Part shown: piece after piece, positions 1 to 64,000 of the stretch | Layout of the letters: each line of letters opens with the position of its first letter | Position numbering within the stretch: position 1 is the first letter of the stretch | Virus record (IMG/VR): IMGVR_UViG_3300012271_000005 | Coordinates: 1-64,000 of that record | Length of the DNA stretch: 64,000 nt | From: a virus | Direction: 5' to 3' (one strand) | Notes under the pieces: generated by a model | What the model was told of the DNA's origin: nothing | Database searches by the model: none | Seen by the model: the letters and a program-made list of their open reading frames with translations, nothing else | Translations under genes and position numbers: made by a program

Positions 1-984
1 TCCAAGAACGATACGTTCTACACGGGCAAGGCGGCGGCGGCGTTCATGCGCAACCGTGACGACCTCATTCAGCACATCGACCTTCTCCTCAAGCGTACCG
101 ATCGTTGGGAGCATGGCGGTGGAGATGCACACAAGTACGCTCGCTACCTTGCAGGACGATTCGAGCTTCTCGGCAAGGAAGAGTATGTGACGGGCATCTA
201 CTATGAGGTGTACTTCAAGCGAATGGCCAAGCAGCTCAACATGTCGATGCGAGGCTCTTCCGAGGAGATGGACTACGTTCTTGCGGACGTGATCGACCAG
301 CTCGCAAACCTTCGCAATCAGGTCCGACGTCTCAAGAAGGCTTCCAAGGAGCTGGAGGAGATGAAGGCCTTGACCACGTACGAGAACGAGGACGTCGACG
401 CGGAGTGGGACGGCACGATGAATCAGGGGTTCGAGTCGGTACGTAACGCGGGCCTGAGCCCGATCGGCAAGACCATCTACCAGCAGCTCGGCAACAAGGC
501 CGCCGTGATGTTGGGCGGGACGCTCTACGACATCCGCAACGGCCTCGGGATCAAGTGGCCCAACCGTCAGCGCTCCAAGGGCAACTACGTGGAGATCGTC
601 CTCAACGGGAAGGACCTCTACGACATGACCTTCTTCAACGTCTCGATGAAGGGCAAGAAGATGGTCAAGCAGTACAGGGACCTCTTCGCGGAGTCTCTGG
701 CTCCGACCTTCGAGGACCAGACCGGCTGGTACCTGCGCATGTCTTCGGTAGAGGCGGGCGTGATCTCGCCGGAGCTTCTGCGTCAGGCGCTTGAGGAGGA
801 TGGCTTTGTGATCGACCCGGCTGACCAGCTCGACCTCAACCAGCCGGGCCCTTACGACTACAACGCGCCTCTGCCCCTGGACGAGGCGCACCCTCTGGGC
901 ATCCACGACTGGCCTTCCCAGGAAGACCCTGACCGTCCTATTCAGCACCTCCAGCCGGTGATGTCGAGCAAGAAGGGCAGGTAA
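1..984 (+). CDS. Uncharacterised late-region protein, 5' end outside window
   Basis: The frame is open from the first base, so the true start is upstream; 327 residues are visible. A charged helical stretch around residues 105-125 has heptad character (LANLRNQVRRLKK) and suggests a short coiled coil. The last 60 residues are rich in Pro and Asp and probably flexible. No enzyme motif was recognised. It lies 56 bp upstream of a tail-tube-like gene on the same strand, so a virion or head-tail assembly role is likely, from position only. Confidence 0.75.
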   Translation, partial: SKNDTFYTGKAAAAFMRNRDDLIQHIDLLLKRTDRWEHGGGDAHKYARYLAGRFELLGKEEYVTGIYYEVYFKRMAKQLNMSMRGSSEEMDYVLADVIDQLANLRNQVRRLKKASKELEEMKALTTYENEDVDAEWDGTMNQGFESVRNAGLSPIGKTIYQQLGNKAAVMLGGTLYDIRNGLGIKWPNRQRSKGNYVEIVLNGKDLYDMTFFNVSMKGKKMVKQYRDLFAESLAPTFEDQTGWYLRMSSVEAGVISPELLRQALEEDGFVIDPADQLDLNQPGPYDYNAPLPLDEAHPLGIHDWPSQEDPDRPIQHLQPVMSSKKGR

Positions 985-1040
985 GAGTCCGCGTGTTGGG
1001 AGTCAAGTAAACCTACACCTACTAAAGAGGAGTCAACGCC

Positions 1041-1682
1041 ATGCGTGACAACGACAACAAGGTATACAAGCGGGGTACGAACCCCAACACGCGGATCGCG
1101 ATCAGCCAGAAGAACAAGCTGTACTCGGTCGCGCGTGGCAACTCTGCGTTCTCCCAGGTGGGCGTCGTCTCCAGCTTCGGCTTGAGCGAGTCGCGCGCCG
1201 TGGATGAGGTTCGTGGCATGGGCTACGGTGATCAGGTTGCCGAGCTGGTCCCCGGCGTCACGGGTGCCATGAGCATCTCGATCAGCCGTACGCTGCTCTA
1301 CCTCGCCAACATCTATCAGGTCATGGGCTACGCCGGTGGCATTGACGGGCTCGTCCGCTCGCTCAAGCACCACCAGTGGCCTTTCGACCTCAAGCAGGAG
1401 CTGGTGCTCAGCCGCATCGCCTCCAACTCGCAGAACAACCCCAAGCTCACCTCTCCCTCCTCGGACGGGACCAACGAGGCGCTCTTGACGTTCTTCGAGG
1501 CGTGCTGGATCGAGTCCTACTCCGCCAACTACGCCGCTGACGCTGCGATGATCTCGGAGGACGTGGGCATCAAGGCCACCGACATCATCGACGGCACCTC
1601 GACCTACGGCGAGCTTGCCTCCGATCCGGAGTCCACGGGCAACAACCCGTTCAACGAGACCGGCTCGGCTCGCTACCAGTGA
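1041..1682 (+). CDS. Tail tube-like virion protein
   Basis: 213 residues, preceded by a strong AGAGGAG ribosome binding site. The pattern of a central segment (AELVPGVTGAMSISISRTLL), an aromatic-rich middle and a late segment reading FFEACWIESYSANYAADA followed by VGIKATDI resembles gp19-type tail tube proteins of large myophages, in which a beta sandwich carries these strands. Size and place upstream of the chaperone and tape measure genes fit. The gene is closed by a strong terminator, as expected for a highly expressed virion gene. The assignment rests on pattern recognition, not a search; another small tail or neck protein is possible. Confidence 0.55.
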   Translation: MRDNDNKVYKRGTNPNTRIAISQKNKLYSVARGNSAFSQVGVVSSFGLSESRAVDEVRGMGYGDQVAELVPGVTGAMSISISRTLLYLANIYQVMGYAGGIDGLVRSLKHHQWPFDLKQELVLSRIASNSQNNPKLTSPSSDGTNEALLTFFEACWIESYSANYAADAAMISEDVGIKATDIIDGTSTYGELASDPESTGNNPFNETGSARYQ

Positions 1683-1707
1683 TCCGGGAATCTTGAGACT
1701 CTCTATG

Positions 1708-1742
1708 GGCGCCGTGCATCTCAGCACGGCGCCTTTCTTTTT
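1708..1742 (+). terminator. Rho-independent terminator after the tube-like gene
   Basis: A 10-bp perfect stem (GGCGCCGTGC with GCACGGCGCC), a 6-nt loop, then TTTCTTTTTT. It separates the tube-like gene from the next transcription unit. Confidence 0.9.
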
Positions 1743-1761
1743 GGAGGGTCTATATACCCTG

Positions 1762-1791
1762 TTGACTCTTAAGCGTCAAGGGGGCTATGCT
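1762..1791 (+). promoter_or_regulatory. Promoter for the 115-residue gene
   Basis: TTGACT at 1762-1767, 18 bp, then TATGCT at 1786-1791, directly after a terminator and 24 bp before the next start codon. Confidence 0.55.
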
Positions 1792-1814
1792 CAGAAGGCC
1801 TACTACGGAGATCA

Positions 1815-2162
1815 ATGTCGATGCAAATGCCTGAGCTTATGGTGCACGAGTTTGAGACCTTTGTGTGGTCTTTAGAGCAGTGGTATGAGCGCCACCCGAT
1901 GCCGGCTCCCCTGGTAACACGTTGGATTGGCCTCTTCCTGGAGGCATACGAAAGCCGAGACCTCCATGAGTTTGGAGTCTCGGCTGCGTGGGTGGCCCGT
2001 GTGCTGTACTCAGACTTGCTTGAGTCTCCGATGCGTAATCAATACGCCAAGTGGGCGCGGCACGCGTCACTCTGTGCTCGGGTAGCGGGGGGTAGGCCCT
2101 TGGTCAGTCATGTGCTCCGACACCGCGTCAAGACACCTCCCGAGATGGTGTTGCTTCACTGA
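1815..2162 (+). CDS. Hypothetical protein, 115 aa
   Basis: Starts at ATG behind CGGAG and is preceded by its own promoter. The product is mostly helical, with Trp- and Arg-rich segments (EFETFVWSLEQWYERHP near the N-terminus), and has no signal peptide or membrane span. It converges on the reverse-strand gene ending at 2156, overlapping it by 7 bp. Function is not recognised. Confidence 0.6.
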   Translation: MSMQMPELMVHEFETFVWSLEQWYERHPMPAPLVTRWIGLFLEAYESRDLHEFGVSAAWVARVLYSDLLESPMRNQYAKWARHASLCARVAGGRPLVSHVLRHRVKTPPEMVLLH

Positions 2163-2578
2163 TCGTCAGAAAAGCGCGCCTCAAGGGCCTCCTGCATTTC
2201 CCGCAGATGTGCGCACGCGGTGTCGATCTCAGTCTTGAGCAGGTCATGTGCGATGGCGGTCGCTTCCTCCTGGCTATCGGCTCGGAAATACACATTATCC
2301 GATCCAACCAACTGGAAGGAGATCTGATAGATGTGCTCAGACATCCAACGGTAGATGCTGGCCACCAGAGCACCGTCGTAGTACAGGCCGCGAAAGGACT
2401 CCAGGTCTCTAGTTACAAGACCCTCCCCCGTCGATCCCATGAGTGCGGGCATGCGGATGAAGACCTCTCCCGCCTCGAAACGGCGGGTCAAGGCGGGCAC
2501 TCCATTCACCGCCTCTCCGGTAGATTCTGGCAGGTTGTTTAGTGCCTCGGTCAGTTCAGGGCTGATACGTACAGTCAC
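2156..2578 (-). CDS. Hypothetical protein, 140 aa
   Basis: The GTG at 2578 sits behind AAGGAGAGCGCC and gives a protein beginning VTVRISPELTEALNNLP. A longer frame upstream overlaps the next gene and lacks a comparable ribosome site, so it was not used. The C-terminal 40 residues are strongly helical and acidic (EALEARFSDDQ). It lies 20 bp downstream of the deoxyribosyltransferase-like gene, probably in the same transcript. Function unknown. Confidence 0.65.
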   Translation of the reverse strand: MTVRISPELTEALNNLPESTGEAVNGVPALTRRFEAGEVFIRMPALMGSTGEGLVTRDLESFRGLYYDGALVASIYRWMSEHIYQISFQLVGSDNVYFRADSQEEATAIAHDLLKTEIDTACAHLREMQEALEARFSDDQ

Positions 2579-2598
2579 GGCGCTCTCCTTGGTGGTGT

Positions 2599-3054
2599 TC
2601 AGGAGCCGAGAAGGCTGGGGAGGAACTCCGCAGCGTCTTCGTAGCTGGGGAAGATGTGGTCGGCGGCCTGTCGAATGAACGCGTGGTCCATGCAGTGCTC
2701 CTCGGTCAGGCCGGCGAGGACAACGAGCGTGTGGGGTTGCTTGTACGCCCACGCGATCTCGAAGGTGGTCCCGAGTGAGCGTGAGGTCGCTCCCGTCACG
2801 TCCGCGAACAGGACGTCCGCCTGTGCGACCATCCACTGATCACGACCAAAGATGGAGCGGTCGTTCGAGAGAGGGTCCTCGTAGCCCTTGGCCTTGGCCG
2901 TCCCCAGTCCGAGCAGGTGCTCCTTGCCAAGCATCGGATGCAGGACGTCGAATCCCATCTCCTTGAGCTGTGCCGCTCGGTTGTGGAAGTGGATGTATGC
3001 TTCGTCGAGGTTGAGTCCCGTGATGGGTCCCGCGACGTAGACGGTCTTGGACAT
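2599..3054 (-). CDS. Nucleoside 2-deoxyribosyltransferase-like protein
   Basis: 151 residues; the ATG follows AAGGAG. The N-terminus VYVAGPITGLN is the phosphate-binding loop typical of the nucleoside 2-deoxyribosyltransferase family (SLOG-related Rossmann fold). The later motifs ADVLFADVTGATSRSLGTTF and EIAWAYKQPHTLVVL match the usual acidic residue and 'S-x-G-T-x-x-E' substrate site. Family members swap bases between deoxynucleosides or hydrolyse nucleotides; in a phage this would feed nucleotide salvage or modify the nucleotide pool. Which reaction it runs cannot be told from sequence. Confidence 0.75.
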   Translation of the reverse strand: MSKTVYVAGPITGLNLDEAYIHFHNRAAQLKEMGFDVLHPMLGKEHLLGLGTAKAKGYEDPLSNDRSIFGRDQWMVAQADVLFADVTGATSRSLGTTFEIAWAYKQPHTLVVLAGLTEEHCMDHAFIRQAADHIFPSYEDAAEFLPSLLGS

Positions 3055-3143
3055 GCTATGCTCCTTGGGTGGTATTGCTCTTGTAGGGTGCGTGCCTGTA
3101 CCCCGTTTTGGGGCTCATATGACTTGCGAAAGGTACCACGGGT

Positions 3144-3722
3144 ATGACCCTGGAACAACTCAAACGTGTCCTGCTGGCCCTGGGGGTGCAACACCCCAAC
3201 GTCAAGATCCCTCTAAGGGCGGTCATGGATACGCTCACCCGTGAGGACTTCGACCCCTCCCGGATCGTGGCAGCACGCCGATCACGCGTGGCAGCTTACG
3301 AGGCTCTTGACTTCACCCCTCCAAAGGCAGCACAGAACGCAGCCTCAAGGGGTCTGGAGCTGCGCAAGAAGCAGGAAGGGGACAAGGCCGGCCTGACGAC
3401 GCAGGAGGCAGGAGAGCAGGGTATCGGTTCCGGTGTCCAACGCGCCGCTGACCTCAAGGCCGGCAAGGCGCTGAGCCCGGATACCATTCGCCAGATGCAC
3501 GGCTTCTTCTCCCGCTTCCAGGCCCTCATCAAGAAGGCTCGGAAGCTGACCAAGGAAGACGACATCCTGGAGTCGAACATGTACGTCTCCGACCTACTCT
3601 GGGGAGGCGCGCCTGCTCAGAAGTGGGCCGAGAAGCTCGTCAGTCAAATGGATGCGGAAGACAAGAAGAAAGAGGCAGCTCTCGCACGTCGAGTCGCCAC
3701 CATCTACCTCAACAGCCACTGA
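3144..3722 (+). CDS. Phage protein with RGLELR...LWGG motif
   Basis: 192 residues. The middle reads ASRGLELRKKQEG, then RAADLKAGKALSPDTIRQMHGFF, then LLWGGAPAQKWAEKLV. This ordered set of motifs recurs in phage head and virion-region proteins of unknown biochemical role (recalled, not searched). It is followed 10 bp later by a same-strand gene and probably forms an operon with the next two. The N-terminal 60 residues look like a separate helical domain. Confidence 0.6.
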   Translation: MTLEQLKRVLLALGVQHPNVKIPLRAVMDTLTREDFDPSRIVAARRSRVAAYEALDFTPPKAAQNAASRGLELRKKQEGDKAGLTTQEAGEQGIGSGVQRAADLKAGKALSPDTIRQMHGFFSRFQALIKKARKLTKEDDILESNMYVSDLLWGGAPAQKWAEKLVSQMDAEDKKKEAALARRVATIYLNSH

Positions 3723-3732
3723 GAGAGCCCCC

Positions 3733-5310
3733 ATGCACGTACGCATCACCCCCAAACTTGAGCGCCAGCTCGTCTATGACGTGTGCGAGGTAGCTCGCCA
3801 GGGTCTCCTCGTGACACCCACCAAGGTTCCTAGCGTCCTGCTCAAGAAGTTGGCGGACAAGCTCGTCAAGGAGCTGGAGGTCGAGCTGAGCACGTCCAAC
3901 GCGTACCGCTTTGCACAGGACCTTCTGGGCTCTTGCCGCGTCGCGCTGTCGGTGGCGGACATCAAGTCTGCGCTCAAGCAGGCGTCGGGTGAGGATAGCC
4001 CCTCGGTGGACCGCAAGACCGCCGAGAAGCTCTCCTCGATGCTTGAGAAGGCATGTCAAGCTCTCTCCATGGACCCGGAGCGTGGTGCGGAGCGTGCGAG
4101 GCGCGGCGCGTTGAAGCTGCTGGAGCGTGATCTGGCTCTGGAGAGCTGGGCCGCCATGCAGGTCTACGATGCGGTCTTGACGGACTCTTTGATCCTTCTC
4201 GACCTCGACACGTCTCAGCTCGGGGGATACCTCTCGTCGTATGCGGGCCCGGTCCACCAAAGGGTCGCCATGCGCTACGCGTGCTCCTCGGACACGATGA
4301 ACGCGGGCTGCTCGGGGGCGTGCGCGTGTGCGTGTGACGGGTATGCGAATCAGGACGCGTGCGCGTGTGCGTCTGTGACCGCGAGCTTCCCCCGGTCCAC
4401 GGAGGTCGCGACCCGTCGGCTGCGTGCTATTGACGAAGAGGTCGAGCGCCTGAGCGTGCAGATCGAAGACCGCGAGGACATGGGAGTGTCTGCTCCTCGG
4501 ATGAGTCGAAAGCGTCGTGAGTTGATTGAAGAGCGTGCGGGGTTGATTCGTCTCCTCGCCAGCTTCGGAGTCCGCATCTCCAAGAAGCACAAGGAGAAGC
4601 CCAAGGACGTCAAGCGCTACGTTGAAGAGCACCTGGAACAGGGGATGGACGAGAGCAAGGCGTGGGCGATTGCCTGGAGCCGCTACTGTCGCAAGAGGCC
4701 CGGCAGCCCACGGTGCAAGCAGGACGGCTACTTCAAGGGACAGAAGAAAGGGGGGGCCGACGACGCCAAGGATCTTGGCGTGGACCCGTCCGACTACACG
4801 CCCGAGCAGAGGGGACAGATCATCATGGAGCGTCCGTGGCTCCACCCCCGCAGACCTGACGGCATGACCTACGTGATGAGGGCCCTGTCGGAGCCTCTCG
4901 CGCGTTGGCAGGAGTACGGGAGCGGCAAAGACAAGGTGTTCGCCGCCTACAACGACCTGCACGAGGACCTCAAGAACCTGCTCGACGTCGCCAACCGTAA
5001 GGCCATGGGCGCGACCGCCATCGGGTTCCGCAGCTCGGGCAACGGGAAGTTCCCTTCCACCCTCGGCGGCATCTCTCTGCACTCCAACCTGGAGCCGGGT
5101 CAGGCTCGACTCGGGCCCAAGTACAACCGCGCGTACCGCGTACAGGCCAAAGATGTCCTGATGCACCCGGACGTTCCCAACTCTCCTCTGGCTCGTGGCT
5201 CCTGGAAGTGGGAGCGGGAGATGGTCCTCAAGCCCAACGCCAAGCCCAAGCAGCTCTCGGAATCCGAGACGGTCAAGCTCCTCGAAAAGATCGCCAAGGG
5301 AGGGAGGTGA
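3733..5310 (+). CDS. Multidomain phage protein with Cys-Ala cluster and possible ADP-ribosyltransferase-like C-terminus
   Basis: 525 residues from the ATG at 3733; an upstream in-frame start would overlap the previous gene by 70 bp. Residues ~184-215 hold an unusual run of alternating Cys and Ala (GACACACDG, DACACAS). A conserved phage segment follows near residue 300: ESKAWAIAWSRYCRKRPGSPRC. The last ~130 residues (ISLHSNLEPGQ, YRVQAKDVLMH, WKWEREMVL) recall the S-x-S and E-x-E layout of ADP-ribosyltransferase folds. That last point is inference; no catalytic proof is visible. It overlaps the next gene as TGATG, so the two are translationally coupled. Confidence 0.6.
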   Translation: MHVRITPKLERQLVYDVCEVARQGLLVTPTKVPSVLLKKLADKLVKELEVELSTSNAYRFAQDLLGSCRVALSVADIKSALKQASGEDSPSVDRKTAEKLSSMLEKACQALSMDPERGAERARRGALKLLERDLALESWAAMQVYDAVLTDSLILLDLDTSQLGGYLSSYAGPVHQRVAMRYACSSDTMNAGCSGACACACDGYANQDACACASVTASFPRSTEVATRRLRAIDEEVERLSVQIEDREDMGVSAPRMSRKRRELIEERAGLIRLLASFGVRISKKHKEKPKDVKRYVEEHLEQGMDESKAWAIAWSRYCRKRPGSPRCKQDGYFKGQKKGGADDAKDLGVDPSDYTPEQRGQIIMERPWLHPRRPDGMTYVMRALSEPLARWQEYGSGKDKVFAAYNDLHEDLKNLLDVANRKAMGATAIGFRSSGNGKFPSTLGGISLHSNLEPGQARLGPKYNRAYRVQAKDVLMHPDVPNSPLARGSWKWEREMVLKPNAKPKQLSESETVKLLEKIAKGGR

Positions 5311-6965
5311 TGACTCACAAGACTACACGCATGTCCAAGGCCGGTCAGGTCTTCTTGCACTTCACCAGCCGCAAAGACGCTGGCTTGATCAAGCGGTCTG
5401 GCAAGCTGTGGTCGTCGAGCTATGTTGAGGGCGTCTACGCCATCGAAGAGGGGGGCGCCTACATACCCGGAGTCCAACAGGGTTCATTGGGCCGCACGAA
5501 GGTCCGCGACACGGCGGTCGTTTTCACGACGCGAGTGCCTCCCAACCAGCGCTACTCGGAGGAGACCATCTGGTATGCGGATTCGATTCCCGTGCGCGTT
5601 CTGGAGGTCCTCCCCGTGGACCGAGCCGTATCGAAGTACCTCTACGTGCCGGGGTCAGACTCGAAGCTGTACACGAAGATGGAGGAAGCCGCGCGTAAGC
5701 TCCAGGAAGACCCTGCGATCACGCGGAAGGCAAAGTCGCTTCTTGGCGTGGACTGCAAGGTCTTCCTGGACATCCCCGCCGAACTTCGAGGGGGCAAGGT
5801 GCGGGTCGTGTTGTATCTGATGATGTCGCCCGGCGCTGACCCAAACATCCCCTCCGAGCGCGACCTTGGACGCATCCTGCAAGAGGCCTTGGAGGCGCAA
5901 GGCCTCTCGGTACAGGTCACCCCGGAAGACTTCTCCCTGGAAGATCGTACGGGCCCGGACAGCCTGTATAACGACACGCTCATGACTGCGTTCTTCCTGG
6001 TCGAGGAGCCTTCCGGATCACGTAAGGGTACGTCCCACCAGCGCGAGCTTGCTGTACGCGTCGCATCACTGTGGAGCCATCGTGAGCGTCTCGCGGGAGC
6101 GCCCGCGCGTGCGCGTCAAGATATGGCCAAGAAGCTCCTGTCGCACCTGCTCCGTAATGCGAACTGGATTCCTTCGGCTTTCAGCGACGGCCTGGAAGCC
6201 ATCGTGCCCGCTCAACAGCTTCTGAGTCTACCGGAGTGGCCTGCGAACACTCCCGCGCGCCTGCGAGTACAGGTGAGTACGCGTCTCCAGACGTCCTCAT
6301 ACAGCGCCTCAAGGATTCGCCTCAAGGTCCGTGAGGAGCCCACAGAGGAGAACATCTACCTCCTCCTGGGGACTCCGCGTGTGCGGTCCTCTTTGCTCCA
6401 CGAGCTGGTGCATTACGTGGACGACATGGCGCAGCGTCTCAACCTCTCCAAGGACTACGACTCCTCGAACCGCGACACGTACTTCAACGAGGCCGGCGAA
6501 ATCAGCGCCTATGTTGGCCAGCTCGCCGGGTCGGTCGGCTCTACGTCCATGCGACGACTGCGCAAGGCCTTGCGTGGGGTCCGCAGCGGCAAGCCTCTCC
6601 ACACGGTGCTGTGGGAGGTACCGGAGCTGTCAGGTTGGGGCAGCGAATACTTCACCGAGCTGCTCGACGTAAGCAGCATCACCGACAACCCCCTACGAAA
6701 CGGGGACTACTTCAACAAGCTCGACGTCTCCCATCTCAAGCTCTTGGGCAAGCACCTCAAGCCCAAGGAGCGTCGCACCTTCCTCCGGGACCTGTACCTT
6801 TCCCTGGAGCGCATCCGACGTCGTGAGCTGATTCCGGAGGTGGCGAAGTTCCTCAAGAGCCGGCCCGAGGTCCTGGAGGTCGAGGAGGACGAGGAATACT
6901 CATGGAAGCCCTCGGGCCCCAAGACCGCCAAGGCGTGGTGGGCGTGGCTCCTCAAGCAGGCTTGA
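5310..6965 (+). CDS. HExxH metallopeptidase with ART-like N-terminal domain
   Basis: 551 residues; the start overlaps the upstream stop (TGATG) behind GGGAGG. Residues ~10-100 (FLHFTSRKDAGLIKRSGKL, GVYAIEEGGAYIPGVQQ) resemble the start of ADP-ribosyltransferase-like folds. At about residue 365 stands SSLLHELVHYVDDMAQ, a HELVH zinc site, with a plausible third ligand Glu in FNEAGEISAY some 30 residues later, the gluzincin layout. The C-terminus is helical and acidic (EVEEDEEYSWKP). Coupling to the preceding protein suggests the pair acts together, perhaps in virion maturation. A toxin-like enzyme carried in the virion is an alternative. Confidence 0.65.
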   Translation: MTHKTTRMSKAGQVFLHFTSRKDAGLIKRSGKLWSSSYVEGVYAIEEGGAYIPGVQQGSLGRTKVRDTAVVFTTRVPPNQRYSEETIWYADSIPVRVLEVLPVDRAVSKYLYVPGSDSKLYTKMEEAARKLQEDPAITRKAKSLLGVDCKVFLDIPAELRGGKVRVVLYLMMSPGADPNIPSERDLGRILQEALEAQGLSVQVTPEDFSLEDRTGPDSLYNDTLMTAFFLVEEPSGSRKGTSHQRELAVRVASLWSHRERLAGAPARARQDMAKKLLSHLLRNANWIPSAFSDGLEAIVPAQQLLSLPEWPANTPARLRVQVSTRLQTSSYSASRIRLKVREEPTEENIYLLLGTPRVRSSLLHELVHYVDDMAQRLNLSKDYDSSNRDTYFNEAGEISAYVGQLAGSVGSTSMRRLRKALRGVRSGKPLHTVLWEVPELSGWGSEYFTELLDVSSITDNPLRNGDYFNKLDVSHLKLLGKHLKPKERRTFLRDLYLSLERIRRRELIPEVAKFLKSRPEVLEVEEDEEYSWKPSGPKTAKAWWAWLLKQA

Positions 6966-6999
6966 AGATAGTTCTTATAACGACGTGATCGTGAACGCC

Positions 7000-7018
7000 C
7001 CCGGCGCATGGTGCCGGG
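7000..7018 (+). terminator. Weak hairpin, possible terminator
   Basis: Stem CCCGGC / GCCGGG with a 7-nt loop, followed by only TTTACG. It sits in the gap after the metallopeptidase gene. The short T-run makes it a weak candidate. Confidence 0.3.
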
Positions 7019-7052
7019 TTTACGCAGCCTCATCGCTACGACGGACTCCCAC

Positions 7053-7541
7053 ATGACACTCTCTCAACGCGTAGCTCGCCTGTATATGGCCGGGATCTAT
7101 GAGTACACCCACCGCCTCAGGCACCATCGCTATGATGGACCCGATCGCACGTGGGCCGAGCAGCTCCAGCTCCTCATTGATACTCTCTATTTGGCTGTGG
7201 AGATGTACGACGACCGCAGCGCAAGGGAGGCAGTAGGTGCGGTCTCCCGAGACCTCCCGGCGCTCTTTGCGCACGCCCAGAACCAGGATGACATCGCCAA
7301 TGAGGAGGACCTCCTCGTGGCTCTTGATGCGACCACCGCCGCGCTCATGGACGCAGACCGCATTGAACATGAGGTCGTCACCGAGGTAGCCGTCGCACTG
7401 GAAGCCGTTCTCAGCTCCGGTGATCTGGACGAGATCCCGTACTCCCTCAACGTGACTCGCATTTACGAGATCCCGTCTCCGAAGGGACTCGACCGTCGCG
7501 CAGTCCAGAAGATCGTCCGAGCCTACCGCCTCCAGCGATAA
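7053..7541 (+). CDS. Hypothetical protein, 162 aa
   Basis: Starts at ATG reading MTLSQRVARLYMAGIYEY; an upstream ATG at 7008 falls inside the preceding hairpin and was not used. The RVARLYMAG stretch resembles short N-terminal segments repeated in several proteins of this region (compare RVVRLAYTTPEL in the gene at 8260). The body is helical and acidic, with no catalytic motif. Position suggests a virion or head-associated protein. Confidence 0.55.
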   Translation: MTLSQRVARLYMAGIYEYTHRLRHHRYDGPDRTWAEQLQLLIDTLYLAVEMYDDRSAREAVGAVSRDLPALFAHAQNQDDIANEEDLLVALDATTAALMDADRIEHEVVTEVAVALEAVLSSGDLDEIPYSLNVTRIYEIPSPKGLDRRAVQKIVRAYRLQR

Positions 7542-7597
7542 GCCCTGCCAGCTCCGGTCGGTATGGATACGATCACCCACAGCACTTGAGACCTATC

Positions 7598-8248
7598 ATG
7601 AGCAACGCACTACTCAAGCCCGGCACTTACGTCCCCGATGAGCACGACGTCTTCGTACAGAAGCGTCGCAAGGCTCTGTTGCAGATGCTGGTCTTTTACG
7701 GCATGACCCTGGCGGGCCTGGGTTCGATCGCGTTCGCGGTCTATGGCGCGGAGGACCTCGGGGGAGCCTGGGTTGCCTTCGGCTTCACCATCGTGTGCTT
7801 GCTCATCTCAATCTGGGGCACGTACAGCTTCTACACGCGCGCTACCTTTGGTTATCAGATCGTGAGCGGACGAATCCGGATGCTCTTCGAGACGGTCGAC
7901 TACTACGTCCCGCCTCACATCATGGAGCCCTACCTCCTGGGTATCATGACCATGTTCGATCGGTTCTTCCTGGAGAAGTACGGGAAGCCTACACAAGATG
8001 TCGTGGAAGTACGGCTGCTCTTGTTGGGTCGTCGCCCTATCGACCCGATCAAGCGCGGCGACCCGGATAAGTTGGTCGGGACCTCGTACTTCGGCCAATC
8101 GACCAGTAACGTGTACGGCCCTTACGCTTTGAACGAGGGAGGCCTCGGATACGAGTTTCGCCTCCAGCTTTGTCACTACATCATCCCCGACACCACTGAG
8201 CCCGAGAAGCTCCAGTGGATGCTCGACAATGACCTCTACAACGACTGA
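7598..8248 (+). CDS. Membrane protein with two N-terminal TM helices
   Basis: 216 residues from the ATG at 7598. Two hydrophobic segments lie near residues 28-50 (LLQMLVFYGMTLAGLGSIAF) and 56-78 (WVAFGFTIVCLLISIWG), joined by a short acidic loop. About 135 soluble residues follow. A membrane-anchored phage protein is clear; the role is not. It is followed 11 bp later by the next gene, so it is likely cotranscribed. Confidence 0.65.
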   Translation: MSNALLKPGTYVPDEHDVFVQKRRKALLQMLVFYGMTLAGLGSIAFAVYGAEDLGGAWVAFGFTIVCLLISIWGTYSFYTRATFGYQIVSGRIRMLFETVDYYVPPHIMEPYLLGIMTMFDRFFLEKYGKPTQDVVEVRLLLLGRRPIDPIKRGDPDKLVGTSYFGQSTSNVYGPYALNEGGLGYEFRLQLCHYIIPDTTEPEKLQWMLDNDLYND

Positions 8249-8259
8249 AGGATACGACC

Positions 8260-8862
8260 ATGCCCCAGAAACTACACATCAAGATCGCCTCGGTCCCTGG
8301 ACAGGAGCGTAGCCTCTTTGATCGCGTCGTCCGACTGGCGTACACCACGCCCGAGCTGCGGCCTCAGCTCCTCCCGATGCTCAAGGATGCGGCGCGTTCG
8401 ATCGGCCTCAACACGCTCAAGGATCTCCACGAGTACCGAGGCACGTTCGCGATCCTGTCGGCGTACCGTCCGATGTCGAAGTCGGACAACAAGGCACGGC
8501 ACGGCGAGCTGATTCGTGATCTCCAGGTCATGGGGTACCGGAGCTGGTTCGACGCCAAGGGCTACTGGACCCACACCGAGAAGAGCGTGATGGTCCCCCG
8601 CATGACCTTTGGACACGCCGTGGAGCTTGGTCGCAAGTACAACCAGGATGCCGTGGTCTACAAGGGCAAGGACGGTCTCGTGGGGATCTATGACCTCCGC
8701 ACCAACACCGTTCAGGTCGCCGGCCCGAACGTCGACATCTCCTCCGACCCTGCCGATGCCGTCACGAAGTTCCGCAACACGGGCCTCACGTACGAGTTGA
8801 GCGAAGCCCACTACCCCTTCAGCGGCCCCATGACTCAGGACAAGCTCCGCTCTATGCAGTGA
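8260..8862 (+). CDS. DUF3293-like protein
   Basis: 200 residues. The N-terminus RVVRLAYTTPELRPQLLPML is a short helical module I recognise from many phage and plasmid proteins. The following segment (FAILSAYRPMSKSDNKARHGEL, KGYWTHTEKSVMVP, AVELGRKYNQDAVVYKGKDG) has the layout of DUF3293 proteins, whose function is unknown. It converges on the reverse-strand gene ending at 8852, overlapping it by 11 bp. Confidence 0.6.
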   Translation: MPQKLHIKIASVPGQERSLFDRVVRLAYTTPELRPQLLPMLKDAARSIGLNTLKDLHEYRGTFAILSAYRPMSKSDNKARHGELIRDLQVMGYRSWFDAKGYWTHTEKSVMVPRMTFGHAVELGRKYNQDAVVYKGKDGLVGIYDLRTNTVQVAGPNVDISSDPADAVTKFRNTGLTYELSEAHYPFSGPMTQDKLRSMQ

Positions 8863-9418
8863 GCCTTCCGTGGAAGTCCGCTCCCTCCGGGGCGCAGTCA
8901 CGGAGAGGGACCTCTCCAGCCTTGAAGCAAATCCAGGTCTCTCCCAGAGCCAGCCACAAGGTCCCGTCCGAAGATGCCGCGACCTGCGTGAGTTGAGAGC
9001 CTTCCAGACCTCTTCCCCAAATGGGGAGGGGGTCTTTCTCTGTGGTAGGTTCTGAACGTGCTCGGTCAAAGCTCCAACCTTCGCGTCCTACAGGGGCCCA
9101 CAAATCCAGTCTAACGGGCGGCGCTCCCTTGGCGGACAAGTACAGCGCGGTGCCTCGGTCAAACGGCTCTACGGCGACGCATCGACGTCCCAGGTCCTTT
9201 GCCAGCTCCTTGTACGCGTTCCACTCTCCTCCCGAATGGCCGAGGGCGCACCACATCAGGACCTCATGGTGCGCCAGCTCGTTATGGGAGTCCCACCTGA
9301 GGTAGCGTCCCTCCACTCCTCGAAGCTTCGCAGCTTCCACGAGCGCCGTGTCGTCTTCCCAGTTGAGGAAGTTAAGCGGTCTACCCGTCTTTGCCCGCTG
9401 TCGGTTCAAATCATCCAT
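8852..9418 (-). CDS. Hypothetical protein, 188 aa
   Basis: The ATG at 9418 overlaps the stop of the upstream gene by 8 bp, giving coupled translation; a GTG 30 bp further up is a weaker option. The protein is rich in Trp and contains WDSHNELAHHEVLMWCALGH, a His-rich stretch without an obvious known metal motif. Function unknown. It forms a two-gene unit with the zinc-ribbon gene before it. Confidence 0.55.
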   Translation of the reverse strand: MDDLNRQRAKTGRPLNFLNWEDDTALVEAAKLRGVEGRYLRWDSHNELAHHEVLMWCALGHSGGEWNAYKELAKDLGRRCVAVEPFDRGTALYLSAKGAPPVRLDLWAPVGREGWSFDRARSEPTTEKDPLPIWGRGLEGSQLTQVAASSDGTLWLALGETWICFKAGEVPLRDCAPEGADFHGRLTA

Positions 9419-9785
9419 GACCCACCACCCAGTTCCGGTCGGCCGCACGCACGCGCGACTGTATGCAGCCCTTCGTCCTCTTTTTCAGCGTCTGGAAGAC
9501 CCCCGCCTCGTGCGGAGTGGCTTCCTCAGGCATGACGAAGAAGCCTCCCGAGATTCCCTCCTTTCGCACCACATCCCGCAGCTCCTTTGCCACGTCGACG
9601 CCGTACCGAAGGTCGAGCCCGAAGTTGGGCCCTGAGGACCTCATCAGCAGCGCGCACTTCGGACAGTGCATCGTGTTTCGGTTCTTGAAGGATGGCCCGT
9701 ACTGCCCGCAGCAGTCGCAGATATCTCCTCCGTACTCCTCCCACCCAAGATGTCGGGCGAGCTTCAGATCCGTGTCTCTATCCAT
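9411..9785 (-). CDS. Small zinc-ribbon protein
   Basis: 124 residues from the ATG at 9785, behind GGAGGAG; the longer upstream frame runs through the promoter and was rejected. Near residues 20-45 it has ICDCCGQYGPSF and MHCPKCALL, a C-x-x-C ... C-x-x-C zinc ribbon. The rest is basic at the C-terminus. It may bind nucleic acid or serve as an adaptor. It is first in its unit, under a clear phage-type promoter. Confidence 0.6.
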   Translation of the reverse strand: MDRDTDLKLARHLGWEEYGGDICDCCGQYGPSFKNRNTMHCPKCALLMRSSGPNFGLDLRYGVDVAKELRDVVRKEGISGGFFVMPEEATPHEAGVFQTLKKRTKGCIQSRVRAADRNWVVGHG

Positions 9786-9816
9786 CTCATACTCCTCCGT
9801 GAGGGTTAACGTCTCC

Positions 9817-9845
9817 TGTATACCACAGCACGAGAGAGCCGTAAA
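9817..9845 (-). promoter_or_regulatory. Phage-family promoter, reverse strand
   Basis: On the reverse strand: TTTACG, 17 bp ending TGTGG, then TATACA. The same architecture recurs across the window. It drives the zinc-ribbon gene. Confidence 0.7.
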
Positions 9846-9900
9846 AGCTAATCGTTTTATAGTCTGGGAGGGTGTCACGTGGGATATAAGGAGGCAGTAA

Positions 9901-10893
9901 ATGAGCAAGGTACTTACTTTTGATCGCATTCAGGCGGGACTCCAGGCGCTCAAGAAGCTGGGCATCCAGCGCGAGACCTTCACGGTCCTGGGGGTGGAGC
10001 TGACGATTGCGACGGTGGACAGCAAGGCCCATCAGGAGATCAACACCTACGTCACCTCCTACATGCAGGCCTATGAGGAGGGAGATGGGGACTCGGCGTA
10101 CAACTTTGACGCGACCCTGGACTTCTTCCTCGTACGCAAGGTCGAGGTCCTCTCGCACGCCATCCTCAAGATGGGTGATCTGGACTTCGAGGGTGTTGAG
10201 TGGGTGGAGACCGGAGACAAGCATCCGGACAACAGCTCGAAGGTTAAGGTCGCCAAGAGCAAGTTCTTGCGCGACCTCTTGATGGGAGTGGACCAGACGG
10301 TCGTGGACGTGGCCTACCGCAAGTACGCCGAGCTGATCGAGCTTGCCGAATCGCGCAGCGTCGAAGGTGTCGTGTTCCGTGATCTGGAGGATGAGCTGTC
10401 CAAGGCTCGCGCGACCGTCGCCCGTCTGGAAGATGAGTTGGGCAAGGGCAAGGAAGAGGGCAACGACACGGAAGACGGCGAGAAGGTTGAAGAGGTCCTG
10501 ACCGAGGAGAGCGTGCGTGATCGCATGTTTGGGGTCGTCTCCGAAGAGGAGAGCGTGGCCCTTGGAGACCGTTCGATCCTTTCGGAGCTGGAGGCCGAGC
10601 CCGTGACGGTGGAGGAGCCTGTGGAGAGGATTCAGGCCGGCTCGACCACGTTCGTGCGGCTCGACGAGCCTGACGCCCCCCTCTCCGACGAAGAGGAGAC
10701 CTACCTACGCGCGCAGGAGGAGTTGCACCAGCAGCGCTACGGCGAGCCTCGTCAGCCCCTCAATCAGACCCCTCCCCAGCTACACTCCGGGACGCTCCCG
10801 TCTCAGGGTGGGCCCCGTCGAGTCGTGCGCGGGTCGCAAGCGCTTCCCCCCGACTTCGAGATTCACCAGGGTATCCACAGCGATGACACGTGA
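9901..10893 (+). CDS. Tail assembly chaperone-like protein
   Basis: 330 residues; ATG behind AAGGAGG. It is the first of two genes between the tube and tape measure genes, the standard place of tail assembly chaperones. The N-terminal ~140 residues look globular (FTVLGVELTIATVDSK). Residues 150-215 form a coiled coil (LEDELSKARATVARLEDEL), and the C-terminal third is acidic and Pro-rich. The call rests on position and composition; no slippery frameshift site was found at the junction. Confidence 0.5.
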   Translation: MSKVLTFDRIQAGLQALKKLGIQRETFTVLGVELTIATVDSKAHQEINTYVTSYMQAYEEGDGDSAYNFDATLDFFLVRKVEVLSHAILKMGDLDFEGVEWVETGDKHPDNSSKVKVAKSKFLRDLLMGVDQTVVDVAYRKYAELIELAESRSVEGVVFRDLEDELSKARATVARLEDELGKGKEEGNDTEDGEKVEEVLTEESVRDRMFGVVSEEESVALGDRSILSELEAEPVTVEEPVERIQAGSTTFVRLDEPDAPLSDEEETYLRAQEELHQQRYGEPRQPLNQTPPQLHSGTLPSQGGPRRVVRGSQALPPDFEIHQGIHSDDT

Positions 10894-12080
10894 TGAGCAG
10901 ATTGACTACCCGCTACGAAGACGTGGAGTCGATGCTGTTCCAGGGGTTCGTGAGTACGCGGTGTTCCATCCAGGGGGTCCCGATCGTCCTCAAGACCTTG
11001 ACGGAGATGGAGGCAAGCCTCGTCCTGCTCCAGGGTGAGGACCTCTCCACGGACTGGCGTACACACACGGCCTACTATCTGGCCTACAGCACGCTCTTCT
11101 TCAACAGACAGTTGGTGCTCCCCGTCCGAGATGACTGGCTCCCCGAACTGGCCGACTCGTACCTGGAGTTTTCGGACCGGGTGCTCGTGACGCTGTTGCG
11201 CTCGCTCCGCAGGCTCAATCAAAGGTCGACGCAGGCGCTGCTCAAGGTGCAGGCGTACACGTATGGTGCCGCGTCCCGAGAGCGCTGGTTGGGACTCAAC
11301 GGCACCCCCTTGTGTGATCCGAGGGTCACGGGAATCCGGGGGAGCGAGTACCTGGGGTTGAACTACCACCAGCGGCTGTGGACCTACCTCAACGTTCACG
11401 ACGACATCAACGAAAACTACATGCTCAACTATGGGCTCGCCAAGTTCCAGGTCTCTCCACACGCGCCCAAGGAGATCCAGAAGATGGACCGGCGTGATGC
11501 GACCCGGATCAAAGACCGCCAGAGCAAGAGAGACGCGCTCTTCCACGGTCGCAAAAACCCGCTGGCTGAGGGAGAGAGCGTACGCGTCAGCGCGGAGAGC
11601 CCTCAGGAGCTGCTTGAGCAGATGGAGCGGACGATGCGAGGCGAGAAGGACTTCCACGACCTCGTGATCGAAGAGCACAGCAAACGCGTCCGCATGCGTT
11701 ACCTGGAGCGCGAGGCAGAGAGAAGCCGAATGGCACGTCAGGGACGCGAGCGCGCCTTGCGCTTGAGGGAGCTGGAGGGTTCACAGAAAGAGGTCACGGG
11801 CTTGAGCCGAGAAGAGGTCGAGCACATCGTCCACAAGAACCGCGACGAGGACGCTCGGGCACGAGAGAACCCGCTATGGGCTGACCCAAGCGTACGGGCC
11901 GAGCAGGAGCGTAATCTCATCCGCTGGGGCTTCGTACAGAACGAGGACATCCCGGAGGACCGCAGGGATTGGTACGACGACATGGGCTACCGCGTTAAGC
12001 GCTCGACCTCGGACCTGACCGAAAATCCACTGATGCGAGAGTATTACCAGAAGGAGACGCCTGAGCGTGATCCCGACTGA
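10893..12080 (+). CDS. Second chaperone-position protein upstream of tape measure
   Basis: 395 residues from the ATG that overlaps the preceding stop (TGATG). The N-terminal half is globular (VPIVLKTLTEMEASLVLLQG). The second half is highly charged and helical, dominated by Arg and Glu (RMRYLEREAERSRMARQGRE), likely a long helix. Genes in this slot in large myophages take part in tape-measure packaging or tail length control. That role is inferred from order only. Confidence 0.5.
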   Translation: MSRLTTRYEDVESMLFQGFVSTRCSIQGVPIVLKTLTEMEASLVLLQGEDLSTDWRTHTAYYLAYSTLFFNRQLVLPVRDDWLPELADSYLEFSDRVLVTLLRSLRRLNQRSTQALLKVQAYTYGAASRERWLGLNGTPLCDPRVTGIRGSEYLGLNYHQRLWTYLNVHDDINENYMLNYGLAKFQVSPHAPKEIQKMDRRDATRIKDRQSKRDALFHGRKNPLAEGESVRVSAESPQELLEQMERTMRGEKDFHDLVIEEHSKRVRMRYLEREAERSRMARQGRERALRLRELEGSQKEVTGLSREEVEHIVHKNRDEDARARENPLWADPSVRAEQERNLIRWGFVQNEDIPEDRRDWYDDMGYRVKRSTSDLTENPLMREYYQKETPERDPD

Positions 12081-12105
12081 CCCCTGATAAAGAGAGACGA
12101 ACCCC

Positions 12106-15100
12106 ATGGCCAAAGATATCCAGGAGCTGATTGTATCGGTTGGCCAAAGGGGCATGGCTGACCTTGAGCGCACGTTCAAGAACCTGGACGGGGTGGTCGG
12201 CAACTCTTTGGAGGGTCTGTCTCGGTACAACCGCAAGCTCTCGGAGGACTCGTCCGCCGCTGAAACGCAAGTCAAGGCCATCCACAACACCTTGACGACC
12301 CTGGAGAGGGGCATCGCGAGCGCGGGCAAGGGCCTCTCGACGACCTTTGACGGGCGGCAGATCGCGCAGTTCGACACCAAGCTGCGTGGGATGCGTCGTC
12401 AGCTCGACAAGACCCGTGATGCGTTGGAGGGTGCAGCGCTCTCGGGAGATAAGGCGACCGAACGCGCCATGCGCACCCGCCTGGGTTCGATCCAGAAGAC
12501 GATCGACGCTGAGGTCTCGGGGTTCAGCAAGCTCTACACGTCTCATCGTGAACAGTTCGAGCAGCTCTCCAAGCTCCAGAAGCGAGGCCTCGGCCAGAAC
12601 GTGGCGGCGGGTGGTAAGGGTGCCGCGAACCTCATCTCTCAGGTCAGCGGCGGGAACCTCAAGGGCGCAGCGGGTACTCTCGGACAGGCAGGCAAGGTTG
12701 GTTTCCAGAGCGCGCAGCGTCGTGCCTTTGCCGGTGCCGCTGGGGGCAGTGCCGGGGCCGCAGGACTCTCCAGTGCGCTCGGGGGGTTGGCCAAGATTGC
12801 AGGACCTCTCGCGGCCGTTGCGGCCGTCGTCGGATCACTGGTCAAGGCCTTCCTCGACCTGGACGCCAAGGTCAAAGACGTCAACAAGTCGATGCTCAAG
12901 AACGTCCCCTTGACGAGCCTCGCCGCCGATGGCTTCAGCGACATGAACGACAAGATCGCAGACGGTGAGAACGCGCTGGCGGACTTCCGAAACACAGTCT
13001 TGACCGACGCCGACTTGCGCATGCTCGGGATGACTCCCGAGATGATGGCATCCACGATGGCGGCCATCGAGGAGCAGGCGGGGGGTCTCAGTCAGCTCCG
13101 CCGTGAGGGCTTCTCGGCACGCGACGCGTTGGAGGCCGCCCAGATCGCGGCCCTCAACCTCGGCGTGGACTCCAACGAGACCATGGGTCTGGTGGGGCAG
13201 CTCATGGACGTCACCAGCGCGTCGACGGGAGAGGCTCTGTCTTCCTTGAGTCAGATCGTATCCACGGCGCAAGATGCCGGAGTCTCCACGCGCAAGTTCT
13301 TCCAGGTCGTCCAGGGCGTCGTGGGTGAGATGGGGCTCTACAACTACCGGCTCGAAGAGACCGCCGCGTTGTTCGGGAAGCTCACCACCATCATGGACTC
13401 CAAGTCCGCCGAGTCGTTCGCCACGAGCCTGTCTTCGGCCATCAAGAACGCCTCGGCCACGGACAGGACCCGTACCTCCTTGATCGTGGGCTCGAAGACG
13501 ATGGGGGAGATGACCGATCGAGCACAGGCGGCGGCAGCCAGTGGCATCAACGAGGACGTCCTCGCCAACGCCATGCGCAAGCTCGGGCTTGGCGCTCAGT
13601 TCCAGTCGGGTAACGTCGCAGGTTCGATGGGCGGCTTGAGCGAGAGGCAGCGTCTGGCGGTGATGTCGGCGGTGTCTGATGAGGACCAGGGACAGGGAGA
13701 GCGTCTCCGAAAGTTCGAGAACCTGCGTGGCGTCAACCGTAACAACGCCATGGAAGTCCAGGGTGCTATGGGGGACTTCAACCAGTACGACCAGATGGCT
13801 ACTAAAATCATGGAGCTTGAGAAGTCCCTGTCGATGCCTCTCTCGCAAATGAACTCGGTACTTACGGAGGGTATGGGCACGAACGAAGATCAGCTTCGTA
13901 TCTTCAAGACCATCCAGGGGGAAGGCAAAGGCGACATGGCCCGGCTTCAGATGCTTCTTGAGAAGGGCGTCGGCGGGTCCGCCTTCTCGGAAGCGGCCAA
14001 GGAGATGGGATACATCGTCTCCGAGGAGAACGGCAAGATCCTGGACTCTCAGGGTAACGAGATCAAGTCGTTCAATCAGCTCTTCGCCACGATGGACGAT
14101 GAGAAGGCCAAGGACCTACAGGAGAAGCAGAAGACCCTTGCCGAGAAGCAGTCGGACCTCCAGCGCACCATGCTCGACACGATCAAGTTTCAGCTCATGG
14201 ATTTGGTCCAGGGTATTTACACTACGATCCTGGACATTTACGACGCGTTGGTCAATTCAAAGTTCTTCGGGGGCAGCCAGGAGTCTCGTGACCGTTCGGC
14301 CATGGTTCGTAAGGAGATGAAGACTCGGGACCAGATCCGAACGATAGATCAGGATCTGGGATTGGCCCGCGAGCAGGGAGATTCAGGACGAGTGCGTGAG
14401 CTGGAGGCTCAGAGAGAGGCACTCAAGTCCAGCCTTGATACGCAGCAACGGGCCCGAAGGCATCTCAAGAAGAGCGGCTCTTTGGGCATGGCAGGCGCGA
14501 CGGCACTTGCGAGCGGAGATCCGGCAACCGGAGGCTTGAGCTACGAATACAGCGGAGGCATGGGTCGCCGCTTTGAAGAAGACGAGTATTCAGGCCTCAC
14601 GATGGGCGACAGCAAGCTGACCGGTATTGTAACCTCTTCCGGGAAACGAATCACCGGAGAGGATGCGATCAAGGCCTTCGTCGCGGAGCAGGAGAAGAAT
14701 AAAAAAGCGGCGCAGGGAACAATCGGCTCTCTGATTCAGAGCAAGGTTGATGACGGCGAGGAGCTGTATCCCGAGGACGCCAAGAATCTCGCGGAGAAGA
14801 CCAACAACTTGCTGGAGAGTAAAGGGATTCTGCTCGCTCCGAAGACCATCAAGGATCTCACAGATGTTATGCTCCAGGCTCAGATCGACAAGCAGGTGGT
14901 CAGTGAGATCATGCGCACGACCGGCCGAAGCAAGGCAGACTCCGAGTTCCTGCTTGGCAAGTACAAGAGCGGTGATGAGGCTGCGATTAATCAGGTCGGC
15001 AAGGAAGGGAACCTCCAGGGTATCTTCGCCAACTACGGCGTACAGACGGCGCGTGATGCTCGCATCGTAACGGGCGGGATTCCCCTGTTGGACCTCCAGC

Positions 15101-15333
15101 CGGGAGACATCGTGGTCGACCAGTCCATGCTGGCCAACGCCGTGGCGGGCGGTGCAGGTCAATTCGTCCCCGACCTTCTGCGTTCAGCCGGCAACAAGGC
15201 GGGGCCCAGCTCCTCGTCTGACAGCACGCTCAATGCCAACTTCTACATCAACGGAGGCAACCCCGGTGAGATCCGCACCGAGATCATGCGCGTCCTTGAG
15301 CAGTGGCAGAACCTCGGAGCGTCGAGAGGCTGA
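12106..15333 (+). CDS. Tail tape measure protein
   Basis: 1075 residues. Long helical stretches fill the N-terminal 180 residues (KNLDGVVGNSLEGLSRYNRK). A Gly/Ala-rich hydrophobic segment follows at ~228-252 (GLAKIAGPLAAVAAVVGSLV), as is usual in tape measures. More helical, Gln/Glu-rich sequence fills the rest. By the usual ~1.5 angstrom per residue rule the tail would be about 160 nm. The C-terminal ~100 residues are low in helix. It is cotranscribed with the chaperone-like genes and overlaps the next gene as TGATG. Confidence 0.85.
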   Translation: MAKDIQELIVSVGQRGMADLERTFKNLDGVVGNSLEGLSRYNRKLSEDSSAAETQVKAIHNTLTTLERGIASAGKGLSTTFDGRQIAQFDTKLRGMRRQLDKTRDALEGAALSGDKATERAMRTRLGSIQKTIDAEVSGFSKLYTSHREQFEQLSKLQKRGLGQNVAAGGKGAANLISQVSGGNLKGAAGTLGQAGKVGFQSAQRRAFAGAAGGSAGAAGLSSALGGLAKIAGPLAAVAAVVGSLVKAFLDLDAKVKDVNKSMLKNVPLTSLAADGFSDMNDKIADGENALADFRNTVLTDADLRMLGMTPEMMASTMAAIEEQAGGLSQLRREGFSARDALEAAQIAALNLGVDSNETMGLVGQLMDVTSASTGEALSSLSQIVSTAQDAGVSTRKFFQVVQGVVGEMGLYNYRLEETAALFGKLTTIMDSKSAESFATSLSSAIKNASATDRTRTSLIVGSKTMGEMTDRAQAAAASGINEDVLANAMRKLGLGAQFQSGNVAGSMGGLSERQRLAVMSAVSDEDQGQGERLRKFENLRGVNRNNAMEVQGAMGDFNQYDQMATKIMELEKSLSMPLSQMNSVLTEGMGTNEDQLRIFKTIQGEGKGDMARLQMLLEKGVGGSAFSEAAKEMGYIVSEENGKILDSQGNEIKSFNQLFATMDDEKAKDLQEKQKTLAEKQSDLQRTMLDTIKFQLMDLVQGIYTTILDIYDALVNSKFFGGSQESRDRSAMVRKEMKTRDQIRTIDQDLGLAREQGDSGRVRELEAQREALKSSLDTQQRARRHLKKSGSLGMAGATALASGDPATGGLSYEYSGGMGRRFEEDEYSGLTMGDSKLTGIVTSSGKRITGEDAIKAFVAEQEKNKKAAQGTIGSLIQSKVDDGEELYPEDAKNLAEKTNNLLESKGILLAPKTIKDLTDVMLQAQIDKQVVSEIMRTTGRSKADSEFLLGKYKSGDEAAINQVGKEGNLQGIFANYGVQTARDARIVTGGIPLLDLQPGDIVVDQSMLANAVAGGAGQFVPDLLRSAGNKAGPSSSSDSTLNANFYINGGNPGEIRTEIMRVLEQWQNLGASRG

Positions 15334-15881
15334 TGGCAACCAACTTCACACAGCGTTCGATCCCTTCGGCCTTCTCGGGGCCAAGCGATGCCCGACGCCT
15401 TCCTGTGCTCTTTCAGGTGATCTCTCCGGACTTCTCCACGGCGCTGTTGCCCGAGGCGATGGTCCTTCACATCAACCCTACCTCGATGTCGTTGAGCTAC
15501 TCCAAGGTCATTGAGCGGTTCCAGACACGCGGAGGCTTTCAGGAGCAGCACTTCGGTGAGCAGCTCACGGACATGTCCTGTGAGGTCTCTTCCGGAGCGT
15601 TCATCAACGTGGACACCGGCCTCGCGGTGTCGTCGCGTCAGGACACGATCGCCTACGAGAAGTTTCAACACCTCGTGGAGCTGTTCCAGAACAACGGCCT
15701 CGTCACCGACCAGAACGGGACCGCACAGTACCGAGGTCGCATCCGGATCACGTTTGACGGCGGGGTCTATGACGGGTCTTTCCGCTCCCTCACGATCAAT
15801 GAGTCAGCCTCCAACCCGTTCATGTTCACCTGCGATTTCGCCTTCCGGGTGGAGCGTGAGGCTCAATCTCTCCTGATCTAA
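15333..15881 (+). CDS. Baseplate-associated protein, short paralogue
   Basis: 182 residues starting at the ATG fused to the tape measure stop. The order of elements (PVLFQVISPD, VLHINPTSMSLSYSKVIERF, YEKFQHLVELFQNNGLV, ITFDGGVYDGSFRSLTINE) is repeated in the C-terminal half of the next protein. It therefore arose by duplication of one domain. Position directly after the tape measure suggests a tail-tip or baseplate hub-proximal part. Confidence 0.6.
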   Translation: MATNFTQRSIPSAFSGPSDARRLPVLFQVISPDFSTALLPEAMVLHINPTSMSLSYSKVIERFQTRGGFQEQHFGEQLTDMSCEVSSGAFINVDTGLAVSSRQDTIAYEKFQHLVELFQNNGLVTDQNGTAQYRGRIRITFDGGVYDGSFRSLTINESASNPFMFTCDFAFRVEREAQSLLI

Positions 15882-15892
15882 GGAGGCGCACC

Positions 15893-17107
15893 ATGGCGTC
15901 TATTCTTGACGAGCTGGCAGTTCTTACAGGTCAGCAGGCTCTCAACGCTCAGGCGGACGAGGGCCTTGATCCCAGGACTCGTGATGCCCTTGACAGGAAC
16001 GCTCAAGCGACGCTCTCTCGCTCCTGGCGCAAGACGCGCTCGGTTCTTTCGGAGTACGCGAGCCTGATCTCAGGTCAAGGCTACGAGTTCAACGCCCTGT
16101 CGAGCCCGGTGGATGCGGTCGCGCACGCCAAGCCGGCCCTGCTCCCCCTCTTCATTCAGATCATCCCCCCGGACTACTACCCCACGGGCCAGACCCGTAC
16201 GATCGAGATCTTCTCTCCACAGACCTCCGACACGCAGCTCACGGGATTCGTGGAGCGTATCCGGCAGCGAGGCTTCTCAACGGACCCTCGCAACCCCGTG
16301 TTCACTGGTGGGGTAACCGAGGTGGATCGTATCGTATCCACGAGCCCCAACGTCAACCAGACGGTCCAGGTTCCCGAGCTGACGCCCGACGATCAGGTCT
16401 CCCAGGTGCGACGTACCAGGGACTTCCTGGCGACCACACAGCAGCGATACCGCGACTTCCAGACGGGCTCCCGCACCGCAGCCCGTGATCTGGAGGAGCG
16501 TACGCAGCCGATCGTAGAGGACCGCGCCGAGATTGAGGATACGCCGGGTAAAAATGCAGAGATTCGTCGCGCGCGCAAGGAGAACATCTCCTCGGACCTT
16601 GAGTCTTTGCGCCAGCAGGCCCTCAAGCTCCTCGCGTTGCCTCCGGTTCTCATGTACGTCAACCCCAACGCTCTCACCACCTCCAAGGAGTTCATCGTCT
16701 CGGATGGCAACCGTACGCGGGAAGGCTATACGGTCGAGTTCTGGGGAGAGCAGCAGAACAAGCTGAGCCTGAGTGGCGAGATCGGAGCCTTCTGGACGCA
16801 CGGTACCAGCCCGTCCGGGCAGCCCACGGGTGGACTCACTGTTCGTTACCGTAAGGGCTCCTTTGCCTACCAAAACTTCTTGAGCCTCATCCTCGCCTAC
16901 CGCAACAACGGCTACCTCTACTCCCAGTCCGAGGTCACCCGGATTGCGTCGGTAGGCTCGGTCAACCTCTTCTACGACGGGACGCTCTACACGGGTTCCT
17001 TCGACACCCTTTCCATCAACCACAGCGAGGACAAGCCCTTCAGCCTCACGTACCAGATTGGATTTACCGTTCGATACACCCAGAAATTGGGGACCCTCAC
17101 ACGCTAA
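15893..17107 (+). CDS. Baseplate-associated protein, long paralogue
   Basis: 404 residues behind AAGGAGGCGCACC. The N-terminal ~60 residues are helical; residues 65-100 repeat the PLFIQIIPPDYYPTGQTRTI element; a charged linker spans ~165-240. Residues ~245-400 (PPVLMYVNPNALTTSKEFIV, YQNFLSLILAYRNNGYL, NLFYDGTLYTGSFDTLSINH) match the preceding 182-residue protein. The two probably assemble together at the tail tip. Confidence 0.6.
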   Translation: MASILDELAVLTGQQALNAQADEGLDPRTRDALDRNAQATLSRSWRKTRSVLSEYASLISGQGYEFNALSSPVDAVAHAKPALLPLFIQIIPPDYYPTGQTRTIEIFSPQTSDTQLTGFVERIRQRGFSTDPRNPVFTGGVTEVDRIVSTSPNVNQTVQVPELTPDDQVSQVRRTRDFLATTQQRYRDFQTGSRTAARDLEERTQPIVEDRAEIEDTPGKNAEIRRARKENISSDLESLRQQALKLLALPPVLMYVNPNALTTSKEFIVSDGNRTREGYTVEFWGEQQNKLSLSGEIGAFWTHGTSPSGQPTGGLTVRYRKGSFAYQNFLSLILAYRNNGYLYSQSEVTRIASVGSVNLFYDGTLYTGSFDTLSINHSEDKPFSLTYQIGFTVRYTQKLGTLTR

Positions 17108-17126
17108 CATGCCCGGAGAATACCCC

Positions 17127-17696
17127 ATGCCTCTATACATCCCTCAGGATCGTGAGTACGTACCCGGAGACGTAATTCTGGCTGTCTTCGCGGAGGTACA
17201 TGACTCAACGGACATGGATGACGAGGAACGCGAAGAGATTTGCCCGTACGTGCGTCTCGTGCTTGGACGCGTCATTGGAGTCACCCTCGGCGTACTCAAA
17301 AGCTCCGGGGGGGACGATGGGATGGAGTTTCGGGCTTACGAATGCACCGAGCAGGCGATACACTACGTCTGGCCCCATTCGTACGGCGGAGAGCAGGTCG
17401 AGTTCTGTCCGCGAGGGTCCGAGTTCGAGAGCTACGTCATGCACGAAGACATCCTTGGGTGCGTCCCACACTCGGACGCCCTCAAAAGCTCTTTCCAGGC
17501 GGAGCGCTACATGAGGCAGGTGGTCAAGGCGGAGCGCGACGCCCTCCAGGATTGGATGGCGTGGGTGCTGGAGGCGTATTCGGAATGGTGTCTGGGTTTC
17601 GCAGACGAGAGCTGGGATGGAGATGACGACCTGGACGAGGACTACTCGATTCAGGCCTTGTTGTCCCGTCAGCGCGCTGCTACCTTCGTTAGGTGA
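17127..17696 (+). CDS. Tandem small paralogue 1 (GDV family)
   Basis: 189 residues; the ATG at 17127 follows CGGAG and is preferred to one 18 bp upstream. It begins IPQDREYVPGDVILAVFAEV. The G-D-V-I element near residue 15, a beta-rich middle and a C-terminal helix (MRQVVKAERDALQDWMAWVL) define a set of seven adjacent genes that appear to be diverged copies. This one has an acidic insertion near its end (DDDLDEDYS). Function unknown. Confidence 0.55.
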   Translation: MPLYIPQDREYVPGDVILAVFAEVHDSTDMDDEEREEICPYVRLVLGRVIGVTLGVLKSSGGDDGMEFRAYECTEQAIHYVWPHSYGGEQVEFCPRGSEFESYVMHEDILGCVPHSDALKSSFQAERYMRQVVKAERDALQDWMAWVLEAYSEWCLGFADESWDGDDDLDEDYSIQALLSRQRAATFVR

Positions 17697-17727
17697 GACC
17701 CTCTGGCATTGCATTTTGAGAGGCCCC

Positions 17728-18123
17728 ATGTTCAGGCTCATGGATATCCAACACGCCTGCGAGGGTGATCCGTGCTTCATTTTCCGAGTGATACCTCCCG
17801 AGGCGGGTGATGTGTCGAGTACGTGGCGCGTAAGCATACATGCAGGCGTACGAAGGACGAGTCTCGACGCTGACTTCTTCTTGCTGGAGGTTTGTTGGTT
17901 CGGTACCGTCTCGCTCTATGCGGGTCAGTGTGGTCTCCCGTCGTTGCAGGGAGGGTCGCACAATCGGCACGTCTTCTCCCCTCAAAGGTCCTTGGTGACG
18001 ACCCTTCGGGGAGAGGTCGACTTCGAGGACCCACGCATCGTGCGGCTCTTGGTACGCCAAGCACTTGCCTCTTTGGAGGACTACTTTGGAGAGCAGCAGC
18101 TACGGCTGATGTCTGCTGACTGA
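17728..18123 (+). CDS. Tandem small paralogue 2 (GDV family)
   Basis: 131 residues, begins MDIQHACEGDPCFIFRVIPP after a short lead; an upstream in-frame start would overlap paralogue 1. The GD element lies at the expected place and the C-terminal helix reads LVRQALASLEDYFGEQQLRL. It follows paralogue 1 by 31 bp and appears cotranscribed. Confidence 0.5.
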   Translation: MFRLMDIQHACEGDPCFIFRVIPPEAGDVSSTWRVSIHAGVRRTSLDADFFLLEVCWFGTVSLYAGQCGLPSLQGGSHNRHVFSPQRSLVTTLRGEVDFEDPRIVRLLVRQALASLEDYFGEQQLRLMSAD

Positions 18124-18162
18124 GGAGAATTCATGCCCGTGCTCCACGTTTGAAAGGAACCC

Positions 18163-18558
18163 ATGTCATTCTTCACCAACCGCGCCTCCCGTCTCCATAC
18201 TGGAGACAGCTACGCAGACTATACGGTGGATTCAAACCAATTCTACGTGTATGTGTGCTTCTACGAGGCTCAAGCCTTTTATCCGTCCCACGATGAAAAA
18301 ATCCCAGTGCGTTCGATGGTCCTCAAAGCTGCGTACACGTTCAACCTCGCCTCTGGCCTTATCATCTTCGAGAGGCTCAAGCCTGCGCTTGGGACGGTTC
18401 ACTCCGACGCCAAGGTGATCGGATTTCACGAGGTTCTCGACTTCTCCAACGCACGCGTCCTACGCTCCGTGGCCAAGGAGATCTTCGCACATGTTTGGGA
18501 GGACTGCGTGACACAGGTGTGGGGGCAGACGAGCCAAAAAGCTCACGAGGACCTTTGA
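18163..18558 (+). CDS. Tandem small paralogue 3 (GDV family)
   Basis: 131 residues, begins NRASRLHTGDSYADYTVD. It has beta-rich, aromatic sequence (FYVYVCFYEAQAFYP) and a C-terminal helix (AKEIFAHVWEDCVTQVWG). It abuts paralogue 4, one base between stop and start. Confidence 0.5.
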   Translation: MSFFTNRASRLHTGDSYADYTVDSNQFYVYVCFYEAQAFYPSHDEKIPVRSMVLKAAYTFNLASGLIIFERLKPALGTVHSDAKVIGFHEVLDFSNARVLRSVAKEIFAHVWEDCVTQVWGQTSQKAHEDL

Positions 18559-18559
18559 G

Positions 18560-18979
18560 ATGCCCCTTTTTTACTCTCCAACGTCACATATTGAGCCGGG
18601 AAGCTGTGCCTTCGTGTGGCAGATCCATCCAGACGTACCGGTCCTTCAGATCGAGTTTTTACGTCACCTGGAGTTCGATTCTCGGTGGCGCGATTACCGG
18701 TTCGAGGGCGGCCCCACCGTCCAGTACAACTTCTCTACCGGGGCGTACCGTTCGAGACCTCCCATTGAGAGGTTGGTGCGGTTTGCCTTCCTGGAGTACG
18801 TGTTTCGTCTCGGTGGAGACATGAACTTCAAGGACACGTCTCGGACACGCTACCTCGCCAAGGGGATCGTCGCGGTCCTCGAAGAGCGCGTCCTCGATCT
18901 GGCTCTCCAGGCCGTCGGTCAGGAGAATTACGATGGTCCCAATGTTCAATCGTGGGATGTCCACCCTGACCTGCTCTAA
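18560..18979 (+). CDS. Tandem small paralogue 4 (GDV family)
   Basis: 139 residues. The N-terminus SPTSHIEPGSCAFVWQIHP replaces GD by GS, the most diverged version. The C-terminal helix (AKGIVAVLEERVLDLALQ) aligns with its neighbours, and the end reads VGQENYDGPN, close to the ITRENFED of paralogue 5. Confidence 0.5.
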   Translation: MPLFYSPTSHIEPGSCAFVWQIHPDVPVLQIEFLRHLEFDSRWRDYRFEGGPTVQYNFSTGAYRSRPPIERLVRFAFLEYVFRLGGDMNFKDTSRTRYLAKGIVAVLEERVLDLALQAVGQENYDGPNVQSWDVHPDLL

Positions 18980-18988
18980 GGAGATCCT

Positions 18989-19432
18989 ATGATCCATTGT
19001 ACGAACCCGGCCAACATCCGCGAAGGCGACCTGATCCTCACCTACTACGTGCTGTCGGTCACGACGGAGAGGGTCGTGTATGTGGTCATGGACGTCCGAC
19101 GTATCGAGCATGTAGGCTACGACTCTGATATGCGTGAGTGGTACTGGGAGGCGCAGCCCCTGTACAAGACGTGGGTGTACTTCAACACGGGGACCTGCTT
19201 TTCGCTGATAGGTAGACACTCCTCCATGGTCTATCCAAGACCAGAAGAGCCTGTCCTTCTTGTTCGAGGGCGTCCTCTGCAAAGCCCACAGCGCATACGC
19301 AGCTTCTTCAAAGAGGTGTTCTGGAGCTTGAGAGACGACCTGATCCTGAAAGCTCACGACTGCATCACGCGAGAAAACTTCGAGGACGAAGACGGTGTAG
19401 ATGACGGAGGGGTGGTGACACGATGCCTGTGA
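18989..19432 (+). CDS. Tandem small paralogue 5 (GDV family)
   Basis: 147 residues behind AAGGAG. It begins CTNPANIREGDLILTYYVLS, then has a Trp/Tyr-rich beta region (REWYWEAQPLYKTWVYF) and the shared C-terminal helix (FFKEVFWSLRDDLILKAHD). It overlaps paralogue 6 by 10 bp. Confidence 0.55.
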   Translation: MIHCTNPANIREGDLILTYYVLSVTTERVVYVVMDVRRIEHVGYDSDMREWYWEAQPLYKTWVYFNTGTCFSLIGRHSSMVYPRPEEPVLLVRGRPLQSPQRIRSFFKEVFWSLRDDLILKAHDCITRENFEDEDGVDDGGVVTRCL

Positions 19433-19833
19433 TACGAATGGTAGAAGCGTCTCGGGTCAAGACCGGGGATGTGATCCTGCTGGGGGTCTTCCCACCCACC
19501 CCGTGGGGAGCTTCGGTTTACGGTGTGGTATATTTCTCAACGATAACTTCGTGGCTGAAAACGGGCCCGAGCTTTCGAGAGGGGCCAATGCGGTGGGGAG
19601 GTAGCCTGCTCCATGAAGCACGGCTGACCTTCTGGGCGCGTACCCTGGTGGTTCGGGATTTCAATCTGCCTCGCACAAAAGACTTTTGTGAGATTGACGA
19701 GAAGGTCCCAGTGCTCAACGGCGCTCTGCCCCGCTCTCGACGAGAGTTCGTAGAGGTCGGCCGAGCGGTCTACCCTCAGATGGAAGAGGACCTGATTCAA
19801 GCCGCCCGTCAATGCAAGTCTTGCAGCTCCTAG
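19423..19833 (+). CDS. Tandem small paralogue 6 (GDV family)
   Basis: 136 residues, begins MVEASRVKTGDVILLGVFPP. The C-terminal helix is GRAVYPQMEEDLIQAARQCK. Two Cys occur in the last seven residues. The N-terminal element is nearly identical in layout to that of paralogue 7. Confidence 0.55.
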   Translation: MPVIRMVEASRVKTGDVILLGVFPPTPWGASVYGVVYFSTITSWLKTGPSFREGPMRWGGSLLHEARLTFWARTLVVRDFNLPRTKDFCEIDEKVPVLNGALPRSRREFVEVGRAVYPQMEEDLIQAARQCKSCSS

Positions 19834-19843
19834 AGGTAATCAC

Positions 19844-20242
19844 ATGCCCCTGCTTCGGATCACGAACACTTCACGCCTTCGCCAAGGAGACGTCATACCC
19901 GACGTCTGCCTTCGCGAGACACGAGAGCTGTCGATTTCGGGCCCAGACCCTGAGCCCACGGTCGGAGTCCATGTCGCCTTCTGGGAGGTCGTGCGGCTCC
20001 TCCCGAATGCCGAAGGCCCCATGATCAAGTGGCTCGGCTCTTTCCTCTTTGATCTGCGAACGGGAGGCTGTGAGACGTTTGAGCTACCCCAGGAGCCCGT
20101 GGGACCTCTCCCTCCACAGCGATGCTACGTGGTCAACGGGAGCCTCCCCGCTGACCTGCGCCTGCGCCGTAAGATTGCCAACACCCTGTATGAATGTGAA
20201 CAGGACCGCCTACGCTCTCAGGCATGGCAGTTCTTGGGGTAG
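19844..20242 (+). CDS. Tandem small paralogue 7 (GDV family)
   Basis: 132 residues, begins RITNTSRLRQGDVIPDVCLR and ends with the helix IANTLYECEQDRLRSQAWQF. It is the last of the tandem set; the next gene is on the other strand and ends one base after it. Confidence 0.55.
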   Translation: MPLLRITNTSRLRQGDVIPDVCLRETRELSISGPDPEPTVGVHVAFWEVVRLLPNAEGPMIKWLGSFLFDLRTGGCETFELPQEPVGPLPPQRCYVVNGSLPADLRLRRKIANTLYECEQDRLRSQAWQFLG

Positions 20243-20243
20243 C

Positions 20244-21248
20244 TCAGAGTTGCTCCAGGGATTGCGTGTGGGGGTTGATTCCTGGATGAATGCTGGCGAA
20301 CTTTGCGATGTTCTGCGAGGTCTCCAGGGCGTCGATCTCGCGGAGCTGACGGTTGCGGATGCGCAGGCCCTGGTAGAAGTCTCGCCACAGCAGATCCGCC
20401 CCGCCAGCCTTGTGCATCATGGCCTTGAGGTGTTCCATAACCTCGTCCGCACGACCGATCAGCTCCTGAGCCCGCTTTTGATTTGCCTTCAGGGTCGACA
20501 GGGAGACGTTAGTACCTTCTTGGTACACGCGGGCCTTCGTGGAGATTCCGGAATCCCGGAAGATAGACCACGTGTCGTAACTGCCCCCCAGATCGAGGTC
20601 GACGGCGCGGGGCTTTTGATGCTGCCACATCAAGAAGGTGATGCGGTTCTGCCCCGCGCCGTCGACCTCGATCTGGAAGTAGTCTCTCGCCCTGTTCCAG
20701 CGGTTTCCCAGGATATCATAGGGGTAGACCACCCCCGAGACTTCCCGACCTCCGCGAGAATGTCCCAGAAGGCCTCGTATTGCGATCAGGTGCTTCTCCA
20801 GGGCTGCGACGTGGCCCGACCCCTCTCCCAACTGCGTACGCGAGCCTCTACGGCTACGAGGACACTCCCAGAGGTCGGGCTTTGACACGGATCGTTTGAT
20901 GATCGCTATCTGCCCCGGATCATACCGTCGCTCGATGAGCGAGGGCTTCTCGTACGACAACTTGACGGTAGCCCGGAGGACACATCGGGGTTGCTCCAGG
21001 TCGGGCAGAATCCGAACCTCACTCCATTCCCCCTCAAGATTGTACTGTATCACATGCTGGATGAGATGGACCGCCTTCATGTGGTCAGCGGGATAGGGCA
21101 AGATGCCTCCTCGCCTCGCACGAAGCTCCACCTCGACAGTGTGGGTCGCAGAGTATTCTCTCTTCATGGGGTCATGGTGTCGGATGTCTATGATAGCGGG
21201 TTGGCCCGTCGTATACACTCGCACCGTGGCGGGGCTCGTCAGCGGCAT
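20244..21248 (-). CDS. Hypothetical protein, 334 aa, paralogue of the 307-aa protein
   Basis: Starts at ATG 21248 behind GAGGAGTGCTGAC with a promoter upstream. The segment DHMKAVHLIQHVIQYNLEGE followed by CVLRATVKLSYEKPSLI matches SEAVACLKAVGERYFAHE and ADLHVKIHYAKPSELP of the gene at 21598, so the two share a domain. The C-terminal third is helical (LKANQKRAQELIGRADEVME). The coding sequence contains a 26-bp perfect inverted repeat (20588-20613 and 20651-20676). Function unknown. Confidence 0.6.
   Translation of the reverse strand: MPLTSPATVRVYTTGQPAIIDIRHHDPMKREYSATHTVEVELRARRGGILPYPADHMKAVHLIQHVIQYNLEGEWSEVRILPDLEQPRCVLRATVKLSYEKPSLIERRYDPGQIAIIKRSVSKPDLWECPRSRRGSRTQLGEGSGHVAALEKHLIAIRGLLGHSRGGREVSGVVYPYDILGNRWNRARDYFQIEVDGAGQNRITFLMWQHQKPRAVDLDLGGSYDTWSIFRDSGISTKARVYQEGTNVSLSTLKANQKRAQELIGRADEVMEHLKAMMHKAGGADLLWRDFYQGLRIRNRQLREIDALETSQNIAKFASIHPGINPHTQSLEQL
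20588..20676. repeat. 26-bp perfect inverted repeat inside a gene
   Basis: Arms 20588-20613 and 20651-20676 are exact reverse complements, separated by 37 bp. The core of the arm is GAGGTCGACGGCGCGGGG. It lies wholly within the 334-residue gene and encodes part of the protein in both arms. Confidence 0.9.
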
Positions 21249-21268
21249 GTCAGCACTCCTCTATCTGA

Positions 21269-21298
21269 ATCTTACTGTATTCAATCTTAGGCGGTCAA
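21269..21298 (-). promoter_or_regulatory. Promoter for the 334-aa gene
   Basis: Reverse strand: TTGACC, 18 bp, TAAGAT, about 20 bp before the start codon. This one lacks the TGTGG box. Confidence 0.5.
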
Positions 21299-21340
21299 AG
21301 GTACCTCGCACGGAGGGTCCCTGTCAACGCTCAAGCGGCT

Positions 21341-21514
21341 TCAGGAGAAGAGGTGGGCCCACTTCTCCTTGAACATCACCCCCGCCCATTCGTCTCCCAT
21401 GCCCTGAAAGTCCTCCTGCGTTTTGCTCATGCCTACCAGGAACATCGCGCTCGCCTCCAGGGACTCCTCCGAGGCGCTCCTCGCCTCTCCCCAGTAATCT
21501 CTCCTCTTGACCAT
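21341..21514 (-). CDS. Small protein, 57 aa
   Basis: The ATG at 21514 follows GGAGGTTCGGC. The product (MVKRRDYWGEARSASEESLE at the start) is a small, helical, soluble protein. A competing frame on the same strand is compositionally biased (Gly/Arg) and was rejected. It has its own promoter at 21551-21579. Confidence 0.55.
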   Translation of the reverse strand: MVKRRDYWGEARSASEESLEASAMFLVGMSKTQEDFQGMGDEWAGVMFKEKWAHLFS

Positions 21515-21550
21515 GCCGAACCTCCAACGTATCAACCGTCACACAGTCAA

Positions 21551-21579
21551 CACGTACCACAAAGAAGGTGGCAGGTAAA
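21551..21579 (-). promoter_or_regulatory. Phage-family promoter, reverse strand
   Basis: Reverse strand: TTTACC, 17 bp ending TTTGTGG, TACGTG. It drives the 57-residue gene. Confidence 0.6.
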
Positions 21580-21597
21580 GAGGACTCTCAGGACGTC

Positions 21598-22521
21598 TCA
21601 CTCGGTGGCGAGAGCGATCTGCATGCTTACGTGGTAGCGGAGGAGTCCGGTCAGCGTCTCAAAACCCCCGAAGCTGTGGGAGAGCTTGGAGAGGCGCTTG
21701 AGCTGAGCCACGACCTCTCTCAAGAGGGCTACGTACTCGGCCCTGCGGGCGGCATGAGCCGCCAGCTCATCGAGGGACGCTTGAGAGAGACTGGACATCG
21801 AGAGGTGGTAGTCGATGAAGCCTTGCGCGAAGGGCTTGAAGCTCTTGCGCATACCGAAGACGACCTCACTCTCGGTGTACGAGATCCTCGCCTCCAGTTC
21901 GATCGAGGTAGCGACCGCAGCGGTTCCCCTGAAATCGTAGCGCAGCTCCAGCTTTCGAGTGTCGCTGTTCCGCCCCATCGACGGCGCGAAGATTGCCGCC
22001 ATGGGGGAGAGGTCTTCGTAGATGTGTCCCCCACGCGGCGGAGTGATGAAGTCACTACCCAGGTTCACCAGCTCCTGAGAGATGTGCTCGACTTCAGCGA
22101 GCGTAGCCTTCTCGGTCTCTCCTATGGTGGTGACGATCTCGTCCATGGCCACTGAGATGCTCGCGGCCAACATGCTCGCTTGGTTGGTCTTGCCCTCTCC
22201 CTTGGGCAGCTCGGAGGGCTTGGCGTAGTGGATCTTGACATGAAGATCCGCGTGTACCCCGCCATCGTCCTGTAGAAAGAGCTGGTTCACCTTCACCTCA
22301 AGAGGCCTCTCGGGGTGGGTGTTCTCGTGAGCAAAGTAACGCTCCCCCACCGCTTTGAGACACGCGACGGCCTCCGACACCAGACAGATGAACTGGTCGT
22401 CTTCGGGAACGCGCACCTGGACCTCGAAGCACATGCGTATCGAGTAGTCACGAGCATGCGCATGTTTCGCGCGGAAGTTGGTGGTCGCAAATTCGGTTCG
22501 CTCGATCGTCGCGGTCGTCAC
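21598..22521 (-). CDS. Hypothetical protein, 307 aa, paralogue of the 334-aa protein
   Basis: The start is the second of two GTG codons, 8 bp after CAGGAG; the first GTG overlaps that ribosome site. The N-terminal half shares a domain with the 334-residue protein. The C-terminal half is helical (SSLSQASLDELAAHAARRAE). There is no signal peptide or known catalytic motif. It is driven by a strong phage-family promoter and stands just before the CRISPR leader on the other strand. Confidence 0.6.
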   Translation of the reverse strand: MTTATIERTEFATTNFRAKHAHARDYSIRMCFEVQVRVPEDDQFICLVSEAVACLKAVGERYFAHENTHPERPLEVKVNQLFLQDDGGVHADLHVKIHYAKPSELPKGEGKTNQASMLAASISVAMDEIVTTIGETEKATLAEVEHISQELVNLGSDFITPPRGGHIYEDLSPMAAIFAPSMGRNSDTRKLELRYDFRGTAAVATSIELEARISYTESEVVFGMRKSFKPFAQGFIDYHLSMSSLSQASLDELAAHAARRAEYVALLREVVAQLKRLSKLSHSFGGFETLTGLLRYHVSMQIALATE

Positions 22522-22565
22522 GGTCGTCACTCCTGTACGGGTGTGTCGTTTTGTCTTACATCCTC

Positions 22566-22594
22566 TATATACCACAAGGAGAGGGGGCCGTCAA
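22566..22594 (-). promoter_or_regulatory. Phage-family promoter, reverse strand
   Basis: Reverse strand: TTGACG, 17 bp ending CCTTGTGG, TATATA. It is one of the best matches to the family consensus. The transcript continues GTAAGACAAAACGACACAC, closely like the 5' leader of the gene at 46273. Confidence 0.8.
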
Positions 22595-22629
22595 ATAAAG
22601 ACTTCACCTAATGCCTCGGGAGAGAGGGC

Positions 22630-22769
22630 TTGACACGTCCGGCCCGTTGAGGTTACCGTAATGAAGTCTGGAGCGGTGAGGAGCGGTGACGGTCTTTGTC
22701 ACTGGACCCTGAAAGTCTTTGAAAACTGAATACTTACGTGATTTCACCCATGTGACTTCTTGTCGCAGA
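22630..22769 (+). promoter_or_regulatory. CRISPR leader, family A, array 1
   Basis: Begins with TTGACA, 17-18 bp, TTACCGT, then two GAGCGGTGA copies. The conserved block AAGTCTTTGAAAACTGAATA and the block TGTGACTTCTTG end next to the first repeat. The same order of blocks occurs before arrays 3 and 4. Confidence 0.8.
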
Positions 22770-23416
22770 CCCCTCCCCGTGTACGCGGGGATGTCCCGTG
22801 CCTACCCTTGTCTACGAACGGGGCGCGGCCCCCCTCCCCGTGTACGCGGGGATGTCCCCCTTCGACGGTCACGACGACCATCGACACCAACCCCCTCCCC
22901 GTGTACGCGGGGATGTCCCCTACAACCTGGGCTCGGCTCGCTCCAGGCAAGCCCCCTCCCCGTGTACGCGGGGATGTCCCCACCCACATCACGACCTCGA
23001 AGGACTCGTTGGTCCCCTCCCCGTGTACGCGGGGATGTCCCCATGGCGTCTGTCATGGGCAACAGGATGGACTTCCCCTCCCCGTGTACGCGGGGATGTC
23101 CCCGGGTACGTGAGCGCCTTGGCGGAACCCTTCCCCGTGTACGCGGGGATGTTCCCCGTGTACGCGGGGATGTTCCCCATTACAGGGCGGCACACCCTAG
23201 GTTCATAACCCCTTCCCCGTACACGCGGGGATGTTCCCCAGACACCCCAGATCCACCTTGGCGTCCAGACCCCTTCCCCGTACACGCGGGGATGTTCCCC
23301 TCACACCGAACGAGCGAACGCCAATGTGCCCTTCCCCGTACACGCGGGGATGTTCCCACCATGCCTTTTTGGACATGCACTGATTGTCGCTTCCCCGTAT
23401 ACGCGGGGATGTTCCT
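22770..23416 (+). CRISPR. CRISPR array 1 (type I-E), 12 repeats
   Basis: Twelve 29-nt repeats whose hairpin cores begin at 22775, 22836, 22897, 22958, 23019, 23080, 23133, 23154, 23215, 23276, 23334 and 23393. Period is 61 for most (29 + 32). Repeats 1-6 carry core CCCCGTGTACGCGGGG with handle ATGTCCCC; 7-8 end ATGTTCCC; 9-11 have CCCCGTACACGCGGGG; 12 has CCCCGTATACGCGGGG and degenerates into TGTTCC copies. Repeats 7 and 8 are only 21 bp apart with no spacer, and three spacers are short (24, 29, 30 nt). Orientation follows the leader at left. Confidence 0.97.
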
Positions 23417-23468
23417 GTTCCTGTTCCGTCTCGTTCTCCTCTCTATTGCCGTGGCAAAGGAGCCTGAT

Positions 23469-23795
23469 ATGAAGATCATGACCTTGAGTGCAGAGTCGCT
23501 TCGCGAGTCCATGAGTCCGCGTGATTACTTCAGAGAGACCGGGTGCTTTACGGACACCAAAGACGCCCTGGATCAGGTGCTCAGGGGTGTGAGAGGGCTG
23601 ACCTCGATGGCCGAAGCCTTCGAGCGTGAGACGCATCAAGAAGCTTGGCGGAGAGGCGACGCCGAACAGCACGTTTCTGCTTTGGTCGTGGAGTCTCAGC
23701 GTGTCTACACTGTCGCTCGATTGCTTCAGAGAAGCGTGAGGGCGACTCCCTTGCACTATGGCACCACGCTGCAAGAAGGCGCGCGCGAGGGATGA
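23469..23795 (+). CDS. Hypothetical protein, 108 aa, downstream of array 1
   Basis: The ATG follows AAAGGAGCCTGAT. A longer frame running back through the array is an artefact of the repeats. The product (MKIMTLSAESLRESMSPRDY at the start) is helical and soluble, with no known motif. It is codirectional with array 1 and begins 53 bp after the last repeat, so it may be transcribed from the array leader. Confidence 0.6.
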   Translation: MKIMTLSAESLRESMSPRDYFRETGCFTDTKDALDQVLRGVRGLTSMAEAFERETHQEAWRRGDAEQHVSALVVESQRVYTVARLLQRSVRATPLHYGTTLQEGAREG

Positions 23796-23803
23796 AGCCT
23801 CCT

Positions 23804-26800
23804 TCAGTCCGGATCGAGCAGGAATTCCAGCTCGTCAAGCAGGGTCGTGGTCTCCTGGAGATCGTCCTGATCCCGTGCGATGCGTGTCTGCTCCACCACA
23901 TCCAGACCCGTAGCACGTTCGATCTTCTGCGTCAGGCTGACGCCTCCGATGGCGGAGAGGTCCTCGTCCTTCTCCAGACGTACGGCGACCACCTCCGGAT
24001 CTTGAGCGGCGACTTGCCCCAGAGCGGTGGAGAGATCACGTCTCGCGCGGTCCAGCTTCAGGCGGGTATCTTCGGTCGCAGTGCGCGCCTCCGTGCCGAG
24101 CACCGATCCTAGCGTCTCTCCTGCGTCCAGGCGGCGGCGAATGTCCTCACGCCCAAAGATGCCTGTGTTTGCTCGACCCACCGGCTCCAGGTTCACCGTG
24201 TCGAGACCTCCAATGACGGGATTGGGAGGGGAGGTCGCGGGCGGGGTACGGTTCTCACCGCGTAGCTCGCGCTCTCGAATCGCACCCTGTTGGACGTCTC
24301 GCTCGTAGAGGTTGAGGAGGAAGCGGTTGAGCGCGTCGATGATCCCCGGATCACGGGGAGGGGTCAGGCCTTCCGGTAGCGTATTGACTCCGTTCTGGGC
24401 GTTGTCGTCGAGAGCTTCCGCGAAGCGGTTCACTGAATCCTGCTCGTCTTCAATGACGTCCGGGAGCCCAACCGTGTTGACGCGGTTGGAGGCTTCAAGA
24501 TCATTCGCCTCGTCACCTTGAAGAATGGCGGCCTCCGTGACCATGGGCTGCTCGGGCGTGACCACCATGCCGTCAGGTATCGGGAGCAAGGACTCAGCCC
24601 AGATCCCGCGCGCGGTCTCCTCATCTCCGATGTACCCGTCAAGGTTCCAGGGCTTCTTGTTGGGCTTGTACTGTCGGGGGTACTCGGCTTGCCACTGGGC
24701 GATCTCGGCTGCGCTGGGGTTGGTCGCCAGGAAGCGGTTGTAGAGCGTCAGGCTTCCAGGACCTGCCTTCCAGAGGATGGCGATCTTGGTGGGATCGTTG
24801 CCGTGTCGGCCTTTGTACTTTTCGGCGTAGCGTAGGAAGTGCTCCAGGCTCTGGTCTGGCGCGTTCATGAAGTCGACGTTGGAGGTGTTGGTGCCGTCCC
24901 TCTTGTTGAACTCCTTCGCGTTGGTCTTGCCGATCTGAACCAACCCGACAAACTGCGAGGGCTTCCCGTTCTTCTGCGTCCGTCTCGCATCGGCCTTACC
25001 CGAAGACTCGGTGTGGATGATCGCGAGCACCAACTCATCGGGATAGGTCGCTTCGGAGTAGCCCAGCTTTTCGCGCGCCGCGCGGATGTTGGGGCGCCAA
25101 CGGGCCACGTTCGAGTTGTACTTGAAGACGCGACCTCGCGACGACTTTCTCACCGTCTTGTTGTTGACCGTGTACGAGTCCGAAGAGAGTGGGCTGGGCG
25201 CAGCGGTCGCCGGCACGGAGGAGGAAGCCCCCTGTGCGTTGGAGAACTGGAGCTGGGCGGAGAGCACGCGCGCGGCGAGCGTGGGGTCGGCCGAGATGTT
25301 GGGAGGTGCAAGCTCTGCGAGTCGTCGCCCGTAGTTGTTGGGGTCCAGCTTGAGCGCCTTGCCTCCCAGGTCTGCCTCATAGGCCGTGGCGAGGTTGTCG
25401 GAGATCTCATTTTCGGCGTTGGGCGTCGTCCTCCCTGGCTGCCCCAGGTCGTCGGGTGCGAGGTTGAGGAGCAGCTCCACGGCCGTGTTCAAGGGCGTCT
25501 GGTCAAAGCGGTAGCCTTGAGGGGTCGCCAGGACACGGCGCCCGTACTCATAGGCTCCGATCACCTCATAGCCTCGCTCATCCGAGACCGGGAACACCAC
25601 CGCGTTGACCGTGGCGGTCTCGGTGGTTCCTTCTGAGGTGGCCGTGATCTGTAGCTTGGGGTCGGACTCGATGTGAGTCACCGGACCTCGTGAGCGGTTG
25701 TTGGCCTCATCGGAGACGTAAGGGGTCTCCCGGTTCGGGTCAATGAGGTAGACGTAGCGGTTGTCTGTCGTGTTGCCAAACTGTGATCGCAGGTCGACCA
25801 AGTTACGCAGGCGGCGGTCCGAGTCAGTGGAGTCGTCCTCAAACGTGGGCACCACGTCACCGAACCTCTTGAAGTCCTTTTCGGGGAGGTAGGTCATCAC
25901 CACGTTGCGGTCACCCAGGGGCCGCCCGTTGGGGTCTGTGGGTCGGGCCCCGATGTTTCTCGGGATGTCACCGGGGAGCGCCAGATCACCGGGCTTGGGC
26001 TCGGCCGCCTCGTCACGCCACCGCTCAAAGGCCCCGTAGAACTTCTGTCTGCGCGCGGAGAGGGTCAGGGACGTGGTACAGCGTGATCCATACCCGAAGC
26101 TGTGTGAGATGCCCTCCACGTAGTAGTACGCGTCCTTGCCCTCCACATAGACCGGGTACCCCAGGCGAAGCTCGGGTCGAAACGGGATCGTGACCGTGCC
26201 GCTGTTGATGCGCGCGTTCTGCTGATCCAGGATGTCGACGAGGTGGTAGAAGAGCGCCTTGGGCCCTCCGTTCTCCTTGGACCCAATGAACTCGGAGCTG
26301 AACGCTCCTGGACGCCATCCGTACTTCTGGACGAGCCTGTAGTCGACGTACGTAGCCTTGGTCTGTGCCAGGGAGGAGAGCCCGACCTCGACGTTCTGTG
26401 TGTAGCGTCCCGTGGCCTCCACGAAGGTCGCTTCCGGAGGGTTCTCCGAAAAGTTCCAGGAGATCACGTCAACGTCTCGAATCCAACTCACGGGGAAATT
26501 CAGCCGGGTGTCCATGTTGAAGAACGGAGGCTTGAAGATGATCTCCCCCGTGACGTCCATGTAGAACTCGTAGTTGATCGCCTCCTTGGTCTGCAAGGCG
26601 AGGTTGAGCTTGTTCTCGAACTCACTGTTCTCGATCTCTACCGCACCGAGCTGACTCAGCTTCTGGCTGAAGGGGGCGATGGCGCTCACGTCGAAGAAGT
26701 CCTGCTTGAAGGGCTCGTAGTCCTTGAGCTTGGTAGCCTTGGCGGACCCCTTGCGCTGGCGAAGGAAGAAGTCTCGGTTCTCGCCCGAGAGCACGCTCGC

Positions 26801-27532
26801 GAGCTGGCCACCCTGGAGGACGTTCCCGGAGGGGCCATACATCTTGATGTTCTGCGTGATCCGACCCCACTTGGCGCTCCAGTAGGCCATCATCCTCTTG
26901 GTGTCCGCTCCCGAGATCGGCTCGGTACGGGCTTCGCGGTTTGGGACCGACTGATTACGCACGTTCATCGAGTCCCCATACACGTAGCGTGAGAGGCTGT
27001 AGATGATGTCGAAGGCGTTCATGCCCGTGAACGTGTGTCCTCGCAGGTTGACCTGTTGGGTCTGGTCCTTCAAGGTCGCCAGATACGACGGGTTGATGTT
27101 GATCTGCGAGACCTGCCACCAGTACAGGATGTCCGAACAGCTCAAGCTGACCGTCTGCTCGCCGGCCGAGTAGCTCTCCTGCAAGCTCGTGACGACGCCC
27201 CAGAAGATCGGGTAGTACCGTGGCGATCCGCCCACCGAGAAGTGACCCTTGGCGTAGATCTGGACCTCCATCATCGTGGTCAACGTGAGCTGACCCCCCA
27301 CATAGATGTCACCCAGGTAATGTGCCGGGATGTGCAGGTCAATGGAGGCGCTGCCGGGCACCGAGTTGACCCCCAGGTTGACCGAGATCGTGTTGATCAA
27401 CGGCTGCAAAGGCACGCGTCGGTTCGGGTTGGCTCCGCTTGGGAGGCTCAGCTCTCCGTTGATGTAGACCAGACAGTCTGGCGCCGTGGTGACGACGGGG
27501 CGGCGGTTTGGCTTGTAGGTCCCTTGGTACAC
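23804..27532 (-). CDS. Baseplate hub protein fused to lytic transglycosylase
   Basis: 1242 residues from a GTG behind AAGGAGTGCTGC. Residues ~1-520 are beta-rich and end in YPVYVEGKDAYYYVEGISHS, as in gpD/gp27-type hub proteins. A Pro- and Asp-rich linker follows. Around residues 810-960 lies a lytic transglycosylase domain: ELVLAIIHTESSGKADA with the catalytic Glu of ESSG, then SQFVGLVQIGKTNAKEF. The last ~200 residues are charged and helical. The enzyme would cut peptidoglycan during tail penetration. It is convergent with the 108-residue gene and sits between two CRISPR elements. Confidence 0.8.
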   Translation of the reverse strand: MYQGTYKPNRRPVVTTAPDCLVYINGELSLPSGANPNRRVPLQPLINTISVNLGVNSVPGSASIDLHIPAHYLGDIYVGGQLTLTTMMEVQIYAKGHFSVGGSPRYYPIFWGVVTSLQESYSAGEQTVSLSCSDILYWWQVSQININPSYLATLKDQTQQVNLRGHTFTGMNAFDIIYSLSRYVYGDSMNVRNQSVPNREARTEPISGADTKRMMAYWSAKWGRITQNIKMYGPSGNVLQGGQLASVLSGENRDFFLRQRKGSAKATKLKDYEPFKQDFFDVSAIAPFSQKLSQLGAVEIENSEFENKLNLALQTKEAINYEFYMDVTGEIIFKPPFFNMDTRLNFPVSWIRDVDVISWNFSENPPEATFVEATGRYTQNVEVGLSSLAQTKATYVDYRLVQKYGWRPGAFSSEFIGSKENGGPKALFYHLVDILDQQNARINSGTVTIPFRPELRLGYPVYVEGKDAYYYVEGISHSFGYGSRCTTSLTLSARRQKFYGAFERWRDEAAEPKPGDLALPGDIPRNIGARPTDPNGRPLGDRNVVMTYLPEKDFKRFGDVVPTFEDDSTDSDRRLRNLVDLRSQFGNTTDNRYVYLIDPNRETPYVSDEANNRSRGPVTHIESDPKLQITATSEGTTETATVNAVVFPVSDERGYEVIGAYEYGRRVLATPQGYRFDQTPLNTAVELLLNLAPDDLGQPGRTTPNAENEISDNLATAYEADLGGKALKLDPNNYGRRLAELAPPNISADPTLAARVLSAQLQFSNAQGASSSVPATAAPSPLSSDSYTVNNKTVRKSSRGRVFKYNSNVARWRPNIRAAREKLGYSEATYPDELVLAIIHTESSGKADARRTQKNGKPSQFVGLVQIGKTNAKEFNKRDGTNTSNVDFMNAPDQSLEHFLRYAEKYKGRHGNDPTKIAILWKAGPGSLTLYNRFLATNPSAAEIAQWQAEYPRQYKPNKKPWNLDGYIGDEETARGIWAESLLPIPDGMVVTPEQPMVTEAAILQGDEANDLEASNRVNTVGLPDVIEDEQDSVNRFAEALDDNAQNGVNTLPEGLTPPRDPGIIDALNRFLLNLYERDVQQGAIRERELRGENRTPPATSPPNPVIGGLDTVNLEPVGRANTGIFGREDIRRRLDAGETLGSVLGTEARTATEDTRLKLDRARRDLSTALGQVAAQDPEVVAVRLEKDEDLSAIGGVSLTQKIERATGLDVVEQTRIARDQDDLQETTTLLDELEFLLDPD

Positions 27533-27590
27533 GCAGCACTCCTTGACGTGGGGTCCTTCACCCTGCGCACAAAAAGGTTAGGCATGGCGC

Positions 27591-27620
27591 TTGACACTCA
27601 CGTTGCAGTTGCAGTATACC
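27591..27620 (+). promoter_or_regulatory. Promoter upstream of solo-repeat leader
   Basis: TTGACA, 18 bp, TATACC. It reads into the family B leader copy and the solo repeat at 27752. Confidence 0.55.
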
Positions 27621-27655
27621 TTGAGACGTCAAGTGGGCGCGGTACCACAGAGTAA

Positions 27656-27751
27656 GAGTTGGTAAAGTAAAACGGCGAACCTCATGCTAACAGGATTCCC
27701 CTTATGAATCAAGGAGTTAGGTACACTTCCGAAGGCTTGAACATTTGAAGA
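27656..27751 (+). promoter_or_regulatory. CRISPR leader, family B, solo copy
   Basis: Near-identical to the leader of array 2 in reverse orientation. Both share TTGGTAAAGTAAAACGG, then, after a variable part, GTTAGGTACACTTCCGAAGG and CTTGAACATTTGAAGA ending at the repeat. Confidence 0.85.
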
Positions 27752-27780
27752 GTGTTCCCCGCGCGAGCGGGGAAGTTCCT
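27752..27780 (+). CRISPR. Solo CRISPR repeat behind a full leader
   Basis: One 29-nt repeat: GTGTT, core CCCCGCGCGAGCGGGG, then handle AAGTTCCT. The core stem is intact but the handle differs from the array 2 handle (ATGTCCCG). No second repeat follows; the next 40 bp lead to the start codon at 27821. It may be a minimal crRNA-like gene, an empty array awaiting spacers, or a remnant after loss of spacers. Confidence 0.85.
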
Positions 27781-27820
27781 ACCTTCTACTACGACCACAC
27801 CTTCTGTGGGGGATGAGACC

Positions 27821-28018
27821 ATGAAGATCAAGACACGGATTCAGCGAGACGACAAGCCCACGGTCATCATCCGAATCGTCCGCACGGAAGATGGGACGGT
27901 CACGTGGCAGAGCAAGATAGCACGCACGGGTCGAATCATCGGCACCGGTACGTGCGATACGGTCGAAGATGCGCTCCTGGAATCGTCCAAGGGGATGTTC
28001 GAGGTCCCTGATTCATGA
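27821..28018 (+). CDS. Small protein, 65 aa, after the solo repeat
   Basis: ATG behind GGGGGATGAGACC. Sequence MKIKTRIQRDDKPTVIIRIV and onward is beta-rich and basic at the N-terminus. It overlaps the next gene by 4 bp (ATGA), so they are coupled. Its only visible promoter is the CRISPR leader, so the solo repeat would form part of its 5' untranslated RNA. Confidence 0.6.
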   Translation: MKIKTRIQRDDKPTVIIRIVRTEDGTVTWQSKIARTGRIIGTGTCDTVEDALLESSKGMFEVPDS

Positions 28019-28893
28019 GCTACTACAAGACCAAAGGTCGCTGCACGCTCCAGGTACAGAAGCACGGCGGCGTGTGGATGGCCGAGGTCGACGTCTCTCA
28101 GGAGCATGGTCCGATGGCCGAGCTGTGCTGTGCTCCGGCGACGTCCTACACTCAGGCCGTCAAGATGGCCCACGCGGTGGAGAAGCAAGTAGAGGAGGGC
28201 TCACTCTTGCGCCTCCCCGAACAGGCGATTGAAGAGCACTACACCTCTTATCCCAAGCTGTACTATACGCGGTGGTGCGCCCTCTCTTGGATTCTGGGCT
28301 ATTACGGTATGGATTGGCTCGACGGACAGAAGGTCTCAACCTGCGACCTTCACCCGGACGGGACGCAAGCGCTGGACCTCTACTCCGAAATCTCTGACGA
28401 GCTGGAGGGTCTTGAGCGGCGGGCCTTCGCGCCGTTGAAACACGATGAGCCTCTTGAAGACTATCTCTCCAGGTACTACAAGGAGGAACAGTTTCAAGCC
28501 TATAAGGCCGAGTCCAAGGCGTTCTTTGAGCGGCCTTACCCCCTCGATGATACCGGCTACGCGGTTCATGACGCACATCTGCGAGACCTCGAAGTCCCTG
28601 ACAACATCCACCCCAAGTGGTTGGAAGCCGTCCGTGAGCTGCTCATCATCTGCGGCACGAGGTGCACGGAGACCTCGGCTCGGCTGTGGGCCGACGAACA
28701 GGGCAAGACACTCGAAGCTCGTTTCCCTACACGCTTCGAGCCCTTGAACCTGGACATGACCTCTCACCCCACTCGGCCCGTGTTTTCGAGCTTCAGCTTG
28801 ACGCAGAGGAGCGCGGAGAAGACGGCGAAGCTCTTGACCGCCAAAGAGCGTGAGCGTCTCCTTTGTGCCTATCCCAAGAGGTTCTCAGTATGA
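28015..28893 (+). CDS. Hypothetical protein, 292 aa
   Basis: Coupled to the gene before (ATGA) and after (ATGA). The first 60 residues (GGVWMAEVDVSQEHG) resemble in layout the small protein before it. The middle holds YPKLYYTRWCALSWILGYYG, an aromatic-rich helix, and the C-terminal half is charged. No catalytic motif was recognised. Confidence 0.6.
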   Translation: MSYYKTKGRCTLQVQKHGGVWMAEVDVSQEHGPMAELCCAPATSYTQAVKMAHAVEKQVEEGSLLRLPEQAIEEHYTSYPKLYYTRWCALSWILGYYGMDWLDGQKVSTCDLHPDGTQALDLYSEISDELEGLERRAFAPLKHDEPLEDYLSRYYKEEQFQAYKAESKAFFERPYPLDDTGYAVHDAHLRDLEVPDNIHPKWLEAVRELLIICGTRCTETSARLWADEQGKTLEARFPTRFEPLNLDMTSHPTRPVFSSFSLTQRSAEKTAKLLTAKERERLLCAYPKRFSV

Positions 28894-29150
28894 ACGAGTT
28901 GACCTACCTTAGAAGCGTTCTTGGAATCCTGGGAGCCTTTATGGCGGCCATGTTCTTCACGAGCTTCCTGATGTTGGCCTTGCCGGCTGAAGAGGACCTG
29001 ACGGGGTGGCACTTTGTGTTCTACTTCTTCTCCTGGACCTGCATCTTCATTGCGCGTGGTGCACGGGGAGTGGTCCTGTCACATCTGGTCGAGCTGGAAG
29101 CGGCCATGAAAGACCAGGGCGTCGATGCACCGGAAGACCTCGTGATGTGA
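28890..29150 (+). CDS. Two-TM membrane protein, holin-like
   Basis: 86 residues from an ATG overlapping the previous stop. Hydrophobic segments lie at ~10-32 (LGILGAFMAAMFFTSFLMLA) and ~43-62 (FVFYFFSWTCIFIARG). The C-terminus is charged. Size and two-helix topology fit a class II holin, and it lies near a peptidoglycan-cutting virion protein. No endolysin gene is adjacent, so this is a candidate only. Confidence 0.5.
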   Translation: MNELTYLRSVLGILGAFMAAMFFTSFLMLALPAEEDLTGWHFVFYFFSWTCIFIARGARGVVLSHLVELEAAMKDQGVDAPEDLVM

Positions 29151-29201
29151 GATTGTCTTTGTTCGCCGTGGTTGAAGAGACCTCAACCGTGGAGTCGTGC
29201 T

Positions 29202-31355
29202 GTGACCAGACGCTATGGAACCCCCCTCCCTCTCGGCCAGAAGCCCCTCAAGACCAAGATGGTGGGAGGCAAGGGCGCGTTGCGCTTCTCGTTGCGCATC
29301 GGTGAGATCACGCGGGTAGACTACGAGAGCATGGTCTGTGACATCTCCTGGATACAGGGTCGGTATCCGCCCTCTCTTGATGTCCCCTTGACCTCGGCCT
29401 ACTGGTCGGCGCGTAGCTTCCTTGGAGTGATGCCAGAAGAGGGCGCGCTCGCTGTATGCGGCTTCAGCGCCGTGCACGAGAGTCAGGGCACCCGTCCCTA
29501 TGTCCTGGCGTACATCCCCAATGGATACCGAACCGCCCTCGGGTTCCAACCGTTCGGGGTCGCCCCTCGTAATGCTCCCGAACTCAACGCCCCTCTTGAC
29601 GACATCCAACGTCAGCTCCAGGGTCAGTATGGCCCTACTCGCTACAAGATGCGCAAGCTCTACGGTGGTGACGCCTACATGGCCTCCACGCATGGCGCCG
29701 AGCTTCTGGTGAACCGGGACGTCCGGCTCCTGGATGCTTCAGGTGGAGAGCTGTGGCTGCGAGGGGAAGACAGCTCACTGACCACGACCTCCCTGGACCA
29801 TTACTCGACCACGGCAGCCGGCCGGTCCAGGACGGGTCGCATCTCTCGCGGAGCCCTGACTCTTCCTGCCGACGTCGAGAGTCGCCTCACGCCAGGGACC
29901 GAGCTGTTCGAGTACCTCCTGTCAGCCGGACTCGTCTTTGAGGACGGCGCGCTGGCCCCCGACATCAACCGCCTCCCTTATCTGGTGCTGGAGTCCGGGG
30001 AGCGTCTGACTCTGATCACGGACAACGGGGTCGACCCTTCCCTCCCATCCTCGCGCGCCTTCACGGAGTCTCGTCACGAGATTCAGGAGTTCGATGCGGG
30101 CATCCTGGGACATCCCGATCACTACGGGTTTGACTCGGACCTCCTCGCCCCTTCGCCCAACTACGCCCCCTTCATTGAGCGGGTCCACGGCACCGTCGTG
30201 GGCAACGACCCCTACACCCTGCGAGGAAGGGCCCAATATGGCAGCCTCCTGCGTCCCTCGGTGTTCTCCAGCCCCTCAGCCACGACAGGCTCTCCAGGCC
30301 TGGAGGCGGTCGCCAACGACGCCGAGGAGACTCAGAAGTCCATGGTCGCTGCCAGCCTCTACCGTATGCGACGCCCTGATGGTCTCGGAGAGCTGTTCTT
30401 TGCTCATGACAAGGAAGGCCATGTCTACCTCTCTATCCCCGGCTCGACCTCAAAGCCGGCCAGCCTTGGGGGCAACCGCAGCGTCGAAGCCGACATCAAG
30501 GGGTCCATCAAGGCCGTGCTCGGAGCCAACACGAACGATACGCAGTCCCTCGACCTCTTCGCGCGTGGTGGGTTCCTGTGGTCCCTGGGGACCCTCGCGT
30601 CGTCGCGACGCTCTCTTGATCTGACAGCTCGGGGAGGCATCAACATCAAGGTCGAGCGGCCCGACGTCAACGGGTACGCGATGCAATCTACCCTCAACGG
30701 AGACGTAGGGCTCTCCGCGCGCGGTTCGATGGGCGTGGCCCTGACGGGAGATCTTCTCGAAGACATCCAGGGGTTGCGCGAGACCAACGCGGAAGCGGTG
30801 AGCGTGAACGTTGGCGTGGGAGGCAAGACGGAGACGATTCAAGGTGATCGCCAGTCGGTCGTCACAGGCAACGAGCAGCTCAAGATTGGACAGGGGCGTG
30901 ACGTCACGATCACGGGACCCTCTCCTCAGAGTCCCTACGCAGACCGTCTGGAGATCCTCGCCGGGAGCCGGCTTGAGACCTTCGCAGGACCGGCCACCGA
31001 CACGATCCAGTACCAGTCCGCCGCCACGAGGTCTATCGAAGCCACGGGGGCCCTCAACGCCACATGGTCCTCGGCCGGCGTGGGCACATACAGCTTCTCC
31101 TCCGCGTCAGGCTCGTTCGCCGTCAACGTCGGCACAGGTGCGATCTCGTTGAACGCGGGCGGCGCGGTCTCGATCAACTCGGGAGCTGCGATCACGATGG
31201 CGGCCTCCAACATCAACCTCACCGGCTCGGTTGGCCTGGGTACAGGTGCGGCGGCGGTCAACGCGGTCGTGGGCGGCGTCCCCGGTCCAAGCCCCTCCAT
31301 CGACCCCTTGACGGGTATCCCCGCCACAGGTAACCCTCTCGTGCGTACGGCTTGA
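29202..31355 (+). CDS. gpV-like baseplate spike protein
   Basis: 717 residues from a GTG 8 bp after GGAG; a TTG 30 bp upstream lacks a ribosome site. Residues ~20-110 look like an OB fold (RIGEITRVDYESMVCDISWI). The C-terminal ~250 residues are repetitive and beta-rich (GAISLNAGGAVSINSGAAIT), as in the beta-helical needle of gpV/gp5 spikes. It would cap the hub and pierce the outer membrane. The middle ~350 residues are an enlarged region. Confidence 0.7.
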   Translation: MTRRYGTPLPLGQKPLKTKMVGGKGALRFSLRIGEITRVDYESMVCDISWIQGRYPPSLDVPLTSAYWSARSFLGVMPEEGALAVCGFSAVHESQGTRPYVLAYIPNGYRTALGFQPFGVAPRNAPELNAPLDDIQRQLQGQYGPTRYKMRKLYGGDAYMASTHGAELLVNRDVRLLDASGGELWLRGEDSSLTTTSLDHYSTTAAGRSRTGRISRGALTLPADVESRLTPGTELFEYLLSAGLVFEDGALAPDINRLPYLVLESGERLTLITDNGVDPSLPSSRAFTESRHEIQEFDAGILGHPDHYGFDSDLLAPSPNYAPFIERVHGTVVGNDPYTLRGRAQYGSLLRPSVFSSPSATTGSPGLEAVANDAEETQKSMVAASLYRMRRPDGLGELFFAHDKEGHVYLSIPGSTSKPASLGGNRSVEADIKGSIKAVLGANTNDTQSLDLFARGGFLWSLGTLASSRRSLDLTARGGINIKVERPDVNGYAMQSTLNGDVGLSARGSMGVALTGDLLEDIQGLRETNAEAVSVNVGVGGKTETIQGDRQSVVTGNEQLKIGQGRDVTITGPSPQSPYADRLEILAGSRLETFAGPATDTIQYQSAATRSIEATGALNATWSSAGVGTYSFSSASGSFAVNVGTGAISLNAGGAVSINSGAAITMAASNINLTGSVGLGTGAAAVNAVVGGVPGPSPSIDPLTGIPATGNPLVRTA

Positions 31356-31388
31356 CTCTAATCCACCTCTTGGGATACACTCTCGGCT

Positions 31389-31667
31389 ATGAACACATCC
31401 GAAGTCGAAAAGTTCTGCGAGGACACCAAGGCCTCTGGCTTCTATGTCCACCGACCACACCCGACGATGATCATCGCCGCGCGGAAACAGAAGCTCTTAT
31501 TTGGGGTGCCCATCCTCTATGGCGCTCGCTTCGCCGTGGTGGTCAACCCGGAAGGCGGATGGCTCATGGAGCATGTCCTCGGTCACCCGAGTGGTGACTT
31601 CATGTCTCGGGAGATGGATACCCTGGAGGAAGTTCTCGCGGTCGCGCGTCAGCTCCAGTCCGACTGA
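31389..31667 (+). CDS. Hypothetical protein, 92 aa
   Basis: Begins MNTSEVEKFCEDTKASGFYV. A beta-rich middle (LLFGVPILYGARFAVVVNP) and a C-terminal helix are visible. It lies between the spike gene and an independent promoter. Function unknown. Confidence 0.55.
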   Translation: MNTSEVEKFCEDTKASGFYVHRPHPTMIIAARKQKLLFGVPILYGARFAVVVNPEGGWLMEHVLGHPSGDFMSREMDTLEEVLAVARQLQSD

Positions 31668-31677
31668 ACAATATTCT

Positions 31678-31706
31678 TTTACGGTACGGTCTTCTTGTGG
31701 TATAGA
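31678..31706 (+). promoter_or_regulatory. Phage-family promoter
   Basis: TTTACG, 17 bp ending CTTGTGG, TATAGA. It starts the SspB-like unit. Confidence 0.75.
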
Positions 31707-31735
31707 GGTCGTACACACCAATATGGAGGTACTCG

Positions 31736-32164
31736 ATGAGTAATGAGAAGAAAGACAACGTGGTGAAGGTGCAGTTCGGAAAGATCGCGTCGCGAGACGA
31801 CGGCTTCTTCAAGGACCTCATGTCCTTGGAGGCACCCGAGCAGGATTACGACAAGCCGAGCAAGCAGCGGGTCTGCGAGGATTTCCTCGCGAGCGGCATC
31901 GTGCATGTGGCGCTGATCATGAGCGCGCCGGGGGTCGTGGTCCCGGAGCACCTGGGAAATACGGGCATCGGCGTCCTGACCTTCTCGTACGCTTACGGGC
32001 TGGTCGACTTCGAGGTGGACGGCGAGGGCTTGAGAGCCTCGCTGTTGTTCTCGGGTCGCAAGGTCTTCTGTGACATCCCCTGGAGCGCCGTGGTGAACCT
32101 GAGCAGCAAGGATCAAAGGCTCTCCGTGAACTTCGTCGAGGAGTTTCCGAATGTCCTCAACTGA
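31736..32164 (+). CDS. sspB: SspB-like ClpXP adaptor
   Basis: 142 residues behind GGAGG. The order VCEDFLASGIVHVALIMSAP, VVVPEHL, a strand (GIGVLTFSYAYGLVDFEV), then LRASLLFSGRKVFCDIPWSA and VNLSS follows the SspB substrate-binding fold. SspB proteins tether ssrA-tagged and other substrates to ClpX. They usually end in a conserved ClpX-binding tail; here the last residues are NFVEEFPNVLN, with no clear match. A phage copy could redirect host ClpXP or alter its substrate choice (inference). It overlaps the next gene by 14 bp. Confidence 0.7.
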   Translation: MSNEKKDNVVKVQFGKIASRDDGFFKDLMSLEAPEQDYDKPSKQRVCEDFLASGIVHVALIMSAPGVVVPEHLGNTGIGVLTFSYAYGLVDFEVDGEGLRASLLFSGRKVFCDIPWSAVVNLSSKDQRLSVNFVEEFPNVLN

Positions 32165-32558
32165 AGCTGAACAGCTCGAAGCCATCTCCTCGGAGATGGC
32201 TTCTCTCATCGTTGCGGCGTGCTCCAAGCTCCACACGGAAGCGCACACGCCTCATGGCGTCACCCTGCGGACTCAAGGGGAGCTGACAAGGGCTACCCTT
32301 CGCAAGGATGCCTGCAACGCTCCCCACCCCACACCCGCTCAGAAGCTGCTGCGGGCGGCGGAGCTGCTCTACTACCAGACTTGCCAGGAGATCCAGGAGG
32401 CCGAGAAACTCGTAGGAGAGACGCCAGAAGCGGTCGAGATGCTGGACGTTCGCTGGGCGCGTCTCTACCAGCTCATGCGAGAGGCGGACAAGGCTCGTGC
32501 GGTGGGGGCCGACGCGGTGGCGTTGGAAAACCGAGTCAACGACCTTGGCACATCTTGA
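32151..32558 (+). CDS. Hypothetical helical protein, 135 aa
   Basis: Starts within the end of the SspB-like gene, behind GGAGTTTCCGA, so it is probably coupled to it. The product is nearly all helical, with heptad-like runs (AELLYYQTCQEIQEAEKL). It may act with the adaptor, but only position supports that. It converges with the gene ending at 32536. Confidence 0.55.
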   Translation: MSSTEAEQLEAISSEMASLIVAACSKLHTEAHTPHGVTLRTQGELTRATLRKDACNAPHPTPAQKLLRAAELLYYQTCQEIQEAEKLVGETPEAVEMLDVRWARLYQLMREADKARAVGADAVALENRVNDLGTS

Positions 32559-33081
32559 GCGTGTAGGAGGGCCTCTCGTCCTCCCCTGTCGCGCCCTCCT
32601 CCGCATAGTTCAGGTACCGGGTCAGGGGCCTGAAGTTCACAATCTCCGGCCTGTCGGGGTACGCGTTGAGGATGCAGTCGTCGAGGTGGCCGTTGTAGCG
32701 GTCGATTTGTGCAAGGTAGAAATGCCTCGCCTCGTCCTTGAAGTGCGGGAGGACCTCCTCGTAGCGCTCTAGCTGATCACTGTAGCTCGCCTTGGATTTG
32801 AGACCGGAGATGCCGTACATGAGGAGGTCTCGTATCTTGTGTGTATGGATTCGGCGTCGCGGAGAGCGTCTCCCTTGAATCACCGCCTTGTACGCAAAGA
32901 AGAGGGCGTTGAGGCAGGCGTATTCATTATGCGCCTCCCGAGCTTCCAGGAGGCGTGCAGTGGCCTCCACATTGTGATCCAGGTCCTTGAGGGTCTTGAC
33001 CCATGTGTATGTGGAGTGGATCTCTTCGATGTGGTGGGAGAAGAGGTAAGAGGGCGTGAACTTGAAGGCGTGTGTTGTCAT
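32536..33081 (-). CDS. Hypothetical protein, 181 aa
   Basis: The ATG at 33081 overlaps the preceding stop as ATGA. The product is helical and rich in Tyr and His (YLFSHHIEEIHSTYTWVKTL). It contains a basic patch (QGRRSPRRRIHTHKIRD) that could bind nucleic acid. No known family was recognised. Confidence 0.55.
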   Translation of the reverse strand: MTTHAFKFTPSYLFSHHIEEIHSTYTWVKTLKDLDHNVEATARLLEAREAHNEYACLNALFFAYKAVIQGRRSPRRRIHTHKIRDLLMYGISGLKSKASYSDQLERYEEVLPHFKDEARHFYLAQIDRYNGHLDDCILNAYPDRPEIVNFRPLTRYLNYAEEGATGEDERPSYTLKMCQGR

Positions 33082-33398
33082 TCTTCTTCGTCTCTGTTGT
33101 AGACTTCGTGGTACCACTCCTCAATGTCGAGGCTGAGCTTGGTCTGTCGGTAATACTCGAATTTACCTCGGGTTTCGGTCTCAAGCCATCCGCACATGCC
33201 GAGCAGGTCGCAGATATTTGTCAGCTCCTTGGAGAGCTTTGACACGGGGCCTAACTCCTCAAAGGTAATCTGCGTCAGGATGTGCCCGTAGACCAAGTAC
33301 ATGTGCATCTCGGTATTACGGAGGCGGCGCAGGATATACAGGGGGGTCCAGGTTATAGCAGCTATGCAGCACATCCCTGGAGTCCAGGTATGCCTCAT
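33078..33398 (-). CDS. Hypothetical protein, 106 aa, start uncertain
   Basis: The frame reads TPLYILRRLRNTEMHMYLVY, then ITFEELGPVSKLSKELTNIC, a helical, possibly winged-helix-like protein. I placed the start at the ATG at 33398. A much better ribosome site (GGAGG, ATG at 33454) lies upstream but is out of frame because of three tandem 10-bp repeats; four copies would join the frames. The gene is coupled to the next by ATGA. Confidence 0.5.
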   Translation of the reverse strand: MRHTWTPGMCCIAAITWTPLYILRRLRNTEMHMYLVYGHILTQITFEELGPVSKLSKELTNICDLLGMCGWLETETRGKFEYYRQTKLSLDIEEWYHEVYNRDEEE

Positions 33399-33400
33399 GC

Positions 33401-33430
33401 TCGCTGATACGCGCTGATACGCGCTGATAC
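33401..33430. repeat. Three tandem 10-bp direct repeats
   Basis: The unit (T/G)CGCTGATAC occurs three times in a row. It lies between a strong ribosome site and the body of the 106-residue gene on the reverse strand, so copy number changes the reading frame. Confidence 0.9.
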
Positions 33431-33531
33431 TCTCTCTAGCTTCTTTTGGTTCATGCTGCACCTCCAAGGTGTTTATACCTTATAGCCTCTTATTCGGTCA
33501 AGCCGCGATTCCTTCTATCAGCCGGGTGACT

Positions 33532-34119
33532 ATGCCTGTGACACCACTACAGCTCGTACCTGCGTTGACCTCTTCCCTGGCGAGCGTGGGGATTCAAGGG
33601 GTACGCGCGCCCGCGCTCGCGCAAGCTCTCTCCCAAGGTGTGATCGCCTCTCTGGCCGTCGCGCGGGTCGTGACGGCAGCAACAGGAGTCTCGGGAGTGG
33701 GCACCGGCAACGGCCGCATCTTGCTTGACCCCGTGTCGGGTATTGCCACCCTCGCAGCGACTCTCTCTGCCCGTGGACTCAATGGATACTTGACACCGGG
33801 ATTGGCTCAAGGCATCATCACAGGTATTGCGCTCACGCTCAATACGCAGGCAACCGTGGCGACTGTAACGCCTGGAGTCGCCACGGGAGTGGGTGTGGGC
33901 AGTTTGCAAGGTCTCAACCCGGCTACAATGGCTCCGCTATTTTTGGCCGGGTTGGCCAGCACAGGAATCATTGGACCCCAAGCCTCCGCCCTTGCGTCTG
34001 CCCTGGGTGAAGGCCTGTCGGTTTGGATGTCAACGGGCGTCGTCACTACCGTCATCACCGGGGTACCCAGCGTACCTCCTATCGCCCTCGTCCTCGCCGG
34101 GACGGGTCAAATCTTCTGA
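33532..34119 (+). CDS. Virion-region protein with three internal repeats
   Basis: 195 residues from an ATG; an upstream GTG is less likely. Three ~60-residue units repeat the pattern 'L-x-S-x-G-I-x-G-x-x-A-x-x-L-A': SSLASVGIQGVRAPALAQAL, then ARGLNGYLTPGLAQGI, then AGLASTGIIGPQASALASAL. Each is followed by a Val/Thr/Gly-rich strand (VVTAATGVSGVGTGNG). Similar Gly- and Ala-rich small proteins occur in tail regions of large myophages (recalled, not searched). Likely a structural protein. Confidence 0.55.
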   Translation: MPVTPLQLVPALTSSLASVGIQGVRAPALAQALSQGVIASLAVARVVTAATGVSGVGTGNGRILLDPVSGIATLAATLSARGLNGYLTPGLAQGIITGIALTLNTQATVATVTPGVATGVGVGSLQGLNPATMAPLFLAGLASTGIIGPQASALASALGEGLSVWMSTGVVTTVITGVPSVPPIALVLAGTGQIF

Positions 34120-34127
34120 GGTACCAC

Positions 34128-34664
34128 ATGAGCGATTACACACTACCCCCTACCCATGACTTGAGGTACCCCTTCTTGCGTGAGGATAGTGGTGGGGACT
34201 ACGCCAAGTACAACAACATCCCCTACATCTGGCCGTTTGGCGGGTATGAGCACTCGTACCCCTACGACACGATGCCCATGCCCCCCTCTACGGCCCCCCC
34301 GTTTACGCTCCCTCCCCAGAACATGGCGCCCCCGATCGTGTCCACCTCTCTCGTGGCGCATACGCTCTACGACCTCCGCATCGTGTGGCATGATGCGGAG
34401 AGCGCGTACCTGCAATGCGAGTACGCGATGGCCATGCTTGGCGGTGACGATGTGCGACGCGTTCTGCTCGTGCCCATAGCCGAGGTAGGGCTTGTTGATG
34501 GGTCGCTAGCCGACCTTACCTTCAGGGCTCAAGACCGTACGTACTGGTTCACGCGTCCCGAGGAGTCCTACCGATATCAGTATGAGATGGACCGTGAGGG
34601 TGGAGAGCCGATCAACCTCGCGTTGTTGCTGTACTCGCTCCGAGACGCGTGGGCACAGCAGTGA
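34128..34664 (+). CDS. Pro-rich virion-region protein, 178 aa
   Basis: Begins 8 bp after the repeat protein. Residues 50-75 are Pro- and Met-rich (TMPMPPSTAPPFTLPPQNMA), likely a flexible linker or assembly arm. The C-terminal part is a compact beta domain (VLLVPIAEVGLVDGSLADLT). A structural or fibre-joining role is inferred from neighbours. Confidence 0.55.
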   Translation: MSDYTLPPTHDLRYPFLREDSGGDYAKYNNIPYIWPFGGYEHSYPYDTMPMPPSTAPPFTLPPQNMAPPIVSTSLVAHTLYDLRIVWHDAESAYLQCEYAMAMLGGDDVRRVLLVPIAEVGLVDGSLADLTFRAQDRTYWFTRPEESYRYQYEMDREGGEPINLALLLYSLRDAWAQQ

Positions 34665-35152
34665 CCGACATGACGCTCGAAGAATTCTTCGCACTCGAAG
34701 AGCACGAGGAGTCCTTGAGACCTCCCCTTCGGCTTGGCATCGTGGGCTCACGAGACTGGCCCGAAGAGCGCAAGGAGTTCTTCGTGCGCGAGGTCCTGGC
34801 GATGCTCAAGCTCCACCCGAGCATCAACACGATCGTCTCGGGAGGGCAGGCCAAGGGCGTGGACGGCTGGGCAATGCGCATCGCGCGCCACTTTGGCATG
34901 AAGCCGGTTGAGCATCTCCCCGCACACTACCTCCCCAAAAACGACCCTCGGTATCTCCCTTATTCTCCTGGCCACTACCACGCGCGCAACGAGAAGATCG
35001 CACAGGACAGCGACCTCATCCTCGCGTTCCGACACAAGATGTCAGGAGGCACATCCTCGACGATTCGATACGCTCAGAAGCTCTTGCCTCCTGAGCGTGT
35101 GATCATCCATGACTGGCCCCTTCGGGCCGCCACAACGGAGCCTATCAAATGA
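34661..35152 (+). CDS. SLOG (YspA/DUF2493-like) protein
   Basis: 163 residues from a GTG overlapping the previous stop (GTGA); an ATG at 34670 is an alternative. Motifs are LGIVGSRDWP, TIVSGGQAKGVDGWAMRIA, a conserved HARNEKIAQDSDLILAF and SGGTSSTIRYAQ. These define a Rossmann-like SLOG domain that binds nucleotides or ADP-ribose-type ligands. Some family members act in nucleotide-signalling defence; others are phage proteins of unknown role. It is coupled to thioredoxin by ATGA. Confidence 0.75.
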   Translation: MTDMTLEEFFALEEHEESLRPPLRLGIVGSRDWPEERKEFFVREVLAMLKLHPSINTIVSGGQAKGVDGWAMRIARHFGMKPVEHLPAHYLPKNDPRYLPYSPGHYHARNEKIAQDSDLILAFRHKMSGGTSSTIRYAQKLLPPERVIIHDWPLRAATTEPIK

Positions 35153-35469
35153 GCCTCAAGAACATCACCACCGAGACTCACGACCAGCACGTCTTCTCGG
35201 ACGACCTCAAGCGCGTTGTCGTCCTGGACTTCTACGCCGACTGGTGCGGCCCCTGTAAGGGGATCATGCCTCAGGTCGAGAAGATGGCACAGGACCGCAA
35301 CGCCTCCTTCTTCAAGGTCGACACGGACAAGGAGAACGAGTTGGCCTCGGAGTACGGCATCAAGAGCCTCCCCACGTTCATCGTGATCCAGGGTGGGGAG
35401 GTGGTCGAGTATTGCATCGGCGCCAACCTCGACAAGCTCAACGAGGTCCTTGACGGCCTGGGTGCTTGA
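35149..35469 (+). CDS. trxA: Thioredoxin
   Basis: 106 residues, normal for a thioredoxin. The active site WCGPC is near residue 32 (DFYADWCGPCKG), with the cis-proline in IKSLPTFIV. It reduces disulfides in cytosolic proteins; in phages it can support ribonucleotide reductase or act as a polymerase processivity factor. It sits in an operon with the SLOG protein and virion genes. Confidence 0.95.
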   Translation: MSLKNITTETHDQHVFSDDLKRVVVLDFYADWCGPCKGIMPQVEKMAQDRNASFFKVDTDKENELASEYGIKSLPTFIVIQGGEVVEYCIGANLDKLNEVLDGLGA

Positions 35470-35470
35470 C

Positions 35471-35932
35471 ATGTGGGTTCCCCTGTCCTTTGGCTTCGTG
35501 TTGGGTGCGGTGTTTGCCCTGCTCTGCGTTTGGTCTCGCTATGGCGAACAGCTCCAGGCTGCAACGGCTACCCTGTTGGATAGTAGACAGAGGCGACAGT
35601 TACTGTTGGAGTGGGGGCAACTTGAAGTAGGTGACCGGTTCAAGTCCAAAGCGACGTGGCACGAGATCGACCAGATTAAGGTCCGTGAGCGTACCCAGCG
35701 TTACGCTGCGCCTCAAGACGATGAGGTCTTCGTCTTGACCACCCAGGGGGAGATGATGCAGCATACCCTCGACAAAGTGTTTGTGGTACAGAGGATTGTG
35801 GACCAGCCCATTCAAGGGGCGCTGTCCCATCCTGAGACGCCTCTGGCGCTCTCGCATGAGGACCTCTTTGATAGTGACGCGGAACGTGAGGACCTCACCT
35901 CACGCGAGGCGGAGCATGACATCTGGAAATAG
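35471..35932 (+). CDS. Membrane-anchored hypothetical protein, 153 aa
   Basis: Starts one base after the thioredoxin stop. Residues 1-22 form a hydrophobic N-terminal anchor (MWVPLSFGFVLGAVFALLCV). A soluble domain follows (LEVGDRFKSKATWHEIDQIK) that looks like a small beta barrel. The C-terminus is acidic. Confidence 0.6.
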   Translation: MWVPLSFGFVLGAVFALLCVWSRYGEQLQAATATLLDSRQRRQLLLEWGQLEVGDRFKSKATWHEIDQIKVRERTQRYAAPQDDEVFVLTTQGEMMQHTLDKVFVVQRIVDQPIQGALSHPETPLALSHEDLFDSDAEREDLTSREAEHDIWK

Positions 35933-35934
35933 AC

Positions 35935-38900
35935 ATGACAGGCGACTTCAACGGCTGGGTGCTTCGTAAGCCACGGGTAGCAGCTTCCAACGCCAACACC
36001 ACCGCTGAACCTGATGTCGTCGTGCGCGAGCAGGATGAGGCCGCGTATCGCGCCTCCTACCTCGACAACGTGAGCGCTACGGGGTCGGAGTACCTCGTCC
36101 GTACTGCACAGACCGGTGACCTCGTGGTCCCCTCGTCGATCACCGAGATTGCGAGCCCCTTTGATGGCTCCTTGCCGACCGCGCTCGTCTTCACGTTCAA
36201 CACGCAGGGTCGCGCCGTCGCTGCGCCCGTGCTCCCCGCAGATGTGACGCCCCTTCCGGACAGCGTGGACACGTCTGCCGGCCTGATCACCTATCTGGTC
36301 GCCCCTGGTGTGGCACCCACCGTCACCTTTGTACCTGCACCCCTGTCTGTCGAGTACACCCGCAACGACTCGGGGCGTACGCGCTTTGGATACGATGCGC
36401 GCGTGTCCCGTTGGGAGACCCTCCCCGGAGGCTCACCCGAGTCCCTCGGTCTGGTGCCTGAAACCGGCCTCCTCACGCTCCCTCTCGTTGAAGCTGATGC
36501 AGCGGGCGCGCCGGCCCCTCCTCGCGTCCTGCTTGGCAATCCGGACCGTCTGTTGGGGACCCTCGTGGACGTCACACAGCTCCTGGGTGAAGACGCGTTC
36601 GCGGATTACCGTGATGGCATCCTTGACCCTGCGTCTGGAGAAGGGGCGCTGAACGTGGAGACGGGGGAGCTTCGACTCGCCCCGTCCTTGACGGTAGGAT
36701 TCGAGGCTCAGGAGGCCTTCTTTACCCGGCGCAACTTCTTCGCCTTTGATGCGTCAACGGGACGCGTCGGGATCATCGGAGAGGACCTCCTCTTGAACCC
36801 GTTGCCCCTGGTCGGAGAGGAGCCCCTGCTTCGCGTAGGGTACGGCTCGTATCTAAACGCGTCCGTAGGGGCGGGCTCTCCGGTGGGCAGCGAGCAGGCA
36901 CGTGTTGATCCGCTCACGGGTCGAGTCAACTTGAGCGCGGCTCTTGAGGCTCAATCAGAGGGCTTAGCTCTCTACTACGATGGGGTTCTTACGGGGACCG
37001 CGACGCCTCAGGCTCCTACAGTGCTCGGAGACCTCCTCTCCAACCAATCGGGCCTCTCCAATGTGGACCTCCTGGAGTACGAGCCGGAGGCGCTGGTGCT
37101 CTATATCGAACAGACCGGGGAGGCGGTGCGCGAGCTGGAGTTCGTGGCCGACCCGTCGGACTTCACTGAGGCGCGCAACCTCCCTCCCACGAAGGCGCAG
37201 GTCGCCCGGTCAGATGGGTCCGTTCGCTTGAGCCAGCGTTTCGTTTCGGCCAACCTCTCGCGTGATCTTGTGGCGGGCTCCACGGACCTCACGCTCGAAC
37301 GTGGGCTGACGTTTCGGATGGGCCGATCACCCCTTGACCCAACCAACGCAGCCGGGCTCCCGGACGGCCAAGGCGTCTTGCGCCTGGAAGATGAGCTGCT
37401 GGGCCCCGTTCGCAGTGGGCCTTCCGCGTTCCTGACTCAGGTGCCCCTGGTCGACGTCGCAGGTTATGCGGCAGACACCTTTTACCGTCTGGGGAGCGGG
37501 GCCCAACGGCGCGTACTCGTCCCGGATGAGGAGGTGATCTATGATTTTGATACCCGTCAGCTCCTGTGGGCCCAGCGTCGTACCACCTCACAGACGATCT
37601 CTCAGCGCACGTTCTCCGTACGCGTCCCGGATCAGGTCCTGCTCAACCGTAACTACAGCTTCGAGCTGAACCGGGGCAGCGGCTTTGAGGCCCTGGAGGA
37701 TGGCGTCAACGCCTCCGTGGACTTCGACATTGGGGAGATCCGCTTCACCCAGACGCAGGGTGAGGTTCTGATTGAAGACGTCGCGACCGTGGCGGGACAG
37801 GAGTTCACGTTCTTGACCGAGGACCTCTCCGGGGTCGTCATTTCGCTGGTGGACCTTGACCGGCCCCTGCTTCGTACAGGCCTGAACGCCTACACGATCA
37901 CGGGCATCGCGGGTAGCGTGGTGACCGTGGAGGGGGACGTCCAGGAGAGCGGCTCCGTCGCTGTCGAGATCATCTCCGCGCCCGAGCCCGTGTACGCGTA
38001 CGCGCTCGCGCAGGTGAACCTCAACCCGGACATCGTGGCGGCGTTCCTGGTCCGCGAGGTGGACAGCTCCGGGACCGTCTACGCTCCGGGGACCACAGGA
38101 GAGGTCTATGCGGTCTCGGGCGGAGTCCGTCGTGATGTCGTACGGCTCGCCTCAACCGTTCTCGGAGAGGCACAGGATGCCTTGACGCTTCCTGCGTTTG
38201 CACAGGGGGCCGAGGCTGTCTTTGAGATCTACCTTGGGAGTGATCTCCTGGTAGAGGTCGGCGGGACGCCCAACCAGGGTGAGTACCGCATCATGGGCGT
38301 GGACTTGGTGCTCTCCTCGGCGGACGTGCTGGCCAACCCCAAAGAGCTGGTTACGCTGGACCCGAGCCTGAGCACGGCGCGCGCGACCGGGGACGTGGAG
38401 CTGCTGGTCGCTACCCGCGAGCTGGGGTTCCCTCTTGACCTCGCAGTCGTAGACCTCTACGTACAGGTCGAGGCGCGTATCCAGGACCGCCTCCTCTACT
38501 TCTCCCAGCCTTTCGCTGCGGGAGATCGCCTGAGGGCGCGCTACCGTACCGCTGATGAGGTTGAGGTGGAGGAAGAGGTAGGCTTTCGCGTCGTGGAGGA
38601 TGCCGTGATCGTGAGCGCGACCGAGGCGACCTACGGGGCTGGACGCCTCCTCGACCCGAACCGCGCTCCTATCATACTCGTCAATGGAGCACGCACAGAC
38701 CTCCCGGTAGATCCGGTGGCGGGCACCATCAACACCAGCTCGGTTCGTACGGGGCGCACGATCAGCGTGAGCTACGCCGCACTCGATGCCAAGGGTGGGG
38801 AACAGACCGCGAGCCTTCTCCAGACGCCCGTGTCTCCTGATGTGGTGTTCGCTCCTGGGACCAGCCAGACCTTGCGCGGTGATCAGACCGACGACCTCTT

Positions 38901-41900
38901 CCTGGGTGCGTTTGTCCAGGCGGGCTCAACGAGCTTCACCGTGGCGAGCGTGCCGACCTATGATGGAACGCAAACCACCTTCGAGGTCGAGCCTTCGCTC
39001 CCTCAAGAGGTACGCAATCCGATCACTCTTGTCAGCGGGACGGTGTTTGACTTCGAGGTACTCCCCACGCTTGCCTTTGATGCCCCCGTGCAGGGCTCGA
39101 CAACCTTGCGCGTCTTCTCAGACGTGACAGGCCTCCTCAAGGCGCAGCGGGTGCTCGTGCTCGACTCGGACGCTTACTACGTCACCGACGTCACCTTCGA
39201 CGGTGGCCAGACTGTCCTCTCCTTGGCGAGCCCGCTCGCGCGCGCATACAGCTCTCCCCTGGCGTCTCAGTCCGTGTTTACGGTGTATGGCCCCGGTGCT
39301 CAGGTCCTGTTGACCGAGAAGACGGGACTCGACGGAGGCCTCGTTGAGGTGATCCGCCGCGCCGCAAATGGAGACCTTACGGTAGTAGATCCCTCGACCT
39401 ACCTGTTTGAGCCTGCGGGTCGTCTCACTCTGGACCCTACCCTGACGGCTCCGCTGTCTCGGGGAGAGGTGGTCTTCTTGCGGTACACCGCGCTCGATCC
39501 GGTAGGCCCCACGACTCTTGGGGGACAGCTCTTCTTGCCTCGCTTCCGTGGGACCTACACGCAACGGGTCAACGCCTCCGAGACCAATGGCTACCTGGGG
39601 TCGAACCTGTACGTGAGCGCGACCTTGCGCGCGCCTGACACCTTCTACTTTCGCGTCCTCCCTCTCGCGGAATGGTCCGAGGAGGTCGCTCAAGGCTTGA
39701 CGACCTCTTCAGGCACGGGCCCCGTGGTCTCTTCGTTCGCGACGACGCCCCTGTCAGATCAAGGTATCCAGACCCTGGTTGGGGAAGGGGGAGACCTCTA
39801 CGATACCGACCGCGCCGCGCGTCGCTACCTTTCGTTCTACAATGACCTCGTGACCGCCTTCGAGAACGTCCAGGAGGTCCTGGATGGTCGAGTGATCGGA
39901 GACCGTGACGGCAAGTTCCGCTTCACCGTCCGTGCAGACTCGACCCCTGGAGGTGAGGACCCGATCACGGGACGCCTGCTTCCCTACTACATCAACCCGG
40001 CCAACCCTGGAGTGCGTCCGACGAGCGTTCAGATCGGGGACACGGGAGACCTGACCTTGCAGACCGGGCTCGTCCAGAACAACCTCGACGACATCCTGCT
40101 CACCTCCAAGCGCCCCTTCTCCCTGAACATCCTCGGGTTCACGATCGACTACACAGGCACGTTCAAGCGTGCCTGGGAGCCCTCACGCCTCTCGCGTCTC
40201 TACCCCGAAGAGTCCACGGTCCAGACGATCACGGTGCCCCCTCTTGGCGGAGGCGGCAGCTACACGTTTGGAGACGATGGCGGGCAGATCCTGGCAGACT
40301 CGGGCGTCACGGGGGTCCTGGCGATCAAGGGTATCCGTCCGCGCGGGTCCGCCGCCACGGTTACGAAGGTGACGCCCGGAGATCCGCTCGTGCTGTCTTG
40401 CGCGCAGACCTATGACCCGATCACAGGCGACCTCTCCAACGCTCCCTATGACCTCACCACAGGTGACCCCTCGCGCGCGCGCCCGCCGTTTGAAGTAGGT
40501 AGCCGGGTCGACATAGGCCGGGTCGTCTTTAGCCGAAACGGTGAGGATGTCACGAGGACCGAGGTGCTCGTGGCTCGGGACTTGGTGGTCGACTCGGTGA
40601 CCGCTTCAACTCTTGAGCTGGTCGAGGGTGCAGGCACGGCAATCGGTTCGGTAAATACACGAGCGGGAGATACGGTGTACGAGGCTACGCCTCTGGACCT
40701 CCCCGGAGTCGCAGACTTGGCATCGCTCGACCCGGCCGACATGCCCTTCTACCGCAACCCACTGGACGTGACCCTGGACGGAGCGACTGGAGAAGTCATT
40801 AACCCGACCCTACCCGGATTCTTTGCGACCTTGCTCGGTCAGAAGGTGCCTCCTCCCGGCACTCTGCTCGATCTGACCGTGAGCTACCAGAATACGAACA
40901 CGTCTCCTCGTCGTCCTCCCGCTCTTGATGGAGGTGCGGCCAATGACGATGGGGACCTCAGCGTCCCGTTCGTCTCTCCAATGCCGGACTCGGAGCTGTC
41001 TCGTCTGCCTGCCGAGCTGGCTGCGATCACGACGCTACTCTCCAACACGGAGCCCGGCGTCTACGTGTCCGCGGCGACGCGTCTCTCGGCCACGACCCTC
41101 TCGACGTCTCTGGACCTCACTGGCCTTGGAGTGGGAGTCCAGGGGTTCACCCTCCTTGAAGGTTCTCCTGTGGTCTACTCCTCTTCGGAGGTGCCGGGAC
41201 CCAACGTCTTGACCCTGGCAGCGTTTGAGTATGAGGACCTGACGGCTCCCTTTGAGGTGCCTGACCTCTTCGCGGGTTCTGGTACCGTAGCGGGCGCGGT
41301 CCTTACCGACGCGGGCACGGACTTCACCGCGTTCTCGGGAGCGACGATCACCCTCAATATTGACGGCGGAGCCTCTTACCCGGTGAGCGTGCTCTCCAAC
41401 GGGTCTCTTACGGCTACGGGCGTGATCGCGGAGACGGGCGCGCAAAGCTACACGTTGAGTGCGAGCGGGGTAGGCTCCATCTCCACGGACTTGACCACTC
41501 TGGAGGCTCCTGGAGTTGACTTCACCTCGGCGTCCGGGCCCTTCACCGTCGCACGTCCGTTCAATGGCGGCCTCTCTCCCATCACCTTCCTCGTGGGAGA
41601 GGGCTCAGACGGATCTCTCGTGCCAGACCTCATCCCTTCAGGCTTCAACGGACCGTTGGCAGTGGGTCCACTGGTGCCGGTAGCCTCAGGGACCGCTCAG
41701 GTGTCTGTCACAAACGTGCTCAGTACCCTGGACTCCCTGGCATCTGTGGCTCCAGGAGACACGCTCATCATTGCCTCTTCGTCTCCCAACGCTGGCCGCT
41801 ACCGGGTGGGTGCAGTAGGCGCGACGACGTTGACCCTGGATGTGGGAGCGGACGCGAGCATCTGGAACACCTTCTTCTGGGACAATGAGGGCGGAGGCAT

Positions 41901-42768
41901 CACTTACCCTGTGGACTACACGGTCGTGCGTCCTCGCCGCTACAGCGTGGAGATGGAAGACTACCGCGAGGAGCTGGCACGTCAGCGGGTGATCTATGAG
42001 GACAACGCCAACGCGCCGGCTGACATCATTGGCTTCCTCACGGCGACGTCTTCCAACCCCGCCACGCCCTTGAAAGAGCGGCTGGACGCTCTTGACGCCC
42101 TCCTGTTGCCGGCTCCTTTCCTTACGCTTACCGGCGTGGCGGAGACGGGCGCGCAGACCTTGACCGGTGGCGTGGACTTCGTGGTGGAGGGGGTGGAGAC
42201 GGGAGACCTCGTGCGCGTGGACGCGGGTATCAATCGAGGCTTCTACTTCGTCACTGGAGTCTCCAGCGCAGCGATCACCCTGGACGGCTCGAACCCTTAC
42301 GTCACCTACACGCTGAGCAACGACGGCGCTACGGACTACACGGTCACCAAGGCGGAGGGGTTCCAGGACCTCACGTACCAGCTCGTGCTCTCGGAGATCT
42401 ACGGACTTGACCAACGCATCGAGCGTCTGGACGCGGGTATCCGAGGGGTCGACACGGACACGGACGACCTTCTGGGAGTGCTTCCGTACGGTAGCCTGAC
42501 AGGAGACTACACCGACGACACCCTCACGGCCCACCAGACGCAAGCTCAGGCGAGGTTGGACCGTCTACAGGTGGTTCCCACGCTTGCTCAGGACATCGAA
42601 GGCATCTTGAAGGGGTCTGAGGCCCTGTATGATACGCGGTATGCCTGGGTAGACTATCGCGCGAACCTTGAAACAGGTACCCTGCCAAGAATCCGTCGAT
42701 ACCTTGCTACGGTAGACAAAGAGAAGGAGCGACGCTTGAGGGAACTCACTCGCGCCGGTTCAACTTGA
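35935..42768 (+). CDS. Giant virion protein, 2277 aa
   Basis: The longest frame in the window, no breaks. The sequence is dominated by repeated beta elements. A 'D-P-x-x-G-x-x-x-L' element ending in Y-x-x-x-D recurs (DPLTGRVNLSAALEAQSEG; DTSAGLITYLVAPG). Another element, PGDTLIIASSSPNAGRYRVG, recurs near residues 1940 and 2080 (ETGDLVRVDAGINRGFYFV). The last ~100 residues are helical and basic. Size and place between the small virion genes and another large one suggest a baseplate or tail-fibre-network protein. No enzyme motif was seen. Confidence 0.7.
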   Translation: MTGDFNGWVLRKPRVAASNANTTAEPDVVVREQDEAAYRASYLDNVSATGSEYLVRTAQTGDLVVPSSITEIASPFDGSLPTALVFTFNTQGRAVAAPVLPADVTPLPDSVDTSAGLITYLVAPGVAPTVTFVPAPLSVEYTRNDSGRTRFGYDARVSRWETLPGGSPESLGLVPETGLLTLPLVEADAAGAPAPPRVLLGNPDRLLGTLVDVTQLLGEDAFADYRDGILDPASGEGALNVETGELRLAPSLTVGFEAQEAFFTRRNFFAFDASTGRVGIIGEDLLLNPLPLVGEEPLLRVGYGSYLNASVGAGSPVGSEQARVDPLTGRVNLSAALEAQSEGLALYYDGVLTGTATPQAPTVLGDLLSNQSGLSNVDLLEYEPEALVLYIEQTGEAVRELEFVADPSDFTEARNLPPTKAQVARSDGSVRLSQRFVSANLSRDLVAGSTDLTLERGLTFRMGRSPLDPTNAAGLPDGQGVLRLEDELLGPVRSGPSAFLTQVPLVDVAGYAADTFYRLGSGAQRRVLVPDEEVIYDFDTRQLLWAQRRTTSQTISQRTFSVRVPDQVLLNRNYSFELNRGSGFEALEDGVNASVDFDIGEIRFTQTQGEVLIEDVATVAGQEFTFLTEDLSGVVISLVDLDRPLLRTGLNAYTITGIAGSVVTVEGDVQESGSVAVEIISAPEPVYAYALAQVNLNPDIVAAFLVREVDSSGTVYAPGTTGEVYAVSGGVRRDVVRLASTVLGEAQDALTLPAFAQGAEAVFEIYLGSDLLVEVGGTPNQGEYRIMGVDLVLSSADVLANPKELVTLDPSLSTARATGDVELLVATRELGFPLDLAVVDLYVQVEARIQDRLLYFSQPFAAGDRLRARYRTADEVEVEEEVGFRVVEDAVIVSATEATYGAGRLLDPNRAPIILVNGARTDLPVDPVAGTINTSSVRTGRTISVSYAALDAKGGEQTASLLQTPVSPDVVFAPGTSQTLRGDQTDDLFLGAFVQAGSTSFTVASVPTYDGTQTTFEVEPSLPQEVRNPITLVSGTVFDFEVLPTLAFDAPVQGSTTLRVFSDVTGLLKAQRVLVLDSDAYYVTDVTFDGGQTVLSLASPLARAYSSPLASQSVFTVYGPGAQVLLTEKTGLDGGLVEVIRRAANGDLTVVDPSTYLFEPAGRLTLDPTLTAPLSRGEVVFLRYTALDPVGPTTLGGQLFLPRFRGTYTQRVNASETNGYLGSNLYVSATLRAPDTFYFRVLPLAEWSEEVAQGLTTSSGTGPVVSSFATTPLSDQGIQTLVGEGGDLYDTDRAARRYLSFYNDLVTAFENVQEVLDGRVIGDRDGKFRFTVRADSTPGGEDPITGRLLPYYINPANPGVRPTSVQIGDTGDLTLQTGLVQNNLDDILLTSKRPFSLNILGFTIDYTGTFKRAWEPSRLSRLYPEESTVQTITVPPLGGGGSYTFGDDGGQILADSGVTGVLAIKGIRPRGSAATVTKVTPGDPLVLSCAQTYDPITGDLSNAPYDLTTGDPSRARPPFEVGSRVDIGRVVFSRNGEDVTRTEVLVARDLVVDSVTASTLELVEGAGTAIGSVNTRAGDTVYEATPLDLPGVADLASLDPADMPFYRNPLDVTLDGATGEVINPTLPGFFATLLGQKVPPPGTLLDLTVSYQNTNTSPRRPPALDGGAANDDGDLSVPFVSPMPDSELSRLPAELAAITTLLSNTEPGVYVSAATRLSATTLSTSLDLTGLGVGVQGFTLLEGSPVVYSSSEVPGPNVLTLAAFEYEDLTAPFEVPDLFAGSGTVAGAVLTDAGTDFTAFSGATITLNIDGGASYPVSVLSNGSLTATGVIAETGAQSYTLSASGVGSISTDLTTLEAPGVDFTSASGPFTVARPFNGGLSPITFLVGEGSDGSLVPDLIPSGFNGPLAVGPLVPVASGTAQVSVTNVLSTLDSLASVAPGDTLIIASSSPNAGRYRVGAVGATTLTLDVGADASIWNTFFWDNEGGGITYPVDYTVVRPRRYSVEMEDYREELARQRVIYEDNANAPADIIGFLTATSSNPATPLKERLDALDALLLPAPFLTLTGVAETGAQTLTGGVDFVVEGVETGDLVRVDAGINRGFYFVTGVSSAAITLDGSNPYVTYTLSNDGATDYTVTKAEGFQDLTYQLVLSEIYGLDQRIERLDAGIRGVDTDTDDLLGVLPYGSLTGDYTDDTLTAHQTQAQARLDRLQVVPTLAQDIEGILKGSEALYDTRYAWVDYRANLETGTLPRIRRYLATVDKEKERRLRELTRAGST

Positions 42769-42785
42769 ATCCAAAGGTAGTTCTG

Positions 42786-42965
42786 ATGGAAGATAGGCGC
42801 ACCTGGGTAAGCCAGGACATCAAGCGATCACAGACCCTACGTGATCGCCTCAAGGAGATCCGGGAAGGCCTCTCGGATCTCAGGGACCAGCTAAGGCGAA
42901 CACCTGATGATCGACATGACACTGGAGATGGGGCCGACGCCTCTACGGCAAGACCCCTGGAATGA
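42786..42965 (+). CDS. Small coiled-coil protein, 59 aa
   Basis: ATG behind AAAGGTAGTTCTG. The first 40 residues form a charged helix (SQTLRDRLKEIREGLSDLRD). The last 20 overlap the next gene in another frame and look less natural, so the true end could differ if there is a frameshift. Confidence 0.4.
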   Translation: MEDRRTWVSQDIKRSQTLRDRLKEIREGLSDLRDQLRRTPDDRHDTGDGADASTARPLE

Positions 42966-43140
42966 TTATTACGAGCGCCTCGGTGAGCTGGCCTGCAAGC
43001 TCGACCTGGACGAAGATGAGGAGGGGGAGTACCGCACCCTCTCAGCGCTTCTGAAGGTACACATGGAGCTGATGGCCGAGAGCGCGGTCCCGGAGACTGG
43101 ATCAGTCGAAGCCCTGAAGGGCCGGTACGGAGTGTCTTGA
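42907..43140 (+). CDS. Small helical protein, 77 aa
   Basis: Starts at ATG 42907 (or 42916, giving MTLEMGPTPL). Helical and acidic (LGELACKLDLDEDEEGEYR). Its stop is directly followed by the next start codon. Possibly a small virion assembly factor; no family recognised. Confidence 0.5.
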   Translation: MIDMTLEMGPTPLRQDPWNDYYERLGELACKLDLDEDEEGEYRTLSALLKVHMELMAESAVPETGSVEALKGRYGVS

Positions 43141-45372
43141 ATGGCAGATTGGCAGAATCTGGAGGTAGACCTCTCGGGGGTACAGGCGGGGGTTGATGGT
43201 ACACAGGCGGTCTCGGACGCGGTGAGTGCCGTGGGGCAGATTGCGTCGGCTTTGCTTGGCCTGTTGCGGACCTTCACCGTCCCTTCCTTGCCCAATCCCA
43301 TCGCCGGCGCAACCATGTTGCTGATCGCACAGCTTGAGGACCTCCTGGAGAGCCTGGGAGATACCGGAGCGTTTGGGCTCTTCCTGTTGCCCACGACTCT
43401 GGACGACCTCGCAGACAGCGCTGGTGGGTACGCACGCTTCGAGCAGCGCGTGGTAGCGTCCTTCTACGACACGGCGGACGCCGAGCGTCCTCAGGTGGGC
43501 CAAGCAGGTACGCTGGGCGGGCTAGTGATCTACGTCAACGCTCCCAGTCCGGCCGGCATCATCGAGAAGGCCTTGGCCCTGGCGAGGCTCTTTGGCCAGC
43601 GTCCGGAGGTGTCTTACCCCTCCCCCATAAGCCTTCGAGCTACCCCCGCGTCAGACCTCGGCGTGGCCATCCCCGGCGTGATCGACATCTACACGCAAGG
43701 CATCGACCCGCCCACCACGATCCTGCTGGAGTGGGAGGAGCCCAAGAGCACGCAGAACATCTTCTTCGACCTATTCGCGGCCAACAAGTTCTACATCGAA
43801 CGCTCCCGATCACGGGAAGGCAAGCGCCTCACCGTGACTCAACCCTCTACCATTCAGATCGACCCTCTCGCGCGTCGCCGTAACGCGCCACCGGAGTATC
43901 GCGAGCCCGTGCTCGATGAGAAAGGCGCCGTGACGACCGTGTGGGAGCCCCTCGACCCCTCCAACCCGTTCCTCGACGCAGACGACGCAGACGAGGGAGA
44001 AGGCCGCCTCGGAGCCAACTTCCTCGCGGGAACCTACTCGACCGTCTTGCGCGGCCTCACTCCGGGACAGGATGAGGGGTATTACTACCGTATCCGGAGT
44101 GTCCCCGAGAACACCGTGTTGGCGAGCCGACCGGTCGAGACGACTGATGCCGGGGGCGTGACCGCACAAGAGATCGCGTATGAGTTGAAGCTGGACGGCA
44201 AGCCTTATCAGGGCTCTCCCCCCTCGTCTCCCGTCTATGGATTCATCCCGGAGATCCCCAAACAGACGGGGGGCGCAGCGTTCGACCTCCCCACGGCCCT
44301 GCTCAACGTCTACCGCGCCGCGTACCTGCTACGCTTTGACACCACGGTCTTTGACGACAGCTCTCAGCCCTTGACGGGCTCGGGTATCCTCAACCCGATC
44401 ACGCCACAGACGATCCTTGACCTCCCCCCGGACGACTTCGACTTTGACGGTACGGGCTCAGTCTCGGCGGCGTTCGAGTCGCAGTCTCCAGGTGGCTTTC
44501 GATCCACCGAAGACGGCGTGCGGTACTTCTCGGGTGAGTTCTTTCCGGAGGTGTTCTTTGAGCAGGGACCTCCAGGCTACGCAGACTCGAAGCGGAACGT
44601 GGCAACGCTGGGGGCGATCACGTCGTCGTCAGCTCTGGAAGATGACCCGTTCGCAGGAGCGCGTGAGCTGTTTGCGGCCAAGCTCGGCCTTACCGTTCGG
44701 GAGCGGTATCGCCTGTATGTGGACGAGGTGGCCACAGATAAGATCGAACGGATACTACCCCTCATCGCACGCAACGAGACGCTCCTGGGGGCTATACGGA
44801 CATCCTACGTTGGATTCGAGGCGGACCTTCTGGAACTCCTCACGGGATTCACGACAGACTTCACGCTGATCGAGCGTGAGGACCTGCGAATCGCCGTGGC
44901 GAGCCTGATGGTCCTCTTTGATGGGCAGATTCGCCCCGGTCAGCCTCCCAACTGGAGATCTGTCCGGCTCTTCAAGGACGTTCTGCCTGAGGTTGATCGC
45001 GTGGGCGCGGAGCTTCTGGCTGCCATACAGAGCATCGAGCTGGCGACCGCCGACGTGAGCACACGCCTTGACGCGACAGTGGAGGGCTTGCAGAACCGTT
45101 TGGCCGCGCTCGACGCGGTAGTAGACGCCCTTGATGAGATCATTTCGTTCCTGGATGCGGTCTCCGGGACGGCGCTCACGGCTTCGATCCTATTCATCCC
45201 GCCTCAGACTGGAGGCGCTCCTGCGTTCGTGAACGAGGTCCTCGCGGCACAGGACAAGCCCACGAGCGAGCCCACCGACTACGGCGGAGGTTTCGTGCTC
45301 GCAGCCGGAGGGGCGGGTCCTGGGGACGGCGCCGCGCTCTTTGATGCGCTACGGTTCGTCTTCGGCTTCTAG
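43141..45372 (+). CDS. Large virion-region protein, 743 aa
   Basis: Begins directly after the preceding stop. The N-terminal 70 residues are hydrophobic and helical (AVGQIASALLGLLRTFTVPS). The middle contains a fibronectin-like region (TTILLEWEEPKSTQNIFFDL, LRGLTPGQDEGYYYRIRSVP). The C-terminal third is helical (LDATVEGLQNRLAALDAVVD) and the last residues are Gly-rich. It is the last gene of the large forward-strand virion block and is likely part of the baseplate or fibre apparatus. Confidence 0.65.
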   Translation: MADWQNLEVDLSGVQAGVDGTQAVSDAVSAVGQIASALLGLLRTFTVPSLPNPIAGATMLLIAQLEDLLESLGDTGAFGLFLLPTTLDDLADSAGGYARFEQRVVASFYDTADAERPQVGQAGTLGGLVIYVNAPSPAGIIEKALALARLFGQRPEVSYPSPISLRATPASDLGVAIPGVIDIYTQGIDPPTTILLEWEEPKSTQNIFFDLFAANKFYIERSRSREGKRLTVTQPSTIQIDPLARRRNAPPEYREPVLDEKGAVTTVWEPLDPSNPFLDADDADEGEGRLGANFLAGTYSTVLRGLTPGQDEGYYYRIRSVPENTVLASRPVETTDAGGVTAQEIAYELKLDGKPYQGSPPSSPVYGFIPEIPKQTGGAAFDLPTALLNVYRAAYLLRFDTTVFDDSSQPLTGSGILNPITPQTILDLPPDDFDFDGTGSVSAAFESQSPGGFRSTEDGVRYFSGEFFPEVFFEQGPPGYADSKRNVATLGAITSSSALEDDPFAGARELFAAKLGLTVRERYRLYVDEVATDKIERILPLIARNETLLGAIRTSYVGFEADLLELLTGFTTDFTLIEREDLRIAVASLMVLFDGQIRPGQPPNWRSVRLFKDVLPEVDRVGAELLAAIQSIELATADVSTRLDATVEGLQNRLAALDAVVDALDEIISFLDAVSGTALTASILFIPPQTGGAPAFVNEVLAAQDKPTSEPTDYGGGFVLAAGGAGPGDGAALFDALRFVFGF

Positions 45373-45711
45373 TTTCGGCGTTGGGAAGATGAGAGCGTCT
45401 TTCAGGATCTCCTGGATCTCCCGATCGCACCGTCGTATCCGAATCTCCAGCTCTCGGAACTGTATCATGAGCTGCCAGAACTCCGAGAGGTTGCGGTCCT
45501 TCACGGCAACAGGCATCCCCGACAGTCGAATCTTCAGGTGTTCCGTGCCTCGCTCGACGAGCAGGCAAGGGGTAAATCTAACAACCTCGGCGCCCCAAAC
45601 AATGTAACTTTTGCGGGTGTTTATGACCCGGACGCCATATGGCGTCAGGTTCAGGGTGACGCCTTCCCCCAGAAGGTCCTGGAGGCGTCTGAGGGTTTCC
45701 GTGTCGCTCAT
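45349..45711 (-). CDS. Hypothetical protein, 120 aa
   Basis: The ATG at 45711 overlaps the preceding stop as ATGA. N-terminal helix (TETLRRLQDLLGEG), a beta middle (IVWGAEVVRFTPCLLVER) and a C-terminal helix. It overlaps the virion gene on the other strand by 24 bp at the 3' end. Function unknown. Confidence 0.55.
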   Translation of the reverse strand: MSDTETLRRLQDLLGEGVTLNLTPYGVRVINTRKSYIVWGAEVVRFTPCLLVERGTEHLKIRLSGMPVAVKDRNLSEFWQLMIQFRELEIRIRRCDREIQEILKDALIFPTPKLEAEDEP

Positions 45712-45965
45712 GACTCCGGGAGGTTGTCTAGCTCCTCCTGGAGCATGTCTCGCGCCCACTGCGGCACCGTCTTGCGGTACGAGTCACCACCCGTAAGCAG
45801 GGTCAGCGTGAGGGCGTCTCCCGAAGGCGCCTCACCCTTGCGCACTCCCCAGAAGAGGGCGCTGTAGGCATCGCCACCGGGAGCGCACGCGGTGGGTGCG
45901 CCCTTGGCGAGCTTTCGGAGCGCGACGCGGTGTGCTTCAGGGTTCGAGCTGGCATGAAATCCCAT
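45708..45965 (-). CDS. Hypothetical protein, 85 aa
   Basis: ATG behind AAGAGGAACACATC. The product is small and soluble (MGFHASSNPEAHRVALRKLA at the start). It forms a coupled pair with the following gene. Confidence 0.5.
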   Translation of the reverse strand: MGFHASSNPEAHRVALRKLAKGAPTACAPGGDAYSALFWGVRKGEAPSGDALTLTLLTGGDSYRKTVPQWARDMLQEELDNLPES

Positions 45966-46092
45966 GATGTGTTCCTCTTAGCGTTGTGTGTATGTAGGAG
46001 AGTCTACGCGTTACGTGGGGCGGACACTTAGCGCTGGACCACGTGCCAGACCCGTGGGCGCGTCTGCTTGTGACTGTAGGTGTTTGTCGAGG

Positions 46093-46230
46093 TCAGTGAG
46101 GACAGGCGGCCCCCAGGGTGCGACACCACTTACCGCTCAAGAGCTTGACGAAGTGGAATTTCTTGGCCCAGCTCTCGTGGTAGTCCAGGCGGGTGGTGCT
46201 GCGCGCGTGGTTGAGCGTGTTGAACGTCAT
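46093..46230 (-). CDS. Small protein, 45 aa
   Basis: A short frame with ATG behind CGGAGACAAGACC, reading MTFNTLNHARSTTRLDYHES and ending CRTLGAACPH. Codon use matches its neighbours. It lies between two reverse-strand genes in what would otherwise be a gap. No function is evident. Confidence 0.45.
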   Translation of the reverse strand: MTFNTLNHARSTTRLDYHESWAKKFHFVKLLSGKWCRTLGAACPH

Positions 46231-46272
46231 GGTCTTGTCTCCGTGTCTGAATGTTCGTGGTGCGGGAAGCTC

Positions 46273-46539
46273 TCAGCGGTAGCGGATGAAGTTCTCCGCC
46301 TCTTCGTGGAAGGACTGCCAGCGCTCCTCCATATGCTCCTCTTCCAGCTCTTTATCGCAGTGGCGGCAGTGGTCTCGCCACTCCTGGAGACAGTGCACCG
46401 AGTCTTCCGGGCTCAAGCCCTTGACCGACTCAAGGATCTCTTCCTTGCTCTTGGGTGCCTCGTCCGGGTCGAAGCTGTTGAGCAGCTCAAGGGCGAGCTG
46501 CTTGAACTGGAAGCGAAGCTCCTGAATCGAGTTGTCCAT
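46273..46539 (-). CDS. Small helical protein, 88 aa
   Basis: ATG behind GCAGGAGACGACGAC. Two helical halves joined near SPEDSVHCLQEW; it contains WRDHCRHCDKELEEEHMEER, with a C-x-x-C pair. It is driven by a phage-family promoter just upstream. Confidence 0.6.
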   Translation of the reverse strand: MDNSIQELRFQFKQLALELLNSFDPDEAPKSKEEILESVKGLSPEDSVHCLQEWRDHCRHCDKELEEEHMEERWQSFHEEAENFIRYR

Positions 46540-46580
46540 GTCGTCGTCTCCTGCGGTGTGTCGTTTCGTCTTACACACCC

Positions 46581-46609
46581 TATATACCACAAGGAGGGGG
46601 GGTCGTAAA
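46581..46609 (-). promoter_or_regulatory. Phage-family promoter, reverse strand
   Basis: Reverse strand: TTTACG, 17 bp ending CCTTGTGG, TATATA. The transcript start region (GTGTGTAAGACGAAACGACA) closely resembles that of the gene at 21598. Confidence 0.8.
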
Positions 46610-46611
46610 AA

Positions 46612-47317
46612 CTATTCGACAGGTTCCACGCGACGGCGGTACTGGACTCCTCGGCGGTACTTCCCCCTTAAAGCCTTCAAGGGTGTGAGATCTTGGATGT
46701 GGTTGTAATCCAGGGATATCCATCCCGCCTTCACCATGCTTGCGAGAGGCTCCACGTCGTCGATGTGGTTCCCCCCAAGGTCGAGTTCCACCATCTCTAC
46801 CATTCCCGCAAGGGGCGATACGTCCTCTATTTTATTGTCCGAGAGCGTCAGGTATTCAAGCTTGGTCAGCCCTGTGATCGGGCGGGAGATCTTCGATGGC
46901 ATTTCTGTCCAGGGACGGATGCAGCATTCCGACCATCTGCGCGATAGGGGTGAGGTCTTTGATGTTCAGCTCCATCGCCTCCAACTCGACGACGTTCGTG
47001 AGGCCATGCAGCCGCGCGAAGTCCTCGGCTTCGTAGAGCGCCAAATCTGTTGTGATCTTGGGGCACAGCTCCTGGAGTTCAAAGGCGCGCTCGACCTTGC
47101 TGTGACATAAAACGGGTCTGGAGACCTTGAAGTCGAGTCCCATGACGTAGGGGAGCACCTGATCCGCGTAACGCGTCGGGTCCTCTTCCCTCATGCGGTA
47201 CAGGATGTGGTACAAGTGCGGTGCCTCCACCGGGTTCCCGGAGTGCAGGAGGCTACGGAGGTCGTGAAAAGCTTCGGCTTGCAGGGTTCGTCTCGCGTCA
47301 GGTGTGTGTGGCGGCAA
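46612..47317 (-). pseudogene. Leucine-rich-repeat protein, interrupted by a frameshift
   Basis: Four to five ~22-residue repeats of the 'L-x-x-L-x-L-x-x-N-x-I-x-D-x-x-P-L' type are visible: LTKLEYLTLSDNKIEDVSPL, VELDLGGNHIDDVEPL, ISLDYNHIQDLTPL in the distal part, and NIKDLTPIAQMVGMLH before. The frames join in the run CCCGCCCG at 46880-46886: removing one base gives a perfect IEDLPPITGLTKLEYL. So this is one gene with a +1 frameshift, or a sequencing error. The start is unclear; a TTG at 47317 is the furthest likely one. Such repeats bind proteins. Confidence 0.65.
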
Positions 47318-47696
47318 GATGAGCAAGGAAGGCTTCCACCTTGAACGGTGTGAACGTTCCGGGACCGTCCCAGTCGTCCTCAACATGTAGGTCCAAGTGC
47401 GGGCGGCCTTTGCATCGGAACGAGTAGCCCTTGTGTCCTGAGTTCGTGCGCTCAATCTCAAGACGCCAGCCCTCCTCTAGCCAGACAGCGATGGCGCCGC
47501 CCTCCAAAGATAGTGTCAGCACGTAGGGGTCACCCAGATGTGCTTGGAAGGCGTCCACGTCGCAAAAGAAGGCATCGAGGGCATCCGAAGAGGGCTCGGG
47601 CCAGTCTTCCTCATCCTCCCACCGATAGCTCAAGATCGTCATGAGGTCGGACGTGGTGTCCTGCGCTCGTGTTTTATCCCAAAAATCCCAAAACAC
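47298..47696 (-). CDS. Hypothetical protein, 132 aa
   Basis: GTG start behind AAGGAGAGC; begins VFWDFWDKTRAQDTTSDLMT. Acidic in the middle (WEDEEDWPEPSSDALDAFF), then beta strands (ALTLSLEGGAIAVWL-like). It has a good promoter. Its end overlaps the start region of the leucine-rich-repeat gene. Confidence 0.6.
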   Translation of the reverse strand: MFWDFWDKTRAQDTTSDLMTILSYRWEDEEDWPEPSSDALDAFFCDVDAFQAHLGDPYVLTLSLEGGAIAVWLEEGWRLEIERTNSGHKGYSFRCKGRPHLDLHVEDDWDGPGTFTPFKVEAFLAHLAATHT

Positions 47697-47725
47697 ACGC
47701 TCTCCTTGGGTAGTGTAAGGTGGCG

Positions 47726-47755
47726 AGCGTACCTTGAGATGTGGGAACCTGTCAA
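47726..47755 (-). promoter_or_regulatory. Promoter for the 132-aa gene
   Basis: Reverse strand: TTGACA, 18 bp, TACGCT. Confidence 0.6.
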
Positions 47756-47946
47756 GCGGGGTCTACGGGCTGGTCGCACACATCACACTTCTCGGTGTTG
47801 TGGGGGCCGGTATCTCCCCACACCACGTTCCCGTGGTTGACGGCACATGCCATACAGCGGAGGTACCCCAGGTTGTCAACGACGCCGACGGCGCCTTGTT
47901 TGTAGAGCTTCTCCCGGTCTTCCTTCTCAATGCGCTTTGCGTTCAT
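47752..47946 (-). CDS. Small zinc-finger-like protein, 64 aa
   Basis: ATG behind GAGGAGACGAGCC. It has YLRCMACAVNHGN and EKCDVCDQPVDPA, a C-x-x-C ... C-x-x-C zinc site in 64 residues. It may be a nucleic-acid or protein adaptor. It has its own phage-family promoter. Confidence 0.6.
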   Translation of the reverse strand: MNAKRIEKEDREKLYKQGAVGVVDNLGYLRCMACAVNHGNVVWGDTGPHNTEKCDVCDQPVDPA

Positions 47947-47986
47947 GGCTCGTCTCCTCTCGTGGCGTGTTGTTCCTTACACACAT

Positions 47987-48015
47987 CATATACCATAGGA
48001 AGCCTGGAGCGTAAA
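47987..48015 (-). promoter_or_regulatory. Phage-family promoter, reverse strand
   Basis: Reverse strand: TTTACG, 17 bp ending CCTATGG, TATATG. It starts just beyond the distal end of CRISPR array 2. Confidence 0.7.
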
Positions 48016-48082
48016 AACTATCTCAGTCTTCGAGGCTTCGAATGCCCACGGTCTGGTAGGTCTCAAAGCCCACAACCTCTTC

Positions 48083-48538
48083 TGGGACATCCCCGCGTGC
48101 GCGGGGAACACGCTCCCCTTCGATACAGAGATCTTCTTTCTACCGGGACATCCCCGCGCACGCGGGGAACACGGGTAGAACAAGAAGATGTATGAGAGGG
48201 GATCCGGGACATCCCCGCGCACGCGGGGAACACCGGACGAGCATGGGGAGACGTATTCGCCCTACCGGGACATCCCCGCGCACGCGGGGAACACTTGAAG
48301 CTGGAAGGATGCACGAGATGTGCGTGCGGGACATCCCCGCGCACGCGGGGAACACACAGGTGTGATCACAAGAGCATGTCGCCTCATCGGGACATCCCCG
48401 CGCACGCGGGGAACACGTCAAAGCTGGTCACCTTTGGAGCGTGAACGGCGGGACATCCCCGCGCACGCGGGGAACACCATGACACCGACACACCCGCACT
48501 TGGTGCATCCGGGACATCCCCGCGCACGCGGGGAACAC
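48083..48538 (-). CRISPR. CRISPR array 2 (type I-E), 8 repeats
   Basis: Eight 29-nt repeats with exact 61-bp period; cores begin at 48091, 48152, 48213, 48274, 48335, 48396, 48457 and 48518. On the reverse strand each reads GTGTT, core CCCCGCGTGCGCGGGG, handle ATGTCCCG. The leader-distal copy has a slightly different core (CCCCGCGCACGCGGGG) and last base. Seven 32-nt spacers. Transcription runs leftwards from the leader next to cas8e. This is the most regular array in the window. Confidence 0.98.
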
Positions 48539-48645
48539 TCTTCAAATGTTCAAGCCTTCGGAAGTGTACCTAACCCCCTGTATTCGCTCAGGAATTCTGT
48601 TGGCATGGGGTACACCGTTTTACTTTACCAAATCGTACCCTGCGG
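48539..48645 (-). promoter_or_regulatory. CRISPR leader, family B, array 2
   Basis: Lies between the cas8e stop and array 2. Reverse strand: a TTGTAC, 17 bp, TAAAGT promoter-like pair, then the blocks shared with the solo copy at 27656. It is the functional copy of that leader. Confidence 0.8.
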
Positions 48646-48657
48646 TACAAGCCTGAA

Positions 48658-50865
48658 TCAGGAGGCCTTCTTGGTGGGGGCGCGGTAGTAGGTGCGCGTC
48701 CACTCCATCTGCGTCTGAGAGCCCCAGGTGAGGAGGCTCAGGATGAGGTCGTTGGCGTCGGCACCCTGACCCTCAATGCGTCCGAGGACGTTGCGGAGCT
48801 GGCGCCAGTGGCCGTTCAAGGTGCCTCCCGAACACAGGCGCTCGAACGAGCGCTCCTTGATGTCACGAGACTGCGCGAGGACGCGCGCGACGGGGCGGTT
48901 GCCCTTGAAGCCGGTGGGCTTGAGGCCCGCGAGCAGGACCGCCAGGAGGAACACGCGCTCCTGCAACTCGGGGGCGTTCTCACCAAGGTTACGCTCCACC
49001 ACCTTCTCCAGGGCCTTCTCCAGCAGGATGGCGGGGCGCATGTAGCGTACGTCCTGGAGGTTCTTGGCGCGAGAGAGCGCGACGCGGCCGGAGCCCTTGT
49101 CGTGGTGGAGGTTGCGCCACCACTTGTGGACCACGGAGAGGATCTCATCCTTGTGGGCGTATACGATGTTGTTCATGGGGTTCTTCTCTCTCTTGGTGGA
49201 GGTGCCGCAGAGTTTGAGGAGCTGCTTTTCGAGCCCGGCTCGTTCCCTCACGGCGGATGTGATGGTGCGGGTGTTCATGCGCGATTTGCGAGTGACACGG
49301 CCTCCAACGAGGGAGTCGAAGATCGTGAGCGCGGTGGTCGCGAGGAGGCGCTTGTAGGGCGTATAGACCATCTCCTCAAGCTCCTCCCGGTTGGTCGTGA
49401 GCTTGACCTTGGCGAGCGCGTCGTATGCAGCCTGTTCGGTGTGTGACCACAGCTCGGAGTTGTTCCGGCCTCCCAGGCAGGCGACCTTCGCGCGGAGCAC
49501 CTTATCCACCTCGGACGTGAGCTTGACCAGCGCCCCGAAGGTGTCCTCATCACGCAGAGCCTGTGAGCCCTCGAAGATGAAGATGTACTTCTCGAAGAAG
49601 CTCACCGTCTTGCCCGCAAACATGTTGAATCCGAAGACACGCAGCGGGGGAAGCCCTCCCCATACCTCATCCCAATGCTCCGCGACCTCATCGTACAGGA
49701 AGGCCTTGCGCTTGGTGTGGGTGATGATTGGGGGCGTGTGGAGGGTCTCGGAGTAGGCGTGGGAACCCAGAACGTTCCACGTGCGCCTGTTGGTGACGGT
49801 CTGCACAGCGCGGACATCTTTCACATCTTTGGGGGTCCACTTGCCGTTGACGCCCATCGTCTTGAGGTTCTTGAGGGTGGTGGCGTTGTTGGGGAGCTGC
49901 CAGACACCCGACATGGGGATGCACTGACGAGACCCCGGCAGACCTTCCCACTTCTCGGACTGCGCTGTGTAGCGCTGCCGGTTGCCCCAGGGCTGCGCAT
50001 CCACGTAGTCCAGGAGCCCGTCCTCATCCGGCTCCGGCAGGACCCACTCACGCGTGAGGTGCCAGAACGCGGTCAAGGGGTGGTAGTCCAGGTCGTGAGC
50101 GCGCCACCCCTCGATCTGACTCTCTTCGACCCAGGGGAACTCGAACTCGGGGACGGTCTCCTGTCCCCACAGAGCGTTGATTTCAGGTTCAGTGAGGATG
50201 TTGTTGAGGACCTCCTCGCAGAGGTCGCGGCCGCTGAAGACGTACCACAGGCTGCCGTTGTTTCCGTAGCCGGGTCGCGATGTGCCACGTGAGAACTTGT
50301 TCCCCGCGTCCATGCGAAACTCGGCCGCCAGGATGAACGCGATGGCGTCCCCAGGCGTCAGACGCTGCCGGGGATCACGGCCCAAGTCCATGCTGAAGGG
50401 GAGCGGCCGCGTGACCTTCTCCGAGTCGAAGTCGAAGCCTGAGGAGGAGGACCCCAGCGCGTGCGTGTTGAAGCGGTAGCGGCCTATCTCAGTGGCGCAC
50501 GGCAGGTCGGACTTCTTGATCTTTCTGATATCTTCGGTCCACTCGCGCAAGGCGGGCGTGGCCTGGAACGCACGGTACCCCGGCCCGTAGACGTCGAAGA
50601 AGTCTTCCTCACTCAGAAAGCGCTTCTTGAAGTCGAGGTTCTCGCCGCGCGTCAGGTGCATCTCGACCCACTCGTCGTCGTCCTTGGGCGCGGCCACCGT
50701 CTGGACCAGTGCCTGAATGAAGTGTCGGACGCCCTCATTCATTACGGAGTGGGGGTAGTCGAGCTTGAGGCCGGGTTCCGTGAACTCGTGCGGTCGGATG
50801 AGCTTGGACTTTCCCGTGGCGTCCTGAACCCGAATCCAAGCGTCGGTCATGAGATTGAGTGACAT
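48658..50865 (-). CDS. cas8e: Cas8e-Cas11 (Cse1-Cse2) fusion, Cascade large plus small subunit
   Basis: 735 residues against ~500 for a usual Cas8e. Residues 1-~545 follow Cas8e: NLMTDAWIRVQDATGKSK, an array of conserved segments (LPFSMDLGRDPRQRLTPGDA; VLNNILTEPEINALWGQE). Residues ~564-735 have the full Cas11/Cse2 pattern: HKWWRNLHHDKGSGRVALSR, RVFLLAVLLAGLKPTG, IKERSFERLCSGG, WRQLRNVLGRI, LILSLLTWGSQTQMEW. Cas8e reads the PAM and recruits Cas3; Cas11 forms the Cascade belly, normally two copies. The Met at residue 564 (ATG at 49176) could also allow a separate Cas11 to be made. No other cas11 is present. Confidence 0.9.
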   Translation of the reverse strand: MSLNLMTDAWIRVQDATGKSKLIRPHEFTEPGLKLDYPHSVMNEGVRHFIQALVQTVAAPKDDDEWVEMHLTRGENLDFKKRFLSEEDFFDVYGPGYRAFQATPALREWTEDIRKIKKSDLPCATEIGRYRFNTHALGSSSSGFDFDSEKVTRPLPFSMDLGRDPRQRLTPGDAIAFILAAEFRMDAGNKFSRGTSRPGYGNNGSLWYVFSGRDLCEEVLNNILTEPEINALWGQETVPEFEFPWVEESQIEGWRAHDLDYHPLTAFWHLTREWVLPEPDEDGLLDYVDAQPWGNRQRYTAQSEKWEGLPGSRQCIPMSGVWQLPNNATTLKNLKTMGVNGKWTPKDVKDVRAVQTVTNRRTWNVLGSHAYSETLHTPPIITHTKRKAFLYDEVAEHWDEVWGGLPPLRVFGFNMFAGKTVSFFEKYIFIFEGSQALRDEDTFGALVKLTSEVDKVLRAKVACLGGRNNSELWSHTEQAAYDALAKVKLTTNREELEEMVYTPYKRLLATTALTIFDSLVGGRVTRKSRMNTRTITSAVRERAGLEKQLLKLCGTSTKREKNPMNNIVYAHKDEILSVVHKWWRNLHHDKGSGRVALSRAKNLQDVRYMRPAILLEKALEKVVERNLGENAPELQERVFLLAVLLAGLKPTGFKGNRPVARVLAQSRDIKERSFERLCSGGTLNGHWRQLRNVLGRIEGQGADANDLILSLLTWGSQTQMEWTRTYYRAPTKKAS

Positions 50866-50906
50866 GGTGTGTCTCGTAGGTAGAGAGGGGAGGTGGGGAG
50901 GCGCGC

Positions 50907-51617
50907 TCAGAGCGTGTGCATGTGGGCGCTAAACTCGCGCCGCACCTTGTGGGACCCTTGACGGGTCAGATCGTGGGGCACATCACGACGGAAGGTTGAC
51001 CGTCGGCTACCTTCGAGGCCAAAGTCTTCATCCCAGAACACCTGTCCCGGCACCACGGTTCGGTCAAGGTAGTAGAAGCTACTCGCCACGGCCTCCTCCA
51101 GACACTCACGCGGCGTGGTGGACTGTAGGACCCGTGGATTGAGAGGCGCGCTTGGCGGACAGCTCTTGCGGCCAAAGTAGATAGGCCAGTAGGGACGCTG
51201 GAGCGCCGCGATGATACCGTCGACGTCCTCGTCGGGTACCTGGAGCAGGACCACCCAGGTCTGGTCCTGGAGGTAGTACCTCTCCGAGGTCAGGGAGTCC
51301 GTCTTGGGGCTTTGCGGGTCCAGCTCCTCCTGGCGCGTGGTCACGTAGCCCTTGAAGCAGCGGATGAGGTGGTAGTCTCGAAGCGGCGGGGGGCTCACCG
51401 AGGCTCCCTCAAGCTGGAGCTGGACGCACGCCATCTTGATGGTGTTTGCCAGCCTCTGGTGGTGAGCCTGATCGTCACGCTCGATGCCTTGCGCGCACGC
51501 GATCATCCCGAGTATGGCCGATTTCGTCGGGCTCTGGTCCGTCGTGCGCAGCGCCGCGCGCGCCGCGTTTCCGAAGCTCATGAGAGGGGCTCGAATGTCG
51601 CAGGCGAGTGTTTGCAT
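50907..51617 (-). CDS. cas5: Cas5e, Cascade subunit
   Basis: 236 residues; ATG behind AAGGAGGTACCT. Cas5e signatures: IRAPLMSFGNAARAALRTTD at the N-terminus, PPPLRDYHLIRCFKG, SLTSERYYLQDQTWVVLL, and PYWPIYFGRKSCPPSAPL. It caps the 5' handle of the crRNA. It has its own promoter in the 64-bp gap after cas6e, so cas5 and cas8e can be expressed apart from cas3-cas7-cas6e. Confidence 0.92.
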   Translation of the reverse strand: MQTLACDIRAPLMSFGNAARAALRTTDQSPTKSAILGMIACAQGIERDDQAHHQRLANTIKMACVQLQLEGASVSPPPLRDYHLIRCFKGYVTTRQEELDPQSPKTDSLTSERYYLQDQTWVVLLQVPDEDVDGIIAALQRPYWPIYFGRKSCPPSAPLNPRVLQSTTPRECLEEAVASSFYYLDRTVVPGQVFWDEDFGLEGSRRSTFRRDVPHDLTRQGSHKVRREFSAHMHTL

Positions 51618-51641
51618 AGGTACCTCCTTTGTGGTACTCAA

Positions 51642-51671
51642 AAGATACCACAAGGTTCAAGATGGGGTCAA
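51642..51671 (-). promoter_or_regulatory. Phage-family promoter inside the cas operon
   Basis: Reverse strand: TTGACC, 18 bp ending CTTGTGG, TATCTT, before cas5. The box CCTTGTGGTA is mirrored downstream as TACCACAAAGG, next to the cas5 ribosome site. Confidence 0.7.
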
Positions 51672-51681
51672 GTGGTTCGAT

Positions 51682-52413
51682 TCAGAGGGCCACAAGGGCG
51701 GCGGCGGGCTTGAGAAGGACAAGGCCGGCCCCGAAGGCCTTGCCCCGACCGATGCCGTTGCGCCACAGGGTCACGAACTTCTCGGGGTCGGTGACCTCGA
51801 CGCGCGCCTCAAGCTGCACGAAGTCCATCGTAATGGGGTTGCGCCGTCCCACGCCCTGCTCGGAGAACACGGGGGTCAAGGCGGTGACCCTGTGCAGCTT
51901 GAAGCCGCCGTCCTCCGAGCGCCTCTCAAGCCACTCGAAGAGGAGGGCGTCGAGGTCGCGAGGCGTCTCCCCATTCGCTTCGCACATGAGCTTCTCGTAG
52001 GTCTGGAGACCCAAACGCTTGGAGCGCCCCTTGGGCACGATCCGCTCGTCACGGGTACAGACGGTGGCGTTGACCCATGCTCGGAGGTCGAGGCCGGCAC
52101 CCATGTGCATCGTGGGCTGCTCGATCGTCTTGGTCAGAAGCTTCACGTAGCCGTGAGGGTCCGAGGGGATCTCCGTGGACTGGATGTAGAAGGAGGAGCC
52201 CTTGAAGGGGGTGAACATGAAGGGTCGGTCTTTGCGGTCCTCCACCGGGTCGAAGAGGTCCCAGACGAACTGGTGTGCGGTGTAGATGCCCTCGGACGTG
52301 TAGCGGGAGAGCTGCTCGATTCCCTTGGCCGTGAAGGTGGCGCGTGAGATGTAGAGAGGGGTCGAGGTGGGGGGTGTGGTGGTGTTGAACGGGATGTTGA
52401 CTTGCGTGCTCAT
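51682..52413 (-). CDS. cas6e: Cas6e, crRNA-processing endoribonuclease
   Basis: 243 residues from the ATG at 52413. Family features: YTAHQFVWDLFDPVEDRKDR (with the H-x-x-W element), RPFMFTPFKGSSFYI, GLDLRAWVNATVCT, and the C-terminal Gly-rich loop GIGRGKAFGAGLVLLKP. It cuts CRISPR repeats at the base of the hairpin and stays bound to the 3' end of crRNA. A repeat-like hairpin and a possible attenuator lie just upstream in its own messenger. Confidence 0.92.
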   Translation of the reverse strand: MSTQVNIPFNTTTPPTSTPLYISRATFTAKGIEQLSRYTSEGIYTAHQFVWDLFDPVEDRKDRPFMFTPFKGSSFYIQSTEIPSDPHGYVKLLTKTIEQPTMHMGAGLDLRAWVNATVCTRDERIVPKGRSKRLGLQTYEKLMCEANGETPRDLDALLFEWLERRSEDGGFKLHRVTALTPVFSEQGVGRRNPITMDFVQLEARVEVTDPEKFVTLWRNGIGRGKAFGAGLVLLKPAAALVAL

Positions 52414-52422
52414 TGATAACTC

Positions 52423-52449
52423 CAAAAATACCCCCGCACGAGGCGGGGA
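52423..52449 (-). terminator. Hairpin with T-run between cas7 and cas6e
   Basis: Reverse strand: CCCCGC, 5-nt loop, GCGGGG, then GTATTTTTGG. It resembles a short Rho-independent terminator and could attenuate transcription into cas6e. Confidence 0.5.
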
Positions 52450-52455
52450 GGTTGA

Positions 52456-52484
52456 GAGGGGACCCCCGCGTGAGCGGGGAAAGG
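52456..52484 (-). CRISPR. Solo CRISPR repeat-like element between cas7 and cas6e
   Basis: Forward strand reads GGGGAC, core CCCCCGCGTGAGCGGGG, then AAAGG. Compared with the array 3 repeats (GGGGACAT, CCCCGCGTGTGCGGGG, AAGGG) it differs by a few bases and keeps the stem. It lies a few bases after the cas7 stop and in the same orientation as arrays 2 and 3. Confidence 0.7.
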
Positions 52485-52489
52485 GGCAC

Positions 52490-53836
52490 TCACTCGGCGG
52501 CGGCGGTCTCGGAGGCCTCCACGGCGATACCGAGCGTCTGGTAGATGGCATCCACGATGTCATCCAGGGTCGTACACACCTCGCCGCCCGACTCCAGGGC
52601 CGTGAGGTCCTTGGTCGAGGACCACGTGAGGACACGCTCATGGTCGACGCCCACGCGGGTCACGATGCGGTTGTGGTGGTCCTCCAGGCGCGTGAGGGCC
52701 ATCTGAAGAGGATCGTTGGACTCCACAGGCACCAGGAACGCGTCGGTGTACTGAGTGTTCTGGGTCTCCCCGATGGTCACCATCAGGTAGGGGGACGGGA
52801 TGCTCGCAGCCATCGTGGACTGGTTACCCGAGGGGCGCACCATCACGAGAGCCTTGACGAAGGCGTGGATGGTCTCACGGAGGAGGTCCTCCTGACCGCT
52901 CCCGAAGCGGCGAGCCAGCTCACCGATGTGGAGGCCCACGTAGGCGTAGTTGACGCCCGAGGTGAAGCTCTTGTGGCCCATATGCGAGGCGCCCGTATTG
53001 GAGTTGAAGCAGTCCTGAGCCGAGAAGAAGTCGTCCTCCTCGGGCATCACGCCGACGCCGATGGTGTGCGCGAACTGGACGCAGGCCGCTTCATTGTCCT
53101 GTGCGAGCTGCGCGACCATGCGGCCGAAGAGGCTCACGTCGACGTTGGGCATCCTCGTGAGGTCCGTGAAGCTCTTCGCGGTCTCAGTCAGGCTCTCGAA
53201 GACGACGGAGGGGTCCGTGAAGTCCAGACCCACCAGCGCCTCGAAGCCCAGCGTCAAGACCTCCTGCTCCGCCTGCTTGAGCTTGATGGCCGAGCCGAAC
53301 ATGCGGCCGTCCTTCTTGTCGCTCTTTTTGTTCTTCTTCTTCTTGGTGTCTCCTTCGGACTCGTTCGACTCGTCGTCGAGAGCGTCCTTGGTCGAGTACG
53401 GCGTGATGCCTCCCTCGGCGTACAGGGTACCATCCGCGATGAGGCCCTTGAGGAGCGTGAGAAGCGCCGCTTCGGTCTTCTTGGTGAGCTTGGCGCCCTT
53501 GAAGCACTGCGTGAAGAAGTTCGGCGTCGTCATCATGTAGGCGAGCAGCGCGGCGGCTCGATACGACCTCTCAGCCTCCTGGCCCGCCTCGACGGCCTTC
53601 TCACTCTTGAAGACCAGGAACGATCTCGTGTTGTCGCTCATGACCTTGCGCTGACGGAGCACATCGAAGTGCATGGAGGCACGAATCGCCGCCTTCTCCG
53701 CTTGGCTGGAGATGCGGTAGCGCATGGCGTTCCCGAAGAAGGAACTCTTGGGGTTACCCGCGTCATCGCGGTTGATGTTGCTGGGGGGCAGCACACCGAG
53801 CATGTGGAACTGGAGCTTTGTTTTCACGTTCATCAT
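52490..53836 (-). CDS. cas7: Cas7e, Cascade backbone subunit
   Basis: 448 residues, longer than the ~360 usual. The N-terminus LQFHMLGVLPPSNINRDDAG followed by YRISSQAEKAAIRAS is the clear Cas7e signature. The Lys-rich segment TKKKKNKKSDKKDG near residue 185 is an insertion, in a place that may affect crRNA or DNA contacts. Six copies normally line the crRNA. The C-terminus is acidic (VEASETAAAE). Confidence 0.95.
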   Translation of the reverse strand: MMNVKTKLQFHMLGVLPPSNINRDDAGNPKSSFFGNAMRYRISSQAEKAAIRASMHFDVLRQRKVMSDNTRSFLVFKSEKAVEAGQEAERSYRAAALLAYMMTTPNFFTQCFKGAKLTKKTEAALLTLLKGLIADGTLYAEGGITPYSTKDALDDESNESEGDTKKKKNKKSDKKDGRMFGSAIKLKQAEQEVLTLGFEALVGLDFTDPSVVFESLTETAKSFTDLTRMPNVDVSLFGRMVAQLAQDNEAACVQFAHTIGVGVMPEEDDFFSAQDCFNSNTGASHMGHKSFTSGVNYAYVGLHIGELARRFGSGQEDLLRETIHAFVKALVMVRPSGNQSTMAASIPSPYLMVTIGETQNTQYTDAFLVPVESNDPLQMALTRLEDHHNRIVTRVGVDHERVLTWSSTKDLTALESGGEVCTTLDDIVDAIYQTLGIAVEASETAAAE

Positions 53837-53926
53837 GTCTGGACTCTCACTACAGTGGGTAAAAGGACCTTCGAGCTTTCAGAGGCTTCGTGCCTCGACG
53901 GAAACGACACTAACTCCGATGTTAGA

Positions 53927-53962
53927 GCAGTGTCAAGCGGTTTCTTTAACGCTTGACACTGC
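53927..53962. repeat. 12-bp perfect inverted repeat between cas3 and cas7
   Basis: Arms GCAGTGTCAAGC and GCTTGACACTGC are separated by 12 bp. Each strand carries TTGACA within an arm; on the reverse strand it is followed 17 bp later by TTAGTG, a weak promoter for cas7. It could be an operator or a stem-loop at the end of cas3. Confidence 0.7.
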
Positions 53963-53983
53963 TGTGCGGTATGAAAAAAAGAC

Positions 53984-56614
53984 CTAGAGGACTTGGAGTC
54001 CCAGGATGTGGTCGTAGATGAGGGTGACGGATACCGGGGCGCCCTTGGGGGAGAGCTTGGTCATGTTGACCCTCCACGCGTCGGCGGGTGCGCTGAGGTC
54101 GTCCACGGTCACGATCAACACGGAGTCGGTAGAGTGGAACGGGAGCTGCGCCAAAAGTTCGTGCTGCTCCGGGCTCGGGTCGAGCCGCTCTCCGGCCATG
54201 TACATGGGGATAGCGATGCCAGAGGCCTTGATGCCTCCGTTGTGGATACGCCGGAGTCGATCGCCGTCAACGAAGTGGACCTCCCAGATGCACGTAGGGA
54301 TGGCGTCTCGGGTGTGTATGGCCACGTTCTTACCCCACTTGCTGACCGACTCACGGTAGCTGCGGGTGAAGTCGAGAGACCCCAAAACAGCCGATGCTCG
54401 CGTCTCCTGGTCACGGGCGGTGGAGGCTTGGTGCGAGCGGGCCAGACCGGCCGGAATCAGTGCGTTGATGTCGTCCAGGATCTCACGCGTATGGGTGGGA
54501 AGCTCCCAGGACCTCAAGGCACACATCGCCGCGCTGGCGTACACACGGCCTGCATCCCCATAGACGTAAGATGTCCCCCCATGATGAGGGGAGCCGCTGA
54601 GCCATTGAGCGTGTGGAGTCCCGGCCAAGGAGGGCGTGAACAGGCCCATCTCGACGTGCACCTCTTCCCCACTCTCGTGACGCAGGACGCGACCCGAGCG
54701 CTGAATCAGGAGGTCGGCCTCGCATACATCGGAGACGCCCCAGTCAAAGCTGACATCCAAAGACTCCTGGAGCACCTGCGTGCATATGACGATGTAGCCC
54801 TCACGCTCTTGGGGATCGGCGCCCTTACCGAAGCGACGCAGCACCTCGGCGTCACGTACCTCACGGTGTCCGACCGTGTAGCGAGAGTGCAGCAAGAGCA
54901 CTCGGTCATACCCTGACAAGGCTTCATAGGCCGCACAGGCGGCGCGCACGGTGTTTCGGAACCACACCACCGCCTCACCTCGGTTGGCTCGCCGGTGCAG
55001 CTCTTCCACGATGGGGTCGAGCCCACGCCGATCCTCTTCAAAGACGTTCCAGTGCACGTGCCGGATCTGGTGTGCGTCCACCGAGACCACGTTGATGTGG
55101 CCGCTGGAGCTGACGTGCGTGAGCGCGGGCAAGGGGACATCGGGGAGGTCTACAACCTCTCCTCGATACGCGGAGGCGAGCGCGCGGCGTGTCTTGGAGT
55201 CGCAGGTGGCGCTCATGGCGATCACGGGCTGTCCCTGTCGCCCGCAGTAGGCGAGCAGGTTACAGAGCAGAGGGAGCATGTGAGCGTCGAAGGCGTGGAC
55301 CTCATCTATCAGAAGCACGGTACGGGTGAGCGCGCTCAGTCGCATGGGCGCAAAGTATCGCCCGATCGTCGCCAGGAGGGCTTGGTCTATTGTGCAGACA
55401 TTGATTTGCGAGAACATGCTCTGTCGGGAGGACTTGAGCAGCCACTCGGAGGCGCTAATCAGGCCTCCATTCGAGTTGCGTTGAGCCTTCCACGGCTTGA
55501 ATTCACTTCGAGTCGAGTGAATGAGCGCCATCGTGACGGGCTCATCAAAGGTTGCCTCCGTCCAGGCGTGCGCACGCCCGTAGAGGCCGTTGGCGGTAGC
55601 GCGAGTAGGCAACGCCAACGTCAGCCCTTTGTAGTCGCCATCACGCATCATCTGACGCGCGAGCGCGAGCCCTACCTCCGTCTTACCCGCCCCCGTAGAG
55701 GCCTCGATGAGGACAAACCCGTCCGCAGAACTCAAGAGGGTCTCAGCACCTACCTGGAGAGGCCGAGGTTCCCAGGTATCGTCGAGGAGACCGCTCCAGA
55801 AGGAGTAGGTGGTAGAGAGGGGCGTGTAGAGGATCTCCACGTCTGTACACGCCCTCTCCGCTTGAGGCTGTGCGATGGTCTCCCAATAAGCTCTCGGGTC
55901 CATACGCGCGCCACGCAGCGGGAAGTATTCAGGCGTGGAGCCCAGCCAATCCGAGATCATCCCGACGCCCGCCAGGAGGTAGCTCGCGAAAGGCAGGTCC
56001 GGAGGGTTGGAGTAGTCGCCACGCATGGGTCCAAATACGCCCTGGATGATTTCGGAGAGGTACGCAGTCAGGCGCTCGTCGCACCCAGGCACTCCCCACT
56101 GGAGCTGAGCCGTACGTGGGGTGGCGCCTTCTCGCTTCTGATGAGGCAAGGCGTAGCCGTGATGGCTCAGCGCGCTATGCAGCAGCGTCGTGATGTGGCG
56201 TCGTTCCTGACGCCCAGTACCGCTCTTGAGGTACTCCCGGATCACGTTCCTGCGTTCCCATCCCACCAGATCGTGACGGGCTTCGGTCTCACGCGCACCA
56301 TCAGGCTGGGGGGTGATATCCAGGAGCGTACAGGCGGGTGCGCTTCGAGCCTGGAAGTTGTCCGTGAGCTTACCGATGTCATGGCAAGCGTAGAGCATGG
56401 GGAGGTCATGCCACAGGTCGTACATGCTCACACCCAAGGCCTCCGACAAGGGACGCCACCAACGCTCCTCGTGCCTGAGCAAGTGATTCACGACCGCCGC
56501 GACGTCGAGGTTATGATACACCACGCGGTGAATGGCAGTCACGGCCTCTTGTGAGCCGGGAGGCTGGTCTGTCTTGGCCCAACAGTCCCACATACCGATA
56601 GGTTTGGTCGTCAT
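53984..56614 (-). CDS. cas3: Cas3, HD nuclease-helicase
   Basis: 876 residues, usual length. The HD nuclease domain is at the N-terminus (MWDCWAKTDQPPGSQEAVTA; YACHDIGKLTDNFQ). Helicase motifs: EASTGAGKTEVGLALARQMM (Walker A), LLIDEVHAFDAHML (DEVH), IAMSATCDSK (motif III), CTQVLQESLDVSFD and LIQRSGRVLRHE (motif VI). Cas3 is recruited by Cascade and degrades target DNA. All key residues seen are intact, so interference should work. Its ATG overlaps the upstream stop (ATGA). Confidence 0.96.
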   Translation of the reverse strand: MTTKPIGMWDCWAKTDQPPGSQEAVTAIHRVVYHNLDVAAVVNHLLRHEERWWRPLSEALGVSMYDLWHDLPMLYACHDIGKLTDNFQARSAPACTLLDITPQPDGARETEARHDLVGWERRNVIREYLKSGTGRQERRHITTLLHSALSHHGYALPHQKREGATPRTAQLQWGVPGCDERLTAYLSEIIQGVFGPMRGDYSNPPDLPFASYLLAGVGMISDWLGSTPEYFPLRGARMDPRAYWETIAQPQAERACTDVEILYTPLSTTYSFWSGLLDDTWEPRPLQVGAETLLSSADGFVLIEASTGAGKTEVGLALARQMMRDGDYKGLTLALPTRATANGLYGRAHAWTEATFDEPVTMALIHSTRSEFKPWKAQRNSNGGLISASEWLLKSSRQSMFSQINVCTIDQALLATIGRYFAPMRLSALTRTVLLIDEVHAFDAHMLPLLCNLLAYCGRQGQPVIAMSATCDSKTRRALASAYRGEVVDLPDVPLPALTHVSSSGHINVVSVDAHQIRHVHWNVFEEDRRGLDPIVEELHRRANRGEAVVWFRNTVRAACAAYEALSGYDRVLLLHSRYTVGHREVRDAEVLRRFGKGADPQEREGYIVICTQVLQESLDVSFDWGVSDVCEADLLIQRSGRVLRHESGEEVHVEMGLFTPSLAGTPHAQWLSGSPHHGGTSYVYGDAGRVYASAAMCALRSWELPTHTREILDDINALIPAGLARSHQASTARDQETRASAVLGSLDFTRSYRESVSKWGKNVAIHTRDAIPTCIWEVHFVDGDRLRRIHNGGIKASGIAIPMYMAGERLDPSPEQHELLAQLPFHSTDSVLIVTVDDLSAPADAWRVNMTKLSPKGAPVSVTLIYDHILGLQVL

Positions 56615-56877
56615 GTAGCTCTCAGCTTGGCGAGATGAATGGCGTGCTTGTATTTGGCCGATTCCACGTAGGTGGAGCTTCCCAGGAGCTTCGAGCCTCC
56701 TGACGAAGAGAAGAAGCGGGCGAGGTAGGGGGGGTTCTTCTTGTAGGAGGTCTCGGAGCGGTGAATCTCCATACGACCCTCGGGGACCTCACATGTGAAG
56801 TAGCGCGTAAGCCCAGCGGGACCGTGAACTTCCCATTGCAGCGTCTTGGAGAGCTTCTCGGCAGCCGTGATTTCCAT
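56611..56877 (-). CDS. Small protein coupled to cas3, 88 aa
   Basis: Starts at the ATG fused to the zinc-ribbon stop (TGATG) and ends in the cas3 start (ATGA). Sequence: MEITAAEKLSKTLQWEVHGP, then CEVPEGRMEIHRSETSYKKN, ending KYKHAIHLAKLRAT; beta-rich with a basic end. No known family. The tight coupling says it is made with Cas3 and may modulate or chaperone it. Confidence 0.65.
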   Translation of the reverse strand: MEITAAEKLSKTLQWEVHGPAGLTRYFTCEVPEGRMEIHRSETSYKKNPPYLARFFSSSGGSKLLGSSTYVESAKYKHAIHLAKLRAT

Positions 56878-57245
56878 CAAGCCACCTCTACGGGCGCGCC
56901 GCACAGGTGGCAGAACTGCGAGGCGGGGATCAGCTCAGTCCCGCAGTTGTGGCAATACACGGCCTTACGGGGACCCTCCACCTCGAACTCCCCGAGCAGG
57001 TCGAGGTACGTATCATCCCTGCATCCCGCCAAGGAGAGTCGAATGCCGGGGAGGAGGTCGTCGTGGTGGTAGTCATGACCCTTGTGCAACAAGGTCGCGT
57101 TGTCTGCGTTGGGGGGACCCTGGAGGTCATTGACCCTACGCCCTCCAGGCTTGAAGACCCATAGCCGCACGGGGTACCCTCGATCAAACTCCAGCTCTCC
57201 GGTGCGACCTGTTGTGGATGCGACTTCATACTCATGATGTTTCAT
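56877..57245 (-). CDS. Zinc-ribbon protein, first gene of cas3 operon
   Basis: 122 residues; ATG behind AGGAGGTTGAGAT. The last 35 residues form a zinc ribbon: VYCHNCGTELIPASQFCHLCGAP (C-x-x-C ... C-x-x-C). The N-terminal ~85 residues look beta-rich (RLWVFKPGGRR; RLSLAGCRDDTYLDLLGEFE). It is the first gene under the strong cas promoter, so a regulatory role for CRISPR-Cas is possible. Not a known Cas family that I recognise. Confidence 0.65.
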   Translation of the reverse strand: MKHHEYEVASTTGRTGELEFDRGYPVRLWVFKPGGRRVNDLQGPPNADNATLLHKGHDYHHDDLLPGIRLSLAGCRDDTYLDLLGEFEVEGPRKAVYCHNCGTELIPASQFCHLCGAPVEVA

Positions 57246-57248
57246 ATC

Positions 57249-57286
57249 TCAACCTCCTGTGGTCTGTATATACCACAGGAGGTTGA
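57249..57286. repeat. 15-bp perfect inverted repeat at the cas promoter
   Basis: Arms TCAACCTCCTGTGGT and ACCACAGGAGGTTGA flank 8 bp. It covers the -10 region and the ribosome binding site of the zinc-ribbon gene, so it is a candidate operator or RNA hairpin that hides that site. Confidence 0.8.
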
Positions 57287-57295
57287 AGCTGTAAA
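57267..57295 (-). promoter_or_regulatory. Phage-family promoter of the cas operon
   Basis: Reverse strand: TTTACA, 17 bp ending CCTGTGG, TATATA. It begins where the last repeat of array 3 ends and drives zinc-ribbon, 88-aa gene, cas3 and probably cas7-cas6e. Confidence 0.8.
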
Positions 57296-57628
57296 AGGAA
57301 AACCCCACGTGTGTGGGGAAGGGGCGCGTAACTGCGGGGGAGGTCGTAGGAGCAGGGGAACATCCCCGCGTGTGCGGGGAAGGGCAACTGTATCAACTCA
57401 GCGTCCGGGAGTACGTGGGAACATCCCCGCGTGTGCGGGGAAGGGTTTTTGGGCGATCTTGCCCCTTTGGATGATCGGGGAACATCCCCGCGTGTGCGGG
57501 GAAGGGTTGAGCGTGTCGGCGGCGTCGTCGAGGGCGTAGGGGACATCCCCGCGTGTGCGGGGAAGGGGCGCTGACGCGCTCCCCCAAGACCGTGATCGTG
57601 GGGACATCCCCGCGTGTGCGGGGAAGGG
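57295..57628 (-). CRISPR. CRISPR array 3 (type I-E), 6 repeats
   Basis: Six repeats with exact 61-bp period; cores begin at 57303, 57364, 57425, 57486, 57547 and 57608. On the reverse strand: CCCTT, core CCCCGCACACGCGGGG, handle ATGTTCCC (or ATGTCCCC near the leader). The leader-distal repeat is changed to CCCCACACACGTGGGG and is followed by TTTTCCTTTT, so it can fold as a terminator. Five 32-nt spacers. It reads towards the cas operon. Confidence 0.97.
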
Positions 57629-57768
57629 TCTGTGCCAAGAAGTCACATGCGTTAGATCGCGTAAGTATTCGGTTTTCAAAGACTTCTCAGATCCAGCGCC
57701 GTTCGGTGCCACCCTTGAGCGACCTCTCCGAGGTCCTTATGGTAACCTTGGAGAGGGAGACCTGTCAA
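57629..57768 (-). promoter_or_regulatory. CRISPR leader, family A, array 3
   Basis: Reverse strand: TTGACA, 18 bp, TACCAT, then GTGGCACCGAAC, AAGTCTTTGAAAACCGAATA and ATGTGACTTCTTGGCACAG before the first repeat. The order is the same as in arrays 1 and 4. Confidence 0.8.
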
Positions 57769-57799
57769 GCCTCTTTCACAGCCTCGAAGAACACGGGGA

Positions 57800-57828
57800 G
57801 GGGACATCCCCGCGTGTACGGGGAAGAG
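57800..57828 (-). CRISPR. Solo CRISPR repeat upstream of array 3
   Basis: One repeat, reverse strand: CTCTT, core CCCCGTACACGCGGGG, handle ATGTCCCC. It is preceded by a decayed family A leader (TATGGCACAGA remains) and followed, after ~30 bp, by the array 3 promoter TTGACA. It looks like an array that lost all spacers. Confidence 0.85.
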
Positions 57829-57975
57829 TCTGTGCCATACGTGTGAACTTGAGCATGGGGAAGTCCTCAAAGAAGAAGTAGGGGTCCACGGATTTTCGAG
57901 GGTAGCGAAAAAAGCAGCATTGGTAACCTCTTTTGGCAGGGATACCACAACCACCTCCCCCACGTCAAGGGGGTA
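57829..57975 (-). promoter_or_regulatory. Decayed family A leader with phage-family promoter
   Basis: Holds the TGGCACAGA block next to the solo repeat, a GAGGTTACCAAT block like the leader -10, and, further up at 57939-57968, TTGACG, 18 bp ending GTTGTGG, TATCCC on the reverse strand. No gene is seen here. The promoter could transcribe the solo repeat and array 3. Confidence 0.6.
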
Positions 57976-58572
57976 TTACGTGCTCCAACGTGCGCCGTGG
58001 AACGTGTGCTCCACATCTCGTCCAGCCTGATCCGGGAAGACGGGATGCTGGGCAGAGTAGCCCAAGGTCAGGAGCTTGAGGTAGGCCATGTAGCAGGGGT
58101 TGAACAGGACCTTGATGTCGAAGTGGTTGAGCCCTGACCCCTTACACTTCTGCTCCAGCGTGGAGATGTAGGGACACGTGATCTCCGTGCTGTCCCAGTT
58201 GTATCCTTCCACGAAGGCGGAAGCGGCGGCATCCTCCGCCCACTGTCGAACCTTGGTGAGGGTGTCCAGGGGGCGATCACGAACTCGTCGGTGCTTGATC
58301 GCCTCCTCAAACACCAGATCGTATTCACGCTGGAGGTAGTCCTGAAGACGCAACCCCTTCGAGGCGGAGGTACGACGTGGGCGAGCCCCAGCACCAAGAG
58401 CTGCTTCACGTGCAAGCGTGAGGGTCTCCTCCTTGGTTCGGTAGCTCGGATCTTCGGCCGTGATCAGGCCCGCCTGGATGGCGGTCGTAATCGCGACGCG
58501 GTAATGCGCGGTCTCTGGCTTTGTATCGTAGAACTCGACAGCTTCCAGGACGTCTTGTGCGGTGGGCTTCAT
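57976..58572 (-). CDS. Hypothetical protein, 198 aa
   Basis: ATG start at 58572. Helical N-terminal half (AITTAIQAGLITAEDPSYRT); the C-terminal half has STEITCPYISTLEQKCKGSG with two Cys. The basic patch EAIKHRRVRDRPL could bind nucleic acid. It lies between CRISPR elements; no known motif was recognised. Confidence 0.6.
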   Translation of the reverse strand: MKPTAQDVLEAVEFYDTKPETAHYRVAITTAIQAGLITAEDPSYRTKEETLTLAREAALGAGARPRRTSASKGLRLQDYLQREYDLVFEEAIKHRRVRDRPLDTLTKVRQWAEDAAASAFVEGYNWDSTEITCPYISTLEQKCKGSGLNHFDIKVLFNPCYMAYLKLLTLGYSAQHPVFPDQAGRDVEHTFHGARWST

Positions 58573-58625
58573 TTGAAGGCTCCAGGTTGTAGATAGAGTT
58601 AAGGATCGCGCTCTTGTTGCTTGCC

Positions 58626-59000
58626 TCAGGATTTACTTCCAATGCGTAGGGCGGTACCCGAGCGCGCGTTGCCACCCACGCTCAAGCATGTGAGAGAGGT
58701 ACCCGCGCGTACATCACCTGCGATGCCCTCCCCTACAGTCACGCTGCCTCCCGCCTTCACCTCTCCCGTCACACTGCCCCTTTCCACGTGTACGGACCCC
58801 ACATCGCCAGGGAGGGTCACGCGGAACTCTTCATTGTCCGTGACCACCTCTCCATGCACTTCATCATCGACGAGGATTGTGTACCGTACGACGACCTTCA
58901 CGCCCTTCCGCTCTTCGCGCGTCCCACCTCCAATAGAAATGTGCGCGCCCGAGATGGTAGAGTTGGAGATGTTCCCCGAGATCGTGATGTTCTTGCTCAT
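58626..59000 (-). CDS. Beta-helical, bactofilin-like protein
   Basis: 124 residues; ATG behind CAGGAGAAAGGCAC. The C-terminal half repeats short 'G-x-V-x-x-G' turns (GSVHVERGSVTGEVKAGGSV, TVGEGIAGDVRAGTSL), typical of a right-handed beta helix as in bactofilins and related small phage proteins. The N-terminus SKNITISGNISNSTISGAHI also repeats. It could form a polymer or small fibre. Confidence 0.6.
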   Translation of the reverse strand: MSKNITISGNISNSTISGAHISIGGGTREERKGVKVVVRYTILVDDEVHGEVVTDNEEFRVTLPGDVGSVHVERGSVTGEVKAGGSVTVGEGIAGDVRAGTSLTCLSVGGNARSGTALRIGSKS

Positions 59001-59035
59001 GTGCCTTTCTCCTGAGTGTGAAACGGGTCAGATAG

Positions 59036-59065
59036 GATGTACCACAGCACATGAGCGATGGTAAA
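59036..59065 (-). promoter_or_regulatory. Phage-family promoter, reverse strand
   Basis: Reverse strand: TTTACC, 18 bp ending GCTGTGG, TACATC. It drives the beta-helical gene and begins just after the terminator of the gene before it. Confidence 0.65.
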
Positions 59066-59070
59066 GCACG

Positions 59071-59122
59071 AAAAAGCCCCTCCGTGCGGCAGCTCTTCAG
59101 CTACGACATGGAGGGGCTTTGA
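59071..59122 (-). terminator. Terminator after the 119-aa gene
   Basis: Stem AAAGCCCCTCC / GGAGGGGCTTT with a ~25-nt loop; on the reverse strand it is followed by TTTTTCG. Confidence 0.75.
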
Positions 59123-59133
59123 GGGGTCGATCT

Positions 59134-59493
59134 TCAGACGCTCAGGGAGGCCTTGCCGTAGTACGAGTTGGACATCGCGGACGCCTTCCAGCCCCACTCG
59201 TCACGGCAATACTGCAAGAACTGAGACCGCTCCAGAACCACCTCTTCCTTGACAGACATGCTGAACATGTCGATCACCTCCTCGTAGTCCTTGACATGGC
59301 TCGTAGGGCACTGACCCTCAAGCCTCTTGAGCTTCCGGGGGAAGGACGTGAGGTCCGAGACATCCATCTCCTCACACGTCTCCTGGAGGTCCTCGCGCCA
59401 CAGCTTGAGCGCCTCCAGGTAAGTCTTCTCGTGCGTCTCCATGTTAGCTTCGAGTCGCTCCAGCAACTCCTCCGTCTTGACCGTAACCTGCAT
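59134..59493 (-). CDS. Hypothetical helical protein, 119 aa
   Basis: The ATG at 59493, behind AGAGGTGG, gives MQVTVKTEELLERLEANMET. Upstream in-frame starts are possible but have no ribosome site. Helical, with a long charged run (THEKTYLEALKLWREDLQET). The end SNSYYGKASLSV is unusual. Function unknown. Confidence 0.6.
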   Translation of the reverse strand: MQVTVKTEELLERLEANMETHEKTYLEALKLWREDLQETCEEMDVSDLTSFPRKLKRLEGQCPTSHVKDYEEVIDMFSMSVKEEVVLERSQFLQYCRDEWGWKASAMSNSYYGKASLSV

Positions 59494-59600
59494 CTCTCCA
59501 CCTCTGTACATGCCCATCTTGATATCCTCGATCGCGAGTGAGCGTCGAAGGTAACTCAGACATGCCTCGCCGTCAAGTCGGGGGGTATCTTGAAAGAGGC

Positions 59601-59760
59601 TTGACACATCCGGCGTGTTGCGGTTACAGTAATGAAGCCTGGAGCGGTGGAGAGCGGTGGAGAGCGGTGGAGAGCGGTGACCTTGTTTGGCACCGAACCT
59701 GAGAAGTCTTTGAAAACCGAATACTTACGTCATTCCGCTCATGTGACTTCTTGGCACAGA
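59601..59760 (+). promoter_or_regulatory. CRISPR leader, family A, array 4
   Basis: TTGACA, 18 bp, TACAGT, then four tandem 10-bp GAGCGGTGGA copies, then TTTGGCACCGAACC, AAGTCTTTGAAAACCGAATA and ATGTGACTTCTTGGCACAG. AGAAGTC and GACTTCT form a 7-bp inverted pair bounding the conserved part. Confidence 0.85.
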
Positions 59761-60358
59761 CCTTTCCCCACGCACGTGGGGATGTTCCCATGTAGCAAGA
59801 CATGTAGTAGGAGGCGCTGGGCCTTTCCCCACGCACGTGGGGATGTTCCCTACAGGAGTTCCTTGGGGGCTATCTGAGGGGGCCTTTCCCCACGCACGTG
59901 GGGATGTTCCCGTGGGGCGGTCTGGATGAGGCAGGCATCCTCACCTTTCCCCACGCACGTGGGGATGTTCCGCGTCCGCATCAAGGGCCGCAACCTGGGT
60001 GGGCCCTTTCCCCACGCACGTGGGGATGTTCCCTCACCTCGAAGGGTCCCCGCCCCCTCAAAGTCCCTTTCCCCACGCACGTGGGGATGTTCCCTTCCTC
60101 CAGGATCTCAGTGTCTTCGGGAACGTCCTTTCCCCACGCACGTGGGGCTGTTCCTGTTCCTGTTCCTGTTCCTGTTCCGCCTTGGCTCCCAGGACCATCG
60201 CTCGTGACGAGCCCTTCCCCGTACACGCGGGGGTGTTCCCTCTGTGCTACCGCAGCGTCGACCTTGGCCCCCTTCCCCGCACACGCGGGGATGTCCCGTC
60301 CAAAATCGTCCGTGGTCCCCCGTGAGGCCCTCTTCCCCACGCACGTGGGGACTTTGTT
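59761..60358 (+). CRISPR. CRISPR array 4 (type I-E), 10 repeats, composite
   Basis: Cores begin at 59766, 59827, 59888, 59949, 60010, 60071, 60132, 60217, 60275 and 60335. The first seven have core CCCCACGCACGTGGGG and handle ATGTTCCC, period 61. The seventh ends in four extra TGTTCC copies, widening the gap to 85. Then come one CCCCGTACACGCGGGG, one CCCCGCACACGCGGGG and one CCCCACGCACGTGGGG repeat with irregular spacing (58 and 60), as in arrays 1 and 3. So a regular array is joined to remnants of another. Confidence 0.95.
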
Positions 60359-60409
60359 CCTCTCCTTATATGCTGTATCCCTGGAGACCCACCACTTTGG
60401 AGCAGGCAC

Positions 60410-61030
60410 ATGGCTTTTGATTTTCTCGGTACCTTTACGCGACCTCAGCTCGACGCGTTGGATACGTTCGTCCGTGCTCATGCCGTCAACGCGGCTCAGC
60501 GGATCACGGCTATCAAAGGGGAGATAGAGCGCCTCGGATGGCTGGAGTACGACTTCAATGAGGAGGGACAACGCGTGGGATACCGCGTCGCTCCGGAAGG
60601 CAGCACGCTCCACAGGTACGCGATGGCGTTTGCCTATGAAGGGGGAGACCTCAACGCCTTGCAGATCCGATCACGAGGAGACTGGATCTACCAGATCAAG
60701 GGGGAGTGGGACCTTCGAGAGGACGTGGCCTATGCCGGAGGCGTCCCCTCGGAGGGTGAGTACCGGGACAGCGGCGGGCTCTACAATGATCAGGAGCCCG
60801 GCACAGAGGTGGAGAGGTTCAAGGAGCTGGTGATCCCGAGCCTGAAGCGCCGGCGCGAAGACTCCGAATACCGCGTCAAGAGGACCGTGGACCGCTCCGA
60901 CCAGCTCATAGAGGAGTTGATCCTGCTCATCAAGAGGACCACAGGAGCCGAGACCCTGGACGCGTTGCGCATCAACCTGGACTTCATGCTCGCGTCCGGG
61001 GACTATCCCTCGGCCACCAGCGACACCTGA
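60410..61030 (+). CDS. Virion-region protein, 206 aa
   Basis: ATG behind GGAGCAGGCAC. The N-terminus MAFDFLGTFTRPQLDALDTF and the middle (YAMAFAYEGGDLNALQIRSR) match a pattern I recall from tail/baseplate proteins of large phages. The C-terminal third is helical (RSDQLIEELILLIKRTTGAE). Its transcript may start in the array 4 leader, as no other promoter is evident. Confidence 0.55.
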   Translation: MAFDFLGTFTRPQLDALDTFVRAHAVNAAQRITAIKGEIERLGWLEYDFNEEGQRVGYRVAPEGSTLHRYAMAFAYEGGDLNALQIRSRGDWIYQIKGEWDLREDVAYAGGVPSEGEYRDSGGLYNDQEPGTEVERFKELVIPSLKRRREDSEYRVKRTVDRSDQLIEELILLIKRTTGAETLDALRINLDFMLASGDYPSATSDT

Positions 61031-61042
61031 CCCCCCGGAGAC

Positions 61043-61303
61043 CTAATCCAGATGGAGTATGTTTCCGTCTTTGAGGGCCAACAGGTCAAGACCTGCCAGA
61101 AGGGCCTCAATGTCTATGTGCTCAGGGAGAGTCAAGACGAACATCTCTTCAACCTCCTGTAGAAGAGAGTTCTTGGGAAGACGCTTTGTGATTTCGTTCC
61201 GCGCTTCGTCCCGCCTTTTGGCGAGCTGGGCCGGAGTCTCCTCTTCAAGGGGGGGTCGGAGGGCGAAGAGATGTCTGCTCAGTGCGGCCTGCGAGTGTGT
61301 CAG
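61043..61303 (-). CDS. Hypothetical protein, 86 aa, apparent CTG start
   Basis: The frame (LTHSQAALSRHLFALRPPLE, then AKRRDEARNEITKRLPKNSL and HIDIEALLAGLDLLALKDGN) has protein-like composition and no ATG, GTG or TTG at its head. The CTG at 61303 overlaps the stop of the preceding gene as CTGA, the same arrangement as the ATGA junctions elsewhere. An internal ATG behind AGGAGGTTGAAGAG would make only 33 residues. Start choice is uncertain. Confidence 0.5.
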   Translation of the reverse strand: MTHSQAALSRHLFALRPPLEEETPAQLAKRRDEARNEITKRLPKNSLLQEVEEMFVLTLPEHIDIEALLAGLDLLALKDGNILHLD

Positions 61304-61623
61304 GGCTGTATCTCTTGATTGTGTTGAGCTACGGCACTGGGCCAGTGTTTGAGGAGCGCCTGAGCGGCCTCCTCGAAGTCCCCCGTAGTATGTAGCTTTT
61401 CATCCCAGGATGCAACCGTCCACAGCTTCGTCTCTCGGTTCTGGGTCACCTCAAGCAGGGTCTCCCACTCGCCGCCCAGCTCTTCGTGTTCCCACCAGAT
61501 GCAGCAGAAGATGGGGTCGTGACAGCGACGCATGGCTTGCACCGACCCATGCGTCGCTTCGTACACGTGGCAGTCCTTTGGGAGCAGCTCCTTGAGGCGT
61601 GCGACTTGTTCATCCAGGGTCAT
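61300..61623 (-). CDS. Hypothetical protein, 107 aa
   Basis: The ATG overlaps the preceding stop (ATGA). Beta-rich centre (CHDPIFCCIWWEHEELGGEW) and helical end. Cys pairs are present but no zinc pattern. Second gene of a three-gene reverse-strand unit. Confidence 0.6.
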   Translation of the reverse strand: MTLDEQVARLKELLPKDCHVYEATHGSVQAMRRCHDPIFCCIWWEHEELGGEWETLLEVTQNRETKLWTVASWDEKLHTTGDFEEAAQALLKHWPSAVAQHNQEIQP

Positions 61624-62129
61624 CGTACCACCACCTCGCTGTAGGCCTTCTTTTCTTTGGGCGCAGGCATGACCGGCACTCCGATTGTGTACTCTTCGGG
61701 AGGGTCTTCGGGAGGGTCTTCGGGAGGGTCTTCGCGGCGTGTCGAAGTCTCAACATGTGGGGGAGAGGGAGGGTTCTCTATTATGGTGAGGGTACGTGTG
61801 ACCGGCATGAGGCGGTCGTAAGGTCTCGTAAGCGCGAAGAAGGTGAAGACCGTGAGAAGTGCCTCCATATCCCCCTGATAAACCAGGAGAATCACCATCA
61901 GGACCTCCGCCACGAACAGCGTAGGCTCCTTGAAAGGCGCCAGGAGAGGCCGCGCTTCCCCCCCTGTCCACCATCCCCACGCATCATACAGGGTGAAACA
62001 GACGAGGCTGAGTATGACCAGAGGGGGTCCAGATAGTCGGCGTAGTAGAAGGCGACCGCATACACAGGGCGCAGTAAGAGCGAACACAGTACGCGGGGGG
62101 AAGGGAGGGTATAGGTTTTCACAGGACAC
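61620..62129 (-). CDS. Membrane protein with EDPP repeats
   Basis: 169 residues from a GTG; the start is uncertain. Hydrophobic helices lie near residues 32-52 (GPPLVILSLVCFTLYDAWGW) and 70-100 (LFVAEVLMVILLVYQGDMEA; LLTVFTFFALTRP). The tail contains three in-frame 12-bp repeats giving EDPPEDPPEDPPEE. First gene of a coupled three-gene unit. Confidence 0.55.
   Translation of the reverse strand: MSCENLYPPFPPRTVFALTAPCVCGRLLLRRLSGPPLVILSLVCFTLYDAWGWWTGGEARPLLAPFKEPTLFVAEVLMVILLVYQGDMEALLTVFTFFALTRPYDRLMPVTRTLTIIENPPSPPHVETSTRREDPPEDPPEDPPEEYTIGVPVMPAPKEKKAYSEVVVR
61693..61728. repeat. Three tandem 12-bp repeats
   Basis: TCTTCGGGAGGG occurs three times in a row. It encodes the acidic Pro-rich linker of the membrane protein and can vary in length without a frameshift. 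Confidence 0.85.
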
Positions 62130-62151
62130 CTCGTGTGTGGGTCAGGCCTTC

Positions 62152-62181
62152 TTGATACTGCAAACGGCTCGCGCCCGTCAA
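62152..62181 (-). promoter_or_regulatory. Promoter for the membrane-protein unit
   Basis: Reverse strand: TTGACG, 18 bp, TATCAA. It is divergent from the forward promoter 24 bp away. Confidence 0.6.
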
Positions 62182-62205
62182 GTCAGATCTTCGTGTGAAA
62201 TAGTT

Positions 62206-62234
62206 TTTACGACCCACCCCCCTTGTGGTATATG
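62206..62234 (+). promoter_or_regulatory. Phage-family promoter
   Basis: TTTACG, 17 bp ending CCTTGTGG, TATATG. It drives the ACG-start gene. Confidence 0.8.
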
Positions 62235-62289
62235 ATGTATGTAAGACAACACAGCGCCCCAACGGCGCACCACGACACAGGAGCTTCTC

Positions 62290-62565
62290 ACGTCTGATCT
62301 CAACTACATCGCTCTCGGCCCCAAAAAACAGATCCTCAACAAGGGTCGCATCACCGACATCAATGAGTTCATGAAGCGCAAATGGCACCGCGAATGTGAG
62401 ATCGTGGGTGTCGATGAGGACGGCATCATCATGGGCCACGTCCACGTCAACAGCAAGAGGGCGGGCTTGACCAACCTCACCAAGGTGAAGGGTACGCCCC
62501 TCAAGGTCTACCTCGCCCAGAACGGCTACCCGGAGGCGCCCGAGGCGTTCCTCAAGGGCGACTGA
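62290..62565 (+). CDS. Hypothetical protein, 91 aa, apparent ACG start
   Basis: The ORF reads back past the internal ATG to an ACG placed 7 bp after AGGAG, with protein-like sequence throughout (TSDLNYIALGPKKQILNKGR, then EIVGVDEDGIIMGHVHVNSK). The internal ATG at 62371 has no ribosome site and would cut off 27 residues. So an ACG start, or a mutated ATG, is likely. Function unknown; beta-rich with a small basic centre. Confidence 0.5.
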   Translation, partial: TSDLNYIALGPKKQILNKGRITDINEFMKRKWHRECEIVGVDEDGIIMGHVHVNSKRAGLTNLTKVKGTPLKVYLAQNGYPEAPEAFLKGD

Positions 62566-62580
62566 CCCCACCGGCCCTCC

Positions 62581-62618
62581 ACGTAAGCCTTGACAGCTTC
62601 GGCCGTCAAGGCTTACGT
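62581..62618. repeat. 14-bp perfect inverted repeat between genes
   Basis: ACGTAAGCCTTGAC and GTCAAGGCTTACGT flank a 10-bp loop. It contains TTGACA (62590-62595) followed 17 bp later by TTACGT, so it overlaps a promoter-like pair; no T-run follows. Confidence 0.85.
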
Positions 62619-62649
62619 ACGTGTACACGCTTTGACGACGAGGTATAAA

Positions 62650-62958
62650 ATGAGCGATGAGAAACAGTTTTTCTGGTGCGGTTGGAACGTACCGTTTGCC
62701 GCAGCCGAACACGGAGGGGGGGTCTTCCCTTCCAACATGACGGGTTGGTGTACGGGCGAGGGAGGAGATTACGAGACCTGGGTAGGGGCGGTATGGGCTA
62801 CGGACGCGGGGGCGGCCATGCAAACCGTGTATTCGTACTACGGAGAGGCTGCCAACCTCCTCAGCCCCCGTTGGGATGCAGACCCGAGAGGGACAGTGTT
62901 GAAGTTGAGTGACCGCTTCGGTACCACCCCGGAAGAGTTTGAGTGTCTCAAGGGGTGA
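62650..62958 (+). CDS. Hypothetical protein, 102 aa
   Basis: ATG behind GACGAGGTATAAA; an upstream in-frame start runs through the inverted repeat. Sequence MSDEKQFFWCGWNVPFAAAE, then TGEGGDYETWVGAVWATDAG; Trp- and Gly-rich. No known motif. Confidence 0.55.
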   Translation: MSDEKQFFWCGWNVPFAAAEHGGGVFPSNMTGWCTGEGGDYETWVGAVWATDAGAAMQTVYSYYGEAANLLSPRWDADPRGTVLKLSDRFGTTPEEFECLKG

Positions 62959-62974
62959 TGGCGGTTATGTCCCT

Positions 62975-63016
62975 ATGCCGAGGGTGCGTAACGCTCTAGC
63001 CCCTCACCCTCGGCAT
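62975..63016. repeat. 12-bp inverted repeat upstream of the last gene
   Basis: ATGCCGAGGGTG and CACCCTCGGCAT, 18 bp apart, end four bases before the start codon. There is no T-run, so it is either the terminator of the 102-aa gene or a hairpin controlling translation of the next. Confidence 0.7.
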
Positions 63017-63020
63017 TCCC

Positions 63021-64000
63021 ATGACACAAGACCTACGACTCAGGAACATCTGTCCACACCGCGTCGCATGTGAGGCGCTGGCATTGGATGAAGACCGTCG
63101 CACGCTGCGTACGGTCATTCCACCCAGCTCCACCTCCGTGGAAGTGTGCGTGAACGGAAAGGCCGTCCCACCTGGAGGCATCCTGACCGCCGTGCAGATC
63201 TCAGGCCTCCAGCCGGGACCTTTCACCATCGAAGCCGACGACAACGCTGAGGTCCTCATCTCGGTCAACGGAGGGGCGACACAGAGCGTGACGCTCCCGA
63301 CCGGAGTAGCCGTGTCTGCGGCTCTTGTGGCGAGCGCGATCAACGATGGTGTGGAGGGGATCTCGGTTGAGTCCGAGCGTGGTCGGATCGTGATCACTCA
63401 GGACCTCAAGGGGGAGTCGGCTACGGTCCTTCTTGATGGAGGCAACGCGCACGCGACCCTTGGCTTCCCAGAAACGCGTCTCTATCGTGGCCGCGTGGGC
63501 TTTCCAGGATGGCGGCTGGTCCGTGATCCCCTCTCCCCCGTATCCTCGGATCGTGTGGTGTACTTCGACCGCGCGCTCCCCGCCTCGGACGACAGGTTCG
63601 AGCTGAGCTACCTCACGCAGCGCTCGCTGTGTCGTCGCTGTGGAGGCCTGGGGATCGAGAACGACTTCCGCTACGGCACTCAGGGTGACGTGATCTTGAT
63701 CCAGAACGAGAGCTTGCTGCTCCAGGAGGTCGAGAAGATCGTGTTCACCATCCAGGGCTCCAACGTCTTCCACCAGTGGTACGGCACCAGCCTCATCAAC
63801 CTGATTGGAACCAAGATCTCGGGGCCCAACGGCGGGCAGTTCCTGGAGACACGTCTCGTCTCCGAGATCCAAACAGCCCTTGACAGATACATCAGCATCA
63901 AGGCTCGTCAGGCTACCGAGCAGCCGGTCACCACCCGTGAGCAGCTCTCACGTATCGTGTCGATCGAGGTCATACAGGATCGCGTGGACCCTACCATCTT
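63021..64000 (+). CDS. gp25-like baseplate protein, 3' end outside window
   Basis: About 326 residues are visible from the ATG at 63021. A C-R-R-C-G-G-L-G-I-E-N-D segment is followed by YGTQGDVILIQNESLLLQEV and SNVFHQWYGTSLINLIGTKI, the pattern of the gp25-like family in large phages (recalled). The N-terminal half is beta-rich (EVCVNGKAVPPGG, TIEADDNAEVLISVNGGATQ). In T4, gp25 helps build the wedge and nucleate the sheath. No good ribosome site is seen before the ATG. Confidence 0.6.
   Translation, partial: MTQDLRLRNICPHRVACEALALDEDRRTLRTVIPPSSTSVEVCVNGKAVPPGGILTAVQISGLQPGPFTIEADDNAEVLISVNGGATQSVTLPTGVAVSAALVASAINDGVEGISVESERGRIVITQDLKGESATVLLDGGNAHATLGFPETRLYRGRVGFPGWRLVRDPLSPVSSDRVVYFDRALPASDDRFELSYLTQRSLCRRCGGLGIENDFRYGTQGDVILIQNESLLLQEVEKIVFTIQGSNVFHQWYGTSLINLIGTKISGPNGGQFLETRLVSEIQTALDRYISIKARQATEQPVTTREQLSRIVSIEVIQDRVDPTI

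What the first reader, a model, noticed from the sequence alone, without database searches (positions are those of the whole stretch)
48658..50865. Natural Cas8e-Cas11 (Cse1-Cse2) fusion in a phage-borne type I-E system
The large subunit is ~230 residues longer than usual, and its last ~172 residues (from residue 564) carry the complete Cas11/Cse2 pattern (WWRNLHHDKG, LLTWGSQTQM). No separate cas11 exists in the window. Cascade normally contains one Cas8e and two Cas11, so a fusion changes the stoichiometry unless an internal start at 49176 makes free Cas11.
Basis: partly seen in the sequence, partly recalled or inferred. Interest (0 to 1): 0.85.

Follow-up and report, generated by a model that had tools for sequence, protein, structure and literature searches.

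The report
Phage Cas8e fused to Cas11
A virus of bacteria carries a CRISPR interference module in which two normally separate parts of the DNA-surveillance complex are encoded as one protein, joined at the point where the second part normally starts; it is an unusual variant of a known system, and one DNA base decides whether the two genes are joined or merely overlap.

Summary
The 735-aa ORF at 48658-50865 (-) is a type I-E Cas8e (residues 1 to about 555) followed directly by a complete Cas11e (564-735). Curated profiles, an independent 67-sequence Cas11e profile (E 8e-16) and an AlphaFold model (pLDDT 92; all confident PDB matches are CasB/Cse2) agree. The 125-kb virus record has no other Cas11 and no Cas1. 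None of about 170 bacterial and archaeal I-E loci surveyed is fused; one other phage contig (L022) probably is.

Its ATG is the most accessible of 31 in-frame starts, and its upstream context matches a genuine start in the same phage 15/17. ATG 49176 reads ATGA after CCCC. One C fewer would end Cas8e on the overlapping TGA, the common I-E layout (30 of 67 loci). So the fusion is one base from canonical: a recent mutation or a consensus error.

Most likely the gene makes two products, a Cas8e-Cas11 fusion and free Cas11, as I-B, I-C and I-D systems do, so normal stoichiometry need not change. Cas8-Cas11 fusions were mentioned once before, in HNH-type systems. New variant of a known kind; moderate interest.

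The parts
48658..50865 (-). cas8e-cas11e fusion gene, 735 aa
49201..50865 (-). Cas8e (Cse1/CasA) part, residues 1 to about 555
   Evidence: Pfam PF09481 residues 4-500; 69-sequence Cas8e profile to residue 555; AlphaFold model matches E. coli and T. thermophilus CasA, best E 3e-15
48661..49176 (-). Cas11e (Cse2/CasB) part, residues 564-735; M564 aligns with Met1 of free Cas11
   Evidence: TIGR02548 over cut-off; own profile E 7.7e-16; AlphaFold pLDDT 92, PDB matches all CasB/Cse2
   Evidence: lowest opening energy (4.4 kcal/mol) of 31 in-frame start codons; upstream context 15/17 identical to the start of the phage gene at 12106
49181..49194 (-). purine-rich Shine-Dalgarno-like stretch AAGAGAGAGAAGAA, includes a rare AGA codon
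49173..49180 (-). CCCCATGA: one C fewer would end Cas8e at the TGA overlapping the Cas11 ATG
50907..51617 (-). cas5e, 236 aa, start after AAGGAGGT
   Evidence: TIGR01868 E 2e-41; start
51682..52413 (-). cas6e
   Evidence: TIGR01907 E 6e-20; start
52490..53836 (-). cas7e, 448 aa
   Evidence: Pfam PF09344 E 6e-58
53984..56614 (-). cas3 (HD nuclease-helicase), HD, GAGKT, DEVH, SAT and QRSGR motifs intact
48083..48538 (-). CRISPR array B: 8 repeats of 29 nt, 7 spacers of 32 nt, directly after the fusion gene
57295..57832 (-). CRISPR array C upstream of cas3, variant repeats, with leader and one isolated repeat
59761..60300 (+). CRISPR array D
22770..23420 (+). CRISPR array A

Best explanation
This is a phage-borne type I-E interference module (cas3-cas7-cas6-cas5-cas8e/cas11 plus CRISPR arrays, no adaptation genes found) in which cas8e and cas11e have become one reading frame. 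The join is at Cas11's own start codon, probably through a one-base gain in the C run before an ancestral ATGA stop/start overlap. The gene most likely yields two products: a full-length Cas8e-Cas11 that carries one belly subunit in cis, and free Cas11 started at ATG 49176 that fills the second belly position. The complex would then keep about one Cas8e and two Cas11 domains, and would bind targets and recruit Cas3 as usual. Shown: both domains, the join, absence of another cas11 in the record, start-site features. Inferred: use of the internal start, assembly, function, evolutionary route.
For: Both domains by curated and own profiles and by fold. Single Cas11 in the record, no Cas1. Frame 0 scores best in every window across the join. 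ATG 49176 has the lowest opening energy of 31 in-frame starts (4.4 vs 6.7 kcal/mol for the gene's own start); its upstream 17 nt match the start of the 1075-aa gene at 12106 at 15/17, the next best of 2952 ATGs in the record being 11/17. Conserved Cas11 residues L34, R36, F111, L114, W151 and W159 are kept. Cas3 motifs intact. Internal starts making Cas11 are documented in I-B, I-C and I-D (PMC11899642, PMC12235044, PMC9123187).
Against: The fusion depends on one base in a CCCC run. A leucine-rich-repeat gene 2.3 kb away is also frameshifted near C runs, so indel errors or decay occur in this assembly. The Shine-Dalgarno-like match is moderate (-5.3 kcal/mol); several in-frame starts have stronger ones, at less accessible positions. 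Two otherwise conserved Cas11 positions differ (V32, S110). No close relative was found to show conservation of the join or of M564. The full-length model gives the Cas11 part with low confidence.
Confidence: 0.62

Rival explanations
1. The single frame is a one-base consensus error or a minor strain variant. The phage really has two overlapping genes, cas8e ending at residue 563 on the TGA of CCCATGA, and cas11e starting at that ATG, as in ordinary I-E operons.
For: Removing one C gives exactly that layout; 30 of 67 reference loci have the xTGA overlap; the start-site features at 49176 are what a separate cas11 would have; a neighbouring LRR gene shows an indel near C runs.
Against: Only one clear within-gene frameshift was seen in about 66 kb of sequence called coding, so an error in the roughly 100 nt that matter is unlikely a priori (rough estimate below 0.1%); very long intact ORFs (up to 2277 aa); another phage (L022) has a continuous large-subunit ORF of this kind that no single indel at the join would explain.
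Confidence: 0.2
2. Only the fusion protein is made. Cascade then contains one Cas11 domain per Cas8e, with a shorter or altered belly.
For: No separate cas11; Cas11 is dispensable for silencing and plasmid interference in E. coli I-E (PMC12235044), so a reduced complement could be tolerated; L022 has no ATG at its join.
Against: Met1-equivalent ATG kept with the best accessibility in the gene and a start-like context.
Confidence: 0.12
3. The module is decaying and the fusion is one of its defects.
For: No Cas1 found; a nearby frameshifted LRR gene; no spacer target found among known phages.
Against: All effector genes are intact with catalytic Cas3 motifs; array B repeats are nearly identical over 8 units; codon usage favours the reported frame throughout the join.
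Confidence: 0.06

Closest known systems
Canonical type I-E Cascade (E. coli, Thermus thermophilus)
   Same: Cas3, Cas5e, Cas6e, Cas7e, Cas8e and Cas11e homologues, 29-nt repeats with 32-nt spacers
   Different: Cas8e and Cas11e in one frame; order cas3-7-6-5-8/11 instead of cas3-8-11-7-5-6; no Cas1 found; virus record
Type I-B, I-C and I-D large-subunit genes with an internal start for Cas11
   Same: Small-subunit domain at the C-terminus of the large-subunit ORF with a start codon at its N-terminus (PMC11899642, PMC9123187)
   Different: The proteins here are Cas8e and Cse2-type Cas11e, so the resemblance is convergent; the internal product is predicted, not shown
Cas8-Cas11 fusions noted in Cas8-HNH / Cas5-HNH systems (Altae-Tran 2023, PMC10910872)
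   Same: Large subunit fused to Cas11
   Different: Those systems carry an HNH nuclease and mostly lack Cas3; here Cas3 is intact and Cas5 is plain
I-E3 (PD-(D/E)xK nuclease fused to Cas11; PMC12669027)
   Same: Cas11 as part of a fusion protein in I-E
   Different: The partner here is Cas8e, not a nuclease
L022, IMG/VR 3300034069_002177 (202.7 kb)
   Same: 684-aa large-subunit ORF running straight into cas7, no Cas11 match elsewhere in the record
   Different: Standard gene order, no ATG at the join, Cas11 similarity weak (E 0.03-0.1)

Membership tests
Type I-E CRISPR-Cas effector module | Cas8e/Cse1 large subunit | tested here: met
   PF09481 E 1.6e-18, PADLOC Cas8e, CasA fold; the NCBIfam casA model is below its cut-off
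Type I-E CRISPR-Cas effector module | Cas11e/Cse2 small subunit | tested here: met
   TIGR02548 over cut-off, CasB fold, but as part of the Cas8e ORF
Type I-E CRISPR-Cas effector module | Cas5e, Cas6e, Cas7e and Cas3 present | tested here: met
Type I-E CRISPR-Cas effector module | I-E type array, 29-nt repeat and 32-nt spacers | tested here: met
Type I-E CRISPR-Cas effector module | Separate cas11 gene in the order cas3-8-11-7-5-6 | tested here: not met
   common in the subtype rather than strictly defining
Type I-E CRISPR-Cas effector module | Adaptation genes cas1-cas2 | tested here: not met
   No Cas1 in the 125-kb record; cas2 was not searched in the whole record; the record may be incomplete. 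Not required for an effector module
Internal-start small subunit (as in I-B, I-C, I-D) | In-frame start codon at the start of the small-subunit domain | tested here: met
   M564 aligns with Met1 of Cas11
Internal-start small subunit (as in I-B, I-C, I-D) | Free Cas11 translated from that start | not testable with these tools
   Only sequence support: accessibility and start context
I-E2 (Cas5-HNH) | HNH domain in Cas5, usually no Cas3 | tested here: not met
   Cas5 has only the Cas5 domain; Cas3 intact
I-E3 | PD-(D/E)xK nuclease fused to Cas11 | tested here: not met
   No nuclease domain in the ORF

The most novel reading that the evidence does not exclude
Phage-borne I-E systems have arrived more than once (this locus and L022) at a large subunit fused to Cas11, and in this one the gene makes both the fusion and free Cas11, a convergent copy of the one-gene-two-proteins design of I-B, I-C and I-D in a lineage that normally uses two genes.
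Probability: 0.3. Interest if true: 0.6.

Novelty: new variant of a known kind. Interest (0 to 1): 0.47.

Why it matters
It gives a natural test of how many Cas11 subunits an I-E Cascade needs and whether one can be tethered to Cas8e. It would show the I-E lineage converging on the single-gene layout of I-B, I-C and I-D by a one-base step from the usual ATGA overlap. A natural Cas8e-Cas11 chain would also cut the number of parts needed to deliver I-E Cascade.

Tried and rejected
Close relatives of the fusion, Cas7 and Cas3 in IMG/VR and of the fusion and Cas7 in phage and plasmid collections: none close. A joint alignment of Cas8e and Cas11 rows against the fusion misplaced Cas8e on the Cas11 part, so the Cas11 part was modelled with its own alignment. 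Sequence of the Cas11 part alone against the PDB found nothing; the family profile did. Apparent fusion in genome G1152 (752-aa open frame) rejected: cas8e lies in another frame. Weak hits in G071, G160 and G687 showed no cas genes. Sequence profiles could not decide whether the L022 tail is Cas11. Spacers gave no convincing target in known phages and no target in the phage itself. MT835722 'Bacteriophage sp.' carries an ordinary bacterial-looking I-E operon with separate genes.

Full report
The observation. The ORF at 48658-50865 on the minus strand is real, starts with ATG and encodes 735 residues. Its first part matches the Cas8e/Cse1 family (Pfam residues 4-500, E 1.6e-18; PADLOC Cas8e). 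Its last part matches the Cas11e/Cse2 family over the curated cut-off (NCBIfam TIGR02548, 38 bits against 28.5). A Cas11e profile built from 67 other loci, without this sequence, aligns over its whole length with residues 564-734 at E 7.7e-16; shuffled sequences reach at best E 0.27. AlphaFold gives the Cas11 part with pLDDT 92 and pTM 0.88; its twenty best PDB matches are all CasB/Cse2 chains with probability 0.99-1.00, and the next match has probability 0.06. The full-length model matches CasA/Cse1 chains of E. coli, Thermus, Thermobifida and Acidimicrobium (best E 3e-15), but its Cas11 part has low confidence because few Cas11 rows could be aligned with it.

The surroundings. The window belongs to a 125,429-base record that IMG/VR holds as a virus, linear. 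PHROG matches include a DnaB-like replicative helicase, a DNA helicase and weak tail proteins, so the viral label is plausible but rests mainly on IMG/VR. The operon runs cas3, cas7e, cas6e, cas5e, cas8e-cas11e and then array B. The Cas3 HD, Walker A, DEVH, SAT and QRSGR motifs are intact. No other Cas11 and no Cas1 lie anywhere in the record. Ordinary I-E loci run cas3-8-11-7-5-6, so the order here is rearranged.

How rare it is. Of the 80 bacterial and archaeal loci with the most similar Cas7, none has Cas8e and Cas11 in one ORF; nearly all carry both genes detectably, as separate ORFs, and the rest are cut by a contig end or show no Cas8e. In 1191 genomes of three phyla, 97 Cas11e matches passed the cut-off; 96 lie in open frames of 424 aa or less, too short to hold a Cas8e as well, and the one in a longer frame (752 aa) has its cas8e in another frame. 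The two surveys share a few genomes. Of five other IMG/VR contigs with a detectable cas8e, four have a separate Cas11; the fifth, L022, has a 684-aa large-subunit ORF that runs into cas7 with no Cas11 match elsewhere in its 202.7-kb record. Its tail resembles Cas11 only weakly (E 0.03-0.1), so it is a probable, not a proven, second case.

The join. Met564 aligns with Met1 of free Cas11, and the Cas8e profile reaches residue 555, so the linker is about eight residues. Among the 31 in-frame ATG, GTG and TTG codons the ATG at 49176 lies in the least structured RNA and has the lowest opening energy, 4.4 kcal/mol against 6.7 for the gene's own start. The 17 bases before it match 15/17 those before the ATG of the 1075-aa phage gene at 12106; the next best of 2952 ATGs in the record matches 11/17. 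The purine-rich stretch there includes AGA, an arginine codon used 8 times in 655 in eleven other genes of the record. The Shine-Dalgarno pairing is moderate, and some other in-frame starts pair better. Part of this pattern would also be expected if the site had recently been the start of a separate cas11.

One base. The sequence at the join is CCCC-ATG-A. With three C instead of four, Cas8e would end at residue 563 on the TGA that overlaps the Cas11 ATG. That xTGA overlap is found in 30 of 67 reference loci. The fusion is therefore one base from the common layout. Codon usage favours the reported frame in every window across the join, but it cannot exclude an indel exactly at the boundary. 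A leucine-rich-repeat gene at 46612-47461 is frameshifted near C runs, so indels, real or erroneous, occur nearby. Long ORFs elsewhere are intact. I judge the fusion real with a probability of about 0.8.

Mechanism. I-E Cascade has one Cas8e and two Cas11 (PMC11899642). In I-B, I-C and I-D the small subunit comes from an internal start in the large-subunit gene, and I-D Cascade combines the C-terminus of Cas10d with two free Cas11d in one belly filament (PMC9123187). The simplest reading here is the same economy: the fusion supplies one Cas11 domain in cis and ATG 49176 supplies the other. A fusion-only complex with one Cas11 is possible, since E. coli I-E tolerates loss of Cas11 for plasmid interference (PMC12235044). 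None of this has been tested by experiment.

Known or new. Altae-Tran et al. 2023 write that in some cases cas8 was additionally fused to cas11 in their HNH systems (PMC10910872). The passages of the 2025 classification that were read mention HNH-Cas5 (I-E2) and nuclease-Cas11 (I-E3) but no Cas8e-Cas11 variant with Cas3 (PMC12669027). The library searched holds only open-licence papers, so an earlier report may have been missed. I file this as a new variant of type I-E.

Arrays. The record holds five arrays with 61-base spacing. Four share a leader; array B, next to the fusion gene, has its own repeat and leader. A second virus contig with no detectable cas genes and no shared proteins outside the arrays carries both leader-repeat kinds, which suggests that both were drawn from a common host.

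Noticed in passing
record G000: 22.77-23.42 kb, 48.08-48.54 kb, 57.30-57.83 kb, 59.76-60.30 kb (window) and 113.0-113.4 kb (outside the window): Five CRISPR arrays in one phage record with 29-nt repeats of several related kinds; four share a leader (AAGTCTTTGAAAACCGAATACTTACG...), the array next to the cas genes has another.
   Followed up: partly
L117-L124 (IMGVR_UViG_3300012271_000928, 127,707 bases): A second virus contig without detectable cas genes and without proteins in common outside the arrays carries both leader-repeat kinds, one leader identical in its 32-base core and the other nearly identical in sequence; possibly both drawn from a shared host.
   Followed up: partly
L022, 5891-7942: 684-aa Cas8e ORF with a C-terminal extension, no separate cas11 found in the record: probable independent fusion in another large phage contig, with no ATG at the join.
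   Followed up: partly
window 46612-47461 (-): A leucine-rich-repeat gene split between two frames near C runs at about 46.86 kb: a pseudogene or an assembly indel.
   Followed up: partly
L016 about 7154-9684 and L020 about 2123-4606: Two related virus contigs with cas6e-cas7e-cas5e side by side but no detectable cas8e, cas11, cas3 or cas1 in the stretch held.
   Followed up: no
L007 (MT835722.1): A GenBank 'Bacteriophage sp.' scaffold carries a complete I-E operon with separate genes and adaptation genes among genes that look bacterial; probably a bacterial contig.
   Followed up: no
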